NCBI RefSeq assembly: GCF_013167955.1
Contig: NZ_BLWF01000003.1
Location: 186,001-250,000, forward strand
DNA: 64,000 bases
Source of the DNA: Thermanaeromonas sp. C210
GTDB taxonomy: Bacteria; Bacillota; DSM-521; Neomoorellales; Neomoorellaceae
Direction: 5' to 3'
How positions within the stretch are numbered: position 1 is the first letter of the stretch; every line of letters starts with the position of its first letter. Position numbers and translations under genes: made by a program. Positions 1 through 64,000 of the stretch are shown here, piece after piece. Below the pieces are notes generated by a model, which saw only the letters and a program-made list of their open reading frames with translations, did no database searches and was not told the origin of the DNA.

Positions 1-2
1 GT

Positions 3-116
3 GGCAATTGGTATAATAAATTACAGGGGCTCCCGGAGATATGGAGATACGCCCTGGCGGGATCCCTGGGGGCCTTAATCACCTGGTTGGGCTTGGCCAG
101 TGGATGGGGGAAATGA
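3..116 (+). CDS. C-terminal end of an unidentified protein, possibly membrane-bound (partial)
   Basis: The frame beginning at base 3 stays open to a TGA at 114-116. It encodes about 37 residues ending in a hydrophobic stretch (RYALAGSLGALITWLGLAS), which suggests a final transmembrane segment. The 5' part lies outside the window. In many Firmicutes the gene before nadK is a TlyA-type methyltransferase, but this tail does not look like one. I do not recognise the protein. Confidence 0.4.
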   Translation, partial: GNWYNKLQGLPEIWRYALAGSLGALITWLGLASGWGK

Positions 117-125
117 GGGACGCCT

Positions 126-1010
126 TTGCAGAGAATAGCTTTAATAGCCAATCATAGCAAGCCGCAGGTATACGGTGTAACCCTCGACCTGATGGACTGG
201 CTGGAAAAGCGGGGCGTTGAGCCCCTGGTGCTGTCCGGCACGGCCGAAAGGCTCGGATGTCCCGAGCGGGGTATTGGGGCCGAGGAGTTGGCAAAGGCGG
301 ACTGCGTACTATCCCTGGGGGGAGACGGCACCCTTTTACAGGCCGCCAGGCTGGTAGCCAAAATGGGTATTCCCATTTTAGGGATCAATCTGGGTCATCT
401 GGGGTTTTTGACGGAAATCGAATTGAATGATCTCTTTCCCTCCCTGGAGAGGCTCATCAAAGGCGATTTCCGCATCGAGGAGCGTATGATGCTGTCCGCC
501 TGGCTGGAGCGAGACGGCAGAAGGACTTCTTTTACAGCCCTCAACGATGTGGTTATTACCAAAGGTGCCTTTTCCCGCATGCTGAGACTGGAAGTATATG
601 TAGGCGAGGCCTATCTCGATACCTATCCGGCGGACGGGCTGATCGTGTCTTCCCCTACCGGCTCTACTGCCTACTCCCTGTCGGCGGGGGGGCCTTTGGT
701 GTCACCGGAGCTTCAGGTAATGATTATAACCCCCATCTGTCCCCACACCCTCTACGCCCGTCCCCTGGTAGTACGGGGAGACCGGGAAATTCGCGTTAGG
801 GTCCATGCCCCGGGAGCCGAAGTAATGCTAACCGTTGACGGCCAGCAAGGGGTCCCCTTGGACCACGGCGAGGAAGTGATCACCTCTAGGGCGGGGGTGC
901 CCGCCCGTCTCATACGCCTGCAGGGGCGTTCCTTTTACAGCCTGGTACGGGAAAAACTGCGGGAAGGAGGCAACCGCCATAGCCTTGAAGAGCCTGGCGA
1001 CGGGGAATGA
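126..1010 (+). CDS. nadK: NAD kinase
   Basis: NAD kinase (294 aa) phosphorylates NAD to NADP in the cytoplasm and is the only route to NADP. Family motifs are clear: GGDGT at residues 65-69, the NLGHLGFLTE segment near 88-97, the ND pair at 140-141, and SPTGSTAYSLSAGGP at 176-190. Length is normal for the bacterial ATP/polyphosphate-dependent type. The start is TTG, set by agreement with the family N-terminus. Its 3' end overlaps argR by 4 bp (ATGA), so nadK, argR and recN probably form one transcript, an order common in Firmicutes. Confidence 0.95.
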   Translation: MQRIALIANHSKPQVYGVTLDLMDWLEKRGVEPLVLSGTAERLGCPERGIGAEELAKADCVLSLGGDGTLLQAARLVAKMGIPILGINLGHLGFLTEIELNDLFPSLERLIKGDFRIEERMMLSAWLERDGRRTSFTALNDVVITKGAFSRMLRLEVYVGEAYLDTYPADGLIVSSPTGSTAYSLSAGGPLVSPELQVMIITPICPHTLYARPLVVRGDREIRVRVHAPGAEVMLTVDGQQGVPLDHGEEVITSRAGVPARLIRLQGRSFYSLVREKLREGGNRHSLEEPGDGE

Positions 1011-1462
1011 AAAAAGCCGAGCGGCAACAGCTGATATTATCTATTATTGGCGAGAAACCCATTGAGACCCAGGGCCAGCTCCTCCAGGAACTACGGGCCC
1101 GGGGATTAGAAGTAACCCAGGCTACCGTATCCCGGGACATCAAGGAATTGGGCTTGATTAAAGTACCGGCCGGGCAGAATAGCTACCGCTACGCTCCTCC
1201 GCCGGAAGAGCGGCGGCCCAATCCCTATTTGCGTTTGCAGCGGTTGTTCCAGGATTCGGTGGCTAAGGTAGATTTCAGTGAAAACCTCATCCTTATCCGG
1301 ACGCTGCCTGGCACCGCCCATGCCGTGGCGTCATGTATCGATCAAATTGAATGGCCGGAAATTATCGGTACCGTGGCCGGGGACGATACCATTCTGGTTA
1401 TTATCAAGCCCAAGGACGCCGTGCCCGCCATTTTTCAGCGCTTTATAACGATGCTTTCGTAG
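1007..1462 (+). CDS. argR: Arginine repressor ArgR
   Basis: ArgR/AhrC-type regulator (151 aa), a hexameric DNA-binding protein that represses arginine biosynthesis when arginine is bound. The N-terminal winged helix (residues about 1-70) contains the recognition stretch VTQATVSRDIKELGL. The C-terminal domain carries the arginine-binding/oligomerisation motif GTVAGDDTILVI. It overlaps nadK by 4 bp and lies 10 bp before recN. This nadK-argR-recN neighbourhood is typical of clostridia and bacilli. Confidence 0.95.
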   Translation: MKKAERQQLILSIIGEKPIETQGQLLQELRARGLEVTQATVSRDIKELGLIKVPAGQNSYRYAPPPEERRPNPYLRLQRLFQDSVAKVDFSENLILIRTLPGTAHAVASCIDQIEWPEIIGTVAGDDTILVIIKPKDAVPAIFQRFITMLS

Positions 1463-1472
1463 GAGGGAGCCT

Positions 1473-3164
1473 ATGCTTCAGCTCCTGCAAATAGAGAATT
1501 TTGCCTTGATTGAAAAACTGGACCTCGAACTGGGGCCCGGTTTAAACGTGCTAACCGGGGAAACGGGCGCCGGCAAGTCCATTATTATCGATGCCATCGG
1601 ATTACTGGTAGGGGCGAGGGCCTCCGGGGATTACTTGAGGGAAGGCAGCCGGAGGGCGCGGGTGAGCGGGCTTTTTAATTGCCGGGGAATAACCGGCGTG
1701 GAAGGGGTCCTGGAAGAGCTGGGTATTCCCATGGAAGAAGATGGAAGCCTCCTCTTGAGCCGGGAGCTCAGCAGCACCGGTCGTCACACCTGCCGCATCA
1801 ACGGGCGCAGCGTCACCCTCTCCATGTACCAGCGGGTAGGTCAGCAACTGGTAGACCTCCACGGGCAGCATGCTTACCAGTCCCTCCTCAAGCCCAGCTA
1901 CCAGTTACAATTGCTGGATAGTTTTGCCGGCCTCGAAGCCTTGCGCCGGGAAGTAGGGGATATCTATGGCCAGTGGCGGTCCGCCCAGAAAGAACTGGCG
2001 GAGCTTTATGGCAACCCCGGCGAGAGGGAAAGACAGAAGGATTTGTTGCGCTTTCAGGTAGAAGAAATCGACAGGGCCGGCCTAAGGATGGGAGAAGAAG
2101 AAGAACTGCGGCAAGAACTCCAGGTCTTAAATAATGCCGAAGAGTTAAGCAGGGAGGCACAGGCGATATACAGCCTCCTCTTTGGAGGGCCGGAAGGGGG
2201 AAGGGAGGCCGTCTACGATCTCCTCGCCCAGGCCGAAGAAAGCCTCAAGGCCATGGCGGCCATCGACCCGGAACTCGGCAAATGGCTGGACTTCCTCGCC
2301 GAAGCCAGGGTCCGGGTAGAGGAAGTGGCCAGATCCGTGCGCAGCTACGGCGAAGGGCTGGATTTGGATCCCACCCGCATCCGTCAAATCGAAGAACGCC
2401 TGGAAACCCTGCGGCGTTTACGGCGCAAATACGGGGAGACGGTGGAAGAAATCCTGCGGTTCCGCGAGGAGGCGGCTTCAACCCTAGAGAAATTGGAAAA
2501 ACAAGAAGATAATGCCAAATACTTGGAGGAAGAAGTGGTCCGCCTGGAGGGCCTTTACCGGGAGAGGGCAGAGGAGCTCCGAAAATTGCGCCTGGAGGCG
2601 GCCGGGCAGTTGGAAGGGGAAATACAGAAAGCCCTCCAGGATCTGGCCCTGCCGGCGGCCAGGGTAAAGATTGTCTGTAGGAAGAAGGAGGTGCCCGGTC
2701 CCCAGGGGTGGGACGCGGTGGAATTCTTTTTCCAGCCCAATCCGGGAGAAGGGAGCTACCCCCTGGCTCAGATAGCTTCGGGAGGAGAAATGGCCAGGGT
2801 TATGCTGGCCCTAAAAAGCATCCTGGCGGGTGTTGATGAAATTCCCACCCTCATTTTTGACGAAGTTGATGCCGGCGTGGGCGGCCAGGCTGCGCGGGCC
2901 GTCGCTCTGCACCTGGCCCACATCGGCAAGCGCCATCAGGTTCTTTGTGTGACCCACTCGGCCCAGCTGGCCAGCCTAGCCGACTGCCATTTTAATGTAA
3001 GTAAGGTAGTCCATGGAGGGAGAACCTTTACCCGGGTAAAAGAACTAAAGGGCCGGGACCGCCTGGAAGAGCTGGCCCGGCTCCTTTCCGGCGAGGTAAG
3101 CCCCGCAGCTCTAAAGCATGCTGGCGAGCTTCTAGACCAGGCAAAAGCAACTAAACGCAATTAA
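1473..3164 (+). CDS. recN: DNA repair protein RecN
   Basis: SMC-like ATPase (563 aa) acting early in double-strand break repair. Walker A is GETGAGKS at residues 29-36. The centre is a long glutamate/arginine-rich coiled coil (about 165-370). The C-terminal half holds the ABC signature in LAQIASGGEMARVML and Walker B in TLIFDEVDAGVGG. The start is ATG 10 bp after argR with GGAGGG just upstream. Full length for the family. Confidence 0.96.
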   Translation: MLQLLQIENFALIEKLDLELGPGLNVLTGETGAGKSIIIDAIGLLVGARASGDYLREGSRRARVSGLFNCRGITGVEGVLEELGIPMEEDGSLLLSRELSSTGRHTCRINGRSVTLSMYQRVGQQLVDLHGQHAYQSLLKPSYQLQLLDSFAGLEALRREVGDIYGQWRSAQKELAELYGNPGERERQKDLLRFQVEEIDRAGLRMGEEEELRQELQVLNNAEELSREAQAIYSLLFGGPEGGREAVYDLLAQAEESLKAMAAIDPELGKWLDFLAEARVRVEEVARSVRSYGEGLDLDPTRIRQIEERLETLRRLRRKYGETVEEILRFREEAASTLEKLEKQEDNAKYLEEEVVRLEGLYRERAEELRKLRLEAAGQLEGEIQKALQDLALPAARVKIVCRKKEVPGPQGWDAVEFFFQPNPGEGSYPLAQIASGGEMARVMLALKSILAGVDEIPTLIFDEVDAGVGGQAARAVALHLAHIGKRHQVLCVTHSAQLASLADCHFNVSKVVHGGRTFTRVKELKGRDRLEELARLLSGEVSPAALKHAGELLDQAKATKRN

Positions 3165-3228
3165 AGCATTTTAGCACGATATTTCACCTTCTGCCAGCTC
3201 AAGCCTCGCTAATAGGCCGGTTTTTACA

Positions 3229-3258
3229 GCATAAAAGGGGCCGGGCGGGGTTAATTTA
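3229..3258 (+). promoter_or_regulatory. Possible forespore sigma (F/G) promoter for spoIVB
   Basis: GCATA at 3229-3233 and TAATTTA at 3252-3258 are separated by about 18 bp. They resemble the -35 and -10 elements of sigma-F/sigma-G promoters. spoIVB is a forespore-expressed gene in Bacillus, which fits. The -10 match is weak, so this is tentative. Confidence 0.3.
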
Positions 3259-3275
3259 TTTTTAGAAACGAGGTT

Positions 3276-4646
3276 ATGAAAAAGCGAGGTGAAGCATTGA
3301 AAAACTGGAAAAAGAAAATTCTTGGAATAACCTTAGCCCTGATGGTCTTGGTGGGTGCTTTTACCCCGCCGGTCCGCAGTTTCTTTGAACTGCCTGCAGA
3401 ACAGCAGGTGGTTCTGGGCGACAAAATCCAACTGGACTGGCGTCTACCACCTTCTCTGGCAAAACAAATAGCTTGGATTGTTTATGATGCTCAGGGTGGA
3501 AGTAAAGTAGCCTGGGCAAGCGGTGGTTTTAGCGCCACCGAGGCAGGTGACCTGCACCTGCAGTTGAAGCTCTTTGGTATTATTCCCTTAAAAAATATCA
3601 ATATTCAAGTAGTAAAGCCCGTTGCCGTAGTCCCTGGCGGTCATTCCATCGGCATCCTTTTGCACACCCAAGGGGTGCTGGTGGTAGGGGAAGCGGGGGT
3701 GGAGACTCCCCAGGGAGAAAAAAAATACCCGGGCCGGCGGGCCGGGTTGGAAGTTGGGGATGTGATCCTGGCCGTCAATGGTCAGGAGGTAAAAAGTGAG
3801 GAAGACCTGGCCGATATGATTCACCGGGCTGGCAAAGCCGGAAGAAGGGTGGAACTAGTGGTGCGGAGGGGGGAACGGAAATTCACGGTCCATGTCCAGC
3901 CGGAGTATTGCCGGGAAACGGGACGCTACCGTATAGGGCTTTATGTACGGGACAGCACGGCAGGAGTAGGAACCCTTACTTTTTATCACCCCACCCGGGG
4001 GATTTATGGTGCCCTGGGACATAAGGTGATGCCGGAATACGGTTCCTCTGCTTTAGAAATAACAGGAGGGAGGATCATAGCAGCTGCCGTCCGAGGAATC
4101 CAGCAGGCCAGGAAGGGACAACCGGGCGAAAAGATAGGCCTATTTTCGGCTAACCCCAGTTTTAGCGGTAGTATCCAAAAAAACACAACTTTTGGTATTT
4201 TCGGGATACTATCCGGGACGCCCTTACCCGGCCCTTACGGTAGCCCGGTGCCGGTAGCTTTGAACGGCCAGGTGCGCCCCGGAAGGGCGGAAATCCTGAC
4301 GGTAGTATCCGGTGAACAGGTAGAAGTTTTCGAGGCATATATTGAACGAGTCTTGCCCCAGCAGTACTCTAACGGTAAGGGTTTGGTCATCCGCATTACC
4401 GATACCAGGCTCCTCAGTTTGACGGGGGGCATTATCCAGGGTATGAGCGGCAGCCCTATTCTACAGGACGGGAAACTGGTGGGGGCCGTTACCCATGTAT
4501 TTGTAAACGACCCCACCCGGGGCTACGGAGTGCTGGCCGAATGGATGCTAAGGGAGAGCGGGCTTTGGGAAGACAATGCGGCACAAGAAACACTACCGGG
4601 AGGGTCCTTGTCGAACTTCCCGGTAGTTTGTTTTTTACGAAGCTGA
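3276..4646 (+). CDS. spoIVB: SpoIVB, forespore serine peptidase that signals sigma-K activation
   Basis: S55-family serine peptidase (456 aa) made in the forespore and secreted into the intermembrane space, where it cleaves SpoIVFA to release pro-sigma-K processing. One N-terminal membrane segment (residues about 15-32), a PDZ domain (about 120-210, GLEVGDVILAVNGQEV) and the peptidase domain with catalytic serine in GMSGSP are visible. It sits immediately before spo0A, the conserved order. Start could be ATG 3276 or TTG 3297. The last about 20 codons overlap a terminator-like hairpin, and the C-terminus runs past the usual family end. Confidence 0.93.
   Translation: MKKRGEALKNWKKKILGITLALMVLVGAFTPPVRSFFELPAEQQVVLGDKIQLDWRLPPSLAKQIAWIVYDAQGGSKVAWASGGFSATEAGDLHLQLKLFGIIPLKNINIQVVKPVAVVPGGHSIGILLHTQGVLVVGEAGVETPQGEKKYPGRRAGLEVGDVILAVNGQEVKSEEDLADMIHRAGKAGRRVELVVRRGERKFTVHVQPEYCRETGRYRIGLYVRDSTAGVGTLTFYHPTRGIYGALGHKVMPEYGSSALEITGGRIIAAAVRGIQQARKGQPGEKIGLFSANPSFSGSIQKNTTFGIFGILSGTPLPGPYGSPVPVALNGQVRPGRAEILTVVSGEQVEVFEAYIERVLPQQYSNGKGLVIRITDTRLLSLTGGIIQGMSGSPILQDGKLVGAVTHVFVNDPTRGYGVLAEWMLRESGLWEDNAAQETLPGGSLSNFPVVCFLRS
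4592..4636 (+). terminator. Intrinsic terminator overlapping the 3' end of spoIVB
   Basis: ACTACCGGGA at 4592-4601 pairs perfectly with TCCCGGTAGT at 4618-4627. It is followed by TTGTTTTTT. This has the form of a rho-independent terminator but lies inside the annotated spoIVB frame, whose TGA is at 4644-4646. Confidence 0.7.
4608..4615 (+). promoter_or_regulatory. Candidate Spo0A-binding 0A box upstream of spo0A
   Basis: TTGTCGAA matches the 0A-box core (TGTCGAA) exactly. It lies about 150 bp before spo0A, within the loop of the spoIVB terminator hairpin, and would fit the autoregulation known for spo0A in Bacillus. Confidence 0.5.
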
Positions 4647-4689
4647 AAAACGATTCTGGTGGCGGACAACCAAAAGTTTTGCGACTGGA

Positions 4690-4717
4690 AGGATTATCCC
4701 TCCCCGGCGTCGAAATT
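4690..4717 (+). promoter_or_regulatory. Candidate sigma-H promoter of spo0A
   Basis: AGGATTAT (4690-4697), a 14-bp spacer, then GAAATT (4712-4717) resembles the sigma-H pattern AGGAWWW...GAAW. The same 8-14-6 layout occurs before spoIIAA at 9315-9342. Transcription of spo0A from a sigma-H promoter is established in Bacillus. Confidence 0.5.
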
Positions 4718-4762
4718 ATTGCCCGAAAAACAGCAGGAAAATATAGGAGGCGGGATGGATAG

Positions 4763-5524
4763 ATGACCCAACCCATAAAAGTGCTGGTGGCCGACGATAA
4801 CAAAGAATTTTGTGAGGTGCTGGAGGAGTATTTCAACGAGCAACCGGATCTCCTTTTAACGGGAATCGCCCATAACGGACATGAAACGCTGCAATTGATC
4901 CGCGAATGCGAACCAGATATTGTAGTCTTGGATATTATAATGCCCCATTTGGACGGTATTGGCGTGCTGGAGAAGCTCGCGGAATACGATCCCCGGCCTA
5001 AGGTAGTAGTCTTAACGGCCCTGGGGCAGGAGGCCATGACCATCCGTACTCTGGAGTTGGGAGCCGACTACTACATACTCAAGCCCTTCGATCTGGAGGT
5101 CCTGGGTAATCGCCTGCGGCAGCTTGCCAACGGGCAGCCCCTTCCGCCTTCGGCGCCCGTGGCCCGCAACCGCAATATGGACGTCGAAGTTACTAAAATC
5201 ATTCACCAAATGGGGGTTCCGGCCCATATCAAGGGCTATCAGTATTTACGGGAAGCCATCCTACTGGTCATCGAAGACGTAAACCTTTTGGGAGCCGTTA
5301 CCAAGGAGCTCTATCCCATGATTGCCCGCAAGTACATGACCACTCCCAGCCGTGTGGAGCGGGCCATTCGTCATGCCATCGAGCTGGCCTGGGACCGGGG
5401 AAACGTGGATATGATGACTAAATTCTTTGGCTACACTATTAATATGGAACGAGGCAAGCCTACCAACTCGGAGTTCATCGCCATGGTTGCCGACAAGCTC
5501 CGTATTGGAGCGAAAATTAACTAA
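4763..5524 (+). CDS. spo0A: Sporulation master regulator Spo0A
   Basis: Response regulator (253 aa) that commits cells to sporulation when phosphorylated. The receiver domain (1-120) has the acidic pair D11/D12, phosphoacceptor D57 in VVLDIIMP, T85 and K107. The DNA-binding domain (about 140-253) carries the Spo0A-specific helices, including [20 protein letters not shown] start with GGAGG about 10 bp upstream. Preceded by a sigma-H-like promoter and 0A box, followed by a terminator, so probably monocistronic. Confidence 0.97.
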
Positions 5525-5530
5525 CAACAA

Positions 5531-5562
5531 GGAGCACCCTTGCAGGGTGTTCTTAAATTTTT
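5531..5562 (+). terminator. Rho-independent terminator after spo0A
   Basis: GAGCACCCT and AGGGTGTTC form a 9-bp stem with one G-U pair around a TGC loop. It is followed by TTAAATTTTT, a few bases after the spo0A stop. Confidence 0.8.
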
Positions 5563-5579
5563 GGGGAGGTTTTTAAGCA

Positions 5580-6143
5580 GTGGTAGAGGCGAAAAGATTC
5601 AGAGAGAGATGTTTAAAATCCGAAAGAATCTACACAGGCAAAATCCTTAACCTCCGCAGGGATTGGGTAGCCCTGCCCGACGGCCGGGAGGCCAGCCGGG
5701 AAGTCGTCGAGCACGCCGGAGCTGTAGCCGTGGTGGCGCTGGATGAAAAGGGAAGAGTTTACTTGGTAAGACAGTACCGGTATCCCATCGGCCGGGTCAC
5801 CCTGGAAATTCCGGCGGGGAAGCTCGATCCCGGGGAGAGCCCGGAGGCCTGCGCCCGGCGCGAGCTCAGGGAAGAAGTGGGCCTTGTAGCCCAAAGCTGG
5901 GAGCACCTCCTAACTTTCTACAGCACCCCCGGTTTTTCCGATGAAATTATGTACCTTTTTTTGGCCCGGGATCTTTCAAGGGAGAAGGCCCAGCCGGATG
6001 AAGATGAATTTTTGGAGATTATTTCTCTGCCTCTGCAAGAGGCCGTGAATAAGATCTGGACAGGAGAAATTAAGGATGCCAAAACCATAATCGGGTTACT
6101 GGCCCTGAGGTATAAAGTAACCGGCCAAGCATATTCATTTTAG
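5580..6143 (+). CDS. nudF: NUDIX hydrolase, ADP-ribose pyrophosphatase type
   Basis: Cytoplasmic NUDIX enzyme (187 aa) likely to hydrolyse ADP-ribose to AMP and ribose 5-phosphate. The Nudix box lies around residues 79-101 and reads as GKLDPGES then ARRELREEVGL, with the REXXEE core intact. The N-terminal strand region and the IPAGKLD context match the ADP-ribose pyrophosphatase subfamily. GTG start with GGGGAGG upstream. It is often found between spo0A and spoIIM in related genomes. Substrate is inferred from the family. Confidence 0.85.
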   Translation: MVEAKRFRERCLKSERIYTGKILNLRRDWVALPDGREASREVVEHAGAVAVVALDEKGRVYLVRQYRYPIGRVTLEIPAGKLDPGESPEACARRELREEVGLVAQSWEHLLTFYSTPGFSDEIMYLFLARDLSREKAQPDEDEFLEIISLPLQEAVNKIWTGEIKDAKTIIGLLALRYKVTGQAYSF

Positions 6144-6187
6144 TAAGGAAAAGCAGTAAATAGGGTATCTTCGAGGAGACGGTATTA

Positions 6188-6805
6188 ATGGCCCAGGCCC
6201 TGGCCCGGCATGTGCATCAGAACCTTCCCCTTTACTTCCTGGTGGGTTGCGCTTTTGTGGTAGGCATTTTGCTGGGTGCCGCGGTGGTCCTGCTTTTAGG
6301 GAAAGGGCAAGAGGTGGAGCTGGCCGCTCACCTGGATAACCTTTTCCGGCAGATTGTTGTGGCCGAGCCTGTGGCCGGGGCCGTTACCGCCCGGGCAGCC
6401 TTAAAGGGGATCAAGGAAATAGGGTTTTTCTGGATTTTAGGTTTAACGGTCATAGGGTCTCCTTTAATTGTGGCCTCCGTTCTGGTCAAAGGCTTTGTTC
6501 TGGGGTTTACCGTGGCCTTCCTGGTGCAGGAAAAGGCTTTAGAGGGTATAGTCCTGTCCCTGTTATCCGTAATGCCTGGCAATATAATCCGCCTTCCTGC
6601 TATCCTCGCAGGTGCGGTTTTGGCCCTTTCCTTTTCCTGGAGCCTCGTCAAGGGAAACCTGGGCCTTAAGGCCGGCAGTTTCCTGGGGCAGCTCGTGGCG
6701 TATTCATTAGCGATGGCTTTCCTGGCTCTGGTAGTAATGGGAAGCGGGTGGATTGAGGCGTACTTAGTGCCTCCGCTGGCCCGGATCGCCTTGCAGTACT
6801 TTTAA
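6188..6805 (+). CDS. spoIIM: Stage II sporulation protein M
   Basis: SpoIIM (205 aa) is a membrane component of the SpoIID-SpoIIM-SpoIIP septal peptidoglycan machinery that drives engulfment. The sequence shows about five hydrophobic segments, beginning with residues 16-38, and the conserved NxxRxA-like region near VARALKGIKEIG. Length matches the family (about 205-215 aa). ATG start preceded by GAGGAG. Confidence 0.9.
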   Translation: MAQALARHVHQNLPLYFLVGCAFVVGILLGAAVVLLLGKGQEVELAAHLDNLFRQIVVAEPVAGAVTARAALKGIKEIGFFWILGLTVIGSPLIVASVLVKGFVLGFTVAFLVQEKALEGIVLSLLSVMPGNIIRLPAILAGAVLALSFSWSLVKGNLGLKAGSFLGQLVAYSLAMAFLALVVMGSGWIEAYLVPPLARIALQYF

Positions 6806-6824
6806 ACGAGGGGAGGTCACAAAA

Positions 6825-7058
6825 ATGGTGGTCTTAACCATCACTAACTGGCGCAAAAAGCTGGTGTGGTTGCTGGCGGCGTTGTTAGTAGGGACGGCTT
6901 TATTGCTAGGGCAATCATCCTTGGACCATACCGGCCAAAGTTTACCCGCAAGCGGCGATGTACAACAAGAAGTGGTCGGGGAACAAAACGAGACCCTGGA
7001 ACCGGGTTTTATGGAGAGGATGCTGACCAAGCTGCGGCAGTATTACCAAGGACAGTAA
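6825..7058 (+). CDS. Small single-pass membrane protein, unknown function
   Basis: A 77-aa protein with a basic N-terminus, one transmembrane helix (about residues 13-30) and a short acidic then basic tail ending MLTKLRQYYQGQ. ATG start with GGGGAGG 8-10 bp upstream, 19 bp after spoIIM. No family recognised. Its position between spoIIM and xerD is where bacilli often carry a small DUF-type membrane protein, so a sporulation link is possible but unproven. Confidence 0.65.
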   Translation: MVVLTITNWRKKLVWLLAALLVGTALLLGQSSLDHTGQSLPASGDVQQEVVGEQNETLEPGFMERMLTKLRQYYQGQ

Positions 7059-7155
7059 ACCTTCGCAGGTCACCACCCGCCTTTTTATTAATACGGGATG
7101 GAGGAGTTTGCCAGGAAATGTGGAAATTAAATGGGAAAAGCCATGGAGGCGGGTG

Positions 7156-8049
7156 ATGGCCTTGCAGCAACTATTGGACGATTTTCTTTATTATCTGGCC
7201 GTGGAGCGGGGGTTGGCCGAGAATACCCTGGCTTCATATCACAGCGATTTGGAGCAATACTTTAACTATCTGGCCGAGGCCAAGGTAACTTCCCTGGAGG
7301 ATGCCGGCCGCGGCCTAATCGTTGCTTACTTGGTCCGCCTGCAGCAGCAAGGTCGTTCTCCGGCCACCATCTGTCGGCACCTGGCTGCCCTACGGTCATT
7401 TTACCAGTTTTTGGTTCGCGAGGGGGTTTTGGCCAGCGACCCTACGGCTACCATGGAATCTCCCCGCCAGGCCCGGAAGTTGCCCCGGGTGTTGACCGTC
7501 GAAGAAGTGGAACTGCTTCTTAACCAGCCCCGGACCAAGACTCCGGCCGGGCTGCGGGATAAGGCAATGCTTGAATTGCTTTATGCGAGCGGCCTGAGGG
7601 TTTCAGAACTGGTGTCCTTGAATGTGGACCAGGTGAACTTGCAGGAAGCCTACGTCCGGTGTGTAGGTAAGGGCGCACGGGAGCGGGTAGTGCCCATTGG
7701 ACCGGTGGCCTGCTTTTACCTTAAAGCGTACCTGGAACATGGGCGGGGCCGACTGCTGAAGGGTAGAAAGGAGACTGCTCTATTTATCAATCAACAGGGT
7801 AAAAGGTTGTCCCGCCAGGGTTGCTGGAAGATTATCAAAGCCTATGCCCGGGCGGCCGGGCTCCCGCGCAACATTACACCTCATACTCTACGCCATTCTT
7901 TTGCTACCCATTTACTGGAAAACGGGGCTGACTTGCGTTCGGTGCAAGAACTCTTGGGGCACGCGGACATCAGTACGACCCAGATTTATACCCACCTCAC
8001 GCAGAAAAAAATTAGAGAAATCTACAATCATACTCACCCCCGGGCCTGA
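7156..8049 (+). CDS. xerD: Tyrosine recombinase XerD
   Basis: Site-specific recombinase (297 aa) resolving chromosome dimers at dif. It has an N-terminal SAM-like core-binding domain (about 1-90) and a catalytic domain with Arg in ASGLRVSEL, HTLRH and GHADIST segments and the nucleophilic Tyr in QIYTHL. I chose ATG 7156 because GGAGG sits 6 bp upstream and the N-terminus then matches the family; an upstream in-frame TTG at 7108 would add 16 unlikely residues. Its location between spoIIM and dacF is the usual clostridial one. Confidence 0.93.
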   Translation: MALQQLLDDFLYYLAVERGLAENTLASYHSDLEQYFNYLAEAKVTSLEDAGRGLIVAYLVRLQQQGRSPATICRHLAALRSFYQFLVREGVLASDPTATMESPRQARKLPRVLTVEEVELLLNQPRTKTPAGLRDKAMLELLYASGLRVSELVSLNVDQVNLQEAYVRCVGKGARERVVPIGPVACFYLKAYLEHGRGRLLKGRKETALFINQQGKRLSRQGCWKIIKAYARAAGLPRNITPHTLRHSFATHLLENGADLRSVQELLGHADISTTQIYTHLTQKKIREIYNHTHPRA

Positions 8050-8092
8050 ATATCTAATTTAAGGGAGACAGGCCGGTATAAGGGGGGATATT

Positions 8093-9298
8093 GTGCGTAA
8101 AGCTGTGGCGTGGATTTTACTTGCGGTCTTTCTACTTGGCTGGCAGCCTGCCTTTTTAGGGGCAGCCCCCGCCGAAGAGGAGACGGAAAAGAACACGGCG
8201 GCCAGCACGAGGACGGCCGGGCTTAAGCTAAACGTTAAGGGCGCCGTCCTGATGGACCCCCAGTCGGGGAAAATTTTATGGGAACAGAATGCCCATTACA
8301 GGGGATATCCCGCCAGCATGACTAAATTGATGACCATGGTGGTTACCATGGACGCCGTGGCCAGGGGCGAGGCCAGCCTGGACGACCCGGTGGAAACCAG
8401 TGAGAGGGCCGAAAGCTTCGGAGGGGCCGAGGTGTTCCTGGAGCAGGGGGAAACGGTTCCCCTGGAAAAAATGCTTATCGCCCTTGCCGTGGCTTCCGCT
8501 AACGATGCCAGCGTCGCCGTGGCCGAGCATATTGCGGGAACGGAGGAAGCCTTTGTAGAGCTCATGAATGCTAAGGTCCAGGAATTGGGACTAAAGAATA
8601 CTCATTTTACCAATTGTCACGGCCTGCACGACCCGAACCACTATACCACCCCTTATGATATGGCCCTTGTCGCCCGCTATGCCCTTAAATATCCCAAGAT
8701 TCTCGAGTGGACTTCTATCAAGCGCTACACCTTTCGCCAGGACCCCTTAACCATACTGGATACTACTAATAAAATGCTTTACTGGTACCCGGGAACCGAT
8801 GGCTTCAAGACAGGCTATACTGAAGCTGCCGGGCTTAACCTGGTTTCTACGGTGGAGAGGGACGGCCTTCGCCTCATCGCCGTAGTCATGGGGGTAGAAA
8901 CTCCCCAGGGCCATTTTACAGAATCCATGAAACTTTATAACTGGGCTTTTCGCCAGTGGGCCTGGAAAAAAATCTACGGCCCGGGCGAGGTAGTGGCGGA
9001 GGTAGCGACCAATAAGGGACAAGAAGAGAAGCTAAGGGTCGTTGCGGCCGGCAAGGTCGGAGCCGTGGTGCCCCGGAGCAAGGTGAAACAGGACGGCCTT
9101 ATCACCACCCGCCTGGTGCTTCCAAGGGTTATCAATGCTCCCGTTGTCCAGGGCCAGAAGGTAGGAGAAATTATCATCCTGGAAGAGGGGCGGGAGATTG
9201 GCCGGACCGATCTGGTGGCTGAGAAAAGTATACCCCGGGCAAGTCTAAGACAGGTTATCCAGCGCGCCATCCGGGCGGTCTTTACTGTTCGACAATAA
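8093..9298 (+). CDS. dacF: D-alanyl-D-alanine carboxypeptidase (DacF-like, S11)
   Basis: Secreted low-molecular-weight penicillin-binding protein (401 aa) that trims the terminal D-Ala of peptidoglycan stem peptides. A signal peptide covers about residues 1-25. The serine motifs are SMTK (75-78), SAN (135-137) and KTG in DGFKTGYTEAAG. A C-terminal beta-rich PBP5_C domain and an amphipathic tail for membrane attachment follow. GTG start. It lies directly upstream of the spoIIA operon, as dacF does in Bacillus. Confidence 0.92.
   Translation: MRKAVAWILLAVFLLGWQPAFLGAAPAEEETEKNTAASTRTAGLKLNVKGAVLMDPQSGKILWEQNAHYRGYPASMTKLMTMVVTMDAVARGEASLDDPVETSERAESFGGAEVFLEQGETVPLEKMLIALAVASANDASVAVAEHIAGTEEAFVELMNAKVQELGLKNTHFTNCHGLHDPNHYTTPYDMALVARYALKYPKILEWTSIKRYTFRQDPLTILDTTNKMLYWYPGTDGFKTGYTEAAGLNLVSTVERDGLRLIAVVMGVETPQGHFTESMKLYNWAFRQWAWKKIYGPGEVVAEVATNKGQEEKLRVVAAGKVGAVVPRSKVKQDGLITTRLVLPRVINAPVVQGQKVGEIIILEEGREIGRTDLVAEKSIPRASLRQVIQRAIRAVFTVRQ
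9288..9295 (-). promoter_or_regulatory. Candidate 0A box upstream of the spoIIA operon
   Basis: TTCGACAA on the plus strand reads TTGTCGAA on the minus strand, an exact 0A-box core. It overlaps the dacF stop region and ends 19 bp before the candidate sigma-H -35 at 9315. spoIIA is a direct Spo0A target in Bacillus. Confidence 0.5.
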
Positions 9299-9314
9299 TT
9301 TACCATATTTTTGC

Positions 9315-9342
9315 AGGAAAATGGCCCTCCTTTAGCGAAAAT
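9315..9342 (+). promoter_or_regulatory. Candidate sigma-H promoter of the spoIIA operon
   Basis: AGGAAAAT at 9315-9322, a 14-bp spacer and GAAAAT at 9337-9342 repeat the layout seen before spo0A. The position, about 45 bp before spoIIAA, is suitable. Confidence 0.5.
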
Positions 9343-9384
9343 AACCCTTCTGAAATACAAAAAAGATCAGGGGGGTTTTTTCTT

Positions 9385-9729
9385 TTGCAGGTGTTCTTCA
9401 GTCAAGAAGGCCCGGCCCTCGTGGCCCGTATTAAAGGGGAGTTAGATTTAGGCACGGCCGACCGATTGCGGCAGGAACTGGAGGCCAGTATAGACCACGC
9501 CCGTCCCCGCATCTTGTACCTAGATCTGGAAGGGGTTTCCTTCATGGACAGCTCCGGCCTGGGAGTTATTTTGGGCCGTTACCGCCGCCTGGCGCGTCAG
9601 GGCGGCAAGGTCGTCATATGCCGACCCCAGCCCCAGGTGCGGCGGCTCTTGGAGCTTTCCGGGATCAATAAGCTGATGGAGATAGTATCGGAGGACCCCG
9701 ACAGATCTCCTGGTAGGGAGGTGCTTTAA
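9385..9729 (+). CDS. spoIIAA: Anti-sigma-F factor antagonist SpoIIAA
   Basis: STAS-domain protein (114 aa) that, when dephosphorylated by SpoIIE, binds SpoIIAB and frees sigma-F. The phosphorylated serine is S57 in FMDSSGLGVILG. TTG start with GGGGGG about 9 bp upstream; GTG 9391 is an alternative. First gene of a spoIIAA-spoIIAB-sigF operon. Confidence 0.95.
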   Translation: MQVFFSQEGPALVARIKGELDLGTADRLRQELEASIDHARPRILYLDLEGVSFMDSSGLGVILGRYRRLARQGGKVVICRPQPQVRRLLELSGINKLMEIVSEDPDRSPGREVL

Positions 9730-9732
9730 CCG

Positions 9733-10185
9733 GTGGCCCCAGGTAACGGTGAAGTGGCCAACAGCATGTGCCTGGAGTTCCTAAGCCTCCCGGAGAACGT
9801 CGGATTGGCCCGGGTGGCCGTGGCGGCTTTTGTAGCCCAGACGGACTTAACCCTGAACGAACTGGAAGAGATTAAAGTGGCCGTTTCGGAGGCCGTGGCC
9901 AACGCGGTGATCCACGGTTACGGCGGAGGACCTCAGGGCTGGGTACGGGTGAAGGTGAACCGGACGCGGGAAGGCCTGGAGATAATCGTAGAGGACGACG
10001 GTAAGGGCATAGCCGATGTGGCCCTGGCCATGCAGCCGGCTTATTCCAGCGATCCCGAAAGGATGGGCCTGGGCTTTGCCTTCATGCAGTCTTTTATGGA
10101 TGAGGTAGAAGTTATTTCCGAAGAAGGCCGGGGCACAAAGGTAATTATGCGCCGGAAACTCAGTTCGTCCAGTACGGCATCTTGA
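9733..10185 (+). CDS. spoIIAB: Anti-sigma-F factor / serine kinase SpoIIAB
   Basis: GHKL-fold kinase (150 aa) that holds sigma-F inactive and phosphorylates SpoIIAA. The N box is EAVANAVIHGY, the G1 box VEDDGKGI and the G2 region GLGFAFMQSFMD. GTG start 3 bp after spoIIAA, so translation is probably coupled. Confidence 0.95.
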   Translation: MAPGNGEVANSMCLEFLSLPENVGLARVAVAAFVAQTDLTLNELEEIKVAVSEAVANAVIHGYGGGPQGWVRVKVNRTREGLEIIVEDDGKGIADVALAMQPAYSSDPERMGLGFAFMQSFMDEVEVISEEGRGTKVIMRRKLSSSSTAS

Positions 10186-10204
10186 GGGGCGGGGGGCGGG
10201 GGAA

Positions 10205-10972
10205 TTGCGCCTTTCGGAAATGAACTTACCTCGCTTTCCCCTGTTATCAGAAGAAGAAACCCTGGAGCTACTGCAGCGGGCCAAGGCGGGCGACAAGGCG
10301 GCCCGGGAACGGTTGATCAACTGCAACCTGAAGCTGGTCTTTAACATTGTCCAGCGCTTCGAAAACAGGGGATACGAACTGGAGGACCTATTTCAAATCG
10401 GTACCATCGGACTAATTAAAGCCATTGACAAATTCGATCTCAGCTACAAGGTCAAGTTTTCCACCTATGCGGTGCCCATGATCTTGGGGGAGATAAAACG
10501 GTTTCTAAGGGACGACAGCTCGGTGAAGGTCAGCCGGTCCCTGAAAGAAACGGCCTTCAAGGTGAACCGCACACGGGATGAACTGGCCAAGAAGCTGGGA
10601 CGGGAGCCGGGGATAAATGAAATCGCCCAGGCCTTAAATCTTTCCCGGGAAGAGATCGTAGCCGCCCTGGAGGCCATCCAGTCCCCGGGTTCCATCCACG
10701 ATACGGTTTACCAGGACGACGGGGACCCCATTTACGTATTGGATCAGCTCAGCGATGAGAACGAACAGGAGCCGGTGTGGTTGGATAAAATAGCCCTCAA
10801 GGAGGTGCTGATGAAATTACCCGAAAAGCACCGCAAGGTCATTGTGATGCGTTTTTTCCACGATAAGACTCAAACCGAAGTAGCCGAGAGGCTGGGTTTA
10901 TCCCAGGTGCAGATTTCCCGCATCGAGCGTCAGGCCCTGGCACGCTTGCGGGAACTCCTGCATCCCCCGTAA
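10205..10972 (+). CDS. sigF: RNA polymerase sigma-F factor
   Basis: Forespore-specific sigma factor (255 aa). Region 2 contains LEDLFQIGTIGLIKAIDKFD and STYAVPMILGEIKRFLRDD. Region 3 includes KLGREPGINEIA. Region 4 has TQTEVAERLGLSQVQISRIE. TTG start with GGGGG upstream. Last gene of the spoIIA operon, length normal for SigF. No clear terminator follows before the CO island. Confidence 0.95.
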   Translation: MRLSEMNLPRFPLLSEEETLELLQRAKAGDKAARERLINCNLKLVFNIVQRFENRGYELEDLFQIGTIGLIKAIDKFDLSYKVKFSTYAVPMILGEIKRFLRDDSSVKVSRSLKETAFKVNRTRDELAKKLGREPGINEIAQALNLSREEIVAALEAIQSPGSIHDTVYQDDGDPIYVLDQLSDENEQEPVWLDKIALKEVLMKLPEKHRKVIVMRFFHDKTQTEVAERLGLSQVQISRIERQALARLRELLHPP

Positions 10973-11271
10973 TTAAACCTCCCTATTTATGTCTGGCGAT
11001 TTAGCATCTGAGGCACGAACCTATAATCTTCATTTCCTTGACGCGGGAGAAATACACTGAAAATAAAAACCCCAAAGTATACGCCGCGCCGGCGGCACAA
11101 CTTGTTTTTTCCGTGACATCAAGCCGGGGAGGAATACACTTGCCTTATCAGGGGCACGTTGAAAGCCTACTCTACTACCCTCGCCTGCTGGCCGCTTCTT
11201 TACTTTTTATATCTTACCCTCTAAAATGGAATCGGGCGGAAGCAAAAATGGACGCTGGGGGGAGAAAAGGC

Positions 11272-13107
11272 ATGCTAATCAGTGCCCCAGAGAGTACAGT
11301 TTATTACCAGGCAGGCTATTCTATTGGCAGGCAGCTTCCCATAAACGACCTGGAAGAAATACCGGATAAAATAAGCGCCCTAGGAGTAGGAAACCTTAAG
11401 TTGCAAAGTGTAAGAGGCGACAAAATAACCATCAAATGGCATGAATGTTTCACCTGTTCTCAGCTCCCGCCTGTAGGCCAGCCGTTATGCTATTTGGAAG
11501 GAGGCCTGCTAGCCGGGGCCCTTAACAAACTCCTCAGAAAAAGAATAGAGGTAGAAGAAACCAAATGCTGGGGGACAGGGGAAAAGTATTGCCAGATGGA
11601 AGCTACCATATCCCCTGTTTCTGGTCTTGACGAGCCTTATCCCTTCTTTCTCCCCGAAGAAAACAACAAATTGCTCATAGCTCTTACCTTTCAAGCTCTG
11701 CGGCTAACTAGAAGCTACTACCAGGCCACCTGGGGGTCTACCAATGAGGTGGAAAGGCTCCCTTTAAGCATGGGGGAAGCCATCTTCTATATAATACCCC
11801 TGGGCCTGGTAATTACCGATAACCAGGGGAGAGTGGTAAAGATAAATAAGGCCGGCACCCAAATGTTAGGTATCGCAGGCCAAAGGGTGCAAGGTCGCCT
11901 GCTAGAAGAGATATTACCATCAGCCAGGTACTTCGAAATACTTAAGTCAGGTAAACCCCAGGTATGGGAATTCCAGAAAACAAATGGGGACACTATCATC
12001 GTTATAGGAACTCCTCTAGTGGTCCAGGCCCAAATAAGGGGTGTACTGTGCCAGGTCTTCTCCTCTGAAAGCGAGCTTGTACGCCTTCTCCTGGAACAGC
12101 TTAAAAAACAAGAAGCCAAGGCTACCTATAAACCTGAAAACTTAAAACCAGAATGGCCCTTGGTCTTCCATTTCCACCACATCCAGACTTTAAATCACCA
12201 GTTTAGAAACGTTTTAACCCTTGCCCAGAAAGCGGCCTGGAGCAATGCCACTATACTCATCCTGGGCGAAAGCGGCACCGGAAAAGGGCTCCTCGCCCAG
12301 GCTATCCACGAGGAAAGCCCCCGCCGTAACGCCCCTTTCATAAAGGTAGATTGCGCAGCCATCCCCCCGGAACTTTTAGAATCCGAACTCTTCGGCTATG
12401 AGGAAGGCGCCTTTACCGGAGCTAAAAAGGGAGGCAAACCTGGCAAGCTTGAATTAGCTGAAGGCGGGACCATCTTTCTGGACGAAATCGGGGATATGCC
12501 CCTTAATATGCAAGCCAAACTTCTAAGGGTATTGCAAGATAAAGAGATTGAACGGCTGGGGAGCACCCAGACCAGAAAAATAGATGTGCGGGTGATAGCC
12601 GCTACCAACAGGGATTTAGAAAAAATGGTACAGGAAGGGCGTTTCCGGGAAGATCTCTTTTACCGCTTAAATGTGGTTAAGCTAGTACTCCCGCCTCTTC
12701 GAGAGCGGCCGGAAGATATACCTCTCCTAGTAGAGTGCATTTTGCGAAGGCTAAACAAAGAATATGGGAAAAAATTACGGCTTACTTCCGCTGCTGTGGA
12801 ATGCCTCTTAAGCTATTCTTGGCCAGGTAATGTCCGGGAATTGGAAAATGCCCTGGAGAGGGCTGCCATCTTGGCTGAAACCCAGGAAATCCATCCCCAT
12901 CACCTTGCCATAGGTGGTCTAGGAAAAAAGAAAGGGGTAAGGGAGCTTTCCCCCCTTGATAAAGTACGAAGAGAAGCGGAAAAAGAGGCCATTATCCAGG
13001 CCTTGGAATCTTTTGGAGGAGAGAAAACGCGGGCCGCCAAGGCCTTAGGCCTCTCCCGTCAAGCCCTTTATGCTAAAATGTCCCGTTATGGTCTGCTTAA
13101 AAAATAA
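11272..13107 (+). CDS. Sigma-54-dependent activator with V4R sensor and PAS domain; candidate regulator of the CO cluster
   Basis: A 611-aa enhancer-binding protein. Residues about 1-130 form a V4R (4-vinyl reductase) domain with cysteines at 59, 62, 73, 99 and 107, the last two in CWGTGEKYC. A PAS domain follows (about 180-265, LGLVITDNQGRVVKINKAG), then an AAA+ module with Walker A GESGTGKG near 331, the sigma-54 contact loop GAFTGA near 381 and FLDEIGD. A Fis-type helix-turn-helix ends the protein. I chose ATG 11272 (GGAG 7 bp upstream, matches the V4R start); in-frame starts at 11248 (ATG) and 11038 (TTG) exist. A sigma-54 promoter lies just downstream before cooC. V4R domains bind small molecules; CO or a metal as ligand here is inference. 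Confidence 0.85.
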   Translation: MLISAPESTVYYQAGYSIGRQLPINDLEEIPDKISALGVGNLKLQSVRGDKITIKWHECFTCSQLPPVGQPLCYLEGGLLAGALNKLLRKRIEVEETKCWGTGEKYCQMEATISPVSGLDEPYPFFLPEENNKLLIALTFQALRLTRSYYQATWGSTNEVERLPLSMGEAIFYIIPLGLVITDNQGRVVKINKAGTQMLGIAGQRVQGRLLEEILPSARYFEILKSGKPQVWEFQKTNGDTIIVIGTPLVVQAQIRGVLCQVFSSESELVRLLLEQLKKQEAKATYKPENLKPEWPLVFHFHHIQTLNHQFRNVLTLAQKAAWSNATILILGESGTGKGLLAQAIHEESPRRNAPFIKVDCAAIPPELLESELFGYEEGAFTGAKKGGKPGKLELAEGGTIFLDEIGDMPLNMQAKLLRVLQDKEIERLGSTQTRKIDVRVIAATNRDLEKMVQEGRFREDLFYRLNVVKLVLPPLRERPEDIPLLVECILRRLNKEYGKKLRLTSAAVECLLSYSWPGNVRELENALERAAILAETQEIHPHHLAIGGLGKKKGVRELSPLDKVRREAEKEAIIQALESFGGEKTRAAKALGLSRQALYAKMSRYGLLKK

Positions 13108-13156
13108 TGTCAACTCTTTTTAACGTGTAAACCTAAATTGATATAGCGGATCTTTA

Positions 13157-13183
13157 GGCCGCTTGGCTCTAGCGGCCTTTTTC
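13157..13183 (+). terminator. Terminator after the sigma-54 activator gene
   Basis: GGCCGCT (13157-13163) pairs with AGCGGCC (13171-13177), followed by TTTTTC. It separates the regulator gene from the cooC promoter. Confidence 0.75.
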
Positions 13184-13186
13184 TTT

Positions 13187-13201
13187 TGGCACGCTTTTTG
13201 C
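13187..13201 (+). promoter_or_regulatory. Sigma-54 (-24/-12) promoter driving cooC and probably the CO cluster
   Basis: TGGCAC, five bases, TTGC (13187-13201) fits the sigma-54 consensus with the required GG-GC spacing. It is about 50 bp before the cooC start and immediately downstream of a gene for a sigma-54 activator. I could not identify the activator's upstream binding sites by eye. Confidence 0.85.
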
Positions 13202-13251
13202 TAATGAAGATAAACGATAACTAAGAGAAGTTGAACAGAGGAGGCATGCCA

Positions 13252-14004
13252 GTGAAGCTAGCTATTTCCGGGAAGGGTGGCGTCGGCAAAACAACCATCG
13301 CCGCAGGTTTAATCAGGTGCTTTGCCCAGCGGGGTTACCAGGTATATGCCGTCGATGCCGACCCTGATACCAGCCTGGGGATGGTCCTGGGGCTTCCCGA
13401 GGAAAGGCTTGGTACCCTGAAACCTATTGTTGATATGCGAGAGTTGATTGTCGAACGCACCGGCGGTAGCGGCGCCTTCTTTTCTTTAAACCCGGAAGTA
13501 GATAGCCTGCTGGAGGATTACACCATCAGAAGCGGTAATATCCTTTTTTTGAAAATGGGGGCCATCAAACCGGGGGGTTCTACGTGCTATTGCCGGGAAA
13601 ATGCCGTCTTAAATGCTATGGTTAATTCCCTCGTCTTAAAACGCCGGGAAATGGTGGTTTTAGATATGGGTGCCGGCATTGAACACCTTACCCGGGGTAC
13701 GGCCCGGGGGGTAGATCTTATGCTTATTGTTACCGAACCCACCCTGGTGAGTATCCAAACTGCCCGGGTCGTCCAAAAACTGGCCGCAGAACTTGGTATT
13801 GCACGAATAAAATTTGTGGGCAATAAATTGCGTCAACCCAGGAATGAAGAATTTATCCTTAGCCATCTGCCCCCAGGCGATGTTATTGGTCTGATCCCCT
13901 TCCAAACGGAAATTTTAGACCAGGCTGCCGGTTTGAGCAGTGAGCAGTCTTTTACGGTAGCAGGTATCGCCGAGCTGGCTACTAGGTTGCTAAGCCAACT
14001 TTAA
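13252..14004 (+). CDS. cooC: CO dehydrogenase nickel-insertion ATPase CooC
   Basis: MinD/SIMIBI-class ATPase (250 aa) that helps insert nickel into the C-cluster of CODH. It has the deviant Walker A GKGGVGKT near the N-terminus and the dimer-interface CxC metal site at C112 and C114 (TCYCREN), the same positions as in characterised CooC1. GTG 13252 is preferred because AGAGGAGG lies 7 bp upstream; ATG 13246 is too close to that site. It is the first gene after the sigma-54 promoter and precedes cooS. Confidence 0.93.
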   Translation: MKLAISGKGGVGKTTIAAGLIRCFAQRGYQVYAVDADPDTSLGMVLGLPEERLGTLKPIVDMRELIVERTGGSGAFFSLNPEVDSLLEDYTIRSGNILFLKMGAIKPGGSTCYCRENAVLNAMVNSLVLKRREMVVLDMGAGIEHLTRGTARGVDLMLIVTEPTLVSIQTARVVQKLAAELGIARIKFVGNKLRQPRNEEFILSHLPPGDVIGLIPFQTEILDQAAGLSSEQSFTVAGIAELATRLLSQL

Positions 14005-14279
14005 ATATCCTGGCTTTCATACCAGGGTACAGCATATCTAAAGGCTTGGCAAGGAGGTCGGGTTAACTAATGATATGTAATAACAAAAACCCTCCGCTTC
14101 TTGGGCGGACAGAGGCGAAAATTAACCTAGAACTCGGAAAGATGGATGTTAGGGGTAAGGCTTTATACGACATAAGCGAGTGGGAAGGCCAGATAGGATG
14201 TCTGGCTTTAACTTGAAACCAGCACTAATGTTTAAAAGCTTGCGGCGTTGCCGCATATCTTTCAAGGAGGTCGATGCTG
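14005..14279 (+). promoter_or_regulatory. Structured 275-nt region between cooC and cooS
   Basis: The gap contains an imperfect hairpin just after cooC (CCTGG...CCAGG, 14009-14026), a ribosome-binding-like AAGGAGG at 14051-14057, a possible 48-aa ORF, CCAGA...TCTGG near 14189-14206, and a compact hairpin TGCGGC-GTT-GCCGCA at 14241-14255 just before the cooS ribosome-binding site. No obvious -24/-12 promoter is present, so cooS may be read from the cooC promoter, with mRNA processing or translational control here. No known riboswitch was recognised. Confidence 0.4.
14070..14216 (+). CDS. Possible 48-aa protein between cooC and cooS
   Basis: An ATG at 14070 opens a 48-codon frame ending TGA at 14214-14216, with GGAGG about 12 bp upstream (long spacing). 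It has two cysteines (residues 3 and 44) and a mix of charged residues. It does not resemble the small nickel protein CooT or CooJ. It may be a real small protein, a leader peptide, or chance. Confidence 0.3.
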   Translation: MICNNKNPPLLGRTEAKINLELGKMDVRGKALYDISEWEGQIGCLALT

Positions 14280-16208
14280 ATGGCTAAGTCTTGTATGGCT
14301 TCTTTAGATCAGGCTGTTTGCGAGATGCTAGAAAAGGCCAGGCGCCTGAAGGTGGAGACGGTCTGGGACCGCTACCAAGCTATGCTTCCCCAGTGCGGTT
14401 TTGGTGAAACCGGGCTGTGCTGCCGGCACTGCCTGCAGGGCCCCTGCCGCATTGATCCCTTCGGCGGCGAGCCTAAGACCGGTATCTGCGGGGCCACCGC
14501 TGACGTGCTGGTAGCCCGGGGCCTCGATCGGGCCATAGCGTCCGGGGCGGCGTCCCACTCCGGCCACGCCAGACACTTAGCCCACACCCTGAAGATGGCG
14601 GCCAAGGGCAAGGCGCGGGACTACACCATTAAAGACAAAGCCAAGCTGCGCTCTGTGGCTGCGCGCCTCGGCATCCCCACCGAGGGGAGGAGTATCGCCG
14701 AGATCGCTTTGGACGTAGCGGAGGCAGCCCTGGCTGATTTCCACGAGAAAGAGACGCCGGTCATGTGGGTAGCCACCACGGTGACTAAGAAGCGTGCCAA
14801 ACTCTTTTCGGAACGAGGTTTGCTCCCCAAGGGCATAGACTACGAGATATCCGATATCATGCACCGTACCCATTACGGCGCGGACGCGGACCCCATGAAC
14901 CTTCTTGTGGGCGGTCTGCGCTGCGGCTTGGCGGACCTGGCCGGCTGCTATATGGGCACTGACCTGTCCGACATCCTCTTCGGCACTCCCCAGCCAGTGG
15001 TGACCGAGGCCAATATGGGTGTGTTGAAGGCCGATGCTGTCAACGTGGCGGTCCACGGCCACAACCCGGTCCTTTCCGATGTGATCGTGGCAGTGGCCAA
15101 GGAGATGGAGTCCGAGGCCAAGGCAGCCGGTGCTTCCGGTATTAATGTGGTGGGTATCTGCTGTACCGGCAATGAAGTAATGATGCGGCACGGCATTCCG
15201 GCCTGCACCCATTCGGTGAGCCAGGAGATGGCCCTGGTAACCGGCGCGCTGGATGCCGTGGTGGTGGATTACCAGTGCATCATGCCCTCCATAGCTACGG
15301 TGGCGGAATGCATGGGCACTAAGCTCATCACTACCATGGAGATCACCAAGATCCCCGGTGCCATCCATATTGATTTCTCGGAGGAGACAGCCGGGGAGAA
15401 CGCCAGGGAGATCATCCGCCTGGCCATCGAGACCTTCTCCCGTCGCCGGGGCAAGCCGGTAGACATACCGCAATATAAGACCAAGGTAGTGGCAGGCTTC
15501 TCCGTGGAAGCCATCGTGAAAGCCCTGGCCAAGCTAAACGCCCAGGATCCTTTAAAGCCCCTGATCGACCATATCGCCTCCGGCAATATACGAGGAGTCT
15601 GCCTCTTCGCAGGGTGCAATAACGTCAAGGTCCCGCAGGATCAGAACTTCACCGCCATAGCTCGTAGGCTTCTTAAAGAGAACGTGCTGGTCCTGGCTAC
15701 CGGATGCGGGGCGGGTGCGCTCATGCGCCACGGGTTCATGGATCCGGCCAACGTGGGCGATCTCTGCGGAGAAGGCTTGAAGACGGTCCTGACAGCCATC
15801 GGCGAGGCCAACGGCCTGGGTGGGCCTCTGCCGGCGGTGCTGCATGTGGGCGCCTGCGTAGACAACTCGCGGGCGGTGGCCTTGGCCGTGGCGGTGGCCG
15901 ACCGGCTGGGCGTAGACACGGATCAGCTCCCGGTGGTGGCTTCGGCTGCTGAGGCGGTGGCGGAGAAGGCTATCTCCATCGGTACTTACGCTGTGGCCAT
16001 AGGTTTGCCCACCCACGTCGGGGTCATGTTGCCTGTCGTAGGCAGCTCCCTGGTCACCAAGGTGCTGACGGAGAAAGTAAAGGATTTGACCGGTGGTTAC
16101 TTCATCGTGGATCCCGATCCCGAGTCCGCAGCCCAAAAGCTCCTGGCGGCCATCGATGAGCGCCGGGCTGGTCTGGGGCTCAGCGTTCCCGGAGGTGGGC
16201 GGCGATGA
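14280..16208 (+). CDS. cooS: Anaerobic Ni-Fe-S carbon monoxide dehydrogenase catalytic subunit
   Basis: Catalyses CO + H2O to CO2 + 2 electrons + 2 protons in the cytoplasm as a homodimer. It is about 642 aa, the usual CooS length. The N-terminal cluster D/B ligands are in QCGFGETGLCCRHCLQGPC and GICGA. C-cluster region motifs include FAGCNNVKVPQDQ, LATGCGAGAL and HVGACVDNSRA. ATG 14280 has GGAGG 9 bp upstream; ATG 14274 would be only 3 bp away. It overlaps the next ferredoxin gene by 4 bp, implying coupled translation. Context (CooC, CooF-like, hydrogenase) points to hydrogenogenic CO oxidation rather than acetyl-CoA synthesis. Confidence 0.97.
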   Translation: MAKSCMASLDQAVCEMLEKARRLKVETVWDRYQAMLPQCGFGETGLCCRHCLQGPCRIDPFGGEPKTGICGATADVLVARGLDRAIASGAASHSGHARHLAHTLKMAAKGKARDYTIKDKAKLRSVAARLGIPTEGRSIAEIALDVAEAALADFHEKETPVMWVATTVTKKRAKLFSERGLLPKGIDYEISDIMHRTHYGADADPMNLLVGGLRCGLADLAGCYMGTDLSDILFGTPQPVVTEANMGVLKADAVNVAVHGHNPVLSDVIVAVAKEMESEAKAAGASGINVVGICCTGNEVMMRHGIPACTHSVSQEMALVTGALDAVVVDYQCIMPSIATVAECMGTKLITTMEITKIPGAIHIDFSEETAGENAREIIRLAIETFSRRRGKPVDIPQYKTKVVAGFSVEAIVKALAKLNAQDPLKPLIDHIASGNIRGVCLFAGCNNVKVPQDQNFTAIARRLLKENVLVLATGCGAGALMRHGFMDPANVGDLCGEGLKTVLTAIGEANGLGGPLPAVLHVGACVDNSRAVALAVAVADRLGVDTDQLPVVASAAEAVAEKAISIGTYAVAIGLPTHVGVMLPVVGSSLVTKVLTEKVKDLTGGYFIVDPDPESAAQKLLAAIDERRAGLGLSVPGGGRR

Positions 16209-16690
16209 TGCGGAAGGAGATTTTTATCCGTTATGAACGGTGTATGGGCTGCCATTCCTGTGAGCTGGCCTGCGCCGTGAGCCACACCGCGGCCCGCGAT
16301 CTGTTTGGAGCTGTTTTGGGGGGCGAAAGGCCGCAGAAGCGCCTCTACGTGGATCAGGTAGGCCGGGTGAAAGCCCCGGCCGTTTGCCGGCAATGTGAAG
16401 ATGCCCCTTGCGTGGCTGTCTGTATGACAGGTGCCATGCACAGCCGGGAGGACGGCGTTAACGTGGTTGACTTGCCCCAGTGCATCGGTTGCTGGATGTG
16501 TGCCATGGCCTGCCCCTTCGGTGCAGTGGGCCGGGGCGAAGGCAAGGCCATAAAATGCGATCGAGAGTGCCTGGATGAAGAGGGCGTACCGGCCTGCGTT
16601 CGAGCCTGCCCCACCGGGGCCCTGGTCTTTAAGACTGTGGAGGAGTTTGAGGCCGAACGGCGCCTGGAGGCCATCGCTTCACTGAAATAG
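16205..16690 (+). CDS. cooF: CooF-like four-cluster ferredoxin
   Basis: Polyferredoxin-type electron carrier (161 aa) that should pass electrons from CooS to the hydrogenase. Cysteine motifs for four [4Fe-4S] clusters are visible: CMGCHSCELAC, CRQCEDAPCVAVC, CIGCWMCAMACPFGAV and the C-terminal CDREC/CVRACPTGAL. It starts inside the cooS stop (ATGA overlap). It also resembles HycB/HydN proteins, and in a formate hydrogenlyase the same position would be held by HycB. Confidence 0.92.
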   Translation: MMRKEIFIRYERCMGCHSCELACAVSHTAARDLFGAVLGGERPQKRLYVDQVGRVKAPAVCRQCEDAPCVAVCMTGAMHSREDGVNVVDLPQCIGCWMCAMACPFGAVGRGEGKAIKCDRECLDEEGVPACVRACPTGALVFKTVEEFEAERRLEAIASLK

Positions 16691-16704
16691 CGGTTTTCGG
16701 GTAA

Positions 16705-16733
16705 GGGCGGGTGGGGAAGAACCCCTTCCGCCC
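16705..16733 (+). other. Strong GC-rich hairpin between the CODH and hydrogenase genes
   Basis: GGGCGG pairs with CCGCCC and an inner GGGG pairs with CCCC around AAGAA. Flanking GGTA and TACC extend the stem with a bulge. No U-tract follows directly, so it may be an attenuator or an mRNA-stability or processing element rather than a classical terminator. Confidence 0.55.
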
Positions 16734-16818
16734 TACCGGCTCCAAGTTGAAAAAAGCCCAAAAGAAAGGCTCTTGCTACTGATGTAGGTCTATTTTGAGG
16801 GGCGGGAGGTAAGGCTAA

Positions 16819-18840
16819 ATGATCGTTCAGCAGCTATTTCTGCTCTCCATTCTCCTATATATCGCCGGAGCAGTTGCCTCCCTGGCGCTGAATAGAGCCG
16901 GTAAAATGGCCAACTATGCTTCAGGAATAAGCGCCTTTGCGGCAGCAATCGCCGGGATGGCTTCGGCCATCCCGGTCTTCGCTCGTGGAACAGGCTTCAC
17001 CATGGAAGCGGTGGGGGTCATACCTTTTGCGCGCTTGATTTTCCAGGCCGATATCTTTTCCGCCTTTATGGTGCTGGTCATTTCGCTGCTGGCGGCCGCT
17101 ACAGCTATTTACTCCCTTTCTTACCAGGAAGAGTATATCGGGAGGGGTGCCGGAGTACTGGGCTTTTTGAATAACCTTTTCCTTGCCTCCATGGTCCTGG
17201 TAGTTACCAGCGGCAACGCCTTCTATTTTCTTATTTTTTGGGAGCTAATGACCCTGGCTTCTTATTTTTTGGTTAGTTTTGAACAAGAAAACCAAGAGGC
17301 TGTCCAGGCGGGTTTTCTCTATTTCCTGGTGGCCCACGCGGGGACAGCCATGATTATGCTTTCATTTTTTATATTCTTTCTTTACACGGGTAGCTTTGAT
17401 TTCGCCTCCTTCCGTAGCGCGAACCTTTCGCCGGTGACCAAGAATTTGGCCTTTCTACTGGCCTTCTTCGGCTTCGGGGCCAAGGCCGGTATTATTCCCC
17501 TCCACATCTGGTTACCACGGGCTCACCCTGCGGCTCCTTCCAACGTTTCCGCCCTCCTGTCGGGTGTGATGATTAAAACCGCTATCTACGGCATCCTCAG
17601 GGTTGGTGTGGATTTCCTGGGTTCTTCCGTCTGGTGGTGGGGGCTTACGGTCCTGGCCTTCGGGGCAATTTCGGCTGTTCTAGGTGTCCTTTACGCTATA
17701 AGTGAAAATGATCTCAAGCGGCTGTTGGCTTATTCCAGTATCGAGAACGTGGGAATCATCCTGATGGGTGCCGGTGTGGGCATGATGGGTGTTGCCAGTG
17801 GGCAGCCCGTTCTAGGAGTGCTCGGCCTACTGGCGGGGCTCTATCACCTCATAAACCATGCCGTTTTCAAGGGCCTTCTGTTCCTCGGCGCAGGTTCAGT
17901 AATCTATCGCCTCCACACGAAAAACATGGAGGAGATGGGCGGGTTAGCCAGGCAAATGCCGTGGACGGGATTCACTTTTCTGGCCGGTGCTTTAGGCATC
18001 TCAGCTATCCCTCCTCTCAACGGCTTTGTCAGTGAATGGTTTATCTACCAATCACTGTTTATGGCGGGCACCGGCGGCATCCTGGCGGTCAAAGTGCTGT
18101 CACCCCTTTTTGCGGTCATGCTGGCCCTGACGGGGGCGCTAGCGGCGATGTGCTTTGTAAAAGCCTATGGGGTTACCTTTGCCGGTACTTCGCGCAGCGT
18201 TCGCGCCCAAGAGGCCAGGGAAGTGCCGGTGCCGATGCTTGCCGGGATGGCCATTCTGGCGGCTGGCTGTATTATCCTCGGGCTGGGCGCACCGGTCGTT
18301 GCTCCCTATATTGCGAATGTGAGCTCGGCGTTGCTGGGCGCCTCTCCAGTACGGGTAAGTGACGGCCTGCTGGTATTTCCGGCCAGCGGCTCGCAGGCCA
18401 TACTTTCCCCACCTCTCCTGGCCCTTCTCCTCGTGGGGCTGGTAACCCTACCCCTGTTAATTGTTGCGCTTCAAGGCGGGATGCAGGCCGGGCGGCGTAT
18501 GGACTCTGAGCCGTGGGCATGCGGGTATAAGTATTCGCCCCGGATGGTGTACGCCTCTTCTGCCTTTGCCCAGCCGTTGCGCGTGCTTTTCCGCTCTGCC
18601 TATTGGCTTAGGACTGCCATGGAGGGGCCGGGCTACGCCATTGCGTCGTATGGCAAGGGAGCAATGGCCTACGTGGCCCGCATGGAGTCCATGTGGGAAG
18701 ATTACATCTACGGTCCCCTGGCCCGTGGTACGGTCCATCTCGGCAAACGGGTACAGGCCCTCCAGATGGGCAATGTCCGGCTGTACTGCGTTTATATCAT
18801 TGTAACCCTTGTAGCTTTGCTGATAGCCACGGTCAGATAG
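16819..18840 (+). CDS. hyfB: Energy-converting hydrogenase antiporter-like subunit (HyfB/HycC type)
   Basis: Polytopic membrane protein (673 aa) of the NuoL/M/N-Mrp antiporter superfamily, expected to move protons or sodium ions when the hydrogenase turns over. The conserved core is visible: WELMTLASYFLVSFEQ, FGFGAKAGIIPLHIWLPRAH and LLAYSSIENVGIILMG. A long C-terminal extension with an amphipathic region, as in HyfB, follows. ATG start with GGGAGG upstream. First gene of the hydrogenase membrane block. Confidence 0.9.
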   Translation: MIVQQLFLLSILLYIAGAVASLALNRAGKMANYASGISAFAAAIAGMASAIPVFARGTGFTMEAVGVIPFARLIFQADIFSAFMVLVISLLAAATAIYSLSYQEEYIGRGAGVLGFLNNLFLASMVLVVTSGNAFYFLIFWELMTLASYFLVSFEQENQEAVQAGFLYFLVAHAGTAMIMLSFFIFFLYTGSFDFASFRSANLSPVTKNLAFLLAFFGFGAKAGIIPLHIWLPRAHPAAPSNVSALLSGVMIKTAIYGILRVGVDFLGSSVWWWGLTVLAFGAISAVLGVLYAISENDLKRLLAYSSIENVGIILMGAGVGMMGVASGQPVLGVLGLLAGLYHLINHAVFKGLLFLGAGSVIYRLHTKNMEEMGGLARQMPWTGFTFLAGALGISAIPPLNGFVSEWFIYQSLFMAGTGGILAVKVLSPLFAVMLALTGALAAMCFVKAYGVTFAGTSRSVRAQEAREVPVPMLAGMAILAAGCIILGLGAPVVAPYIANVSSALLGASPVRVSDGLLVFPASGSQAILSPPLLALLLVGLVTLPLLIVALQGGMQAGRRMDSEPWACGYKYSPRMVYASSAFAQPLRVLFRSAYWLRTAMEGPGYAIASYGKGAMAYVARMESMWEDYIYGPLARGTVHLGKRVQALQMGNVRLYCVYIIVTLVALLIATVR

Positions 18841-18852
18841 GAGGAGAAAAAG

Positions 18853-19794
18853 ATGGCCGGTAATAAGTTACTCCTCATCGGCCTGGTGCAGGCTTTGTTA
18901 GTCCTGGTAGTAGCGCCTTTTTTTACGGGCTTTTCCCGCACTTTAAGGGCGAAGCTACATTCCAGGAAAGGCCCCGGCATTTTACAGAACTACCGGGACA
19001 TCTTTAAACTCATAAAGAGGCAAGAGGTGGTACCTGCCCAGGCTAGCTGGGTCTTCCGGTTTACCCCTTATATAGTGATGGCCACTACCCTGCTCATGGC
19101 TATGATAATCCCGATTTTAATCCTGCAGTCACCCCTGGGGATGGCTGCTGATCTCATAGCTGTCGTCTACCTGTTCGCTGTGTTCCGTTTCTTCTTTGCC
19201 CTTGCCGGTCTGGATTCGGGGAGCGGGTTCGCCGGGATAGGGGCCAGCCGGGAGATGGCCCTGGCCGTTCTAGTGGAGCCTACTATTATCCTGGTGCTGT
19301 TCGTGGTGGCCCTTCTCGCCGGGTCGACCGATCTAGGAACCATCAGCCAGAAGGTAGCGGCCGGTGAGATATCCTATTATAGCCCGGCGGTCTGGTTGGG
19401 CATGGCCGCCTTTGCTATCGCCACCTTTGTTGAAACCGGTAAGCTCCCCTTTGATCTAGCGGAAGCCGAACAGGAGATTCAGGAGGGACCCCTTACGGAA
19501 TATTCGGGGCGCTCCCTGGCCATCCTCAAGTGGAGCTTGTATATGAAACAAGTTGTGGCCATCGCCTTATTCTTGGCCGTCTTCTTCCCCTTTGGGAGCG
19601 CGGCGGTGGTTAGCGCTTCCTCCCTTCTGGTATCCGTGGCTACTTTCTTGCTGAAGGTGGCCGGCTTTTACGTGGTCGCGGCGCTACTGGAAAACGGTAT
19701 GGCCAGATTGCTCCTTTTTAAGACCCCCGCAGTAACCTGGGTGGCCTTCGGAATAGCCTTGCTGTCCTTCGTTTTCTATCTGGCCAATGTTTAA
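18853..19794 (+). CDS. hyfC: NuoH-like hydrogenase membrane subunit (HyfC/HycD)
   Basis: Membrane anchor (313 aa) homologous to complex I subunit NuoH and to HycD. It connects the peripheral hydrogenase arm to the pumping subunits. Conserved segments include KGPGILQNYRDIFKLIKRQ, SGSGFAGIGASREMALA and ETGKLPFDLAEAEQEIQEG, the last typical of the NuoH quinone-site equivalent. ATG start 12 bp after the previous stop, with AGGAGG upstream. Confidence 0.92.
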   Translation: MAGNKLLLIGLVQALLVLVVAPFFTGFSRTLRAKLHSRKGPGILQNYRDIFKLIKRQEVVPAQASWVFRFTPYIVMATTLLMAMIIPILILQSPLGMAADLIAVVYLFAVFRFFFALAGLDSGSGFAGIGASREMALAVLVEPTIILVLFVVALLAGSTDLGTISQKVAAGEISYYSPAVWLGMAAFAIATFVETGKLPFDLAEAEQEIQEGPLTEYSGRSLAILKWSLYMKQVVAIALFLAVFFPFGSAAVVSASSLLVSVATFLLKVAGFYVVAALLENGMARLLLFKTPAVTWVAFGIALLSFVFYLANV

Positions 19795-19817
19795 TAGATA
19801 TGGGAGGGGTAAGAATA

Positions 19818-20465
19818 GTGTCCGGCACTAGTATAGTCAACGCCCTGGCTGTGCTGCTCATCCTGACCTCCATGCTGGTGGTAGAAACCCGGAAGCTCCG
19901 GACGGCGGCGTACATGTACAGCCTCCAGTCCCTGGTCCTGGTGGCGATTTTTCTATCCCTGGCCGTATTTATGGAAGCAGAACCGCTGTACATCTGGTCC
20001 CTTACTGCCCTCGTCACTAAGACCTTCCTGGTGCCCTATCTCATCATAAGGACCCTCAAAAAGGTAGGTATCCAGGAGGAAGGGCGGGCACCGGAGACAA
20101 GTTCGTCTGTTTTTCTAGCTGTGTGCCTGGTGGCTTTATCCTTCGCGGTAGTAGAACCTTTTCATATGCAAGCCTTACTGAAGTTGAAGGTTGCACTCGC
20201 TGTTTCTATAGCTCATTTTCTACTGGGCTTGCTCTGTATACTGGCTAGAAAAAATGCGCTCAAGCAGATATTGGGCTATTGCCTCATGGAGAACGGGTCG
20301 CATTTGACCCTGGCCATCATGGCCTACAATGCCCCTGAAACCGTGGAAATCGGTATCCTGACTGACGCTATTTTTGCCGTCCTGATCATGACAATTATTG
20401 CCAGGCGCCTCTTCCAAGATTTCGGCACCCTGGACACCGATAAGCTCACACTACTAAAGGGTTAG
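19818..20465 (+). CDS. hyfE: HyfE-like hydrogenase membrane subunit
   Basis: Small membrane subunit (215 aa) with about seven hydrophobic segments, resembling HyfE and, at its C-terminal part, NuoK (GYCLMENGSHLTLAIMAYN). GTG 19818 is preferred because GGGAGGGG lies 8 bp upstream; ATG 19800 is in frame but has no ribosome-binding site. It is followed without a gap by the next antiporter-like gene. Confidence 0.85.
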   Translation: MSGTSIVNALAVLLILTSMLVVETRKLRTAAYMYSLQSLVLVAIFLSLAVFMEAEPLYIWSLTALVTKTFLVPYLIIRTLKKVGIQEEGRAPETSSSVFLAVCLVALSFAVVEPFHMQALLKLKVALAVSIAHFLLGLLCILARKNALKQILGYCLMENGSHLTLAIMAYNAPETVEIGILTDAIFAVLIMTIIARRLFQDFGTLDTDKLTLLKG

Positions 20466-21956
20466 GTGATAGGAGTGGGGGAGAATATTTTATTCTACTT
20501 GCCTGCGGTACCGCTGGGGACGGCCCTTTTGGCCTTCGGGATAAGGTCCCGGCGTGTAGTAGAGGTCGTGCACTTTGCCGGGATCGGTATAGTGGCTTTT
20601 CTCTCCCTGCTGCTGGTGCAGTACGTACTTAACGGACAAAGGTTATTCGCCCTTGGAGAAATGCTCTACGCCGATAGCCTGACGGCGGTCCTTATTCTTA
20701 TTATCGGGGTACTGGGGTTTCTGAACGGCTTTTACTCTATAGGATATATGCGATACGATCTAGAACGTGGTGAAGTAGATGAGAGGGGCGTCTGCTCTTA
20801 TTACGGTTTTTACCATATACTTTTGTTCACCATGGTTCTCTCTGCCCTATCCAATAATATTGCCCTTATGTGGGTGGCAGTGGAGGCAACCACGTTAGGT
20901 TCAGCCTTCCTGGTCGGGTTCTATAAATATAAGACTTCGGCGGAAGCTGCCTGGAAGTACGTCCTGATCTGCAGCGTTGGCCTGGCCTTTGCCCTGTACG
21001 GGACCATCCTGACCTACTCCAACGCCTTTGCCGTGGTACAGGATGCTCACAGGGCGATGCTATGGACCGAGTTAGTAAGGATGGCCCGGGGTCTCGACCC
21101 GCAGGTGATGAAACTGGCCTTTGTGTTCATTTTGATCGGTTTCGGGACCAAGGTGGGCCTGGTTCCTATGCACACATGGCTACCTGATACTTATAGCGAA
21201 TCTCCAAGCCCGGTTAGTGCCTTGCTGTCGGGTGTACTGATGAAGTGTGCGCTATTTGCGATAGTAAAATATTATACCATTGCCTTGCAGGCCGTCGGCC
21301 AGGAGTTCACGCAGACCCTGCTCCTCATTTTTGGCCTTTTGTCTGTGGGTGTCTCGGCTTTCTTCATCCTGGTGCAGAACGATATCCAAAGGAAGCTGGC
21401 TTACAGTAGTGTTGAGCATGTAGGCATCATCGCCACCGGCCTGGGCGCAGGAGGGCCGCTGGGAATACTTGCCGCGCTCTTTCACGCCGTAAACCATAGT
21501 ATTACTAAATCCCTTCTGTTTTGCACGGTGGGCAATGTGACTCTCAAGTATGGTACCAGGGACTCCCAGAAGATTAGAGGTATGTTCAAGGTAGCCCCCG
21601 CTACTGCCTTTATTTTTGCAACCGGGCTTCTGGCTGTGGTCGGTTCACCGCCTTTTAGCGTCTTCATAAGCGAGTTTATGACCCTGACGGCGGGCCTGCA
21701 AGCTGGATATTTCTGGCCGATGATACTCTTTCTTATCTTGCTGGTCATCGTCTTTGTCGCCTTTTTTATCCTGATAAGTGAAACGGTCCTCGGTTCCCCT
21801 CCGGAAGATCTACCCCGGGGTGATCTCAGCTGGCTGACCTTGTTGCCTCTGGGGATCCTGTTTCTGCTCATGGCCGGGCTGGGGATATATCTACCTGCTC
21901 CGTTAAATGGATTGCTGCAGAGCGCAGTGAGCGTTGTCCTGGGAGGGGCGATATAG
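20466..21956 (+). CDS. hyfF: Antiporter-like hydrogenase subunit (HyfF type)
   Basis: NuoL/M/N-family membrane protein (496 aa). Conserved motifs are WVAVEATTLGSAFLVGFYK, FGTKVGLVPMHTWLPDTYSE and KLAYSSVEHVGIIATGLGAG. GTG 20466, with a possible second start at GTG 20475. It directly abuts hyfE and the next antiporter-like gene. Confidence 0.88.
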   Translation: MIGVGENILFYLPAVPLGTALLAFGIRSRRVVEVVHFAGIGIVAFLSLLLVQYVLNGQRLFALGEMLYADSLTAVLILIIGVLGFLNGFYSIGYMRYDLERGEVDERGVCSYYGFYHILLFTMVLSALSNNIALMWVAVEATTLGSAFLVGFYKYKTSAEAAWKYVLICSVGLAFALYGTILTYSNAFAVVQDAHRAMLWTELVRMARGLDPQVMKLAFVFILIGFGTKVGLVPMHTWLPDTYSESPSPVSALLSGVLMKCALFAIVKYYTIALQAVGQEFTQTLLLIFGLLSVGVSAFFILVQNDIQRKLAYSSVEHVGIIATGLGAGGPLGILAALFHAVNHSITKSLLFCTVGNVTLKYGTRDSQKIRGMFKVAPATAFIFATGLLAVVGSPPFSVFISEFMTLTAGLQAGYFWPMILFLILLVIVFVAFFILISETVLGSPPEDLPRGDLSWLTLLPLGILFLLMAGLGIYLPAPLNGLLQSAVSVVLGGAI

Positions 21957-23396
21957 ATGGTTTGGTATGCGCTGGGAAGCATTTTGCTGCCAGTATGGGG
22001 AAGTTCCCTTGTGCCATTTTTACCGGAGCGACACGTGAAAAAGGTGGCTCAGTTTTTCTCCTTCCTGGCTTTTGTCAGCGGTTTGCTTCTGCTGCTCGCT
22101 TTTGCTGCCGACCGCACAAGTTTTACCCGGGAACTGGTGACTGTAGGCGGTATCACCTATTATGGTATAACTATAGATACCCTAAGCGTTTTAGTTAACT
22201 TCTTGGTAGTTTTCATCGGCTGGCTCATCTGCACCTACTCGGCCGGGTATATGAGCCCTGACAACAGAGAGCATCCAATCAAAGAAGGGATTCCCAGGTT
22301 TTATGCCCTCATGCTGCTTTTTATCGGCTCTATGGCAGGCGTGGTCTTTTCTTCCACGCTGCTGGGGCTTCTGTTCTTCTTTGAAATGACCGGTCTCTGC
22401 TCGTGGGGTTTGATCGGATTTTATGGCGATCAAAAATCCCGCAGGTCCGCACTGTGGGCGATTGCCCTCACTCACACCGCCGCGCTGGGACTCTATGTGG
22501 CTACGGCCTATCTCTATGTAAACACCGGCAGCTTCTCGGTGACCGCCCTTAACAAATTAACGGACGCCGGGAAAACCCTGGCCTTTATCGGGATCTTAAT
22601 CGCCTGCTGGGGCAAGTCCGCCCAGCTTCCTTTTCATCCTTGGCTGCCCCGGGCGATGGTGGCGCCGACCCCGGTAAGCGCCTATTTGCATGCCGCTTCC
22701 ATGGTTAAGGTTGGCGTATACATCTTTGCCCGAACCGTCCTGGCAGCGGGGTCGGTTCCCCAGGTGATCGGCGAGATCGGGGCGATCATGGCCACAGTCA
22801 CCATGATATACGGTTTTATCATGTATTTCCCGCAGGATGATATGAAGCGACTGCTAGCCTACTCTACGATCACCCAACTCTCTTACATTTTCCTGGCCCT
22901 CTCCCTTTATATCTACGGTTCCAAGATGGCCTTAAATGGTGCGGTGGCCCACATCTTTAACCACGCTTTTGCTAAGGGCCTGTTCTTCTTGGTTGCCGGT
23001 GCGCTGTCCTATACAACCGCTACACGCCAGCTCTCGATGCTCAAGGGGATTCTAAATAAAGTTCCGGTAGTTGGATTGGGTTATATTGCGGCTGCCATGG
23101 CCATTACAGGCGTTCCTCCTTTCAATGGTTTTTTCAGCAAATTTATGATCATAACTGGCGGTTTCGAAATTGGTAAGCACCATCCGCTGATCCTTATCCT
23201 AATTATCGTTACGCTTATAGAGTCTGTAGGAAGTTTCATCTGGTTCCTTAAGTGGATGGGAGCCAACGTCTTGGGCACACCTTCGGAGGTAGTGGCCCGT
23301 GCTGCTGAACCGCCCGGGGCCATCAAATTTGTTCTCGTCCTTCTTATGATCATGACGCTGATTTCCCAGTACCTCGCTTTGATCTTGTTAAGCTAG
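21957..23396 (+). CDS. Third antiporter-like hydrogenase subunit (HyfD/NuoL-like)
   Basis: NuoL/MrpA/D-type membrane protein (479 aa). Core segments are FFFEMTGLCSWGLIGFYGD, WGKSAQLPFHPWLPRAMVAP and DMKRLLAYSTITQLSYIFLAL. It begins immediately after the hyfF stop. With HyfB and HyfF it makes three antiporter-like subunits, the number found in Hyf-type rather than Hyc-type complexes. Exact Hyf letter is inferred from position, so I leave the symbol empty. Confidence 0.85.
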   Translation: MVWYALGSILLPVWGSSLVPFLPERHVKKVAQFFSFLAFVSGLLLLLAFAADRTSFTRELVTVGGITYYGITIDTLSVLVNFLVVFIGWLICTYSAGYMSPDNREHPIKEGIPRFYALMLLFIGSMAGVVFSSTLLGLLFFFEMTGLCSWGLIGFYGDQKSRRSALWAIALTHTAALGLYVATAYLYVNTGSFSVTALNKLTDAGKTLAFIGILIACWGKSAQLPFHPWLPRAMVAPTPVSAYLHAASMVKVGVYIFARTVLAAGSVPQVIGEIGAIMATVTMIYGFIMYFPQDDMKRLLAYSTITQLSYIFLALSLYIYGSKMALNGAVAHIFNHAFAKGLFFLVAGALSYTTATRQLSMLKGILNKVPVVGLGYIAAAMAITGVPPFNGFFSKFMIITGGFEIGKHHPLILILIIVTLIESVGSFIWFLKWMGANVLGTPSEVVARAAEPPGAIKFVLVLLMIMTLISQYLALILLS

Positions 23397-23420
23397 AAAC
23401 AAAGGGAGGTCGACATAAGT

Positions 23421-25151
23421 ATGCCAAAGGAAACGAAATCCGAACAGGACAGGAAAAAATATGTGAAGGCCCTGCGCTCTAAGTTTGGAGCGGTTATCCT
23501 GGAAGAAAGCTGGCAAACGCCGGATCAAGTAACCCTGACGGTGGAACTTAACTCCCTCCCAGAAGTGGTGGAAGAAGTGTATTATGGGCAGGGTGGGTGG
23601 CTCTCTAATGTGGTCGGAAATGATGAGCGCAGCTTGAACGGACACTTTGCGGTATACTACGTTTTATCTATCGAGGAAGAAAGGGATCCCCATAAAAACT
23701 TCTGGCTGACGGTGAAGGCCCTGGTTCCTTCCCATAAACCCCAATTCCCCTCGGTAACCCCGCGGGTACCGGCGGCTGTATGGTACGAACGGGAGGTGCG
23801 GGATATGCTGGGGCTGGAGCCGGTGGGCCTCCCGGATGCGCGGAGACTGGTATTGCCCGATGACTGGCCGGAAAACCTGTATCCCCTGCGGAAGGATATG
23901 GATTACCGGTTACGCCCTGACCCGGTAGCAGAAGAAGAAAACTATGAGTTTATCGAAGTAGAAGGAGAGGGTATTGTCGAGGTACCCCTAGGTCCACTGC
24001 ATATTACTTCCGACGAGCCCGGGCACTTCCGCCTCTTTGTGGATGGCGAGTATATAGTGGACGCTGACTACCGCCTTTTCTACGTGCACCGGGGCCTGGA
24101 GAAACTGGCTGAAAACCGCATGGACTACGACCAGGTTACTTTCTTGGCCGAGCGGATCTGTGGCATCTGCGGTTACGCCCATAGTGTGGCGTATGCTGCG
24201 GCGGTGGAAACGGCCAACGGGATTGAGGTACCGCCGCGGGCCCAATATACCCGCACCATCCTGCTCGAGGTGGAGAGGGTGCACAGCCACCTCTTAAATC
24301 TAGGGCTGGCGGCCCACCTGGTGGGTTTCGATTCGGGGTTCATGCATTTCTTCCGGGTACGGGAGAAGGCTATGCAAATGGCCGAAATTCTCACCGGAGG
24401 CCGGAAAACCTACGGCATTAACCTTATTGGAGGAGTGCGGCGGGATATTTTAAAAGAGGAGAAAGACCGGGTCTTGCGATTAATTTCCCAGATCCGGTCT
24501 GAACTGGATGAACTCATCGATATGCTGCTAAATACTCCCAACTTTATCTCGCGAACCCAAGGAGTAGGCCGCCTGGACCCCAAAGTAGCCCGGGACTTTA
24601 GCCCGGTGGGCCCTAATATGCGAGGTTCCGGATATGTCCGGGATACGCGGGCGGACCACCCTTATGGGGCCTACGACCGGGTATCCTGGGACGTCATTTC
24701 CAAAGATGGGTGCGACGTTCTTTCCAGGGAACTGGTACGGGCAGAAGAGCTATATGAGTCCTTAAAAATTATTGAGTGGTGTTTGATAGAAATGCCTCCC
24801 GGCCCGGTCCTCGTGGAGGGGTTTACCTATAAACCGGGAACCTACGCCCTGGGATATGTGGAAGCTCCCAGGGGAGAAAATGTCCACTGGGTAATGACAG
24901 GAAACGACCAGAAGGTGTATCGGTGGAGGCCGCGAGCTTCTACCTATAATAACTGGCCAGCCCTGCGGTATATGTTTCGCGGCAATACGGTGTCTGACGC
25001 GCCGCTAATTGTGGCCAGCATCGACCCCTGCTACTCCTGTGCGGAAAGGGTTACGGTGGTCGATGTGCGTAAAAAGAAGGCGAAGACTATTGAATACAAG
25101 GAACTGGAAAGATACTGCCGGGAAAGAAAATACTCGCCGCTAAAAGTTTAG
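23421..25151 (+). CDS. hyfG: [NiFe]-hydrogenase large subunit fused to NuoC-like domain (HyfG/HycE)
   Basis: Catalytic subunit (576 aa) that reduces protons to H2. Residues about 1-175 are NuoC-like and the rest NuoD-like. Nickel-binding motif L1 is RICGICGYAH and L2 is DPCYSCAERV near the C-terminus. About 35 residues follow L2, the peptide expected to be removed by HycI after nickel insertion. ATG start with GGGAGG upstream. The fused NuoC domain distinguishes it from Ech or CooH hydrogenases and places it with the formate-hydrogenlyase group 4 enzymes. Confidence 0.94.
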   Translation: MPKETKSEQDRKKYVKALRSKFGAVILEESWQTPDQVTLTVELNSLPEVVEEVYYGQGGWLSNVVGNDERSLNGHFAVYYVLSIEEERDPHKNFWLTVKALVPSHKPQFPSVTPRVPAAVWYEREVRDMLGLEPVGLPDARRLVLPDDWPENLYPLRKDMDYRLRPDPVAEEENYEFIEVEGEGIVEVPLGPLHITSDEPGHFRLFVDGEYIVDADYRLFYVHRGLEKLAENRMDYDQVTFLAERICGICGYAHSVAYAAAVETANGIEVPPRAQYTRTILLEVERVHSHLLNLGLAAHLVGFDSGFMHFFRVREKAMQMAEILTGGRKTYGINLIGGVRRDILKEEKDRVLRLISQIRSELDELIDMLLNTPNFISRTQGVGRLDPKVARDFSPVGPNMRGSGYVRDTRADHPYGAYDRVSWDVISKDGCDVLSRELVRAEELYESLKIIEWCLIEMPPGPVLVEGFTYKPGTYALGYVEAPRGENVHWVMTGNDQKVYRWRPRASTYNNWPALRYMFRGNTVSDAPLIVASIDPCYSCAERVTVVDVRKKKAKTIEYKELERYCRERKYSPLKV

Positions 25152-25190
25152 CCCGGCTATAAGCGAAACAAAAGGAAGGGGGATCTCTGG

Positions 25191-25730
25191 GTGCTAAAAT
25201 TGCTTAAAAAAACGCTGCAGGTCGGGCAAGCTACTGTTGAGTATCCCTTTAAACCAGTAGAGGTGGCACCTGGCTTTCGCGGAAAACCGGTTTATAACTT
25301 TAGCCGGTGTATAGCGTGCGGGGCCTGTGCTACTGCTTGCCCGCCCAATGCCATTACCATGGACTGCGATTTAGAGCGGGGGATTAAGTCCTGGAATATA
25401 AACTACGGCCGCTGCATTTTCTGCGGCCGCTGTGAGGAAGTATGCCCTACGGGCGCCATCGCCCTTTCGGCAGAATTTGAATTGGCCGCCGCCAGAAAGG
25501 AGGATCTTTACTGCCGGGCTGAGGTCCAGCTCTGTAAGTGCATCTCCTGTGGGGAATACTTTGGACCCTCTCGCGAGCTGGAATACGTTCTGGCCATCCT
25601 GAAACAGGCAAGATTGCTGGAGAGCGGCCATGAAGGCTGGGAGCAACTCCTTAAAGTATGCCCGAAGTGCCGGCGTCGGAAGATCGCGGGGAGTGGAGCT
25701 AAAGCCCTTGGGGCGAGGGCAAGGTTCTAG
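25191..25730 (+). CDS. hyfH: Ferredoxin-like hydrogenase subunit (HyfH/HycF, NuoI-like)
   Basis: Electron-transfer subunit (179 aa) with two [4Fe-4S] motifs (CIACGACATACPPNAI and CIFCGRCEEVCPTGAI), linking the ferredoxin donor to the small subunit. The C-terminal part has extra CxxC pairs (CKCISCG, CPKCRRRK), probably a zinc or rubredoxin-like site, as in several HycF/HyfH proteins. GTG start after AAGGAAGGGGG. Confidence 0.9.
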   Translation: MLKLLKKTLQVGQATVEYPFKPVEVAPGFRGKPVYNFSRCIACGACATACPPNAITMDCDLERGIKSWNINYGRCIFCGRCEEVCPTGAIALSAEFELAAARKEDLYCRAEVQLCKCISCGEYFGPSRELEYVLAILKQARLLESGHEGWEQLLKVCPKCRRRKIAGSGAKALGARARF

Positions 25731-25747
25731 GAGGGAGCAAGTAAAAT

Positions 25748-26491
25748 ATGGACCAGGAAGTAAAACTGGCAGAGCTAAAGGCCAAGCTTAAAAACGTTAT
25801 AAAACGCTCCGTCTATGTGTACCGGGTAGACTGTGGTGGGTGCAACGGGTGTGAGATTGAAATTTTCGCCGCTATCTCACCTGTTTATGACCCGGAAAGG
25901 TTCGGGATCAAAGTGGTAGCCTCCCCACGGCATGCCGATGTTCTTCTCTTCACCGGACCCATGACCAGGGCTATGCGGCTTCCGGCTATACGGGCGTATA
26001 AAGCGGCACCCGACCCCAAAATCGTGGTAGCTTACGGCGCGTGTGGCTGTAGCGGTGGTATCTTTCACGACTGTTACTGTGTGTGGGGAGGGGCTGATAG
26101 CCTTTTCCCGGTAGATGTATATATTCCCGGCTGTCCTCCCACTCCGGCAGCGACCTTGTACGGCCTGGCTATGGCCCTGGATTTGCTCCAGCAAAAGATT
26201 AAAGGAGAGCAGTTGGTAGAAACGGAGGTCACCCGGGTTACTCCGAAATATGAAGGGGTTTGCCCCGACCTGGCTAAAGACATCGAGCGGGAGGCCCGCC
26301 GTTTGAGCGGTTACCTGCATGGCCGGCGCATAGCCGCGCAATATCTCGAGTTCGTGAGGGAAAAAGACCCGCTGGCGGTAGACCGGAAAATTAAAGAGCT
26401 GGTAAAGCAAGAAAAAGATCCGCGACTGGCCGAAATTTTTTTGAGCTTGCACAAGATTTATATGGAGAGGGTAGGCCATAATGCCGGGTAA
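25748..26491 (+). CDS. hyfI: [NiFe]-hydrogenase small subunit (HyfI/HycG, NuoB-like)
   Basis: NuoB-like subunit (247 aa) carrying the proximal [4Fe-4S] cluster. Ligand motifs are CGGCNGCEIEIFAAI, a Cys in AYGACGCSGGIF and PGCPPTP. A basic/acidic C-terminal extension of about 90 residues follows the core. It overlaps the next gene by 11 bp. Confidence 0.92.
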   Translation: MDQEVKLAELKAKLKNVIKRSVYVYRVDCGGCNGCEIEIFAAISPVYDPERFGIKVVASPRHADVLLFTGPMTRAMRLPAIRAYKAAPDPKIVVAYGACGCSGGIFHDCYCVWGGADSLFPVDVYIPGCPPTPAATLYGLAMALDLLQQKIKGEQLVETEVTRVTPKYEGVCPDLAKDIEREARRLSGYLHGRRIAAQYLEFVREKDPLAVDRKIKELVKQEKDPRLAEIFLSLHKIYMERVGHNAG

Positions 26492-26921
26492 GGTAAAATT
26501 CTTTAAGCTGTGCAAGAGGTTTGTGGATGAAAAAGACGCCCCGCCCGAGGTTAAGCAGCTAGAGTATTATGCCCTGGCCATCGGTCACCATATAGGAGTG
26601 GTCGATTGTTTGTCGCCCGTTATGGTTATGGAAGAGGAAGACTATTTTAAATGGATCAGTAAACTGCCCCAGGGGAAAGCCAGGAGCAAGCTGGAAGGCC
26701 TGGCCAAGTGGGGAGAACTAGAGATAAATAGAGACCATGTTTCCCCATTAGTAGCGGCACTGGCCCAAGCTTCTACCAGCTTCCTTCCGGAGGAGAAGAA
26801 ATGGGCCGACTGCCTGCTACAGCTTCTCCAATCCATAAAAAAAGAACCAGCTATATATCTGGTGGTGAGGCTAAGTGAAGGGGCTAGTGATTACAGTGGG
26901 CAACGAGCTGATGGGCGATGA
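26481..26921 (+). CDS. hycH: Formate hydrogenlyase maturation protein HycH-like
   Basis: A 146-aa soluble protein resembling HycH, which helps mature the formate-hydrogenlyase hydrogenase. It shares the LEYYALAIGHHIGVVDCL region and a C-terminal helical part. It overlaps hyfI at its 5' end by 11 bp and the protease gene at its 3' end by 47 bp. Molecular role within the family is poorly known. Confidence 0.75.
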   Translation: MPGKVKFFKLCKRFVDEKDAPPEVKQLEYYALAIGHHIGVVDCLSPVMVMEEEDYFKWISKLPQGKARSKLEGLAKWGELEINRDHVSPLVAALAQASTSFLPEEKKWADCLLQLLQSIKKEPAIYLVVRLSEGASDYSGQRADGR

Positions 26922-27369
26922 CGGAGCCGGGCCGCTTTTGGCCCGGCTTTTAGAACAAAAGCGTATACCAGGGTGGCAGGTTACTGACGGCGGGTCGGCG
27001 CCCGAGAATTACCTGCACCAGGTACGGGAGTTAAAACCGCAGGTGGTAGTACTGGTTGATGCCTGTGAGATGAACCTGCCGCCCGGGAGCATACGCCTCC
27101 TTTCTGAAAGTGACATTGCCTGCGAGTTTATTTTGTCCACGCATAGGTTACCTTTGTCATTCTTCATCTCAGCTTTGAAGGAACTGGTGTCGGAAGTCTA
27201 TTTTATTGGTATCCAGCCTGCAGTAGTTGCCTTTGGTTGGCCGGTGTCTCCTGAAGTAAGGCGAGCAGTAGAGATCGTGTATCAAAAGTTACAAGCCGGA
27301 AAGCTCGATTTTCCCTACCTTGGTGGACAACGCCCTGTAGAGGCAAAGCACAAGGCCGCCAGGGCGTAG
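26875..27369 (+). CDS. hycI: Hydrogenase maturation endopeptidase HycI
   Basis: HycI/HybD-family protease (164 aa) that removes the C-terminal peptide of the large subunit after nickel insertion. Nickel-sensing acidic residues appear in VGNELMGDDGAG and VLVDACEM, with a His in STHRLPLS. GTG start within hycH. Its substrate is very probably the large subunit at 23421-25151. Confidence 0.9.
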   Translation: MKGLVITVGNELMGDDGAGPLLARLLEQKRIPGWQVTDGGSAPENYLHQVRELKPQVVVLVDACEMNLPPGSIRLLSESDIACEFILSTHRLPLSFFISALKELVSEVYFIGIQPAVVAFGWPVSPEVRRAVEIVYQKLQAGKLDFPYLGGQRPVEAKHKAARA

Positions 27370-27413
27370 CCCCAAAAAATTTTGGCAAAACTTCAGGAAG
27401 GAGGTTTGCGAAA

Positions 27414-27950
27414 ATGAAAGGTATTATCTTTTCTGTGCTCCAGGAGTACGCCGGGAACCGGCACGGCGACGAGGGAAGGGAAGCCTTTAGGAGGGCGACC
27501 GGGCTGATAACGCCGCTCGCCACTTCAGACTATCCCGATGAGAAAGTGGCGGCGGCCGTGGGGGCGCTGGCCGAGCTTTCCGGCAAGAAGCCGGAGGAGG
27601 TGCTGGCCGATTTCGGCCGCTACTTCGTGGCGGAATCACCCTTAGTGCAGAAGACCTATGCGGCGCATTTTAGGAATGCCAAGGATGCCAAAGATTTCCT
27701 CATGAAGATGGACTCCGTCCACGTCCAGACCACCAAAACCCTGCCAGGAGCCACACCCCCGCGGTTCGATTACGAGGACCGGAACAGCGAGGTGGTGGTC
27801 GTCTACCGTAGCGAGAGGAGGCTCTGCCCGCTGCTAAAGGGTCTGATCGAGGGCATAGGGCTGCGATATAACGGTAGGCCGCTGTCCTGGCGCGAAGAGG
27901 CCTGCATGTTGCGCGGGGCCAAGGCCTGCCGCGTGGCCGTGAGGTTCTAG
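27414..27950 (+). CDS. Stand-alone H-NOX haem gas-sensor protein
   Basis: A 178-aa H-NOX (haem-nitric oxide/oxygen binding) domain with no fused output module. Proximal haem ligand is H103 in DSVHVQTTK, followed by GATPPR. The propionate-binding YxSxR motif is Y131-S133-R135. Aligned to the Thermoanaerobacter H-NOX with identical numbering, the distal Tyr140 that stabilises O2 is Leu140 here, which favours NO or CO over O2. ATG with AAGGAGG upstream, 44 bp after hycI and 50 bp before hypA, inside the hydrogenase operon. A CO-sensing role is inferred. Partner unknown: no histidine kinase or cyclase is adjacent. Confidence 0.88.
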   Translation: MKGIIFSVLQEYAGNRHGDEGREAFRRATGLITPLATSDYPDEKVAAAVGALAELSGKKPEEVLADFGRYFVAESPLVQKTYAAHFRNAKDAKDFLMKMDSVHVQTTKTLPGATPPRFDYEDRNSEVVVVYRSERRLCPLLKGLIEGIGLRYNGRPLSWREEACMLRGAKACRVAVRF

Positions 27951-28001
27951 ACGGAGAAAACTTGATTTTGCGTACCTCGGGTGATTAAGGAGAGGGATAG
28001 G

Positions 28002-28343
28002 ATGCATGAACTGTCCCTTACAACTGAGTTATTAAAGCTATTGGAACACGATGCCCAACAGAAAGGTATAAAGCGCATACGGAAAGTTAAGCTGGTGATA
28101 GGGGCCATGACCTCGGTTTTACCGTCTGCCCTGGAGTTTTCTTTTTACGCGCTTAAAGAAGGACCGTTGTTTGAGGGAGCCCAATTGGAGATAGAGGAAA
28201 GGCCTGGGCGGGGACATTGCCAAGATTGCCTGGCGGAAGTAGTTCTGGATAATTGGTGTATTATGTGCCCTTCCTGCGGGTCGAGGAGGGTTTCTATAGA
28301 CCAAGGAAGGGAGCTTTATATTGATTTTTATGAGGGCGAATGA
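28002..28343 (+). CDS. hypA: Hydrogenase nickel-insertion protein HypA
   Basis: Nickel metallochaperone (113 aa) delivering Ni to the hydrogenase large subunit together with HypB. The N-terminal MHELSL motif binds nickel and the zinc site is CQDC...CPSC. The family start MHE fixes ATG 28002 (GGAGAGGG upstream), although an in-frame GTG exists at 27981. Confidence 0.94.
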   Translation: MHELSLTTELLKLLEHDAQQKGIKRIRKVKLVIGAMTSVLPSALEFSFYALKEGPLFEGAQLEIEERPGRGHCQDCLAEVVLDNWCIMCPSCGSRRVSIDQGRELYIDFYEGE

Positions 28344-28394
28344 ACTCTGACCCTAAATGCTTCCGTGAGCTTCCCTTAAGAAAGGAAAGGGGGA

Positions 28395-29066
28395 ATGTTA
28401 GTGAGGGTAATAATGGCTCAAAAAATTCTCCAGGCCAATCAAGATATAGCCGGGCAAAACCGCAAGCGTCTATCCCCAATACTAACCGTCAATCTGATAG
28501 GTTCTCCTGGTGCGGGTAAAACCGCACTCTTAGAAAGGACCATAGCCTCATTAAAAAGGGAATTTAGCGTCGGGGTGATTGAAGGTGATATCTACACCAC
28601 CCTCGATGCCGAGCGTATTGCCGGGCAGGGCGTACAAGTTGTCCAGATCAATACTGAAGGGGCGTGTCACCTGGATGCCAGTATGGTCTACAGAGCGTTG
28701 CAAGAGATTGACCTGTCAGCCCTGGACCTTATATTTATCGAAAATGTAGGCAACCTGGTATGTCCGGCCGAATTTGACTTGGGTGAGGATTACAAGGTGG
28801 CGCTGTTGAGCGTCACTGAAGGCAGCGATAAGCCGGCCAAGTATCCCTTGGTATTTCGTGAAGCCCAGGCAGTAGTAGTTACAAAGGCAGATCTCTTACC
28901 GCACACTAACTTTGATTTGCAGGCTGTCGAAGAAGAGATTAAGGAAGCCAATCCTGCTGTGAAGATTTTTGTAACCTCAGCCCAAACCGGTGAGGGTCTG
29001 GAGGCCTGGTGTTTATGGCTGAAAGATGCTGTGCAGAAGAAAAAAAGCTTGTCCGCTACCGGATAA
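28395..29066 (+). CDS. hypB: Hydrogenase nickel-insertion GTPase HypB
   Basis: SIMIBI GTPase (223 aa) working with HypA. Walker A is IGSPGAGKTALLE, switch/metal region contains GACHLDASMV, and a guanine-specificity TKADLL is present. It lacks a histidine-rich N-terminus, so it should not store nickel. ATG 28395, with GTG 28401 and ATG 28413 also possible. Its 3' end overlaps hypF. Confidence 0.93.
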   Translation: MLVRVIMAQKILQANQDIAGQNRKRLSPILTVNLIGSPGAGKTALLERTIASLKREFSVGVIEGDIYTTLDAERIAGQGVQVVQINTEGACHLDASMVYRALQEIDLSALDLIFIENVGNLVCPAEFDLGEDYKVALLSVTEGSDKPAKYPLVFREAQAVVVTKADLLPHTNFDLQAVEEEIKEANPAVKIFVTSAQTGEGLEAWCLWLKDAVQKKKSLSATG

Positions 29067-31318
29067 TCGTTAAAGGGATTGTTCAGGGGGTAGGGTTTCG
29101 CCCCTTTGTTTATCAAGCGGCCCGCCTGCATGGTCTTAAAGGCGCTGTCTCAAATACCGCCGGGGGAGTAACCATAGAGGCCGAAGGGCAGCAGGAGGCG
29201 GTACGCGCTTTCCTGGCCTATTTAAAGGAAAATCAGCCTCCTTTGTCGAGGTTAAGTGCCTTGGAATGGGAGGTATTGGAGCCATGCGGGTATAGTTCCT
29301 TTGCTATTCTGCCGAGTAGAGAAGGGGCAAGGAAAGAAGCGCTGATTCCTCCGGATGTAGCCCTCTGTTCTGATTGTGCCCGGGAAGTATTAGATCCCCA
29401 AGATAGGCATTATGGCTATCCTTTTACCAACTGTACCAATTGTGGACCGCGATTTACCATTGTACGGGGTGTCCCTTATGACCGGGCGAATACTTCTATG
29501 GCCTCATTTCCCATGTGTCCGGACTGTGCCCAGGAATACCACGACCCGGGTAACAGGAGATTCCATGCCCAGCCGGCAGCCTGTCCTTCCTGCGGACCCC
29601 AAGTGGAATTGGTAGACAGGTACGGTCGCAAGATAAATGGCCACTGGTTGGAACTTTGTTGGAAATTGTTGCAAGAAGGCAAAATTTTAGCTGTCAAAGG
29701 GCTGGGAGGCTTTCACTTGGTTTGCGATGCAAAGAGTAGGGTAGCACTAAACACCCTCCGCCAACGCAAAGGCCGTGAAGCCAAACCCCTGGCAGTAATG
29801 TGCTGTCTGGAGACGGCCAAGAAATATTGCTTTGTTGGTCCGGAGGAAGAAAAACTGCTGACCTCTCCTCAAGCCCCCATTGTTATTCTTACCAAACGTC
29901 CGAGCTGTAGCTTACCAGAAGAATTGGCTCCGCGGATGAAAACCTTGGGTATAATGTTACCCTATACACCACTGCATTTGATGCTTATAAACGGCCCCTT
30001 GGAGATTTTAGTGATGACCAGCGGCAACTGTAACGGTTTACCCCTGGCCAAAGACAACGGGAGGGCCCTGGAGGAGCTTAAGGGCCTTGCCGACTATTTT
30101 CTCTGGCACAATCGCGAGATTGTCAACCGCTGCGATGATTCCGTAGCGGCGGTGATTAACGGCGTGGTACAAATCTGGCGTCGCTCGCGGGGGTATGTCC
30201 CCTCACCGATTATGGTTCCCGTCAGTTCCAGCCCTGTTGTGTTGGGTATGGGTGGGGATATGAAGAATACTTTTTGCCTTTTAAAAGGCAACCTGGCCTT
30301 TGTTAGCCAGCACATAGGTGAATTGAGTAGTAAGGAAACCGAGGAACACTTTTTTTTAAGCTTAAAGAACTTAAAAAGCCTTCTTGGTTCCGAGCCAGAA
30401 GTAATTGGTTATGACCTGCATCCTGGATACCGTTCCTCCCGTCTAGCAGCACAAATACCTGCAAAGGCGCGTTTTGCCGTTCAACATCACCATGCCCACA
30501 TGATTTCTTGCCTGGCTGATAACGGAGTGGAAGAGAAGGTTATAGGTGTAATCCTTGATGGAACAGGTTACGGAACGGACGGACACCTTTGGGGTTTTGA
30601 GATACTCACTGGAGACTACGCTGATTTTACCAGGGAGTATCACCTGGCGTATGTACCGTTACCTGGGGGCGAGCAGGCGATCCGTTACCCTTGGCGAACA
30701 GCAGTAGCTTATTTAATGAAGTACCTTTCTTCAAGAGGTGAATCCATTGTTGCACGCCTTTTTCAAGACAGAGGACAAGAACTCCAAGTTGTCAAACGCC
30801 TTATCTTAACAGGTTTTAATTCACCGCTAAGCTCGAGTTGCGGTCGTCTTTTTGACGCGGTATCAGCCCTTCTTGGCCTTTGTTATTATAATAGTTATGA
30901 GGGACAGGCTGCTATTGAACTAGGTGAGATAGTCCTGGAGCCAGAAAAAGGGAAAAAATTAGCACCCTATTCATTTTCTATTGAGGGAAAAGTTATCCAT
31001 CCCGGTGGTGTTATTGCTGGTGTGGTGGCCGATTTAGAGAATGGGGTGGCAAAGGAAATTATAGCCACCCGTTTTCATAATACAGTCCTGGCCATGGTAT
31101 GTGAGGCTGTTCGCGCGGTTGCTAAAAGAACAGGTATGAGGACTGTAGCTCTAAGCGGCGGAGTCTGGCAAAACAGGTACCTTTTTAGCCTTGCTAAGGA
31201 GATCTTGCCTAGCGAGGGTTATCATCTGTTGGTCCACCGGCACGTGCCGGCGAATGATGGAGGTCTATCCCTGGGTCAGGCAGTGATCGCCTGCCGGAGG
31301 TGGCAACAATGTGCTTAG
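29015..31318 (+). CDS. hypF: Carbamoyltransferase HypF
   Basis: HypF (about 767 aa) makes the CN ligands of the NiFe site from carbamoyl phosphate. Domains in order: acylphosphatase (about 10-100, IVQGVGFRPFVYQ), two zinc fingers (CSDCAREV...CTNCG and CPDCAQEY...CPSCG), YrdC-like domain (about 200-380) and a Kae1-like carbamoyltransferase with VQHHHAH. ATG 29015 has GGAGG 10 bp upstream; GTG 29009 is an alternative. It overlaps hypB by about 50 bp. The hyp genes look more AT-rich than the CODH and CRISPR genes. Confidence 0.94.
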   Translation: MAERCCAEEKKLVRYRIIVKGIVQGVGFRPFVYQAARLHGLKGAVSNTAGGVTIEAEGQQEAVRAFLAYLKENQPPLSRLSALEWEVLEPCGYSSFAILPSREGARKEALIPPDVALCSDCAREVLDPQDRHYGYPFTNCTNCGPRFTIVRGVPYDRANTSMASFPMCPDCAQEYHDPGNRRFHAQPAACPSCGPQVELVDRYGRKINGHWLELCWKLLQEGKILAVKGLGGFHLVCDAKSRVALNTLRQRKGREAKPLAVMCCLETAKKYCFVGPEEEKLLTSPQAPIVILTKRPSCSLPEELAPRMKTLGIMLPYTPLHLMLINGPLEILVMTSGNCNGLPLAKDNGRALEELKGLADYFLWHNREIVNRCDDSVAAVINGVVQIWRRSRGYVPSPIMVPVSSSPVVLGMGGDMKNTFCLLKGNLAFVSQHIGELSSKETEEHFFLSLKNLKSLLGSEPEVIGYDLHPGYRSSRLAAQIPAKARFAVQHHHAHMISCLADNGVEEKVIGVILDGTGYGTDGHLWGFEILTGDYADFTREYHLAYVPLPGGEQAIRYPWRTAVAYLMKYLSSRGESIVARLFQDRGQELQVVKRLILTGFNSPLSSSCGRLFDAVSALLGLCYYNSYEGQAAIELGEIVLEPEKGKKLAPYSFSIEGKVIHPGGVIAGVVADLENGVAKEIIATRFHNTVLAMVCEAVRAVAKRTGMRTVALSGGVWQNRYLFSLAKEILPSEGYHLLVHRHVPANDGGLSLGQAVIACRRWQQCA

Positions 31319-31542
31319 CTATTGTGGGGAAAGTAATTAAGTTAAATGAGACGCATAATACGGCGATAATTGATATTCACGGTGTCCGCAGGGAGATATC
31401 TGTAGCTTTACTGGGTCAGGTAAATGTGGGCGATTATGTTCTGGTGCATGCGGGATTTGCCATAGAAAAGATTGATTTAAAAGAAGCTGAAGAGACGGTG
31501 AAAATGTGGGAGGAACAATTAAATGATGCTAGCCGTGGATAG
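31309..31542 (+). CDS. hypC: Hydrogenase assembly chaperone HypC
   Basis: HypC/HybG (77 aa) binds HypD during assembly of the Fe(CN)2CO moiety. The essential N-terminal cysteine is in MCLAIVGKV, which sets the start at ATG 31309 (GGAGG 8 bp upstream). It overlaps hypF and hypD at its ends. Confidence 0.94.
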   Translation: MCLAIVGKVIKLNETHNTAIIDIHGVRREISVALLGQVNVGDYVLVHAGFAIEKIDLKEAEETVKMWEEQLNDASRG

Positions 31543-32653
31543 ATTCCGTGAGGGGGAGTTGAGCAGAAAACTCGCCCGTAAGGTCTTGGGGCTGGCAGAC
31601 CAGGTGGCTGAACGTCTTGGGCGCCCCGCAGTTTTTATGGAAGTATGCGGAACGCACACAGTATCTATCTCCAGGATGGGATTGCGTAGCCTGTTGGCGG
31701 GCCGTCTGGAACTGAGAAGTGGTCCGGGATGTCCTGTTTGTGTAACAGATTATGAGGAAATCGATATGATGCTAAATCTTGCACGCTTACCTGAGGTTAC
31801 GGTGGGGACCTTTGGGGATCTGATGCGCGTGCCCGGCAGCCAATCCTCCCTGGAGAGGGAACGCGCTGGCGGTGCCGATGTGCGGGTATTTTACTCGCCG
31901 CTGGATGCGGTAGCCTTTGCTGAGGCTAACCCGCAAAAAGAGGTGGTATTTTTAGGAATTGGTTTCGAAACAACCATCCCTGTAGTCGCTTTCAGCCTTG
32001 CCCAAGCCCGGACCAGGGGGGTTAAAAACTTTAGTATTTTCTCAGCCCATAAACTTATTCCCCCTGCTGTCCGGGCGGTTCTTAGTGACCCTGAACTAAA
32101 ACTTGACGGATTCATTTTACCAGGACATGTTGGTGCCGTTACTGGCAGGGGGGCTTTTGATTTTATCGCTCAAGAGTATGGCTTACCAGCGGTAATTAGT
32201 GGTTTTGAGCCCCTGGATATCATGATTGCCCTGCACGAGCTTTTGTCTCAACTGCTACGTGGCGAGGCACAGGTTGTGAACAAGTATACGAGGGTGGTAC
32301 GGGAAAAGGGCAACCCGTACGCCCGAGAGCGGATAGCGGAGTGTTTTGAGGTGGTCGATGTTTCCTGGCGGGGTCTGGGAGTTATTCCTAAAAGCGGGCT
32401 TTTTCTGCGGGAAACCTTTCGCGATTTTGATGCCCGATTTAAACTAAATATAGAACTGCTTCCGCCACGCCACTCGTTAGATTGTGCTTGTGGAGAAGTT
32501 TTGCGAGGGAAACTTTTACCTCCGGATTGCCGGTTCTTTGGCAAGGCCTGCACGCCGGTTCACCCTGTAGGCCCTTGCATGGTTTCCAGTGAAGGGGCTT
32601 GTGCGGCTTACTACCGATTTGAACGATCCTTGCCTATTGGGGGTGGCAACTAA
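31523..32653 (+). CDS. hypD: Hydrogenase formation protein HypD
   Basis: Fe-S scaffold protein (376 aa) on which the Fe(CN)2CO unit is built with HypC and HypE. Conserved motifs: FMEVCGTHT near the N-terminus, SGPGCPVCVT, and a C-terminal cysteine region (DCACGEVLRG). Start at ATG 31523 or 31526. Confidence 0.94.
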   Translation: MMLAVDRFREGELSRKLARKVLGLADQVAERLGRPAVFMEVCGTHTVSISRMGLRSLLAGRLELRSGPGCPVCVTDYEEIDMMLNLARLPEVTVGTFGDLMRVPGSQSSLERERAGGADVRVFYSPLDAVAFAEANPQKEVVFLGIGFETTIPVVAFSLAQARTRGVKNFSIFSAHKLIPPAVRAVLSDPELKLDGFILPGHVGAVTGRGAFDFIAQEYGLPAVISGFEPLDIMIALHELLSQLLRGEAQVVNKYTRVVREKGNPYARERIAECFEVVDVSWRGLGVIPKSGLFLRETFRDFDARFKLNIELLPPRHSLDCACGEVLRGKLLPPDCRFFGKACTPVHPVGPCMVSSEGACAAYYRFERSLPIGGGN

Positions 32654-32654
32654 G

Positions 32655-33671
32655 GTGGAAGGGGACGGCAAGGATATTATTTTACTGGCTCACGGTGACG
32701 GGGGTGCCCTCACCCACGAACTCATTAATACCCTTTTTCTTCGCTATTTCGGAGGCAGCATATTAAAAAACCTCAGCGATGCGGCAGTTTTTTCAGTAAG
32801 TGAAGGGAAATTGGCTGTTACTACTGATTCCTTTGTGGTTGACCCCCTTTTCTTCCCGGGGGGTGATGTGGGAAAACTGGCAGTTTATGGTACGGTCAAT
32901 GATCTGGCCGTTAGCGGTGCACAGCCCCAGTATCTTACGGCTTCTTTTATTTTAGAAGAAGGTTTGTCGCTCATTGATTTGGAACGTATTGTGCGCTCTA
33001 TGGCGGCGGCCTGTAATTTGGCTGGCGTGGAAATTATCGCTGGGGATACGAAGGTAGTTGAAAAGGGGCACCTGGATAAAATTTTTATTAATACTACCGG
33101 AGTAGGTTTTATCCCCCAAGGAATAGATTTGGGGTACCACCGGATTAAACCCGGTGATAAAGTTTTGATCAATGGCAGTCTTGGCCAACACGGTATAGCA
33201 GTACTTGGTAAGCGGTATGGTTTCGATTCTGCAGAGCAGGTCATGAGCGATTGTGCCCCGCTGAATGGTATAATTAACTTGCTTTTAAAGGAAGTTCGGG
33301 GAATTAAGATGATGCGGGATCTTACCCGGGGCGGCCTCGCAACAGCAGCTAAAGAAATTGCCTCAGCCTGCGGGTTAGATATTTGGCTGGATGAAAATTG
33401 TATCCCAATAGATGCCAGGGTAAAGGGGGTAGCCGAGATGTTGGGGCTGGATCCCCTTTATCTTGCAAACGAGGGGAAATTTATGAGTATTATCAGCCCG
33501 GAGGAAGCAGGAAAAGCTGTAGCGGTAATGCAAGGGCATGAACTGGGAAGAAATGCTTGTATTATAGGTGAGGTGAAGCCTGGTAATGGTAACGTCTATC
33601 TCTCTACATCCCTTGGAGGTGCTAAGCTTTTAGATCTTCTAGCTGGGAGTCCTTTACCACGGATCTGTTGA
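32655..33671 (+). CDS. hypE: Hydrogenase expression/formation protein HypE
   Basis: PurM-like ATPase (about 338 aa) that dehydrates the carbamoyl group on its C-terminal cysteine to thiocyanate. N-terminal LLAHGDGGALTHELI, central VSGAQPQYLTASFI and the required C-terminal PRIC are all present. I chose GTG 32655, just after the hypD stop with GGGGGTGG upstream; the frame is open from GTG 32589, so the start is uncertain. Confidence 0.92.
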   Translation: MEGDGKDIILLAHGDGGALTHELINTLFLRYFGGSILKNLSDAAVFSVSEGKLAVTTDSFVVDPLFFPGGDVGKLAVYGTVNDLAVSGAQPQYLTASFILEEGLSLIDLERIVRSMAAACNLAGVEIIAGDTKVVEKGHLDKIFINTTGVGFIPQGIDLGYHRIKPGDKVLINGSLGQHGIAVLGKRYGFDSAEQVMSDCAPLNGIINLLLKEVRGIKMMRDLTRGGLATAAKEIASACGLDIWLDENCIPIDARVKGVAEMLGLDPLYLANEGKFMSIISPEEAGKAVAVMQGHELGRNACIIGEVKPGNGNVYLSTSLGGAKLLDLLAGSPLPRIC

Positions 33672-33710
33672 TTACTGCACCTTCTGATTAAGTTAGCAGG
33701 CTGATGTATA

Positions 33711-34579
33711 GTAAAACTGAAGCTGTTAAACGGTGAAGCGGGAGAGGTAGACATTAAGAATTTTGGCCGGGTGGCAGTCCAGAAGCCCAGGCAGGTGGTT
33801 AAGGTCAACCCCGACCAGGACCAGATGACCAGATAGAAAGCCTGACGGGCCTTAAATTGAAATTGCCGCCCTCCCTGGCCGGGCGGGAGAGGGGGGGCAT
33901 CTGGTTGGAAGAAGGCCTTCAGATCGCCATCACCTCCAATGTCGAACAGCTCAATAGTTATTTAAGAAAACATGGGGGCGTCTTTTTGCGGGCGGGCCTG
34001 GAAGGCACCCTTTATACCCTGGCCGTACGGCCCCTGTCCCGGCCAGCCTTGCTTTTGGGCAAGTTTGCCGGCCAGGCGGCCATGTTGATGATTTACGCGG
34101 CTCTGTTTTTCCTCGCCCTGGCAGGGCTGGTATACTGGCAGCTCGGGGTGGTCCCTGGCCTGGGGATGGCCCTGGCCCTTTTTATCCTGGAGCCCCTGGT
34201 CCTGCTGGCGGTAACCGTGCTGGGTACAGTATGGCTGCCCACCCTGGGAAACGGCATCCTGGTCTTCGCCCTCTATGTCGTATCCATGGTAGGGGGCATG
34301 ATCGAGCAAATTGGGTCATGCTGGAAAGTACCACTTCCATCTATCTATATCGGCGTGATCAGCAGCCTCCTTTTGCCGGCGGATGTCGTTTACCGCCGGC
34401 TGGTGCATACCCTGGTAGGCCGGATGGCCCCTGCTGATATGAGTATGGGCATCACCAACTTGCAGGATTTCCTGGGACCTTGTGGCAGCCTGTCGACACC
34501 TAGCAACTGGATGTTGCTCTATATCCTGGTGTATATCGCTGGACTCCTGGCAGCTGCAGTCTACCTCTTTTATATTTAA
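33711..34579 (+). pseudogene. Decayed ABC-2 type permease-like gene
   Basis: An ORF from TTG 33857 to 34579 encodes about six hydrophobic segments and the phrase EGTLYTLAVRPLSRPALLLGKF, typical of ABC-2 exporter permeases. It lacks a normal N-terminal membrane segment. Upstream, two overlapping frames (33711-33836, VKLKLLNGEAGEV..., and 33803-33856 running into the ORF) carry coding-like sequence that ends in stops. This looks like a frameshifted or deleted gene. No ATP-binding partner lies nearby. Confidence 0.55.
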
Positions 34580-34680
34580 ATAGGAAATACTTTTGCCCTC
34601 GCCCAAGCTGGCTAAAACATACTTACGACAGGGTAAGGAAATAATAAAGAGGAAGGAAGCCAGAAGAGAGGGGGAAAGCC

Positions 34681-34890
34681 ATGCCCGTAAAGGTAGCAGA
34701 ACTGGTAGGAGAATCGCCGTCCAACTGGAAAGATGCTGTCCAGGCGGCGGTGGCGGAAGCTGCCAAGGAGATACCGAACATTTCAGGTGTAGAAATATGC
34801 AACCTTACGGCCAACGTTAAGAACGGTAAGCTGACGGAGTTCAAGGCCAACGTAAAGATCGTATATGCCGACCACGGCGGCGATATTTAA
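34681..34890 (+). CDS. Dodecin family protein
   Basis: A 69-aa protein matching dodecin: VKVAELVGESPSNWKDAV at the N-terminus and VKIVYADHG at the C-terminus. Dodecins form hollow dodecamers that bind flavins or CoA, probably as storage or scavenging. ATG with GGGGGAAAG upstream. Followed by a perfect hairpin terminator, so likely its own transcript. Confidence 0.88.
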   Translation: MPVKVAELVGESPSNWKDAVQAAVAEAAKEIPNISGVEICNLTANVKNGKLTEFKANVKIVYADHGGDI

Positions 34891-34919
34891 GTAAAGCCCC
34901 GGAAATTCCGGGGCTTTAC
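34891..34919 (+). terminator. Terminator after the dodecin gene
   Basis: GTAAAGCCCCGGAA (34891-34904) and TTCCGGGGCTTTAC (34906-34919) are perfect inverted complements. The symmetrical A/T-containing stem could act in either direction. It separates the dodecin gene from the CRISPR locus. Confidence 0.8.
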
Positions 34920-34967
34920 TCTTGCACCGGGCCACCCGTACAATTTGAAAAATTTTGCCTCCCAAGG

Positions 34968-34995
34968 AGGAATTAGGTAGATCCGTGTCGAATTT
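34968..34995 (+). promoter_or_regulatory. Sigma-H-like promoter with embedded 0A box before the CRISPR locus
   Basis: AGGAATTA (34968-34975), 14 bp, then GAATTT (34990-34995) repeats the layout seen before spo0A and spoIIA. TGTCGAAT at the 3' end also matches the 0A-box core. It lies about 70 bp before the CARF-HTH gene. This is a motif match only. Confidence 0.4.
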
Positions 34996-35065
34996 ATTCT
35001 CTCCGAGGAATTTAGTAATTCATTACCGTAGTTATGTAGTAGAGGGATTTCTTGTATAGTGCAAT

Positions 35066-35983
35066 TTGACGGTGCACGATGAAAGAAAAATGAAAATACA
35101 AGCATTACCCGTAAAACAGAAACGAAGCGGCGAGAGTCTCATTGCCACCCTGGGTTTGGAGCCCCAGGTGGTGACCATCACCCTGGATTACCTGTTGTCT
35201 AAGGGCAGGCGGGTTGACGAAGTTGTAGTAGTTTATACCGAGAATCCCGGTGTACGCCGGGCCCTAGATATTATAGCCCGCGAGTTTGCTGCTGACGTTT
35301 ACCCGGGCATCGGACTCCTTACCGTTCCTGTAACCTCGCCCGGAGGCCGGATGGAGGATTTCTACGGCCCGGACGACTTGCGCTCTCTTTTGCGGACCCT
35401 TTACGAGGTCGTACGCCGTGCCAGACAGGAGGAGCGGGTTATCCACCTGTGCCTTTCCGGCGGCCGTAAGGTGATGGGTATTATGGCCATGGTGGTGGCC
35501 CAACTACTCTTCGGCCCCGAAGATTGCGCCTGGCACCTGGTCACTGAGGGTTGGCATCCGGGCGCAGAACCCAGGTTGCACCTGTCATCCGGCGAGAGGG
35601 TTTGGCTTGTCCCGGTGCCCGTGGTGCGTTGGGCTGAGACAGGTACCTTGATGCGCGCGGTAGCAGAATTGGACGACCCCGAGGAGGTGGTAGCGTGGTA
35701 CGAAAGGATAAATCGGAGCGCCCGGCGCAGGCGACAGCGGGAGTTTATCCGTCACTGGCTCACGGCGGCGGAGCGGGAAGTGGTCCGGTTGGCCTGTCGA
35801 GGCCTTGATAACGCCAGTATCGCCAAAGCCCTGGGCAAAAGGGAACAGACCGTAGCCAACCAGCTCTGTAGCGTTTATGAAAAGCTCAGGGAATGGCTTG
35901 ACTACCCGGAGGGCAACGTGGACCGCAACGTGCTGATCGCCGAATTCGCGCCCTATTTCGCTCTGACGGAATTGGAAGGGTGA
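35066..35983 (+). CDS. CARF-domain protein with C-terminal LuxR-type HTH
   Basis: A 305-aa protein. The N-terminal half (about 15-180) is CARF-like, with ATLGLEPQVVTITLDYL and the nucleotide-loop motif CLSGGRKVMGIMAMV, closest in feel to the Csx14/NE0113 group. The C-terminal part (about 230-290) is a GerE/LuxR-like helix-turn-helix (LTAAEREVVRLACRG...NASIAKALGKREQTVANQL). It probably senses cyclic oligoadenylate made by Cas10 and regulates transcription; ring-nuclease activity is possible. The start is TTG 35066 or ATG 35090. First gene of the type III block. Confidence 0.75.
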   Translation: MTVHDERKMKIQALPVKQKRSGESLIATLGLEPQVVTITLDYLLSKGRRVDEVVVVYTENPGVRRALDIIAREFAADVYPGIGLLTVPVTSPGGRMEDFYGPDDLRSLLRTLYEVVRRARQEERVIHLCLSGGRKVMGIMAMVVAQLLFGPEDCAWHLVTEGWHPGAEPRLHLSSGERVWLVPVPVVRWAETGTLMRAVAELDDPEEVVAWYERINRSARRRRQREFIRHWLTAAEREVVRLACRGLDNASIAKALGKREQTVANQLCSVYEKLREWLDYPEGNVDRNVLIAEFAPYFALTELEG

Positions 35984-36037
35984 GGTGGGAGTTTAAACTT
36001 TGGCAATTTCGCAGGCGGAGATGGACAAGGAGAGAAA

Positions 36038-36955
36038 ATGCAGGGAGGAAGAGATGCCGTGCGCGGAACAGTGATGATTTCTCTTGTCGGTGAACAGCCG
36101 GTGCCGAACCTGCTGGCAGTGCTGCACGCAAGGCCCGAGCATGTAGTTTTGGTTTGTACAGAGCGCACTAAAGGTGTTAGTGAACGATTGCGCTCGGTCC
36201 TCAAAAAGCGTAGCCAAGAAAGCGGTATTTCGGTTGAGGATGAGCCTGTATACGTTGCCCCCTACGATATGGCAGATGTCGAGAGCAAGCTCAAGAGGGT
36301 TATCAAGGAGAAAAACTGGCCTCCGGATAAAATTGTTTTCAACCTTACAGGTGGCACTAAGCCCATGGCCTTGGCGGCTTACCGCCTGGCGGAGCAGTTT
36401 TCTAGCCCTTTTCTTTACGTACAGAGCGAGGGGAAGAAAAGCGTAGTATACCATTACCGCTTTTTTGATGGCGCTCCGGTGCTCGAAAGGGTGGACGAGG
36501 TACCGCCGGTGCTTAACATTGACCTTTACTTGAGAGTACACCTTGGAGAATATACAGAAGGTGAATTCAAGAATGATTTTGAAAAAAGGGTGGCCGGGGT
36601 GTTACAGCAAAAGGTTGACTAAATAAAGACCTCCGTGAAGCCCACGAACGCACTTGAAATTGATCTCGTGCTGCGCTGCGGTAATCGTGTGGGCATCGCC
36701 GAAGTGAAAAGCGGGAACAAGGCTCTAAGTAAGGAAGGCATTGACCAGCTAAACACTGCCGCCGAGCCGCGTTTCCTGGGAACCTATACCAAAAAGTTTC
36801 TCATTTTGGACCGTGAATATGGGTCCAACAACCTCGAGCTGGCCAGGGCGCATGGGATCACGGTAATCGAACTTCCCTCGGCGCAAAAAGGAGAGTTGTC
36901 GGAAGAAGACATGGAAAAGCTGATACAGACGGTGACAAGAGAACTGGGAGGCTAA
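36038..36955 (+). pseudogene. Card1/Can2-like CARF nuclease interrupted by an in-frame stop
   Basis: Residues 1-194 contain a CARF domain (ISLVGEQPVPNLL, FNLTGGTKPMALAAYRL) and the first helix of a PD-(D/E)XK nuclease. TAA at 36620-36622 ends this frame. The same frame continues and encodes the catalytic core ALEIDLVLRCGNRVGIAEVKSG and the rest to 36955 (about 305 codons in total). No frameshift is needed: only the stop separates sensor from active site. A GTG at 36635 could start a separate nuclease half, but no good ribosome-binding site precedes it. Intact homologues are cOA-activated DNases/RNases. The gene may be inactivated, read through, or a sequencing error. Confidence 0.75.
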
Positions 36956-36960
36956 AAAAC

Positions 36961-37362
36961 TTGGTTCTTCTCAACTTTTCCCATCCCTTTACCGCGGAGC
37001 AGTTGCAGCAACTGGAGGACCTTACCCAAAAAAGGATGGACCGGGTCATCGAAATCGACGCCCAGATCGATCCCCAGCAGCCCTTAGTTCCTCAGGTAGC
37101 GGCCATGGCCGACCGGGCCGGTCTCACACCGGAGGAGTGGCAGACGTTGCCCATTCTTATTAACCCGCCATCTCTGAACTTCAGCGCGGTGGCGCTCCTG
37201 GCCGAGTTACACGGAAGGTGCGGCTATTTTCCGGCGGTGGTACGTCTGCGCCCGGTGGCCAACAGCGTACCGCCCCGCTTCGAGGTGGCCGAGATCCTTA
37301 ACCTGCAGGCGGTGCGGGAAAACGCTCGGGCAAAGCGCCAGCGTATGCCCACTAGCAAATAA
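36961..37362 (+). CDS. csx15: CRISPR-associated Csx15-like protein
   Basis: A 133-aa soluble protein starting VLLNFSHPFTAEQLQQLEDL, the style of Csx15 proteins found next to type III loci. Function is unknown; some small Csx proteins near CARF effectors act as ring nucleases. TTG start with GGGAGG 9 bp upstream, 5 bp after the CARF nuclease frame. Family call is from memory of the N-terminal pattern. Confidence 0.55.
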   Translation: MVLLNFSHPFTAEQLQQLEDLTQKRMDRVIEIDAQIDPQQPLVPQVAAMADRAGLTPEEWQTLPILINPPSLNFSAVALLAELHGRCGYFPAVVRLRPVANSVPPRFEVAEILNLQAVRENARAKRQRMPTSK

Positions 37363-37411
37363 ATGAGCAAATATTTTTAACGTGGAAATATGGGGAGGTG
37401 ATAAAAACTTG

Positions 37412-39679
37412 ATGTTCATCGACTGGCTGAAGGAAGTCTGTGACCCTCTGGGAGAACCGGCGAAAACGGAAAGACCGCCCTTAAACGCCTTTTGCTGGGT
37501 TCATCCGGTGACCGGTAGCCGCTATTACCTCGAGAGGGAGAAGGCCGCTGAAATTACGCGGTCCGGGTTGGCCTGGGTGGAGAGTTTGGTGAGAGGGAAG
37601 GGCCCGGCTTTCGCCGCCGAACAACTGTCTTTTTTTCTCTCTCAACGGGATGTTTTCTGTCGTAAACAATATCTGGAAGATGAAGGCTTTCACTTCGATA
37701 AAAAAGAGGATACTGTTCAAGATGTAACTGGTTTGAAGATTCCATTAGCGGCTCTGTGGCCCGAGTTGCCCTATCCGGGGCCCGGCGGTTGCCGGGCGTC
37801 TGAAACAGGGCCTCCGGTTGACTGGCTGAGCAGGGGAAACAAACCTTGTATACGGTTGGCTGATTTCCTTATCCTGCGTACAGGCCTATTTTATGCCCTC
37901 GTAGGTGACCGGTTACTGCCGGAAGAATGGCCCAAGCTCCGCCTCACTTCTCTTCTCGACGGCAGCAACGTTTACGGGACGCAAGAAGGCCCACCGTTTT
38001 TGGTGCCGATACCCGAGGAACTGCTAAAGGCCTACGAGGCGTCCTCCCTGCTAGCAGGCTGCCCCCAGGAGTTATCTTCAGGGAAAGCAGGCGCCCTTTT
38101 GGGGGAATTACCGCCCCTGGAAATAGTTGAAGGCGGTGCCTTTAAGGTTAAGGACTACTACTTGGAAACGAATCGCATCGGCGAGATACGCGGTGCCAGC
38201 GTGCTCCTGGACGACATAAACCGTAAGCGTTACTACCGGATGTTTAGTATCCTCCCCGGCTTGACTGCAGAATCCCTGGTCTATGCCGGCGGCGGCCACG
38301 TCATGGCAGTGGTGCCGGCCGGTAGAGGGGAGACGGTTGCAGGGGAAATCGAGCGGTTGCACCGAGAGGTATGCCTTACCGCCCGCGCAGTCGGCGTATC
38401 CTGTAGAGCGCATGTAGCTGACCTCGCCTGCTTCCGCCAGTTGCGTCAGCGTCTGAGCGATGAGATTACCGTCCGCCGGAACGCGCTGGTCCCCGCGTGG
38501 GACACAACCGAGGGAGATTTAAATCTGTATAGCGAGGAATTTCCGACCATTGCGCCTCTGACCTTACCGAAGGCCGGGGCCGGGGAATGGTGCGCATCGT
38601 GCGGTCTTCGTCCCGCCTTAAGGGTTTGGCCGTATCAGGACGAGGAACGGCCTCTCTGCGCTTCGTGCCTGCGTAAGCAAATCGCCGGGCAAAAAGCCGG
38701 AAAGACGGTCTTCGCCGAAGATTACCACCGTTTCTGGCGGGCGCGCGGCGAGGAAGCAAGCCTTCCTTCAGCTCAGGAAATTGATGATATTGCTGACTTC
38801 AATAATGAGATCGCGGTGATCTACGCGGATGGCAATAGCTTCGGAAGCCTGTTTAGCCAGTGCGATTCCCTGGGCCAGCTTCGCTGTCTCAGCCAGTTCA
38901 CCGAAAATGCCGCCTATACGGCGACTTTTACGGTACTAAAAGAATATCAGGAGCTTCTGAATAACCGGGCGGTAGAAATAATAGCCCTGGGGGGAGACGA
39001 TATCTTGACCCTTGTCCCGGCGCAGGCTGCGTTGCCCGTGGCTACCGCCCTTGGCAAGAGTTTCGACAGGCTGTTTAAAAACTTGTCGGAAGATAAACCC
39101 GCACCCACCCTCTCCCTCGGTGTGGTTATTGCCGGTGCCAAAACGCCGGTGCGCTATCTTTTCGAGCTGGCGAAGGCGCTCTTAAAAGAAGCAAAAAAGC
39201 GGGTTTATGAAGACGCATATAAGGGGAAAAGGGAATTGAGGGAAGGCACCTTAGACGTAGCCGTCCTCACCTCTCATGGTGGCTATGAGGATAACATCGC
39301 CACTTACCGTTCGAAAACTTTTCGCCAAGGCAATGTGAATCTCACCTTGCGGCCCTATACTTTTACTGAAGCCCTGAGTTTCATGGAGGCGGTACGCCGG
39401 CTCCGGGCGGCGCGACAGGCACCCGGTAGGAGCTGGTTTTACGGGTTGCGACTGGTAGTGGAACATTATGGTCAGCAGGTGGCGGAACTCTACTTTAACT
39501 ACCAGTTCTCTCGCCTTAGCGAGGAGCAGCGCGAAACACTGCGAGATTGCTGGTATCCTTTAACGGGCCTGGACAGTGATCCCGCCATGTTTTTTGAGCG
39601 CGAAGGCCGTTATTATTGCCCCTGGCTGGATGTAGTGGAACTCTGGAATTACGTTGGGGCGGGAGGTGAAAGCCGTTGA
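37412..39679 (+). CDS. cas10: Cas10, type III large subunit / oligoadenylate cyclase
   Basis: Large effector subunit (755 aa). The cyclase palm is intact: YADGNSFG near residue 471 and GGDD in ALGGDDIL near 527. A first, degenerate palm has GGGH near residue 290. A zinc finger CASCG...CASC lies near 394. I see no N-terminal HD nuclease motif, so it should make cyclic oligoadenylates but not cut ssDNA. GGGGAGG lies upstream; ATG 37412 or TTG 37409 are likely starts, with the frame open from GTG 37382. It overlaps the next RAMP gene by 4 bp. Confidence 0.9.
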   Translation: MFIDWLKEVCDPLGEPAKTERPPLNAFCWVHPVTGSRYYLEREKAAEITRSGLAWVESLVRGKGPAFAAEQLSFFLSQRDVFCRKQYLEDEGFHFDKKEDTVQDVTGLKIPLAALWPELPYPGPGGCRASETGPPVDWLSRGNKPCIRLADFLILRTGLFYALVGDRLLPEEWPKLRLTSLLDGSNVYGTQEGPPFLVPIPEELLKAYEASSLLAGCPQELSSGKAGALLGELPPLEIVEGGAFKVKDYYLETNRIGEIRGASVLLDDINRKRYYRMFSILPGLTAESLVYAGGGHVMAVVPAGRGETVAGEIERLHREVCLTARAVGVSCRAHVADLACFRQLRQRLSDEITVRRNALVPAWDTTEGDLNLYSEEFPTIAPLTLPKAGAGEWCASCGLRPALRVWPYQDEERPLCASCLRKQIAGQKAGKTVFAEDYHRFWRARGEEASLPSAQEIDDIADFNNEIAVIYADGNSFGSLFSQCDSLGQLRCLSQFTENAAYTATFTVLKEYQELLNNRAVEIIALGGDDILTLVPAQAALPVATALGKSFDRLFKNLSEDKPAPTLSLGVVIAGAKTPVRYLFELAKALLKEAKKRVYEDAYKGKRELREGTLDVAVLTSHGGYEDNIATYRSKTFRQGNVNLTLRPYTFTEALSFMEAVRRLRAARQAPGRSWFYGLRLVVEHYGQQVAELYFNYQFSRLSEEQRETLRDCWYPLTGLDSDPAMFFEREGRYYCPWLDVVELWNYVGAGGESR

Positions 39680-40272
39680 AGAAAACGGCCCTTTGTATTT
39701 GCTACCGTCTGAGACTCTTGACTCCAGTGCACGTGGGGAATGGTACCGGAGGAGCGGGGTTTCTGGACAGCTACCTCTACCGGGAAGGCGGGGTTCCCGT
39801 TATCCCCGGCTCCACCATTAAGGGAAGGCTGCGGGCGGCGGCGAGGGCTTTGGCGGGGGCTGGGATATACGGGGCAGAAGGAGTCTGCCGGGAAATTCTG
39901 GAGTGTACCTGTCCTGTCTGCTTGATCTTCGGTCGTCCGGGAAATAGAAGGGGAAGCCTTTATTTCGACGATGCCTGGCCCGAGCCAGAGGATGGCGGAC
40001 CCTGGATCAGCTTGCGCTCCGGGATTGGAATGGACCGCTACCGCAGGGTGGCCCGTGAGGGCGCCCTCTATACGCTGGAGACGGCTGGCGCGAAGGGAAC
40101 GGTATATCACGGCCGGATCAGCGGGGTGGTGCCGGAGAAGGATATGGAGCGAGTGGTGGCGGTGATAAGGGACGCCTTTGCCTATAATTACGCCCTCGGT
40201 TGGGGAAAGAGCCGGGGTCTCGGGTGGTTCCAGGCGGAGGTAGTGGAGGCAGAGAAAAGATGCGGTATTTAG
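39676..40272 (+). CDS. Csm3-like RAMP (Cas7 family), type III
   Basis: A 198-aa RAMP protein. The N-terminal RRM strand reads YRLRLLTPVHVGNG, the conserved glycine-rich segment VPVIPGSTIKGRLRAAAR follows, and CPVCLIFGRPGNRRG is the Csm3-type zinc/thumb region. The C-terminal loop is ALGWGKSRGLGWF. An Asp in GFLDSYLYRE could serve as the target-RNA cleavage residue. TTG start overlapping the cas10 stop. Confidence 0.8.
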   Translation: MKKTALCICYRLRLLTPVHVGNGTGGAGFLDSYLYREGGVPVIPGSTIKGRLRAAARALAGAGIYGAEGVCREILECTCPVCLIFGRPGNRRGSLYFDDAWPEPEDGGPWISLRSGIGMDRYRRVAREGALYTLETAGAKGTVYHGRISGVVPEKDMERVVAVIRDAFAYNYALGWGKSRGLGWFQAEVVEAEKRCGI

Positions 40273-41441
40273 TAACCCTGACCCTGGACAGCGCGACACT
40301 GGTTGGCGACAGGCGCGAACCCTCGGCTTACTTTCTCCCCTCCCGTGATTTTATTCCAGGTGGAGTGCTACGGGCCGCTCTGGCCCGGGCTATAAGGGAA
40401 GACTGTCCCTATGAGACGGGCAGCGTGCTGTCGAACTGGGTAGAGTTTACAGACGGCCCCCTATGCGCTGGCTGTTCGTGGCGCGGTCTGTGTTCCTGTT
40501 TCGGAGATCTCCGTTTCAGCCACCTGTACAAAGAGGGGGCAAAGGTAGCGCCTCTAACATCCTACCGGTGTAAATTCGACGAACGGCACCCTGTCTTCGA
40601 TACCCTGTTCAAGACCGGAATGCCTCGTTGCCCTGAATGTGGGAGCCCTGCTGAACGCGCAGCAGGTTATCTTGATAGCCAGAATGGTCTGGTGGGGGTA
40701 AACCGTCGCCTGCTCACGCGCCTGGAAGTAGATCCTTTCCGTCAGGTGGCCCAGGAGAAACAGCTTTATGCTTTGCGCGTTCTAAGTGCAGGGCAGACTT
40801 TTCGCGGCTCTCTTGCCGTGCCTGGTCCGGCGGTTGGTGTACCCTCGGAGTTTACCCTTCGTCTGGGAGCGAAAACCAGCGTCGGGTTGGGCCGGGTTCA
40901 AGTCCGCATTGAGGAGGCGGTTGTCTCCAATACGGGCGCTCTGCAGGAGCGCATTAGGCGGTTTCAGGAGAAGGCCCGCGGGCTGCCGGGTCTTCCAGAG
41001 GATAAGGAGGCCGGGGAATCCTTTTACCTATCCCTTACTCTGCTGGCCGATACCCTGCCAGCACGAAAACTGAGGGCGGCCGGGGAACGGGTTCCTACGG
41101 AAACTTTGCAGCGGGAGCTGCTACAATCCCTGCTGCCTGACGGAACTCCCCTGGCAGGGCGTATAGGCGCGGTGATCAGGGTTGTCGCGGATTTCGAGGT
41201 TTACGGCGGTTACTGTACGGCAGAACGCCTCTACGGACGCCGCAATGCTTCGCTATATGTATCGGCGGGAAGCGTTTTTCTGTGTCGCATAAAGGGATTT
41301 CTTGAGGGTGAATTGCTTCAGTCCCTCAAGCTCCTGGAGGAGCAGGGTCTGGGGCAGAGAACGGAAGACGGCTACGGGGCGGTGAGCATCTGCGACGAAT
41401 TCCACTTGAGTACAGGAGGGGTTACCGGTGAAGGCAAATGA
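40260..41441 (+). CDS. csx10: Csx10-like RAMP (Cas5 group), type III-D marker
   Basis: A 393-aa protein with two RAMP halves. The first has FLPSRDFIPGGVLRAALARAI and cysteine pairs (CAGCSWRGLCSC, CPECGSP). The second has EVYGGYCTAERLYGRRNASLYVSAGSVF and EEQGLGQRTEDGYGAVSI. This layout fits Csx10, which caps the crRNA 5' handle in type III-D. ATG 40260 has GGAGG upstream and overlaps the previous gene by 13 bp. Confidence 0.7.
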   Translation: MRYLVTLTLDSATLVGDRREPSAYFLPSRDFIPGGVLRAALARAIREDCPYETGSVLSNWVEFTDGPLCAGCSWRGLCSCFGDLRFSHLYKEGAKVAPLTSYRCKFDERHPVFDTLFKTGMPRCPECGSPAERAAGYLDSQNGLVGVNRRLLTRLEVDPFRQVAQEKQLYALRVLSAGQTFRGSLAVPGPAVGVPSEFTLRLGAKTSVGLGRVQVRIEEAVVSNTGALQERIRRFQEKARGLPGLPEDKEAGESFYLSLTLLADTLPARKLRAAGERVPTETLQRELLQSLLPDGTPLAGRIGAVIRVVADFEVYGGYCTAERLYGRRNASLYVSAGSVFLCRIKGFLEGELLQSLKLLEEQGLGQRTEDGYGAVSICDEFHLSTGGVTGEGK

Positions 41442-41877
41442 ACTCTTGGTGGAGGATATAAGTATTGACCGGGAAAGGAGAAAGGCGTTAAACGAGCTCA
41501 AAGAACAACTGGCCCAAAGGGCTGTGAACTTTCTGGAGGGCAGCAAGTCCAAGCCTAGTGAAATGGGAGACAAACAGATCCGCAACCTGGTGGCGCTGGC
41601 CCAAATGGCGGCCACTCCCCTGGAGATCGAGGCCTTTATCGATTACCAGATGGGGCGTGACAATAAAGAAGTGTCCTGGAGCAAAAGGATTGAGGGTGAG
41701 CCTTTTGGTGAAAGGCTGAAGCGGGAGCTAAAAGAAATAGTAGATATGGCACGACAGAAGCGTCCGGAAGATAAGAGATTCTCTCTTCTTTGCCTGGCTC
41801 AGTTTTTCGGCTACCTGGCCTGGAGGGTTAAGTACCTGGAATATTTAAGAGCTCAATCCGGGGAAGGACGGAGGTGA
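41428..41877 (+). CDS. Type III small subunit (Cas11/Csm2-like)
   Basis: A 149-aa, mostly helical, charged protein with RRKALNELKEQLAQ near the N-terminus and FSLLCLAQFFGYLAWRVKYLEYLRA at the C-terminus. Size, composition and place between Csx10 and Csm3 genes match type III small subunits that line the target RNA. GTG start overlapping csx10 by 14 bp. Identification rests on context. Confidence 0.6.
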   Translation: MKANELLVEDISIDRERRKALNELKEQLAQRAVNFLEGSKSKPSEMGDKQIRNLVALAQMAATPLEIEAFIDYQMGRDNKEVSWSKRIEGEPFGERLKRELKEIVDMARQKRPEDKRFSLLCLAQFFGYLAWRVKYLEYLRAQSGEGRR

Positions 41878-42704
41878 GCGCGTTGGCGGTAGGAGCCGGT
41901 CCTCTTTACGATATTTTTTACAACCGTCGCCGGATCACCGGACGCCTGGTGGTACTGACCCCCCTGCGCATCGGCAGCGGGGGAGAGGCCCCCGATCCCA
42001 CGGCCATCGACAATCCCGTTATACGGGACTCTTTTGGGCGCCCCTTTATCCCGGGTTCCTCCTTCAAAGGAGTATGGCGTGCTTTTGCCGAGCAGGTTTT
42101 AGACCAGCTGGATAACGGCGACAGGGGTTGCTGCGATCCCCTGGCTGACCCCTGCCTGTCTGGAGAACCAATAAAGGAGCTCAAGCGGAAATACAGAGAT
42201 AATCGCCGGGCTTTGGCTGAAGCCATCTACAAGGGGCTGTGCCCGGCCTGCCGCATTTTCGGCAGTCCCCATTTTGCCGGCCGGTTAAGGGTCCGGGATC
42301 TCCTTTTGGTCGAGGCCAGCTGGCCGGGCTTCTGCGAAGTCCGGCCTGGGGTGGCCATTAACCGGGATACACGCACGGCTTACTCATCCCGTAAGTACGA
42401 GGTGGAGGCCGTGCCGGCAGGAACCGCCTTCCACTTCGAAGCTGTTGTGGAAAATGCAGCTGAAAAGGAATGGCGGGATATACTCCTCACGCTGCTTCCG
42501 TTTACGCGAGGGGAGCTTCCCCTCGGAGGCGGTACGGGGCGCGGCCTGGGCAGGGTGTGCCTGAAGGAGGTCACGGTGGCCACGGTCACCCGGGCCAATT
42601 TAGGCGACTTTTTGTCTCGAGGCTGGGAGGGGATACCTGCAAAGGACCTGGAAGAAGCTTGCCGGGAATCAGGTATCCCTGCGGGGGGTGAAAGCGGTGT
42701 TTAA
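41874..42704 (+). CDS. csm3: Csm3-like RAMP with likely RNase aspartate
   Basis: A 276-aa backbone subunit. Motifs: GRLVVLTPLRIGSG, then DPTAIDNPVIRD with the conserved aspartate used by Csm3 for target RNA cleavage, FIPGSSFKGVWRAFAEQ, CPACRIFGSPHFAG and the C-terminal PLGGGTGRGLGRV. Overlaps both neighbours (4 bp and 17 bp), so translation is coupled. Confidence 0.85.
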   Translation: MSALAVGAGPLYDIFYNRRRITGRLVVLTPLRIGSGGEAPDPTAIDNPVIRDSFGRPFIPGSSFKGVWRAFAEQVLDQLDNGDRGCCDPLADPCLSGEPIKELKRKYRDNRRALAEAIYKGLCPACRIFGSPHFAGRLRVRDLLLVEASWPGFCEVRPGVAINRDTRTAYSSRKYEVEAVPAGTAFHFEAVVENAAEKEWRDILLTLLPFTRGELPLGGGTGRGLGRVCLKEVTVATVTRANLGDFLSRGWEGIPAKDLEEACRESGIPAGGESGV

Positions 42705-43587
42705 GAATTTGCGCAACGAAGCGCGGATTTCCTTCTGGCTCCGCACAAAGGGGCCCCTTCTAATAAAGGGTCCGGACGAGCCGGGTTTGGACCCGCTTTT
42801 ACCGGATATGCGCTTTATCCGTGCCTGGCGCAACGGGGAAGAGGTTCCCTATATCCCCGGGTCGAGCCTGAAAGGAGTCCTGCGCAGCCGGGCGGAGCAG
42901 ATTGTGCGAGCCCTGGCGCCGGAGGGTATGGATATCCCCGATCTGTTCGAGGGGCAACAGGAGCTGGAGAAGCAAATGAAGAACAGGTCGGGCTCGGAGA
43001 TATATTACGCTTCAGACCCCCTTACCCAGCTTTTCGGCCAGACCTATCTGGCGGGCAGGCTGTTCTGTTCTGACGCCTTTCCGGTGGAGGGTGAACCTAT
43101 TAAGCTTAATGTGCGCACCCACGTTGCCATCAACCGCATTACCGGAGCTACCCAGGGAAAGGCTTTGTTTACCCCGGAAGCGGTAGAGGAAGGCACTTTC
43201 GGAGCAGAAATAACCCTCACCAATTTCGCCCTATGGCAGCTGAAACTCCTCGGACTGTTGCTCCAGGACCTGGACGAGGGATACATATTGCTCGGCGGCA
43301 GCACCACCAGGGGTTACGGTAGAGTGGGGGTGGAAAACGTCCGGGCGGTAGTGCGGGACTATCGCCGCACTCCTCCCGGAAAGACCATACGCGGTTACGA
43401 GGAGGATGATGCCGTAGAGGTAACCCATTGCCGGTTTGGTAGGAAGGAGTACTGCTGGGAGTCTTACGCCGAAGGTCTTGCGTGGCTTGTTAACCTCGAT
43501 GTCGATTTGGCCCAGGAACTGGAAAAGTTGCAGCGCAAACAGAATGACGCGCGGCGGAAGCGGGAGAAGGTGAGTAGTGGTGGCTAG
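42688..43587 (+). CDS. Csm3-like RAMP, second backbone subunit
   Basis: A 299-aa RAMP with GLDPLLPDMRFIRAW (conserved Asp region), YIPGSSLKGVLRSRAEQIV, TQLFGQTYLAGRLF, HVAINRITGATQGKALF and ILLGGSTTRGYGRV. A lysine-rich C-terminal tail follows the core. GTG start inside the previous gene's 3' end. Confidence 0.8.
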   Translation: MKAVFKNLRNEARISFWLRTKGPLLIKGPDEPGLDPLLPDMRFIRAWRNGEEVPYIPGSSLKGVLRSRAEQIVRALAPEGMDIPDLFEGQQELEKQMKNRSGSEIYYASDPLTQLFGQTYLAGRLFCSDAFPVEGEPIKLNVRTHVAINRITGATQGKALFTPEAVEEGTFGAEITLTNFALWQLKLLGLLLQDLDEGYILLGGSTTRGYGRVGVENVRAVVRDYRRTPPGKTIRGYEEDDAVEVTHCRFGRKEYCWESYAEGLAWLVNLDVDLAQELEKLQRKQNDARRKREKVSSGG

Positions 43588-44671
43588 GGGAACTTTGTTG
43601 CGCGATAAACCCTATACCTTCGTCCCCCTGTTGCCGGTCCGGCCGGAAGACCGGCGGGAGATCGTGCCCCACAATCGCCTGGATGGCCGCCGCTGGACGG
43701 GGAAGCTGGTGCTGGAGCTGGAGGTTGTAACTCCTTTGCACATCGGTAGCGGTTCCCTCCGCCTCATAGGCGGGCAACCGGTTCAAACTTTTTTGCGGCG
43801 GGGCGAAACCCCCGTGATTCCTGGGTCCTCTTTAAAAGGAGCGGTGCGAAGTCTTGCCGAGGCGGTTGCGCGTAGTTGCCTGGCACAGTCGCCGGCCAGA
43901 AGCGTTGCCAGGCTGGATAATGCCTTCCCTCCGGGAGTGCGAACTCAGTGTACCGAAGAGGCTGCCTGCATTACCTGCCGGCTTTTTGGTTTTACAGGAA
44001 ACGACAAGGGTTACCGTGGGAGGGTAATGTTTGGTGAATTTAGGCCCGCAGGAGAAGTTGAGCTGACCGTAGCAAGACTGCCGGCGCTGGAACAACCCTT
44101 TAAAGATTATCCCCGAGAGGAGAACAAGGGGGGCGGCAACGAGCGCCTGTACTACTGCCGGTTTTACTTGGAGGTTCCCTGCAATGGTCCCCTCCACTGT
44201 CCAGACTGTACCAAGGAGGAGTGGCTCAATTGGAAAAAGCGTCTTAAAGGACGGCTGCCGCCGCCATCCTTTCGTGGACGCAAGTTCTACCTCCAGGGAG
44301 TGCCGCGCACGGGAAACCAGCCGTGCGAAATGGTGATGCCCGGTAGTTGCTTTCAGGGCGAGATAACTTTTCAGAACCTGGACAGGGATGAATTAGCTTT
44401 GCTCTGTTTTGCTCTTGGGCTAGACGGAGCGATGCGTCTGAGCCTGGGCTACGGCAAACCGGCTTATTACGGCACGGTACGGCTAAAGCTGCGGGAGGTA
44501 AGCTGGTATGCAAGGCATTCTTTTTTCGTGAAACCAGACTATCCGGATCCCGTGGAACTGGCGCAAAACTACGGCAGTAACGATCCGGATATTCAGAAGA
44601 ATGTAGCCCTGGTACGCCAAATCCTGTCGGGCATACGCCGCGGGCCGGAGTGGGGCGCAAAAGGCTATTAG
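43577..44671 (+). CDS. Large Csm3/Cmr6-like RAMP (third backbone-type subunit)
   Basis: A 364-aa RAMP. LELEVVTPLHIGSGS, VIPGSSLKGAVRSLAEAVAR and CITCRLFGFTGNDKG form the usual first half. Extra cysteines in HCPDCTKEEW suggest a second zinc site. The C-terminal half has MVMPGSCFQGEITF and LSLGYGKPAYYGTV. Two GTG codons (43577 and 43580) can start it. In a III-D complex it may occupy the Csm5-like distal position. Confidence 0.75.
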   Translation: MVARGTLLRDKPYTFVPLLPVRPEDRREIVPHNRLDGRRWTGKLVLELEVVTPLHIGSGSLRLIGGQPVQTFLRRGETPVIPGSSLKGAVRSLAEAVARSCLAQSPARSVARLDNAFPPGVRTQCTEEAACITCRLFGFTGNDKGYRGRVMFGEFRPAGEVELTVARLPALEQPFKDYPREENKGGGNERLYYCRFYLEVPCNGPLHCPDCTKEEWLNWKKRLKGRLPPPSFRGRKFYLQGVPRTGNQPCEMVMPGSCFQGEITFQNLDRDELALLCFALGLDGAMRLSLGYGKPAYYGTVRLKLREVSWYARHSFFVKPDYPDPVELAQNYGSNDPDIQKNVALVRQILSGIRRGPEWGAKGY

Positions 44672-44700
44672 AAAAATTCGGTTGGGAAGGGAATGGCTGG

Positions 44701-45216
44701 ATGGGGTTGGACAAGGAACGGCTCTTGGGGCTTGCCTATCGCTTGCTGGAGGAACCCGGCTGGCCGGGGGCCGCGGACAGGGCGGGCCAAACAGCTATCA
44801 ACACCGTAGCCGGCATCTTCCGGGAGTTTTCTCGCCTTCCGGCAGGAGCGGACCGGTTAAAGCAAGCCCTGTCACTGATTGAAGCGTTGCCCGGGAGTCC
44901 TCTCGCCCGCTACAGTATGCGGAACCAGTATCAGAGGATCCTCGAGATCCTCCAGGTTCGTAATGGCAGGGTGAACCACCCGGCTATTAAAGAGCTCTCT
45001 TTCGAGGAACTGGCCTATGTTATCGGTTGGGTAAGCCGGCTGCACCGGGCGATGGCTGCCGGAGTTAAGGCTTCTGCCGCCAAAGTGTCGGGCAAAGACA
45101 AGAGGCAAAAAGGAGCTTCTACCAGGGAGCCCGAAAAGACCTCTAAGAGCGGGGTGGAGGTCATCGACCCCCGGTGGAAAGCCCTAAAAGACTGGCCTGG
45201 CTTCAAAAAAACCTAG
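44701..45216 (+). CDS. Unrecognised helical protein in the type III operon
   Basis: A 171-aa protein (188 aa if GTG 44650 is used). The first 120 residues are predicted mostly helical (INTVAGIFREFSRL, LKQALSLIEALPGSPLARY, FEELAYVIGWVSRLHRAM); the tail is lysine/serine-rich and disordered-looking. Its place after the RAMP genes and its composition suggest a second small subunit or a Csx19-like accessory, but I cannot assign a family. Confidence 0.5.
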   Translation: MGLDKERLLGLAYRLLEEPGWPGAADRAGQTAINTVAGIFREFSRLPAGADRLKQALSLIEALPGSPLARYSMRNQYQRILEILQVRNGRVNHPAIKELSFEELAYVIGWVSRLHRAMAAGVKASAAKVSGKDKRQKGASTREPEKTSKSGVEVIDPRWKALKDWPGFKKT

Positions 45217-45235
45217 CAGGGGGAGAAACGGGACC

Positions 45236-45982
45236 ATGCAGCTCACCATCTTTTTTACCGCCCCAGGCCCGGTGGCCGTTCCCGTTCAGTACGGCCATTT
45301 GCTTCAGGGAATTATCTACCAACACATGGAAAATCCGGTGCTCAGGACCTACCTGCACGAGCACGGCTTCGCCCTGGAAAAGCGCCGCTTTAAGCTTTTC
45401 ACCTTTTCTCGCTTGATGGGACGGACAGTGATCTACGACCGGGCGGCCGGCCGGCTGGTGCTCACGCCGCCGTTGCGACTGGTGATCTGTTCTCCCATCC
45501 CTTTCATCCTCCAGGAGCTGGGGACCGGTTTTCTCCGCCAGGGGCAGGTGCGGCTGGGAGAGGCCCGCCTGGAGGTAAAGGAAATAGCCACGGCAGCCCC
45601 AAGGGTAATGCAGGGGATTCTTCGGGTGCAAATGCTCTCCCCACTGGTTGTTTACAGCACCCTTTCCGGCGGCGACGGCCGTACCTACACATATTATTAT
45701 TCGCCCTTTGAGCCGCGCTTTACCGAGCTGGTGGCCAATAACCTGGCGAAAAAGCACCTTTTGGTTTACGGCCGTCCGGCCCGGGTGAATGGCTTTGCCA
45801 TCCGACCGGCGCGGGTGGATGACCGGGATCTAAAGGTCACTTACTATAAAGAAACCGTTGTCAAAGGGTGGATGGGTCAATATGAGCTTCGCGGCGACCC
45901 CGATCTTTTGCAGGTCGCCCTCGACGCCGGCCTGGGAGCCAAAAACTCCCAGGGTTACGGCTGCTGCACCCCGGCGGAATAG
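45236..45982 (+). CDS. cas6: CRISPR RNA endoribonuclease Cas6
   Basis: Repeat-cutting RNase (248 aa) that produces crRNAs. N-terminal VQYGHLLQGIIYQHM contains a His that is often catalytic, and the C-terminal glycine-rich loop is GAKNSQGYGC. It has the double-RRM length of clostridial Cas6. It is the only Cas6 in the window and lies between the type III and type I-B blocks, so it probably supplies both. Confidence 0.9.
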   Translation: MQLTIFFTAPGPVAVPVQYGHLLQGIIYQHMENPVLRTYLHEHGFALEKRRFKLFTFSRLMGRTVIYDRAAGRLVLTPPLRLVICSPIPFILQELGTGFLRQGQVRLGEARLEVKEIATAAPRVMQGILRVQMLSPLVVYSTLSGGDGRTYTYYYSPFEPRFTELVANNLAKKHLLVYGRPARVNGFAIRPARVDDRDLKVTYYKETVVKGWMGQYELRGDPDLLQVALDAGLGAKNSQGYGCCTPAE

Positions 45983-46021
45983 CTCCGCTAACCTGCTGCC
46001 TCAGAGGAAGGAGATGTTCCG

Positions 46022-47254
46022 ATGCTTGTAGCGCTCAGCACCATTGGCCCCACTGAGTACAAGGAGATCGAGTATTCCTGGGCACCCCCGGGGCAGGAGC
46101 CCCGGACCTATCGCACGGCTCTTTTCCCCCTGGCCGTGGATACCTTTTTCCGACCGGAAAAACTCCTGCTCATGGTTACGTCTGAGGCACGCACCCATGA
46201 GAACCGCTGCTATATTGAACGGGTACTTGGTCAACGGTTCCAACTGGTGCCTATTCCCTCGGGCAGGACCGAGGAGGAACTCTGGCAGATCTTCGATATT
46301 GTATCTGATGCCGTGCCTGAGGGAGCGGAGGTCATTCTCGATGTAACGCACGCATTTCGTTCGCTCCCGTTCGTAATTTTCGGGGTCATCAACTATCTCA
46401 GGCGGACCAAGGGAATCCGGCTGGAGCGCATTGTCTATGGGGCATACGACGCGAAAGAGACCGGACCGGACGGAGTGCAGCGTGCGCCTGTTTTTGATCT
46501 AACCATGCTGGTGGACCTGCACGAATGGCTGCAGGCGGTGGAGGCTTTCACCCTTCGGAGTGAAGGGCAAAAACTGGCCGATCTGCTTGATGAGGCGCAC
46601 CGTCGGCCCTGGCTTTCCGGTGAGCGGGGCGAAGGCGAACTGCCGCGCCAGCTCCAGAGGATGGCGGGATGTATTAAGGAGTTTTCTCAATCCGTGCGGC
46701 TGCTGCGACCTCTGGAGGCACTGGAGGCGGCGGCGAGAGCGCAGACCCTTGCCCGGCAGGTGGAGCAGGAGGCTGCGCGCTGGGCGAAGCCTTTCCGGCA
46801 CGTCCTTTTGCGCCTTACCGACGAGCTTTCACCTCTGGCAACGGGTGATGCGCGGGCACTTGACGAGGAGGGGCTCCGGCGTCAACTGTCGCTCATCAAG
46901 CACTGTGTTGAAAAGGATCTCATCGTCCAGGCCGTGCTTATGGGTCGCGAATGGTTGGTTAACTGGCTGGCCTGGCGGGCGGGAAATAAACCGTGGCTTA
47001 ACCGCGATACGCGCCAAGAACTGGAGCGGGTTTTGGGCCTAGCGGCACGCCGTCTACAGGAGGGGGATACCGAGGCCGTTCCATCCTGGTATGACGCCTT
47101 GCCCGAGGCAGGCGCGGTGGCGGACTTATGGCGCTGGCTGACCAATCTGCGCAATGACGTGGCCCATTGCGCGATGAACGACCACCCGGCACCATCCAGT
47201 AGCATACGTGAGAGGGCCGAGGAACTGGTGCAGCGTTTAATCAAGCTGCTTTAG
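46022..47254 (+). CDS. csx1: Csx1/Csx2-type CARF-HEPN ribonuclease
   Basis: A 410-aa ancillary RNase activated by cyclic oligoadenylate. The CARF half (about 1-180) includes the DxTHxFRS signature in ILDVTHAFRSLP and belongs to the TM1812/DxTHG group. The C-terminal HEPN domain has the catalytic RNxxxH motif in LRNDVAHC near residue 380. ATG with AAGGAG upstream. With Cas10's intact GGDD it should act as the collateral RNase of the type III system. Confidence 0.88.
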   Translation: MLVALSTIGPTEYKEIEYSWAPPGQEPRTYRTALFPLAVDTFFRPEKLLLMVTSEARTHENRCYIERVLGQRFQLVPIPSGRTEEELWQIFDIVSDAVPEGAEVILDVTHAFRSLPFVIFGVINYLRRTKGIRLERIVYGAYDAKETGPDGVQRAPVFDLTMLVDLHEWLQAVEAFTLRSEGQKLADLLDEAHRRPWLSGERGEGELPRQLQRMAGCIKEFSQSVRLLRPLEALEAAARAQTLARQVEQEAARWAKPFRHVLLRLTDELSPLATGDARALDEEGLRRQLSLIKHCVEKDLIVQAVLMGREWLVNWLAWRAGNKPWLNRDTRQELERVLGLAARRLQEGDTEAVPSWYDALPEAGAVADLWRWLTNLRNDVAHCAMNDHPAPSSSIRERAEELVQRLIKLL

Positions 47255-47453
47255 CGAAAGGCTCGTTCAATGCGTGCCCTGATCGCCCTTATAAGCGGGC
47301 AGCGGATGCAGGATGTTATTCTTTGATTTCTCCATAGTAATCGGCTACCACTCAGAATGTTAATACCATGTCTCGGCAGTAGCTCTGTTATCCGTTAAGG
47401 TATAAATTACGTTGCCCCATTAAATGGAGATGAGGTGTTGCAGGTAACGATGG
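47255..47453 (+). promoter_or_regulatory. Intergenic region before the type I-B genes
   Basis: This 199-bp gap is the longest in the cas block. It includes a short inverted repeat (GCCCTTATAAGCGGGC near 47284-47299), AT-rich stretches including TATAAATT at 47401-47408, and GAGATGAGG before cas8b. A separate promoter for the type I-B operon may lie here, but I cannot define it. Confidence 0.3.
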
Positions 47454-49493
47454 ATGAAGGAGGTGATTCCCCTGCTCGAAGCTGTGGCTTTGATCGGTCG
47501 AACTCTGGCCGGAGGTGGCGATCCGGTAGCCGATCTCATCAACCCCCCACCGCGCAAGCCGCCTAAAGTGGAGACCATTTACCTCGTTAAGCTGAATTTT
47601 CGGATGGGCGCTGGCGAGCCGCTGATGGTGGACATGCAGGAGATCGATGAGACCGCGCTTACCCGCTACCGCTGGGTAGGAAATGAAAAAGGCAACCGGC
47701 CCCAGTTTTACCTGACCACCGACCAGCTCAAGTATCTGGTGGGGCAGGCGCCGGTCAACCTTTTAGCGCGGCTTGAGGAAGCTGGGCTTGAAAACGGGAA
47801 CCTTTACCGGCGGCTGTCGGCCCTCGTAAAATCCTTCTTCCGCCAGTTGCCGGACGGGAGCCGCGTGCTTGACCCGCAGCGGCTGGGGTTGACAACAGGA
47901 GACGTTCTGGCTGCCACCTGGGAGGAAAATACCGGAAAGCCGCAGGAGCGGGCGAAGGCGGTGGTCGCAGCAGTAACCGAAGTCTTGAAAAAGTGGGTCC
48001 TGGAGCAGCTTGAGCTGAAAGCGGCGGAGGCGGCCCTGTGGACGGTGCTGGTCGATGATGTCCCTCTAGTCGCCGATCCGGACTACGCCCGCGTTTTGCT
48101 CCTCGGCAAGGAAGAGGCGGTGGATAAGGGTAAGCCGGGTGTTTGCTCGGTCTGCGGGGCGGAAGACCGGCCGGTAACGCCGGATTTTACCCAACTGAGT
48201 TTTCTGAAATACTACATCAACGACAAACTGGGGGCGGCCTCGGGTGTAGCGGAGGAAGGGTTCGGGCGCAACTTCCAGGCCTGCAGGGATTGCTTCCGGG
48301 GACTCTTGCTGGCCGAAAGATTCGTTCAGGACCGTTTAGGCCTCCGGGTGGGCCGGCTATCCTTCCTGGTCCTGCCGGCCTTCCTGTGGGAAGCAGATCT
48401 CTCCCGTACGGACCTGGAGTTCTGGGCGGAGAAGCTCAAGACCCGCGTGGAGGCGCTGAGTAACACCTCCGGCTGGGTGGAGAGCCTGGCCGGACTCAAG
48501 GGGCTGGATGACGAGCTTCACGACCTGTTAGAGGATATGCCGTACGAGAACGCGGCGCTTTTAAACTTTCTTTTCTACCACTACCAGGGGGGCCGGAGCG
48601 AGTTCCGGGTGCTTTCCCTGATCAAAGACGTGGCCCCGAGCCGGATCGCCCAGCTTCTACGCCGCAGCCATAAGCTTGCCGACCAGGCCGCGGCGCTTTT
48701 AGGCCCCGACCGGTGGTGGCTCGACCTTGCCGCCATCTACCGGCTCATCCCCTTAAGCGAAGGGCCGCGCGGGGCGGAGTACAAAAAGCTGCTCCACATT
48801 TACCACGGCCTTTTGACGGGCGCGCCCCTCGACCGTGCCTTTCTCATCCGGGAGTTTGTGGCCCTGGCCAGGGTATACCACACCGGCAACTACGAAGGCA
48901 CCAACGTGCCGCGGCCGAAAGCGGGCGCCGAGGAGTGGGAGTGGACGCGCCGGCTGCTGCAGGCGAACCTTTTCCTGAAGTTTTTGCAAGAAGAAAACCT
49001 GTTGCGAGGAGGGAGGTCCTTGAGCACCCCGGTGGAACTGGAAACGGAACTGCTGCCGGAAGAGATGCGAGATTATCTTAAGGCCATGACTTACGACGGC
49101 CCAGAGGCAGCGCTTTTTCTGCTGGGCTACCTTTTGAACCAGGTGGGGCAAAAACAGCGTGACCGCGGTTACGAAAGCAAGCCAGTGCTGGAGAAAGTGA
49201 ACTACGCCGGTATGCCCTGGGCGAAGGTGGTGCGGCTGGCGAACATCTTGGTGGACCAGCTCCGGCAGCACGACATACTGAAGTACTACGAAGGGCTCTT
49301 TGCAGCCATGAAGAAACTTTTTGACGCCCACCGGCCCGGTCCCCACCGGCGCGACTGGCCGCTATCGCCCGAAGAAAACGTCTTCTACATTCTTTCGGGC
49401 TACGCCTACGGCACGCGCATGGCTTTTAAAGCCTGGGCCGAAAAGCAGAACGCTAAAAAACAGGATGATCAAGAAGGGAGTGCTGAGCAGTGA
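47454..49493 (+). CDS. cas8b: Cas8b, type I-B Cascade large subunit (TM1802/Csh1 type)
   Basis: Large subunit (679 aa) responsible for PAM recognition and Cascade assembly. It fits the TM1802/Csh1 family in length and gene order. A zinc finger is formed by CSVCGAEDRP and CRDCFRG (about 228-275). The C-terminal part is helical and probably acts as the small-subunit region. ATG start at 47454; AAGGAGG sits inside codons 2-4, so GTG 47463 cannot be excluded. Confidence 0.85.
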   Translation: MKEVIPLLEAVALIGRTLAGGGDPVADLINPPPRKPPKVETIYLVKLNFRMGAGEPLMVDMQEIDETALTRYRWVGNEKGNRPQFYLTTDQLKYLVGQAPVNLLARLEEAGLENGNLYRRLSALVKSFFRQLPDGSRVLDPQRLGLTTGDVLAATWEENTGKPQERAKAVVAAVTEVLKKWVLEQLELKAAEAALWTVLVDDVPLVADPDYARVLLLGKEEAVDKGKPGVCSVCGAEDRPVTPDFTQLSFLKYYINDKLGAASGVAEEGFGRNFQACRDCFRGLLLAERFVQDRLGLRVGRLSFLVLPAFLWEADLSRTDLEFWAEKLKTRVEALSNTSGWVESLAGLKGLDDELHDLLEDMPYENAALLNFLFYHYQGGRSEFRVLSLIKDVAPSRIAQLLRRSHKLADQAAALLGPDRWWLDLAAIYRLIPLSEGPRGAEYKKLLHIYHGLLTGAPLDRAFLIREFVALARVYHTGNYEGTNVPRPKAGAEEWEWTRRLLQANLFLKFLQEENLLRGGRSLSTPVELETELLPEEMRDYLKAMTYDGPEAALFLLGYLLNQVGQKQRDRGYESKPVLEKVNYAGMPWAKVVRLANILVDQLRQHDILKYYEGLFAAMKKLFDAHRPGPHRRDWPLSPEENVFYILSGYAYGTRMAFKAWAEKQNAKKQDDQEGSAEQ

Positions 49494-50458
49494 GTGTTGT
49501 GGACAAAAACAGCGAAATCCTTTTCCTTTACGATGCCAAGATGTGCAACCCGAACGGCGACCCGGACGACGAGAACCGGCCGCGCTTCGACCCCGACCGG
49601 GAACGCTGCCTGGTGTCGGACGTGCGCCTGAAGCGTTACATCCGCGACTACCTGGAGGAGAAGGGCTATGCCATCTACGTCACCAAGGCGGAAGGGGTGG
49701 TGCAGGCGACCGACCGGCTGAAACAGGTGCTGGGAAAAGAAGAGGTGAGCGGTGCCGACCTGCCGGCCTTGCTGGAAAAATTGATCGACGTGCGCCTCTT
49801 CGGGGCGACGATGCCCATCAAGGGGGCCAAAAAAGGGGAGGGCGAAGCAGTCAATTTAACGGGTCCTGTGCAATTCGCCTGGGGTTATTCCCTTAATCGC
49901 GTCCAGATGGTCGATTCGGTCACCATTTCGTCCCAGTTCGCCGCTCGGGAGCAGGCCGGGCAGGGGACCTTCGGCAAGGACTACCGGGTTTACTATGCCC
50001 TCATCGGCTTCCACGGCGTAGTTAGCGCCCGGCGAGCCCGTGCGATGCTGGATCGTGCCGGTGGAAACGAAGCCGCCGCCACCGGGGAGGCGGACCTTAA
50101 GCTATTGGATGAGGCTATGGTCCACGCCATACCACTCGCGGCTACCCGTTCGAAAATCGGTCAGTACCCGCGACTTTACCTGCGCGTGGTCTTCACAGAC
50201 GGAGAAACCTTTATGGGCGACCCGCGGGAAGACCTTGTGGTGGACCCTGACCGGGACCTGCGCTCGGTTAAGGAGCTGACCCTTGATCTCACGGGCCTGG
50301 GCGAGCGGCTGGCGCGGTTCAAGGAGCGAATCGCGCAAGTTCTCGTCTTCCAGGACGCGGACCTCAGCACTAAAGCGGCGGGACGGAAGGTTCTGGCGGC
50401 TGCCTGGCTTGCGGAGCTACTAGGGGCGGATAAGGTGAAAACCCTGGAAAGGACCTGA
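49490..50458 (+). CDS. cas7: Cas7, type I-B Cascade backbone (Csh2)
   Basis: Backbone subunit (322 aa) that coats the crRNA. The N-terminus has FLYDAKMCNPNGDPDDENRP and LVSDVRLKRYIRDYL, the Csh2/Cst2 signature. GTG start overlapping the cas8b stop by 4 bp. Confidence 0.92.
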   Translation: MSVVDKNSEILFLYDAKMCNPNGDPDDENRPRFDPDRERCLVSDVRLKRYIRDYLEEKGYAIYVTKAEGVVQATDRLKQVLGKEEVSGADLPALLEKLIDVRLFGATMPIKGAKKGEGEAVNLTGPVQFAWGYSLNRVQMVDSVTISSQFAAREQAGQGTFGKDYRVYYALIGFHGVVSARRARAMLDRAGGNEAAATGEADLKLLDEAMVHAIPLAATRSKIGQYPRLYLRVVFTDGETFMGDPREDLVVDPDRDLRSVKELTLDLTGLGERLARFKERIAQVLVFQDADLSTKAAGRKVLAAAWLAELLGADKVKTLERT

Positions 50459-50463
50459 TAAAT

Positions 50464-51228
50464 TTGAACGAAGTACTGGTTTTTGATCTGACCGGGCCCA
50501 TGGCCCATTTTCGCAAATACTACACCAACACCTCGGCTTTGACCTACGGTTTCCCGCCGCGGACTGCGCTGATGGGTATTGTGGCCGCCGTCCTGGGTTA
50601 CGAGCGGGATTCCTATTACCAAGAGCTCGACCGCGGCCGCTTCGCTGTCGCCGTAAAAGCCCCTACCCGGCGGCTTATACAGACAGTAAACTATGTCCGC
50701 ACTAAAAAGGAAGATCTGCCGCTGCTGCGACGCCTGGGCCGGGTGCCCGGGACCCAGACACCGTTGGAATTCCTGCTACCAGCCGGGGAGTACCGCCTCT
50801 TGCGGTTCCGCGTCTTCTTCGCTCACCCTGACGCTGCCTTGCTGCGGGAGGCCGCCAGGCGGCTGGAGGAGGGGCGGACCTGTTTCCCCCTTTATCTCGG
50901 CCTCACCGAGTGTTTGGCCACCGCGTGGTATGTAAATCTCTTCGAGGTACGGGAATATCAGACGGTAGCGCCCGGCACTACGGTCGCCCTCACCTCCGTG
51001 CTGAACGCAGCTCATCTCGACATGGTCGACCTGCCGACTGCAGAGACGGCCCGCCTGGTGCGGGAGCGAGCCCCCTATGCCTTCGGCCCGGGCCGGACGC
51101 TGCGGCCTCCTGTGGCGGTCGTTTACGAGGCTGGTGGGAGGCCCCTTCCGGTCCGGCTGCGCGTCGCGGCTTACCGCTTCCCCCTCCCTCCTGGAGGCGA
51201 GGAAACGGTGGCCTTCCTGGAGGGATAG
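50464..51228 (+). CDS. cas5: Cas5, type I-B Cascade 5'-handle subunit
   Basis: RAMP protein (254 aa) that binds the crRNA 5' handle. N-terminal FDLTGPMAHFRKYYTNTSAL and FPPRTALMGIVAAVLGYERD are diagnostic of Cas5 of subtype I-B. TTG start 5 bp after cas7. Confidence 0.92.
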   Translation: MNEVLVFDLTGPMAHFRKYYTNTSALTYGFPPRTALMGIVAAVLGYERDSYYQELDRGRFAVAVKAPTRRLIQTVNYVRTKKEDLPLLRRLGRVPGTQTPLEFLLPAGEYRLLRFRVFFAHPDAALLREAARRLEEGRTCFPLYLGLTECLATAWYVNLFEVREYQTVAPGTTVALTSVLNAAHLDMVDLPTAETARLVRERAPYAFGPGRTLRPPVAVVYEAGGRPLPVRLRVAAYRFPLPPGGEETVAFLEG

Positions 51229-51230
51229 AC

Positions 51231-53741
51231 ATGCCCTTTTACGCCCACCGGTTTGAGCGGCGTTATTACCTGCTGAGCGCCCACCTGGCCGGAGTAGCGG
51301 TAGGGGCGGCCGGGCGGGTTGCGGAGTTACCCAAAAAAGAAGAGCTCTTTCCGGCCGCGCTGGTGGCCGGGCTGGCACACGACTTCGGCAAGTATAGCGG
51401 CTACTTTCAGGAGTATCTGCGGACGGGCCGGGGAGGTCCCGAGAAGCAACACGCCTTACTCTCCGGCCTGTGGGCTGCCTACCTGGCCCAGAGGCTGGCC
51501 CTGCCGCCGGAGCAGCAATTATCCCTTTTTCTGGCAGTAGCGCGTCATCACCAGGACCTGATCGACCCGGAAGAGTATCTCGTTCCCCGGCGGGACCTGG
51601 TGGGCGACTGGGCGGAATTGGATTTTAACACTCGCGAGCGGCTGCGGGTGACTGCCGCCCAGGTAGCCGACCTGCAAAGCCGGGCCGGCGCGGTGGCCGT
51701 ATCCTTAAGAACTGCCGCCCGCCGTGCGGCTGGCTTACTCGCCTCGCGCGGGCTGCCCGTTTACGCGTGGCTGCGGGGTGACTGGGCCGGGACCCTCGCG
51801 GAATTTCTTGATAACTGGAAGGACGCCTATGCAGCGCTCTATTCCATCTGGCGCCGGCACAAGCGGGAAGCAGGCCCTGCGGGGTCGCGGCATGCAGGGG
51901 GTACCGACCTTTCGGTTTACTTTGACTTGTTGACCCTCTTTTCCGCCCTCATCGACGCGGACAAAATCCATGCTGCGCGCGTTGGGGAGGCCGGTCGGAT
52001 GCCCATACCCCGGGACGCTATAGAGCGCTACCGGGCTACGCGTTACGGACGGCCGTGCACGGCCATAGACGCTCTGCGAGAGGGCCTCTACCGGCGGGTC
52101 ATGGAAAGGATACGCCGGGCGCCCCTCGAGCAGAAGCTTTTCACCCTTACCGCGCCCACCGGTGCGGGCAAGACCCTTGCCGGTCTCGCCGCTGCCTTCT
52201 GCCTGCGGGAGCGTCTGGCCGAGAGGCGGGACATCCCGCCCCGCATTATCTACGCCCTGCCCTTCACCAGTATTGTCGACCAGACCTTCGCCGTGGGAGA
52301 GGAAGTCCTGCGGGTGGCGCTTTCCATACCGGAGGGACATATTCCCAATTCCTGGCTTCTGAAACACCACCATCTCGCCGAGCCAACTTATCGGGAAGCC
52401 GGAAACCGTGAAGCGGAACGTTCGGTGAATGAAGCACTTTTACTCATAGAGTCCTGGCAGAGTGAAGTCGTGGTTACCACCTTTGTCCAGCTTTTCTGCA
52501 CATTGGTGGGATTCGAGAACCGCATGCTCAAAAAATTTCACCGTTTGGGCGGGGCCGTAGTCATTCTGGACGAAGTGCAGAATATCCCGGTAGAGTACTG
52601 GCCGCTTGTCGAAGAGAGCCTGCGCCAGGCCTGCGCCCACCTCGATTTGCGGGTTGTTTTGATGACCGCCACACGCCCGGAGTGGTTTAGTCCGGGTGAG
52701 GCTCTGGAACTGGCGGGAGACGCCGAAACAGTGCGGCGGCAGTTTGCGGCCCTGAACCGGGTGAGACTTACGGCCGACACTACGCCGCGCACTGTTGAAG
52801 AGGCGGCAGCCGCTTTCCTTGACCAATACAATGAGGGACGGTCGTACCTCGTGGTACTAAATACGATCAAAAGTTCAATTGCCTTCTACAGCATACTTCG
52901 GGATGCGTGGCGTGGGCACGGGCCGGCCCTTTACTACCTTTCCACCAACATTGTCCCAGCAGAGCGGGAACGGCGCCTGGCTGAAATTCGCGAATGCTTA
53001 GCGCGAGGCGAAAAGCCCGTAGTAGTGTCCACGCAGGTAGTGGAGGCGGGCGTGGACCTGGACTTTGACGCGGTATGGCGCGACCTTGGCCCGGTCGACT
53101 CCGTCGTGCAGGTTGCCGGGCGTTGCAACCGGCATTTTCGGCGGGAACAAGGCCACGTGCAACTCCTGCATTTGGTGGACGGGGACAAACAAGGGAGGCG
53201 CTCCCTGGCCTCATACGTTTATGGCAAGATTCACACTGTGGTAGCGCAGCGCCTTTTTGCGAGCCGGCCGTGTCTTGCCGAACCCGAGTTCTTCGAGGTA
53301 GTGGCTGACTATTTCCGCGCGGTGCGCCAGAGCAAATCGGCAGCCGAGAGCGAGGCTATCTTGCAGGCTATGGCCGCCCTTCGCTTTACGAAGAGGGGCG
53401 GCGATGAGGCTCTAAAAGGCGTCAGCGATTTTGCCCTTATCCGCGAACTGCCGCAGTATGTTGAAATTTTTGTGTGTACTGATGCTCACGCCGAAGCGGT
53501 CTGGAACCAGTACCAAGCTACCGTGGCCCGGGAGCGGGATATCCGTAGGCGATGGGCGGCTTTTCTCGAGCTCAAGCGGGATTTCCGACGCTACCTCCTA
53601 TCTGTTCCGGCCGAGCTATTGCTCCACCGGCTGCCGGGCGAATCGCATCCGCCTGTGATTCCCAGATACCTTGTCGACGAGTTTTACGATAAGGAAACGG
53701 GCTTCAGGCGCATCGAGCACGAGGGAGCGCTGGTCTATTAA
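51231..53741 (+). CDS. cas3: Cas3 helicase-nuclease
   Basis: Effector (836 aa) that unwinds and degrades DNA recruited by Cascade. The N-terminal HD nuclease has GLAHDFGKYSGYF, KQHALLSG and ARHHQDL. The helicase has Walker A TAPTGAGKT, the DEAD-like box LDEVQNIP, SAT-like MTATRPE, VVEAGVDLDF and QVAGRCNRH. HD and helicase are fused in the Cas3 order. I chose ATG 51231, 2 bp after cas5, because the HD domain begins there; the frame is open upstream but only through cas5. Confidence 0.94.
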   Translation: MPFYAHRFERRYYLLSAHLAGVAVGAAGRVAELPKKEELFPAALVAGLAHDFGKYSGYFQEYLRTGRGGPEKQHALLSGLWAAYLAQRLALPPEQQLSLFLAVARHHQDLIDPEEYLVPRRDLVGDWAELDFNTRERLRVTAAQVADLQSRAGAVAVSLRTAARRAAGLLASRGLPVYAWLRGDWAGTLAEFLDNWKDAYAALYSIWRRHKREAGPAGSRHAGGTDLSVYFDLLTLFSALIDADKIHAARVGEAGRMPIPRDAIERYRATRYGRPCTAIDALREGLYRRVMERIRRAPLEQKLFTLTAPTGAGKTLAGLAAAFCLRERLAERRDIPPRIIYALPFTSIVDQTFAVGEEVLRVALSIPEGHIPNSWLLKHHHLAEPTYREAGNREAERSVNEALLLIESWQSEVVVTTFVQLFCTLVGFENRMLKKFHRLGGAVVILDEVQNIPVEYWPLVEESLRQACAHLDLRVVLMTATRPEWFSPGEALELAGDAETVRRQFAALNRVRLTADTTPRTVEEAAAAFLDQYNEGRSYLVVLNTIKSSIAFYSILRDAWRGHGPALYYLSTNIVPAERERRLAEIRECLARGEKPVVVSTQVVEAGVDLDFDAVWRDLGPVDSVVQVAGRCNRHFRREQGHVQLLHLVDGDKQGRRSLASYVYGKIHTVVAQRLFASRPCLAEPEFFEVVADYFRAVRQSKSAAESEAILQAMAALRFTKRGGDEALKGVSDFALIRELPQYVEIFVCTDAHAEAVWNQYQATVARERDIRRRWAAFLELKRDFRRYLLSVPAELLLHRLPGESHPPVIPRYLVDEFYDKETGFRRIEHEGALVY

Positions 53742-53763
53742 TTGCGGTAGCGGTGAAGGCATT

Positions 53764-54267
53764 ATGAGTGCAGAAGTGCGCGCGCTCGGTAGCTATGTTC
53801 AGGCTTATCTTATCTGCCCGCGGCAGGTGTGGCTTATGTCGCGGCAGATTTGTCCCGACGAGGATAATGTGTACCTTGAGCTGGGCCGCTTAATTGGTGC
53901 CCAGGCCTACGGACGCGAGCGTAAAGAGGTGCGGCTCGAACACTTGAGCATCGACCTGGTGCGGCGAGGGGACCGTGATTTTGTTGTAGGCGAGGTGAAG
54001 AAATCGTCGCGCGCCCGGGAAGCTGCGCGCATGCAGCTTGCTTTTTATCTCTACGAACTGCGGGAGATGGGAATTGAAGCGGAGGGCGAATTACTCTTTC
54101 CCGAAGAGCGACGGCGGGAGCGCTTGATTCTTGATGATAGTCTGGCGCGGCAGGTGGAAGAATTGAAGGTTCGCGTTCTAGCGCTGATCTACCGTGACCA
54201 GCCCCCTCCGCCGGAGAAAATCCAGTTTTGCGGCAAGTGTGCGTACGCCGAATTTTGTTGGGCTTAG
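53764..54267 (+). CDS. cas4: Cas4 exonuclease for spacer processing
   Basis: RecB-family Fe-S exonuclease (167 aa) that trims prespacers and helps PAM selection. The four cluster cysteines are one in ICPRQVW and three in CGKCAYAEFC at the C-terminus. The nuclease core contains VVGEVKKSSR. ATG 53764 is set by the family start; an upstream in-frame ATG inside cas3 is unlikely. Confidence 0.92.
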   Translation: MSAEVRALGSYVQAYLICPRQVWLMSRQICPDEDNVYLELGRLIGAQAYGRERKEVRLEHLSIDLVRRGDRDFVVGEVKKSSRAREAARMQLAFYLYELREMGIEAEGELLFPEERRRERLILDDSLARQVEELKVRVLALIYRDQPPPPEKIQFCGKCAYAEFCWA

Positions 54268-54280
54268 AAAGGGGCAAGGG

Positions 54281-55288
54281 GTGGCTGAAACCGTGCAAAA
54301 AACACTGTATCTCTTTGCGAGCGGCCGGCTCCGGCGTAAGGATAATACTATCTGCGTAGATAGCGAAGAGGGGACAAAATACTTTCCCGTAATAAATCTC
54401 CGGGATATTTTCGTTTTTGGCGAAGTTGACCTGAACAAGAAGCTTCTCGAATTTTTGGAGGAGAACGAGGTTATACTCCACTTTTTCGGCTACTATGGCA
54501 ATTACGTGGGAAGCTTCTACCCGCGGGAACATTACAATTCCGGATATGTAATACTCCGGCAGGCGGAGCACTACCTGGACCCTGCGCGTCGCCTAGAGCT
54601 GGCCCGGAAGTTCGTGGAAGGCGCATTGGCCAACATCTTACAAGTCTTGCGCTATTACCAGAACCGGGGCAAAGAACTGACCTCCTATGTCGAACCGATT
54701 ACCCGCCTTGCAGAGGAAAGCCTGCCCGCCTGCGGCAGTGTGGAAGAGCTGATGGCCATTGAGGGGAACGCCCGTGAGTACTATTACGAAAGCTTTAACA
54801 CTATCCTGGAGGGTTCGCCCTTTACCATTAGCGGCAGAAGTAAACGTCCTCCTGCCGATCCCCTGAACGCCCTTATAAGCTTCGGCAACTCCATCATCTA
54901 CGCCAAGATCTTAACAGAAATTTATAAGACGCATCTAGATCCACGGATCGGCTACCTACACGCAACCAATTTCCGGAGGTTCACCCTCAACCTAGACGTG
55001 GCGGAAATCTTTAAACCCATCCTTGCCGACCGCGTACTTTTTACCCTGGTAGGGAAGAAAATGTTGGGGTCTGAAGACTTTGAACGCCGTGGCGGTGCTT
55101 ACTTCCTGAAAGAACGGGGCCGGCGTCTTTACGTCCAGGAGCTTGAAGAGAAGCTTCAGTCCACCTTTCACCATCGACGGCTGAGACGCAACGTAAGTTA
55201 CCAGACCCTCTTACGAATGGAACTCTATAAGGTGGAGAAGCACCTTATGGGCGAACAGCTGTATGAACCCTTTGTGAGTCGTTGGTAA
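54281..55288 (+). CDS. cas1: Cas1 integrase (subtype I-B)
   Basis: Spacer integrase (335 aa). Metal ligands appear in AIEGNAREYYYESF (Glu), GYLHATNFRRF (His) and LNLDVAEIFKP (Asp). GTG 54281 with AAAGGGGCAAGGG upstream is chosen over ATG 54194, which lies inside cas4. It shows the clostridial I-B N-terminus (TLYLFASGRLRRKDNTI). Confidence 0.94.
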   Translation: MAETVQKTLYLFASGRLRRKDNTICVDSEEGTKYFPVINLRDIFVFGEVDLNKKLLEFLEENEVILHFFGYYGNYVGSFYPREHYNSGYVILRQAEHYLDPARRLELARKFVEGALANILQVLRYYQNRGKELTSYVEPITRLAEESLPACGSVEELMAIEGNAREYYYESFNTILEGSPFTISGRSKRPPADPLNALISFGNSIIYAKILTEIYKTHLDPRIGYLHATNFRRFTLNLDVAEIFKPILADRVLFTLVGKKMLGSEDFERRGGAYFLKERGRRLYVQELEEKLQSTFHHRRLRRNVSYQTLLRMELYKVEKHLMGEQLYEPFVSRW

Positions 55289-55303
55289 GCCGGTGGTGAC
55301 ATA

Positions 55304-55567
55304 ATGTACGTTATTCTTGTCTACGACGTTAACGTATCGCGGGTGGGTAAAGTGTTGAAAACTGCCCGGCGGTACCTCACCTGGGTGCAAAACTCCGTAC
55401 TCGAAGGCGAACTAACCGAAGCCACCTTTCGCGCCCTGCGGAGCGAACTCGCACGAGTGATTAACCCCAAGGAGGATTCAGTGCTGTTCTATATACTTGG
55501 TAACGAAAAGTATGCCAGGAGAGAACTTATGGGCATTCGTAAGGGCGGAGAGGATTGGATTTTCTAA
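55304..55567 (+). CDS. cas2: Cas2, adaptation protein
   Basis: Cas1 partner (87 aa) forming the central dimer of the integration complex. The N-terminal VILVYDVNVSRVGKVLK holds the conserved aspartate. ATG start after GGTGG. It is the last cas gene and directly precedes the leader. Confidence 0.94.
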   Translation: MYVILVYDVNVSRVGKVLKTARRYLTWVQNSVLEGELTEATFRALRSELARVINPKEDSVLFYILGNEKYARRELMGIRKGGEDWIF

Positions 55568-55766
55568 ACAACTTCTATTTTTTAGGCCCGGCAGGAAAAC
55601 TGTCGTCGATGTCTAATAAAGCAAAAAAGCCCGGGGATCGACGACAACCCGCTAGAAAGAGAAATCCACAGCTGAAGCCGAATAAAGGGAGTAGACTTTG
55701 CGGTATGGAAGATAGTTCCATATAGGGGGACCAAGACTAATTCCTTGATTTATGCGCACAAAATGG
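55568..55766 (+). promoter_or_regulatory. CRISPR leader with two inverted repeats
   Basis: The 199-bp leader holds GTCGTCGAT (55602-55610) and its exact complement ATCGACGAC (55637-55645), 26 bp apart, and TATGGAA/TTCCATA (55704-55722) around a 5-bp loop. GTCGTCGA elements of this sort occur between cas2 and arrays in other clostridial loci and may mark crRNA transcription or integration sites. The array promoter should also be here. Confidence 0.6.
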
Positions 55767-58700
55767 GTTTTTAGCCTACCTATGAGGGATTGAAACCTAG
55801 TAAACGCGAATGCCGCAGCTACCCTCCCTGCGCGTTTTTAGCCTACCTATGAGGGATTGAAACCCATTTGTGTCTACGTCCTCCGGGTTGTGCTCATCGG
55901 TTTTTAGCCTACCTATGAGGGATTGAAACAGCTTGGTCGTGATGCGGGCTTCCCCTTGCCTGGCCAGGTTTTTAGCCTACCTATGAGGGATTGAAACCCT
56001 AATGGTGATAACTTAAGGGAGCAGGTTAATAGGGTTTTTAGCCTACCTATGAGGGATTGAAACCAGTATGTTTGCTATGGCATTCGTGACATAAGGGTTG
56101 TTTTTAGCCTACCTATGAGGGATTGAAACCATTGTGGGGCGTGAGAAGGTATCTGGCCGCTTTGAGTTTTTAGCCTACCTATGAGGGATTGAAACACGAG
56201 TACCTGCACCTGGTGCTGAACAGCAAGACCAGTTTTTAGCCTACCTATGAGGGATTGAAACAATTTTATCTCTTGTTTGCTACCTATGGGGTTTTTACCG
56301 TTTTTAGCCTACCTATGAGGGATTGAAACTATATTAGGGCCTCCCTAATCATCCTCGGTATTTCGTTTTTAGCCTACCTATGAGGGATTGAAACGCGATA
56401 TTTGGTGTTATATACGCTGTGCGGAAGGGGTTTTTAGCCTACCTATGAGGGATTGAAACTGGAATACGAATGAGATTATTCGTAATGCTGTTTTAGTTTT
56501 TAGCCTACCTATGAGGGATTGAAACCATACCAGTAAATCCCCATCCTCGGCCCTAAGCATTAGTTTTTAGCCTACCTATGAGGGATTGAAACTCCGGGCC
56601 TCTTTAGACAGCGCAGTGGTCTGTTTAACGTTTTTAGCCTACCTATGAGGGATTGAAACGCAGCAGAAGCTTTTCAGTGCCTCTGATACCGTAGGGTTTT
56701 TAGCCTACCTATGAGGGATTGAAACGACGCCTACGTGGACATGCAACCCGGTTGGTGGATCGGTTTTTAGCCTACCTATGAGGGATTGAAACAACTCCTC
56801 CCGATGCGCCTTTTTGGCGCCGGGAGAAGGCGTTTTTAGCCTACCTATGAGGGATTGAAACATGAATCGCTTATCTTCGAAACCCCTGAGGGAGCACGTT
56901 TTTAGCCTACCTATGAGGGATTGAAACGACTCGCGGAACTAATCCCGCAGGCCCAGGGGCTTCGTTTTTAGCCTACCTATGAGGGATTGAAACAGTAGCA
57001 TTTACTGCACCCCCAATAGCCTCAAAAGGTTTTTAGCCTACCTATGAGGGATTGAAACAGTAGTCTAATACGCCAGGAGTGTCGAGGATTACCGTGTTTT
57101 TAGCCTACCTATGAGGGATTGAAACCCCTCCCCTCCGGCCGCAAGGCTGTGGGGATGGGGGTTTTTAGCCTACCTATGAGGGATTGAAACTTCTTGCGGG
57201 ATAAGTTTTTTCACGTAGCAGTCGTGTTTTTAGCCTACCTATGAGGGATTGAAACCCAGCTCCCTGCCTGAAACTGGAAACGATGGCGCCGGGTTTTTAG
57301 CCTACCTATGAGGGATTGAAACGGGAGAGGGCCAATATATAGGGAGAGGGTCAATAATGTTTTTAGCCTACCTATGAGGGATTGAAACCTCTAACGGCGG
57401 GGCCATACAGGCCGCTATAGGCCTGGTTTTTAGCCTACCTATGAGGGATTGAAACGCAGGAGCCGGAAGACGGCTCCTGAATACATACCAAAGTTTTTAG
57501 CCTACCTATGAGGGATTGAAACTGATCAAAAACATCTTTGTCACCTCCTTTTCGCTGGTTTTTAGCCTACCTATGAGGGATTGAAACTCCCTCCTAGGAC
57601 TTGCCAAAAGTTCCTGGGTTTGCCAGTTTTTAGCCTACCTATGAGGGATTGAAACTCCGCTGCCCAGTACGGGGACGGCGTAGTCCTTAAAGGTTTTTAG
57701 CCTACCTATGAGGGATTGAAACTTTCCCTCCCGGTGGCTCAGGTGGCTCGCCGGGAGGTTTTTAGCCTACCTATGAGGGATTGAAACCCTAATGTAGCTG
57801 CCGACCATGAGGGCATCGTGAGGTTTTTAGCCTACCTATGAGGGATTGAAACAGTATATCGATAAGGTGCGGCCGGATTGGGTTATCTAGTTTTTAGCCT
57901 ACCTATGAGGGATTGAAACCGGTACCAGGGGCAGGAGTATGACGACATCGGGCTTGGTTTTTAGCCTACCTATGAGGGATTGAAACTCTGCCTTCTGGCA
58001 AGGAACTCCATTGAACCGCATGGGTTTTTAGCCTACCTATGAGGGATTGAAACTTTCTACAATCTTTTGTGCAAACTCGCTGGCAAGCGTTTTTAGCCTA
58101 CCTATGAGGGATTGAAACCCTTCCAACACTATCCGGAGCGGACCGCCGTCCTGAGTTTTTAGCCTACCTATGAGGGATTGAAACGAAGTTGTGGAATGGT
58201 ACAAGGATGACGGAATAACCGTTTTTAGCCTACCTATGAGGGATTGAAACCCATATAACTTCAGCCCCTCATCCCCGCCTTCCCGCGTTTTTAGCCTACC
58301 TATGAGGGATTGAAACGCCGGGGTGCGGTACGAGCCGGTGCCGGTCACGGTCGTTTTTAGCCTACCTATGAGGGATTGAAACCCGGACTGCCGCAAGCCA
58401 TTGCCGGTTTTATAAGCGGTTTTTAGCCTACCTATGAGGGATTGAAACCAATAGAACGGGCCAGAAAGGAAAGGCAGATGACCAGTTTTTAGCCTACCTA
58501 TGAGGGATTGAAACACCGTATATGTTTTTGGTTGCTCCCGGGTATCGGGGTTTTTAGCCTACCTATGAGGGATTGAAACTTCACTAGGTTATTTAGCTTG
58601 GTATCAAACCATTCTTGGTTTTTAGCCTACCTATGAGGGATTGAAACCCGGGGACATACTCCACGGTGGGCGGGAGAGGGTGTCCTAAGTTTTTAGCCTA

Positions 58701-58851
58701 CCTATGAGGGATTGAAACGTGTTATAGGGATTATATGTTTGAGCAATATAAAGAGTTTTTAGCCTACCTATGAGGGATTGAAACCGCGTAGTGCCGTGAT
58801 ATAGATAGACAGTAGTGTTTTGTTTTTAGCCTACCTATGAGGGATTGAAAC
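55767..58851 (+). CRISPR. CRISPR array: 47 identical 30-bp repeats, 46 spacers
   Basis: The repeat starts GTTTTTAGCC and ends GGGATTGAAAC (30 bp), of the type used by I-B and III systems. I counted 47 copies from 55767 to 58822, with no variant noticed, including the last one. Spacers are 35-41 bp. Transcription is from the cas2 side, since the ATTGAAAC end forms the crRNA 5' handle. Newest spacers should be next to the leader. No degenerate final repeat is present, and the sequence then runs into a hairpin and a group II intron. Confidence 0.98.
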
Positions 58852-58854
58852 AGT

Positions 58855-58883
58855 TGACCTCTACCCCGACTGGGCAGAGGTCA
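58855..58883 (+). other. Hairpin directly after the last CRISPR repeat
   Basis: TGACCTCT (58855-58862) and AGAGGTCA (58876-58883) are exact complements, with a possible inner CCC/GGG helix around GACT. It lies 8 bp before the 5' end of the group II intron. Class C introns insert just behind such stem-loops. The 40 bp between last repeat and intron is also the length of a spacer. Confidence 0.7.
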
Positions 58884-58891
58884 CCCTAGTT

Positions 58892-60155
58892 GTGCGCCCG
58901 GCATGGGCGTTAACTTAGTGGTGAAAGTCCACTGCAGGCGAGGCAGCACGAGTCTGCTAGCCAAAGGCAAGGGTGCCCATCGCGAGGTGGGATCCGAAGG
59001 AAGCCGGAGGCAAAGCCACGGCCCGATGAACAAGAACCCCATAGGAGGCTAGACCGTTCGGATGAGCTGGCGAAACACAGCGAAATCCCAGGCTGCCAAG
59101 GGATGGTAGAGTATATGGGGCGGGCGCGGGGCGAAGGTTAACGCTCTTACCCGGGGAGGCCTGCCGGATAAGCCAGGTAAAGCTGGCAACCCGTGTCGAA
59201 AGGCACAGCTGAACCGGCAGGAGTCAGCAGAAGGCATAGTACCCTGGGGGTCATGAACTCCAGGGGAAGGCCCGAACATCAAGTCAGAGGTGAGACCGAT
59301 GCGTTCGCGAGAAGGGCGAAGACAGCAGAAAACCCCGGAAGGGGCCTGCCCGCGGGAGGAAGTGGTGAAGCCACAGGGGACCGCGGGAGGGCCGAGTTCT
59401 TCTCCGGCACAAAGCGGGACGTCACCTCGCGGAGGCCAAGGTAGCGGCCTGATGGAACAGGTGGTGGAAAGGCACAACATGCTGGCCGCCCTAAAGCGGG
59501 TAGAGCGGAACGGAGGCGCGCCCGGCGTGGACGGCATCCCGACCGAACGGCTTCGGGACCAAATCCGCGCCGAATGGCCGCGTATCCGGGAAGAACTGCT
59601 CGCGGGAACCTACAGACCAAAGCCCGTGCGCCGGGTCGAAATCCCGAAACCCGGGGGAGGCAAACGGATGTTAGGGATACCCACCGTAATGGACCGCCTG
59701 ATCCAGCAGGCCCTTCTGCAAGTATTGACGCCCATCTTCGAACCGCAATTTTCAGAGGCAAGCTTCGGGTTCCGACCCGGAAGGAGAGCCCATGACGCGG
59801 TAAGGAAGGCGCGACAATACGTGGAAGAAGGATACGAATGGGCGGTAGACCTGGACATCGAGAAATACTTCGACCGGGTAAACCATGATATCCTCATGGC
59901 CCGGGTGGCCCGGAAAGTAACGGATAAGAGGGTACTTACCCTTATCCGCCGCTATCTTACCGCAGGCGTCATGGTAAATGGAGTGGTCATGGAGACGGTA
60001 GAAGGAACGCCCCAGGGTGGACCAATAAGCCCGTTACTGGCCAACATCCTCCTTGACGACCTGGACAAAGAACTGGAAAAGAGGGGCCACAAATTCGTCC
60101 GTTACGCCGATGACTGCAATATTTACGTCAAAAGCAAACGGGCGGGAGAGCGGAT
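58892..60155 (+). mobile_element. Group II intron, 3'-truncated
   Basis: The sequence begins GTGCGCCCGGCATGGGCG, a typical group II intron 5' end (GTGYG), followed by about 560 bp of GC-rich ribozyme-like sequence (domains I-IV) and a reverse transcriptase ORF. The upstream hairpin target suggests bacterial class C. The intron is cut at about 60155 by an IS3-family element, so domains V and VI and the maturase end are missing from this side. Confidence 0.8.
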
Positions 60156-60192
60156 TAACCCCCGCAGATTGGACATATGCACCCGACATTAA
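59452..60192 (+). pseudogene. ltrA: Truncated group II intron reverse transcriptase
   Basis: The frame (open from ATG 59290; family-like start at ATG 59452, MEQVVERHNML) encodes RT motifs through RT5: NGGAPGVDGI, FGFRPGR, VDLDIEKYFDRVNHD, GTPQGGPISPLLANI and the active site YADD. After KRAGERI (base 60155) the sequence departs from the family and stops at 60190-60192. The thumb, maturase and endonuclease domains are lost, so the intron cannot move on its own. Confidence 0.85.
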
Positions 60193-60257
60193 GCTCTCTC
60201 GCAATTTTTCTTCAAGTTTTAAAGGGGCAAAGGCTTTCGAATACGCACCAATTTACG

Positions 60258-61142
60258 TCACACCCTCACGGGATGTCTGGGCTGCAATCCTGTCTCGATA
60301 TGACGACAGTAAAACTTGGCTGGCGACAGGTAGTGTAAACTAGAGTGCAGTCGGCGGTTGTTATAACGGCTAACGAATTCCACGACCGCCTGATATGCCT
60401 CCGCGTAGGTCCCAAACTCGCCCATCGACAAGCATTCATCCTCAAGAAGCCGATGGTACGATTCGATATATGCGTTCATATTCGGTGTCTTGGGCGGTAT
60501 TCTCTCGTGTAGGACATTCCATCGCTCACATTCCGATTCAAACAGATGGCTTACAAACTGGGGTCCATTATCCGAACGGATGATGGGTAATGGTAAATTC
60601 CTTTGAAGAATCTGACGTTTCCACAATGCTGCTCGAAAAGTTTCAACGGCATGTCTGGCTTCACAGGTTAGACCAATATGATAGCCCACAATCTGCCTGT
60701 CATAGACGTCAATGTACGACAGCACAAAGAAAAACCGGTCTTCTCCTGCAATGTATCCGTACTTGACATCGACCTCCCAGAGCTGGTTTGGCGCTGTGAT
60801 AGTGCGGTTCTGGGCCAAATTCCGCGGGTGTTTCCGACGGAGGTTCCGTTGTGGCCGCAGAATATCCAGTTCCTTACACAGGCGGTATACCTTTTTCTCG
60901 TTCACCACCAGCTCATGATCTTGTCGAAGCATATGAGTGAGCTTACGGTACCCGTAGGCGTAACCATCACCGGAAATAGACTCCATAATCCATTCCTTAA
61001 TCTGTTCATCACTGACCTTGCGGCCGCCCACAGTCAGTGAATGACCAGGAAACGGACGTCCACCCGTCGTGGTATGCGGCTTGGGTTCATGTGTTAATTG
61101 ATAATAATAGGTGGATCGAGAAACCCCCACTATGCGCAGCAC
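60258..61142 (-). CDS. IS3-family transposase OrfB (DDE integrase)
   Basis: The 294-aa ORF contains the rve core: LWEVDVKYGYIAGE (first Asp), IIRSDNGPQFVS (second Asp) and YIESYHRLLEDE (Glu region). The reading frame extends upstream to the A7 run at 61214-61220 (minus strand AAAAAAAG), so the active product is probably an OrfAB fusion made by -1 frameshifting. Confidence 0.88.
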   Translation of the reverse strand: MLRIVGVSRSTYYYQLTHEPKPHTTTGGRPFPGHSLTVGGRKVSDEQIKEWIMESISGDGYAYGYRKLTHMLRQDHELVVNEKKVYRLCKELDILRPQRNLRRKHPRNLAQNRTITAPNQLWEVDVKYGYIAGEDRFFFVLSYIDVYDRQIVGYHIGLTCEARHAVETFRAALWKRQILQRNLPLPIIRSDNGPQFVSHLFESECERWNVLHERIPPKTPNMNAYIESYHRLLEDECLSMGEFGTYAEAYQAVVEFVSRYNNRRLHSSLHYLSPAKFYCRHIETGLQPRHPVRV

Positions 61143-61186
61143 GAGAGTAGCGTTGTACCCGGCTGTGATCCACTTGTGCGCAATGG

Positions 61187-61543
61187 CTACTTTATCTGCA
61201 AGTGAGGGTTGGCTTTTTTTAATAGGTCACGCAATATAGCAATTTCAAGGTCTTTTTCGCCCAGAAGTTGCTTTAGATGGGTATTCTGTTTGTCTAACTC
61301 ACGGTTCTCTGCAACGAGTCGGGCGTGTTCCTGCTGAGTAACGTGGGTGGCGTTTCCCTTTGGGCTACTGCCTTGCATGGGTTGGCCGGCTTTGTACTGA
61401 CGAACCCATCGGCTGACAATATTCGGCCGGATATCATACTTCCGAGCAACGACGGAATTATTTCCGGCAGCGATGGCCTGTTCGACGACCTGGCGCTTGA
61501 ACTCTAGGGTAAATTTCCGACGTTCCGTAAGCGTCAAATACAA
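61187..61543 (-). CDS. IS3-family transposase OrfA
   Basis: A 118-aa protein with an N-terminal helix-turn-helix (RRKFTLEFKRQVVEQAI...NIVSRWVRQY) and a C-terminal leucine-zipper-like coiled coil (ENRELDKQNTHLKQLLGEKD). It binds the IS ends. Its 3' part overlaps the frameshift site leading into OrfB. Confidence 0.88.
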   Translation of the reverse strand: MYLTLTERRKFTLEFKRQVVEQAIAAGNNSVVARKYDIRPNIVSRWVRQYKAGQPMQGSSPKGNATHVTQQEHARLVAENRELDKQNTHLKQLLGEKDLEIAILRDLLKKANPHLQIK

Positions 61544-61580
61544 CCCACCTTGCGGGTTACGGCAGTAAGCATAAAAGAAA

Positions 61581-61607
61581 CCCCTACCTAATCACCTAAG
61601 GTAGGGG
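61581..61607 (-). terminator. Terminator downstream of tnpC
   Basis: CCCCTACCT and AGGTAGGGG (61581-61607) form a 9-bp stem. On the minus strand it is followed by TTTCTTTTATG, so it should end the tnpABC transcript. Confidence 0.65.
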
Positions 61608-61618
61608 CTAAAGCAAAC

Positions 61619-63193
61619 CTAATTATTCATCCGGCAAATAGGGGGCAAAGTTTCCGACCACGGCAGGAGTTGTTCCAATGCCTCTTCATCTTGCGGGTCC
61701 AGGTTGGGTAGCCTCTCAAAGAGATAAGCAAGGTAGTAGAAGGGATTTAACCCGTTCTCCTTGGCTGTCTCTATAATGCTGTAAACAATAGCGCTGGCTT
61801 TAGCACCCCGAGGGGTGTTGGCAAATAGCCAGTTCTTGCGACCAATAACAAAGGGTTTTATAGAACGCTCACTGCGGTTGTTGTCAATTTCTAAACGCCC
61901 ATCTTGTAAAAAGGCGACAAGTTTCTCCCATTGGTCCAGGCAATAATAGACCGCCCGCCCAAAGGCACTTTTGGGCAGCACCTGCGCTTTCTGCTTCTTA
62001 AGCCATGCTAAAAATTCGTCCAGCTCTGGTTTGCTGCGCTCCTGCCGGATTTGATATCGTTCTTCCGGGGTTTTGTCTTTAAGTTCGCGCTCTATGGCAA
62101 AAAGCCTGTTGCAGAACTTAAGCCCCTCCCGGGCGGCTACTGCTTTGTTTCTTTTATCTTGCGGCAGGGCTTTTAAGGCTTCATCAAACTTGCGCCGGGC
62201 GTGAGCCCAGCAGCCCACCAGGGTGACCTCTGAAAGTCCATTGTAGCCCTCATAGCCGTCAACATGCAAATAGCCCTTAAAACCTTTTAGAAACCGGCGG
62301 GGGTGTTTGCCGGCCCGGGTGGTCTGGTAGTCGTAGAGGATAATCGGGGGACCGTCCCGCCCGGTACGGTAAAGCCAAAGGAATGATTTGGTGGTAGCTT
62401 CCCTTCCCGGTTCATGAAGTACCTGCAACGTGGTCTCATCGGCATGGAGAATGTCTCTTTTAAGAAGGTGTTCATGGAGACGGTCGTAAATAAGGGTTAA
62501 GTAGGTGTTAGCTCCATGGAGCACCCAGTTGGCCATGGTCTGCCGGGAAAGGTCTATCCCTAAGCTTTTAAACTGCTGCTCCTGGCGGTAAAGGGGTAAT
62601 CCTGCCCCGTATTTCTGGGTCATAATGTAGCTAAGAAGCGAGGGAGATACCGGGCTTCCCGGAAGTACAGGAGCAGGCATGGGCGCCGTGATAACAGGAG
62701 TGGTTATCTCTTCTTTCTCGCAGCGGCGGCAAGAATAGACGTAGCGCACGTGCTTGACCACTTTCACTTGGGCCGGGATAATTTTGAGCTCCTGCCGCAC
62801 TTCGGTGCTCATTTCATGTAAAGGGCCACCGCAGCACGGGCAGACCCGCTCCTCTTCCGGCAGGCGGTGCTCTACTACTTCTACCGGCAGCTCTTCCAGG
62901 TTCATCTCCCGGCGGCCGCGCGTTTTACGGCGCTGGTAGGTGATGGTCTCCAAATCCGGTTCAACTGCTTCCGGCCGGGCTTCCGCTTCCGCCTCATTAA
63001 AAAGCAAAAGCTGCTCTTCTAGTGCGCAAGTCCTCTCGCTGGAAGAACCGAATTGCCGCTTCTTGCTTAAACGGAACTGCTCCATAAACCAGTTTAACTT
63101 GGCGGTAAGTTCGGCAACCTGTTGTTCCAATTGAGCACAGTGCTCTCGCAGCTCTTCTATGGTCATGGTAGCTATAGACTTAGCCGTGTCCAT
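61619..63193 (-). CDS. tnpC: IS66-family transposase TnpC
   Basis: DDE transposase of 524 aa. The N-terminal coiled coil and zinc-finger-like CPCCGGPL...CRRCE region are followed by the IS66 core with [28 protein letters not shown] and [24 protein letters not shown] is full length. Confidence 0.92.
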
Positions 63194-63273
63194 GCTTTAA
63201 TAATTCGACGAATCAGCCCCAATTCCTCTAGAATCAACCATAAGGTAAAAATATTTCTTCCTGAGGCTTTATA

Positions 63274-63630
63274 TTACAAGATGGTGCGCGCTTTTACCTC
63301 AGGATGGGCTTTAGGCTGGTTTAAGGGAAGACCATCAAGCAGCCAGCGCAGCTCCCGGCGGCTTATGGTGATGGTAGAAGAAGTATTTCCCACCGGCCAT
63401 ATGAATTTGCCCTTCTCCAGCCGGCGGTAATAAAGCCAAAACCCGTTGTGCTCCCAATGGAGAATCTTCAGTTTGTCCCTCTTACGGTTGCAAAAGACAA
63501 AGAGGCAGGAAGAGAAGGGGTCCAGCTCGAAGCCTTCCTTGACCAGCACCGCCAGGCCGTCAATAGATTTACGCAAGTCTGTGGCGCCGCAGGCGAGGTA
63601 AACCCGGTCGATACCAACTTCGTTTAGCAT
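63274..63630 (-). CDS. tnpB: IS66-family accessory protein TnpB
   Basis: A 118-aa protein with the family pattern IDRVYLACGATDLRKSIDGLAVLV and LFVFCNRKRDKLKILHWEHNG. Required with TnpA and TnpC for IS66 transposition. It overlaps tnpA by 7 bp. Confidence 0.92.
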   Translation of the reverse strand: MLNEVGIDRVYLACGATDLRKSIDGLAVLVKEGFELDPFSSCLFVFCNRKRDKLKILHWEHNGFWLYYRRLEKGKFIWPVGNTSSTITISRRELRWLLDGLPLNQPKAHPEVKARTIL

Positions 63631-63950
63631 AACGCTATCAGCACCCGGACTACCTGGGTGAGCAAGGCCGGGTCAAACCCGGGTCTTACCTCGATGCTGG
63701 TCTTGCCTATCCTGACCAGCAAGGAGTTGCCCCCATCCCCAGAAGATGACTCGCTTATTTCTACCGGCAGCCAACGGGTTGGCTTCTCGAGGGAAACTCC
63801 GTTTTGGTCTTTATACTTCCGCAGCCAGTACCATAACTGCCTGGGGCTAATGCCCTCATGGGAGGCGCACCATTCTTTAACGCTTTGCCCGCTCGCTTGG
63901 TATTCGGCTATCCGGGTTTCCCATAACTTTTGCCGTTCGGCTCTGGTCAT
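63624..63950 (-). CDS. tnpA: IS66-family accessory protein TnpA
   Basis: A 108-aa protein with an N-terminal helix-turn-helix (WETRIAEYQASGQSVKEWC...SPRQLWYWLRKYK), as usual for the first gene of IS66 elements. ATG with AGGAGGA just upstream on the minus strand. Confidence 0.85.
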   Translation of the reverse strand: MTRAERQKLWETRIAEYQASGQSVKEWCASHEGISPRQLWYWLRKYKDQNGVSLEKPTRWLPVEISESSSGDGGNSLLVRIGKTSIEVRPGFDPALLTQVVRVLIALC

Positions 63951-64000
63951 AATAAAAAATCCTCCTCAAGCGTATTTTCTGAGAAGGATTATCCCCTGTA

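Follow-up and report, generated by a model that had tools for sequence, protein, structure and literature searches.

A stand-alone H-NOX protein without the distal tyrosine lies in a CO dehydrogenase/hydrogenase operon of Thermanaeromonas sp. C210 and its relatives

We found that an operon for anaerobic CO dehydrogenase (CODH) and a group-4 hydrogenase in Thermanaeromonas sp. C210, a thermophilic anaerobe related to Moorella, contains a gene for a stand-alone H-NOX protein, situated between hycI and hypA. The protein type is known; its placement here is real, conserved and unusual. As to its function, sequence comparisons lead us to propose, tentatively and with a little less than even confidence, that the protein would sense CO (or NO) by its haem in an accessory role, tuning an operon that is switched by a V4R activator. 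The operon lies in the 64,000 bp of DNA that we analysed (the window), with the gene order cooC-cooS-cooF-hyfB..I-hycH-hycI-H-NOX-hypA-B-F-C-D-E, all on the + strand and with the activator gene upstream:

13231..14004, + strand: cooC, CODH nickel-insertion ATPase
14274..16208, + strand: cooS, anaerobic CO dehydrogenase catalytic subunit (TIGR01702, 748 bits)
16205..16690, + strand: cooF, ferredoxin-like electron carrier
16819..26491, + strand: hyf-type group-4 hydrogenase subunits, 8 genes
26481..26921, + strand: hycH
26875..27369, + strand: hycI maturation protease, 164 aa
27414..27950, + strand: stand-alone H-NOX, 178 aa, with an ATG start and a GGAGG ribosome-binding site
27981..28343, + strand: hypA, probable start ATG at 28002
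28395..33671, + strand: hypB, hypF, hypC, hypD, hypE

A sequence-only reading of this DNA had called the open reading frame at 27414-27950 a stand-alone H-NOX gene between hycI and hypA, with no kinase, cyclase or MCP gene adjacent, and each of these points was confirmed. The empty junctions, the flanking scar, the sigma-54 promoter and the three C-terminal cysteines described below go beyond that reading. The product of the frame matches the Pfam HNOB model at 101.6 bits (5.6e-29; cut-off 25.5) and is the sole match in the 2.68-Mb genome. Its structure model, built from three homologous sequences (pLDDT 81.6), has the H-NOX fold: the best solved-structure matches are H-NOX crystal structures, the top one from Nostoc (4iae, TM 0.77, E 8e-11). 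The neighbouring genes include no kinase, cyclase or MCP, and no kinase or cyclic-di-GMP partner gene of the kind that accompanies zinc-type H-NOX was found at the locus. Because the gaps beside the gene measure only 44 and 30 bp, and a terminator scan found no + strand terminator-like site in either, the H-NOX gene is most likely co-transcribed with the operon. No Rfam matches were found in the 10-36 kb portion of the window. The dN/dS of the H-NOX gene, about 0.2, is not an outlier among the neighbouring genes, indicating purifying selection.

The residues reported from the sequence alone (H103, YxSxR at 131-135 and Leu140) are all where that reading had put them. Along with the proximal His103, the protein has Y131, S133 and R135, as well as Pro115, an apolar distal pocket formed by Leu9/Phe71/Leu140, and the C-terminal residues C138, C164, C172 and E161. 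His103, YxSxR, Pro115 and the ligand-site residues are invariant in five of five relatives. From family membership we infer that the protein would bind haem b via His103.

According to published descriptions, O2 binding requires the distal tyrosine, which marks the H-NOXs of strict anaerobes (PMC8738867; PMC7356049), and H-NOX proteins sense NO in facultative anaerobes but O2 in strict ones (PMC8738867). In our phylum sample, all 27 MCP-fused Firmicutes H-NOXs have Trp9/Asn74/Tyr140, while every stand-alone H-NOX lacks the tyrosine, the window type being Leu/Phe/Leu. Since absence of the tyrosine goes with the stand-alone state, Leu140 is no local oddity. The features of the O2-sensing class, the triad and the MCP fusion, are both absent from the window protein, and because the entire triad is missing (Leu9/Phe71/Leu140), exclusion of O2 is to be expected, as the earlier reading had claimed. 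Its wording that a tyrosine had been "replaced by leucine" is not supported, since it implies an O2-sensing ancestry and our tree groups the protein, tentatively, with zinc-type H-NOXs. Specifically, in a tree that contained no Shewanella or V. cholerae sequences, the window type joins proteins from Vibrio, Bradyrhizobium and Natrinema with support of 98/96, on long branches, apart from the MCP-fused and most other stand-alone Firmicutes H-NOXs. By eye, in the ORF translations, we recognised no CODH, hydrogenase or kinase neighbour of those other stand-alone proteins. A search of genome contigs for further homologues returned only Moorella stamsii and a WOR-3 relative at 35% identity; the latter falls in the other stand-alone clade of the tree.

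The three C-terminal cysteines correspond to the Shewanella H-NOX zinc ligands Cys139/164/172 (PMC7108781). They are kept in all five window-type H-NOXs, and zinc binding is predicted. The V4R domain of the operon activator has the same cysteine spacing (26 and 8), as do the V4R cysteines Cys151/177/185 of DmpR (PMC7264223). The H-NOX protein scores 26.7 bits on the Pfam V4R model, below the cut-off of 31, and BLAST of its C-terminus against the V4R region of the activator gave weak similarity (28% over 40 aa, with E 0.03 in one comparison). The common spacing is thus no more than suggestive.

The comparison covered 61 genomes, 22 of them of this class or order. Close H-NOX homologues, 88-94% identical, occur in 5 of the 22: the window genome, G007, G011, G016 (M. 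stamsii) and G018. Four of the five carriers have the gene between hycI and hypA. The fifth, G018, has two copies: a contig end truncates one of them right before hypA, and the other, which is complete, stands behind another hycI elsewhere on the contig. In the class, we found no copy of this gene outside hycI neighbourhoods. The proposed co-occurrence with cooS-hyf clusters was borne out in that the gene is tied to the CODH type, being present in 5 of 7 CODH-linked clusters versus none of the 3 formate-linked clusters (formate dehydrogenase-like versions of the operon, in G006, G023 and G048). Fisher's test over the 22 genomes gives a nominal p of 0.0008, on counts that are few and phylogenetically dependent. 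Published carriers of the CODH-ECH cluster include M. stamsii, M. glycerini and Thermanaeromonas (PMC6687684). The expectation that close relatives would have the gene in the same position held in part: the carriers share the hycI-linked site, but G008 and G009 have the same operon with cooS and no H-NOX gene at the junction. Because it is absent from these two otherwise similar clusters, H-NOX is dispensable for the pathway. As a separate observation, an extra ORF of ~175-185 aa, by eye possibly a PsiE-like membrane protein, follows hypA in G016, G011 and G018; it is missing in the window, G008 and G009.

The flanks of the gene bear on how it is gained and lost. A direct repeat of 54-56 bp, derived from the hycI end, flanks H-NOX in G016 and G011, where the alignment scores of 83 and 77 stand against at most 29 in shuffles; a second fragment matching hycH/hycI sequence lies downstream in both. 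The window and G007 have only a short repeat, whose scores (25 and 28) fall within the range of the shuffles (maxima 28 and 31), and we infer its presence there from position and homology. The window copies are:

27298..27322, + strand: direct repeat, upstream copy (hycI 3' end), eroded and by itself no better than chance
27956..27980, + strand: direct repeat, downstream copy just before hypA

The C-terminus of HycI is 14 residues longer than in several relatives (164 versus 150 aa), apparently through fusion with scar sequence. In G016, cooS-hyfG are nearly identical to those of G008 (dS 0.04-0.07), hycI and hypB diverge from G008 (dS 0.4-0.5), and H-NOX and hypA match G011 (dS 0.05 and 0.03); the contrast argues that the H-NOX-bearing segment was exchanged by recombination. 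G008 and G009 each have a single, empty hycI-hypA junction, either a loss or a site that was never occupied. Taken with the flanking repeats, these empty junctions suggest that the H-NOX gene comes and goes by recombination. We also noted that hycI and H-NOX are separated, in G016, G011 and G018, by ~330 bp of what seems to be decayed coding sequence, part of which resembles a helix-turn-helix by eye.

Regulation of the operon itself points to the activator gene and the elements that follow it:

11038..13107, + strand: V4R-PAS-sigma-54 activator (enhancer-binding protein), V4R zinc motif C-x25-C-x7-C
13108..13143, + strand: two tandem operator-like dyads TGTNAA-N6-TTNACA, degenerate here
13157..13186, + strand: hairpin and T run, by eye the activator gene's likely terminator
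13187..13202, + strand: perfect sigma-54 -24/-12 promoter TGGCACGCTTTTTGCT; the window has no other exact match

The annotated TTG start of the activator may be too early, homologues pointing to the ATG at 11248. Each of the seven CODH-linked clusters in the class has an exact match to the -24/-12 consensus, with one spacer base different in G011; in the two formate-linked regions checked, no close match was found. The dyads begin some 79 and 61 bp before the -24 element and occupy similar places in all 10 loci compared; they were recognised by inspection rather than by formal motif statistics, and are degenerate in several loci including the window. In the distant genomes G059, G249 and G390, a full-length homologue of the activator (about 37% over 620 aa) lies immediately ahead of cooF-cooS-cooC, with a sigma-54 site of 1-2 mismatches between activator and coo genes and no H-NOX gene at these cooS loci; in G292, an activator homologue adjoins hypD-hypE. 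Because the activator precedes cooS even where distant genomes lack H-NOX at the locus, it is a candidate for a more general CODH regulator, to which H-NOX would be an accessory. Within the window, it is probably the main regulator of the operon. A structure model of its sensor part was poor (pLDDT 45). We found neither a CooA-like nor an RcoM-like protein in the genome; on reading, the single Crp-family protein is unlike CooA and the single LytTR response regulator is unlike RcoM.

In the mechanism that we favour, H-NOX would be made once the sigma-54-driven operon is on, and would bind ferrous b-type haem via His103. Lacking a distal hydrogen-bond donor, it would ignore O2 and bind CO and NO, CO being the usual ligand in CO-grown cells and NO a competing one. 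Ligand binding would move the C-terminal half, where the predicted V4R-like zinc site lies, and from there a signal would pass to a partner that adjusts either expression of the operon or activity of the hydrogenase. One candidate for this partner is the V4R activator. That CO is the physiological ligand is a guess, as is output through the activator. The earlier suggestion of such an output keeps its footing insofar as the activator probably governs the same operon, but obligate coupling is unlikely, because the activators of G016 (with H-NOX) and G008 (without) are 99% identical and the cooS-linked homologues occur without H-NOX. The claim that the protein reports CO or NO and tunes the pathway is supported in part, by its identity and its tie to CODH clusters, although the pathway does not need it. 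To the boldest version, in which this would be the first H-NOX with CO as its physiological ligand, reporting CO (and NO) to the V4R activator via shared zinc-bearing V4R-like halves, we give low credence.

Other functions must be weighed against that of an accessory CO (or NO) sensor. NO poisons CODH and NiFe hydrogenase, and the protein could be an NO sensor of the zinc-type lineage that warns of this poison, e.g. during nitrate or nitrite reduction. Its grouping with the Vibrio, Bradyrhizobium and Natrinema proteins agrees with this, as does the finding that characterised H-NOXs of facultative anaerobes exclude O2 and sense NO (PMC8738867). We nevertheless consider it somewhat unlikely, given that the operon context is CO rather than nitrogen oxides, and that no hnoK-type kinase or GGDEF gene is adjacent, unlike the Vibrio and Bradyrhizobium copies. 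Redox sensing by zinc-bound cysteines, independent of haem, has been put forward for Vibrio cholerae H-NOX and would account for the match to the Shewanella zinc ligands, but all five relatives retain the haem ligand and YxSxR, which makes this very unlikely. Strict anaerobes, moreover, rarely meet the oxidants involved in H-NOX redox sensing.

It is quite unlikely that the gene is a passenger, recombined into hyc/hyp sequences and without a role in CO metabolism. The direct repeat scar, the decayed stretch upstream in three genomes, the empty junctions of G008 and G009 and the extra hycI-H-NOX copy in G018 are what such a history might leave behind; on the other hand, the gene is under purifying selection across genera with its ligand-site residues intact, and in the class it never strays from hycI. 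Its position among maturation genes might instead suggest a factor that works with HycH, HycI and HypA on the hydrogenase, an idea that is barely credible in view of its absence from two full CODH clusters and three formate-linked ones.

Among known systems, Shewanella oneidensis SO2144 and the Vibrio cholerae (Vc) H-NOX are alike in being stand-alone, with His103, no distal tyrosine and three cysteines at equivalent places. These act on the histidine kinase HnoK, whereas the window protein has no adjacent kinase; the fourth zinc position, His or Gln in the Shewanella/Vibrio type, is probably Glu161 here, and the CODH/hydrogenase setting is peculiar to the window protein. The Nostoc sp. protein (Alr2278) shares the fold and an apolar pocket without tyrosine, in which Met aligns with Leu140, but is only about 23-24% identical and has Trp in place of Phe71. 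Caldanaerobacter (Thermoanaerobacter) H-NOX shares the fold, the histidine, YxSxR and an origin in anaerobic Firmicutes; it differs in its Trp9/Asn74/Tyr140 triad, MCP fusion and separate clade. CooA and RcoM, the haem CO sensors of CODH operons, would serve the same CO-sensing purpose, but are unrelated proteins with their own DNA-binding domains. The operon activator resembles DmpR/MopR/PoxR in domain layout and V4R zinc cysteine spacing; those proteins sense phenols, while the activator is CODH-linked and only weakly similar to MopR (E 0.015).

In the open-licence literature we found no description of an H-NOX linked with CODH/hydrogenase, and a single paper that mentions H-NOX with Moorella, in passing. 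A stand-alone H-NOX of probable zinc type and without the tyrosine, set in a CO operon, fits neither the NO-sensor nor the O2-sensor class, and its presence there, in Moorella relatives that produce hydrogen, raises the possibility that CO is its natural ligand. If the boldest version were true, H-NOX and the V4R activator would make up a two-protein CO switch in carboxydotrophs that lack CooA. The V4R sigma-54 activator, tandem operators and -24/-12 promoter suggest how such CO oxidisers switch on CODH. The linkage of activator and CODH genes reaches from Moorella relatives into distant Firmicutes, and the activator is a candidate regulator of CODH in organisms without CooA.

Synthesis of haem b in the host is plausible. 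No ferrochelatase was found in the genome, in which a hemA-hemC-cobA/hemD-hemB-hemL operon includes two ahbC/ahbD-like radical-SAM genes (G000:C3:426000-440000; names by reading translations); the match to the AhbD model is 350 bits, below the cut-off of 500. The order of the operon, hemA-hemC-cobA/hemD-rSAM-hemB-rSAM-hemL, looks like a sirohaem-dependent haem b pathway. After the CODH/hydrogenase operon, at 35066-39679, the translations by eye include CARF-type and Cas10-like genes, which suggests a type III CRISPR locus.

Follow-up and report, generated by a model that had tools for sequence, protein, structure and literature searches.

The first gene of a mixed CRISPR locus in Thermanaeromonas sp. 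C210 encodes a CARF domain fused to a LuxR-type helix-turn-helix (HTH), and this protein is probably a transcription factor that senses cyclic oligoadenylate (cOA) and ties expression of the type I-B operon in the same locus to type III-D signalling; we put the probability of this reading at about 0.6. It builds on domains, conservation, operator positions, co-occurrence and promoter geometry, all read from DNA. The window is the whole 64,000-nucleotide stretch that was analysed, and coordinates are given from its first letter unless another locus is named. L and G numbers are our labels for loci and genomes.

An earlier note on this DNA had placed the gene at 34968–35983. A CARF-HTH gene is indeed present, but its span had to be corrected: 34968–35065 is non-coding, an open frame runs from a TTG at 35066 to 35983, and the ATG at 35090 is the likely start codon, which gives a gene of 35090–35983 on the plus strand and a protein of 297 residues (residue numbering begins one residue after the ATG). 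The protein consists of an NE0113/Csx14-type CARF domain (residues 23–205), linker helices, a LuxR/GerE HTH (223–266) and a C-terminal helix. Both halves proposed in the earlier note were recovered by profile searches, with PF09623 (Cas_NE0113) at E 2e-52 (about 178.5 bits, cut-off 23) and TIGR03642 (csx14) at 92.8 bits (cut-off 90.35) for the CARF half, and PF00196 (GerE) at 25.1 bits for the HTH, above its gathering score of 23.5. The motif CLSGGRKVMG is present as described, and its GGRKVM is invariant in all 23 proteins of our ortholog alignment, the other 22 of which are 47–77% identical to the window protein. The CARF-GerE fusion is kept in every one of the 23 (GerE at E 0.01, best 6.3e-9), with HTH columns Q252, T253, A255, N256 and Q257 invariant.

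The gene heads the CRISPR locus, as had been stated, with a 69-aa open reading frame (34681) upstream and type III-D and type I-B genes downstream. All of the following lie on the plus strand: a card1/can2-like CARF-PD-(D/E)xK gene (36038–36955) with an in-frame stop near 36620; csx15 (36961–37362; NF040560, 177.9 bits), which here stands behind the card1-like gene; cas10 with a GGDD motif (37382–39679); the type III-D RAMPs, small subunits, cas6 and a csx1-like CARF-HEPN gene (39676–47254); the type I-B genes cas8b-cas7-cas5-cas3-cas4-cas1-cas2 (47454–55567, cas2 assigned by its translation); and a CRISPR array of 47 repeats (55767–58851). Besides the array leader, the block contains two gaps of about 200 bp, at 34891–35089 and 47255–47453. 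An uninterrupted relative of the card1/can2-like gene is found at the same place in Pelotomaculum propionicicum (L056). The III-D operon carries two Csm2-like small subunits, at 41428–41877 (47.3 bits) and 44650–45216 (only 19.3 bits). A GC-rich inverted repeat can be seen by eye after the 69-aa frame; the inverted-repeat scan does not list it.

The upstream regions of the CARF-HTH orthologs have a module in common, TRGTA-N6-TACYA-N7/8-TRKTAR, which is our candidate for the operator. Two strict matches to this pattern were found in the 2.68-Mb genome, none with the reversed control, and both lie in the window on the plus strand: predicted operator 1 before the CARF-HTH gene (35013–35042, TAGTAATTCATTACCGTAGTTATGTAGTAG), with the III-D genes downstream, and predicted operator 2 (47335–47363, TAGTAATCGGCTACCACTCAGAATGTTAA) in the gap that precedes cas8b, with the type I-B genes downstream. 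A profile built from 19 other orthologs, with the window left out, ranked 47334–47379 first in the 64-kb window (E 7e-4) and operator 1 second at only E 0.56, with one extra spacer base and level with a chance match at 51384–51408 (E 0.66). Upstream of 24 of the 36 scored orthologs the module reached a weight-matrix score of at least 14 (99% point of shuffled sequences 13.0), a partly circular count to which the profile, strict-pattern and cas8b tests are preferable. The 450 bp before the distant orthologs L065, L067–L070, L075 and L076 yielded no operator. The weight matrix and the profile likewise gave no match in the array leader (55568–55766), and the footprint that the earlier note had proposed there is accordingly not predicted.

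In other loci the module also stands before genes other than the regulator. These are a Cst-type I-B operon (L109), which opens with a gene that has no match to the cas8b of the window, further type I operons headed by a cas8-like gene (L107, L108, L110, L048 and L066), cas4-cas1-cas2 (L040 and L057), cas6 (L063), and csx15 in two loci in which it is set apart from the regulator gene (L058, at 4106, and L060, at 4913). In both of the latter a 515-aa open reading frame lies between csx15 and the regulator gene. Two further candidates were rejected, one at 19579 in L053, which is inside an open reading frame and was dismissed as chance, and one at 9076 in L055, which has neither the third half-site nor a fitting -10. 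An RNA hairpin in place of a DNA operator was also discarded, as pairing of TAGTA with TACCA at many sites sets an A opposite a C, and a scan of the gaps against Rfam returned no family, its matches being the 47 CRISPR repeats and one hit below the gathering score inside a gene.

The position of the module relative to promoter elements bears on the sign of regulation. Operator 2 adjoins a predicted sigma-A-like promoter (47373–47401, plus strand; TCGGCA, 17 bp, TAAGGT). Numbering starts at the first base of TRGTA: a -35-like hexamer is found at +38, and TANNNT occupies +61/62 at 19 of the 22 sites with a long leader (91 bp or more ahead of the start codon). None of 2000 shuffles exceeded 7 of 22, and after thinning of close relatives the fit is 14 of 16. 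Among the 12 short-leader sites, a class that includes the window's own site, two fit +61/62, each of them a start codon. This division by leader length is post hoc: before it, a -10 had been counted at 21 of 34 sites, of which two proved to be start codons. Three near copies (L044, L045 and L051) and L072, which is in the wrong register, had been left out before the count; a TTGTCA-N16-TATTCT promoter can be read by eye in L072. There, at 7382–7520 before cas6, a sigma-H-like motif is followed by an operator-like module (E 0.0079) and then by TTGTCA and TATTCT, the regulator of this locus being only 47% identical. At type I and long-leader sites the module immediately precedes a weak -35 and keeps a fixed distance from the -10 downstream, so the protein is most likely an activator there. 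Operator 1 begins 23 bp after the GAA of a sigma-H-like motif, and because it sits just downstream of that promoter the CARF-HTH protein may restrain its own operon in the window.

The same arrangement can be read as that of a repressor throughout, which without cOA would occupy the operators and keep both operons low until the ring lifted it off. The operator follows the sigma-H-like GAA by 23–31 bp in the window, L038 and L059 (short-leader sites) and by 47–59 bp in six long-leader loci, L041 being an exception at 337 bp (all distances counted by hand); lying downstream of the GAA, it would therefore be part of the transcript. Against this stands the fixed spacing upstream of the -10 in 19 of 22 type I and long-leader sites, the usual place of an activator, and we regard general repression as unlikely, although it is the rival that survives best.

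The sigma-H-like promoter itself (34968–34995, plus strand; AGGAATT, N15, GAAT; AGGAATTAGGTAGATCCGTGTCGAATTT) contains TGTCGAA at 34986–34992. Its layout had been likened to that before spo0A and spoIIA, and rightly so: AGGA-N17-CGAAA precedes these genes at 4690 and 9315, the spacing at 34968 is the same, with 18 bases from AGGA to GAA at all three sites, and both are indeed in the window, spo0A by Spo0A_C (1.6e-45) and a spoIIA-type operon by its STAS and sigma-factor matches. The promoter motif is real by sequence and recurs before 9 of 36 orthologs, a count made without the window in which four of the nine (L042, L047, L051 and L052) are close relatives. AGGA-N13/14-TGNCGAA has these 9 matches in the 15.8 kb upstream of the 36 orthologs versus 8 in 521 kb elsewhere, both strands included. 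The distance from AGGA to GAA in the nine is 17 bases in eight and 18 in one (hand count). What found no support is the use of TGTCGAA, the supposed 0A box, as separate evidence: it overlaps the -10 of a promoter class, AGGA-N13/14-TGTCGAA, with 30 matches in the genome (3 for the reversed control), 23 of them outside any same-strand open reading frame of at least 120 aa, and because its GAA(T) is the -10 of that same promoter it cannot be counted again as a Spo0A box. Copies of this motif precede motA-like, DUF881, rodZ-like and ABC-transporter genes (four downstream frames were scanned). A pattern scan for AGGA-N17/18-GAA in the gap before cas8b gave no match.

The sensor half is related to the Crn1 ring nucleases. 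In an AlphaFold2 model of the protein (mean pLDDT 83; 60–80 over residues 121–200) the CARF half is closest in fold to Sso2081/Crn1 (Z 16.2, 148 residues, 2.4 Å, 27% identity) and the HTH half to the LuxR proteins EL222 and VpsT (Z about 11), and sequence profiles agree, with E 1.2e-10 for Sso2081 and 6e-4 for NarL. Passages of PMC10018336 on Sso2081 report that D75 and R105 contribute most to cA4 binding with K106 assisting, and that S11A strongly lowers cleavage. The counterparts of the three binding residues, D89, R125 and K126 (positions counted by hand), are invariant in 23 of 23 aligned orthologs. The catalytic S11 corresponds to Glu23, which is invariant in the same alignment and a Glu in all 34 loci, among 39, in which this motif I residue was readable by script. 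Serine was found there in three NE0113/Csm6-type proteins of other architecture: L193 and L194, PF09623 matches that cover the CARF part of the query only, and a Rhodothermus protein named Csm6 by NCBI. A Rhodothermus relative with HTH_38 instead of GerE has Gln at this position. The exchange suggests a sensor that would bind cOA but hardly cut it, although Glu at motif I is no proof of lost cleavage, because Ser11 was reported as not critical in Sis0455 (also in PMC10018336).

This relationship leaves room for a protein that is simply a ring nuclease, regulates no gene and needs its HTH only to dimerise or to inhibit itself, as the wHTH of Sis0811 is reported to do. Fold and sequence are closest to Crn1 and motif II GRK is intact and invariant across all 23 aligned orthologs; a 38% identical Rhodothermus relative bears the NCBI name "CRISPR-associated ring nuclease"; and a 2025 survey assigns Csx14 to the Crn1 group (PMC12409355), with a ceiling of 250 residues for ring nucleases that the 297 residues of the fusion exceed. 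The fusion differs from Crn1 (Sso2081, Sis0455) in its Glu for Ser11 and in having an HTH, and about 30 of 178 Sso2081 residues are unaligned. The curated Crn1 model NF040581 gave 28.3 bits at a cut-off of 125. Invariant HTH columns and a predicted operator that tracks the gene also argue against a plain ring nuclease, which we consider quite improbable.

How closely the operator tracks the gene was assessed across 398 genomes of the phylum. The strict pattern has 12 matches in 10 of the 24 genomes with the gene (3 of which carry broken or cut copies), all within 14 kb of it, and 47 matches in 36 of the other 374 genomes; these tallies were made by hand. The reversed control had more than 100 matches over the 398 genomes and 6 in the 24 with the gene (hand count). 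Across the phylum the strict pattern shows no enrichment as such, and therefore the signal is its place in gene-bearing genomes and not its number. Of the 8 genomes with an intact regulator, 7 carry the module upstream of cas8b (scores 12.1–22.1), as opposed to 0 of the 21 without (at most 10.7), at a weight-matrix threshold of 12 chosen after the scores were known, and it stands 115–226 bp before the cas8b match in the seven. The test covers 29 of the 30 genomes that have a cas8b relative, L151 (G395) being omitted with a cas8b cut at the contig edge, and G009 (truncated gene, score 9.4) was counted as without. Two of the seven sites are weak (G044 and G144), and G124 has none despite its intact regulator. 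The profile model gave 5 of 8 at E 9e-5 or better versus 0 of 21. The hypergeometric chance of the 7 of 8 versus 0 of 21 outcome is about 5e-6, calculated by hand with shared ancestry ignored and the threshold set afterwards.

Co-occurrence and position are what ties the module to this protein, and some other regulator might bind it in its place. NarL recognises inverted TAC-type half-sites, as in the predicted module, and such half-sites suit many LuxR/NarL proteins. Both strict sites of the genome lie in the CRISPR locus, however, and the contrast before cas8b follows the presence of the intact gene, so that we give another regulator little credence, about as little as a plain ring nuclease. 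That the upstream likeness reflects recent transfer of whole loci, with the module under no selection, is very improbable: some loci are close (L044–L046; L042, L047, L051 and L052), but the proteins are only 47–77% identical, the sequence to either side of the module appears by eye to have diverged, and the module stands before non-matching genes.

A Cas10, the predicted source of the ligand, usually accompanies the regulator. Cas10 palm2 reaches at least 45 bits in 21 of the 26 genomes with the gene, is above the family cut-off in 22 and matches at E 0.001 in 25, the weaker matches (20–29 bits) possibly being GGDEF proteins. No convincing Cas10 was found in G003, G015 and G047 (intact gene, draft genomes); of the three with a broken copy, G270 has a convincing Cas10, whereas G009 and G167 lack one. 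In 23 of 39 loci csx15 sits 11–154 bp downstream of the CARF-HTH gene, and Csx15 is described in parts of PMC13148439 as a cA4-binding protein that acts as a sponge or slow ring nuclease.

Activation by cOA, the reading that we prefer, would proceed as follows. The neighbouring Cas10 would make a cyclic oligoadenylate ring, probably cA4, which the Crn1-related CARF domain would bind and, because the catalytic Ser is replaced by Glu, not cut efficiently. The LuxR-type HTH would bind the module before its own operon (with csx15, cas10 and the III-D genes) and also before the type I-B operon for interference and adaptation; where the site is of the type I or long-leader kind, activation would be the likeliest outcome. 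Its own operon is probably started by the sigma-H-like promoter and may be restrained by the same protein, and Csx15 probably buffers cA4. The proposal of the earlier note that a Cas10 messenger could change transcription directly is strengthened by the conserved predicted operator before cas8b, and DNA binding and the ligand are the parts of it that we infer, as are the lack of cleavage and the sign of regulation. A fuller version, which we hold tentatively and at somewhat less than even odds, casts the CARF-LuxR protein as a former ring nuclease that, having lost the catalytic serine and acquired a LuxR DNA-binding domain, became a master switch, in which type III target recognition leads to cA4 and cA4 turns on the type I-B genes for interference and adaptation in the same cell, with Csx15 as the buffer and the sigma-H-like promoter setting a basal level before sporulation.

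A conserved site before both the regulator and type I genes suggests that one bacterial CRISPR system tunes another by transcription. If the fuller version is true, the protein would join Csa3 as the second transcription factor under cOA control, put together independently of it, bacterial and with a defined operator and regulon. The name "ring nuclease" may mislead for the CARF-LuxR clade. Csx15 would gain a likely functional partner in the regulator. An explicit predicted operator at two places, with a geometry that predicts the sign, makes the idea testable with one protein, two DNA fragments and cA4.

The earlier note had set the protein apart from Csa3 and thought a LuxR-type fusion less described. 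The first part stands, the HTH being GerE and not of the Csa3 type; as to the second, the sequence family is already catalogued, both under the NCBI ring-nuclease label of a relative and as CARF3--CARF in PADLOC, whose model PDLC01851 matches near full-length (401 bits, residues 14–292). That library label, which covers the same sequence family as Csx14/NE0113, does not name the HTH. Csa3 (Csa3a and Csa3b of Sulfolobales) shares a CARF domain with a C-terminal HTH and no catalytic effector domain; parts of PMC8844856 describe Csa3a as an activator of acquisition genes and arrays and Csa3b as a regulator of I-A and III-B genes. The HTH of Csa3 is a MarR-like wHTH, whereas that of all 23 aligned orthologs is LuxR/GerE, and the CARF domain here is bacterial and of the Crn1/NE0113 kind, unlike that of Csa3 in Sulfolobales. 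The predicted operator differs as well, with none found in the array leader here. Csa3 models scored below their cut-offs (TIGR01884, 17.3 bits against 60.2; Csa3_N, 14.3 bits against 27), and Csa3 (6w11) matched the structural model across both domains weakly (Z 10.5, 4.9 Å). By the tests made, the CARF-LuxR protein is no Csa3, although its predicted way of working is like that of Csa3. With LuxR/NarL regulators such as EL222 and VpsT it shares the HTH fold and differs in its sensor, here a CARF domain. NE0113 was predicted in 2014 to regulate transcription, and the parts of that paper which deal with it give no operator or regulon (PMC4012209). The open-access literature searched gave no description of the operator, the type I-B regulon, the activator-type geometry or the Ser-to-Glu exchange.

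A match at E 0.001 was obtained in 110 of the 398 phylum genomes, most of them to the HTH only; a full-length CARF-HTH relative is present in 21, a broken or cut copy in three more (G270, G167 and G009), and two further full-length relatives occur in a family set of 18 genomes (G007 and G015). Among 396 phylum genomes searched with PF09623, 24 of the 26 with a match carry the CARF-GerE type, broken copies included. The 39 CARF-HTH loci come from named genomes of Desulfofundulus, Pelotomaculum, Moorella, Armatimonadetes and Anaerolineae MAGs, and others. A phage origin was rejected, as seven pattern-matching stretches on viral contigs encode no CARF-HTH relative, and plasmids gave two matches in 72,556 records, both from Rhodothermus at 37–38% identity. 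After the CRISPR array of the window, 59290–63193 holds a reverse-transcriptase-like gene and IS-type transposase genes, as judged by eye from their translations.
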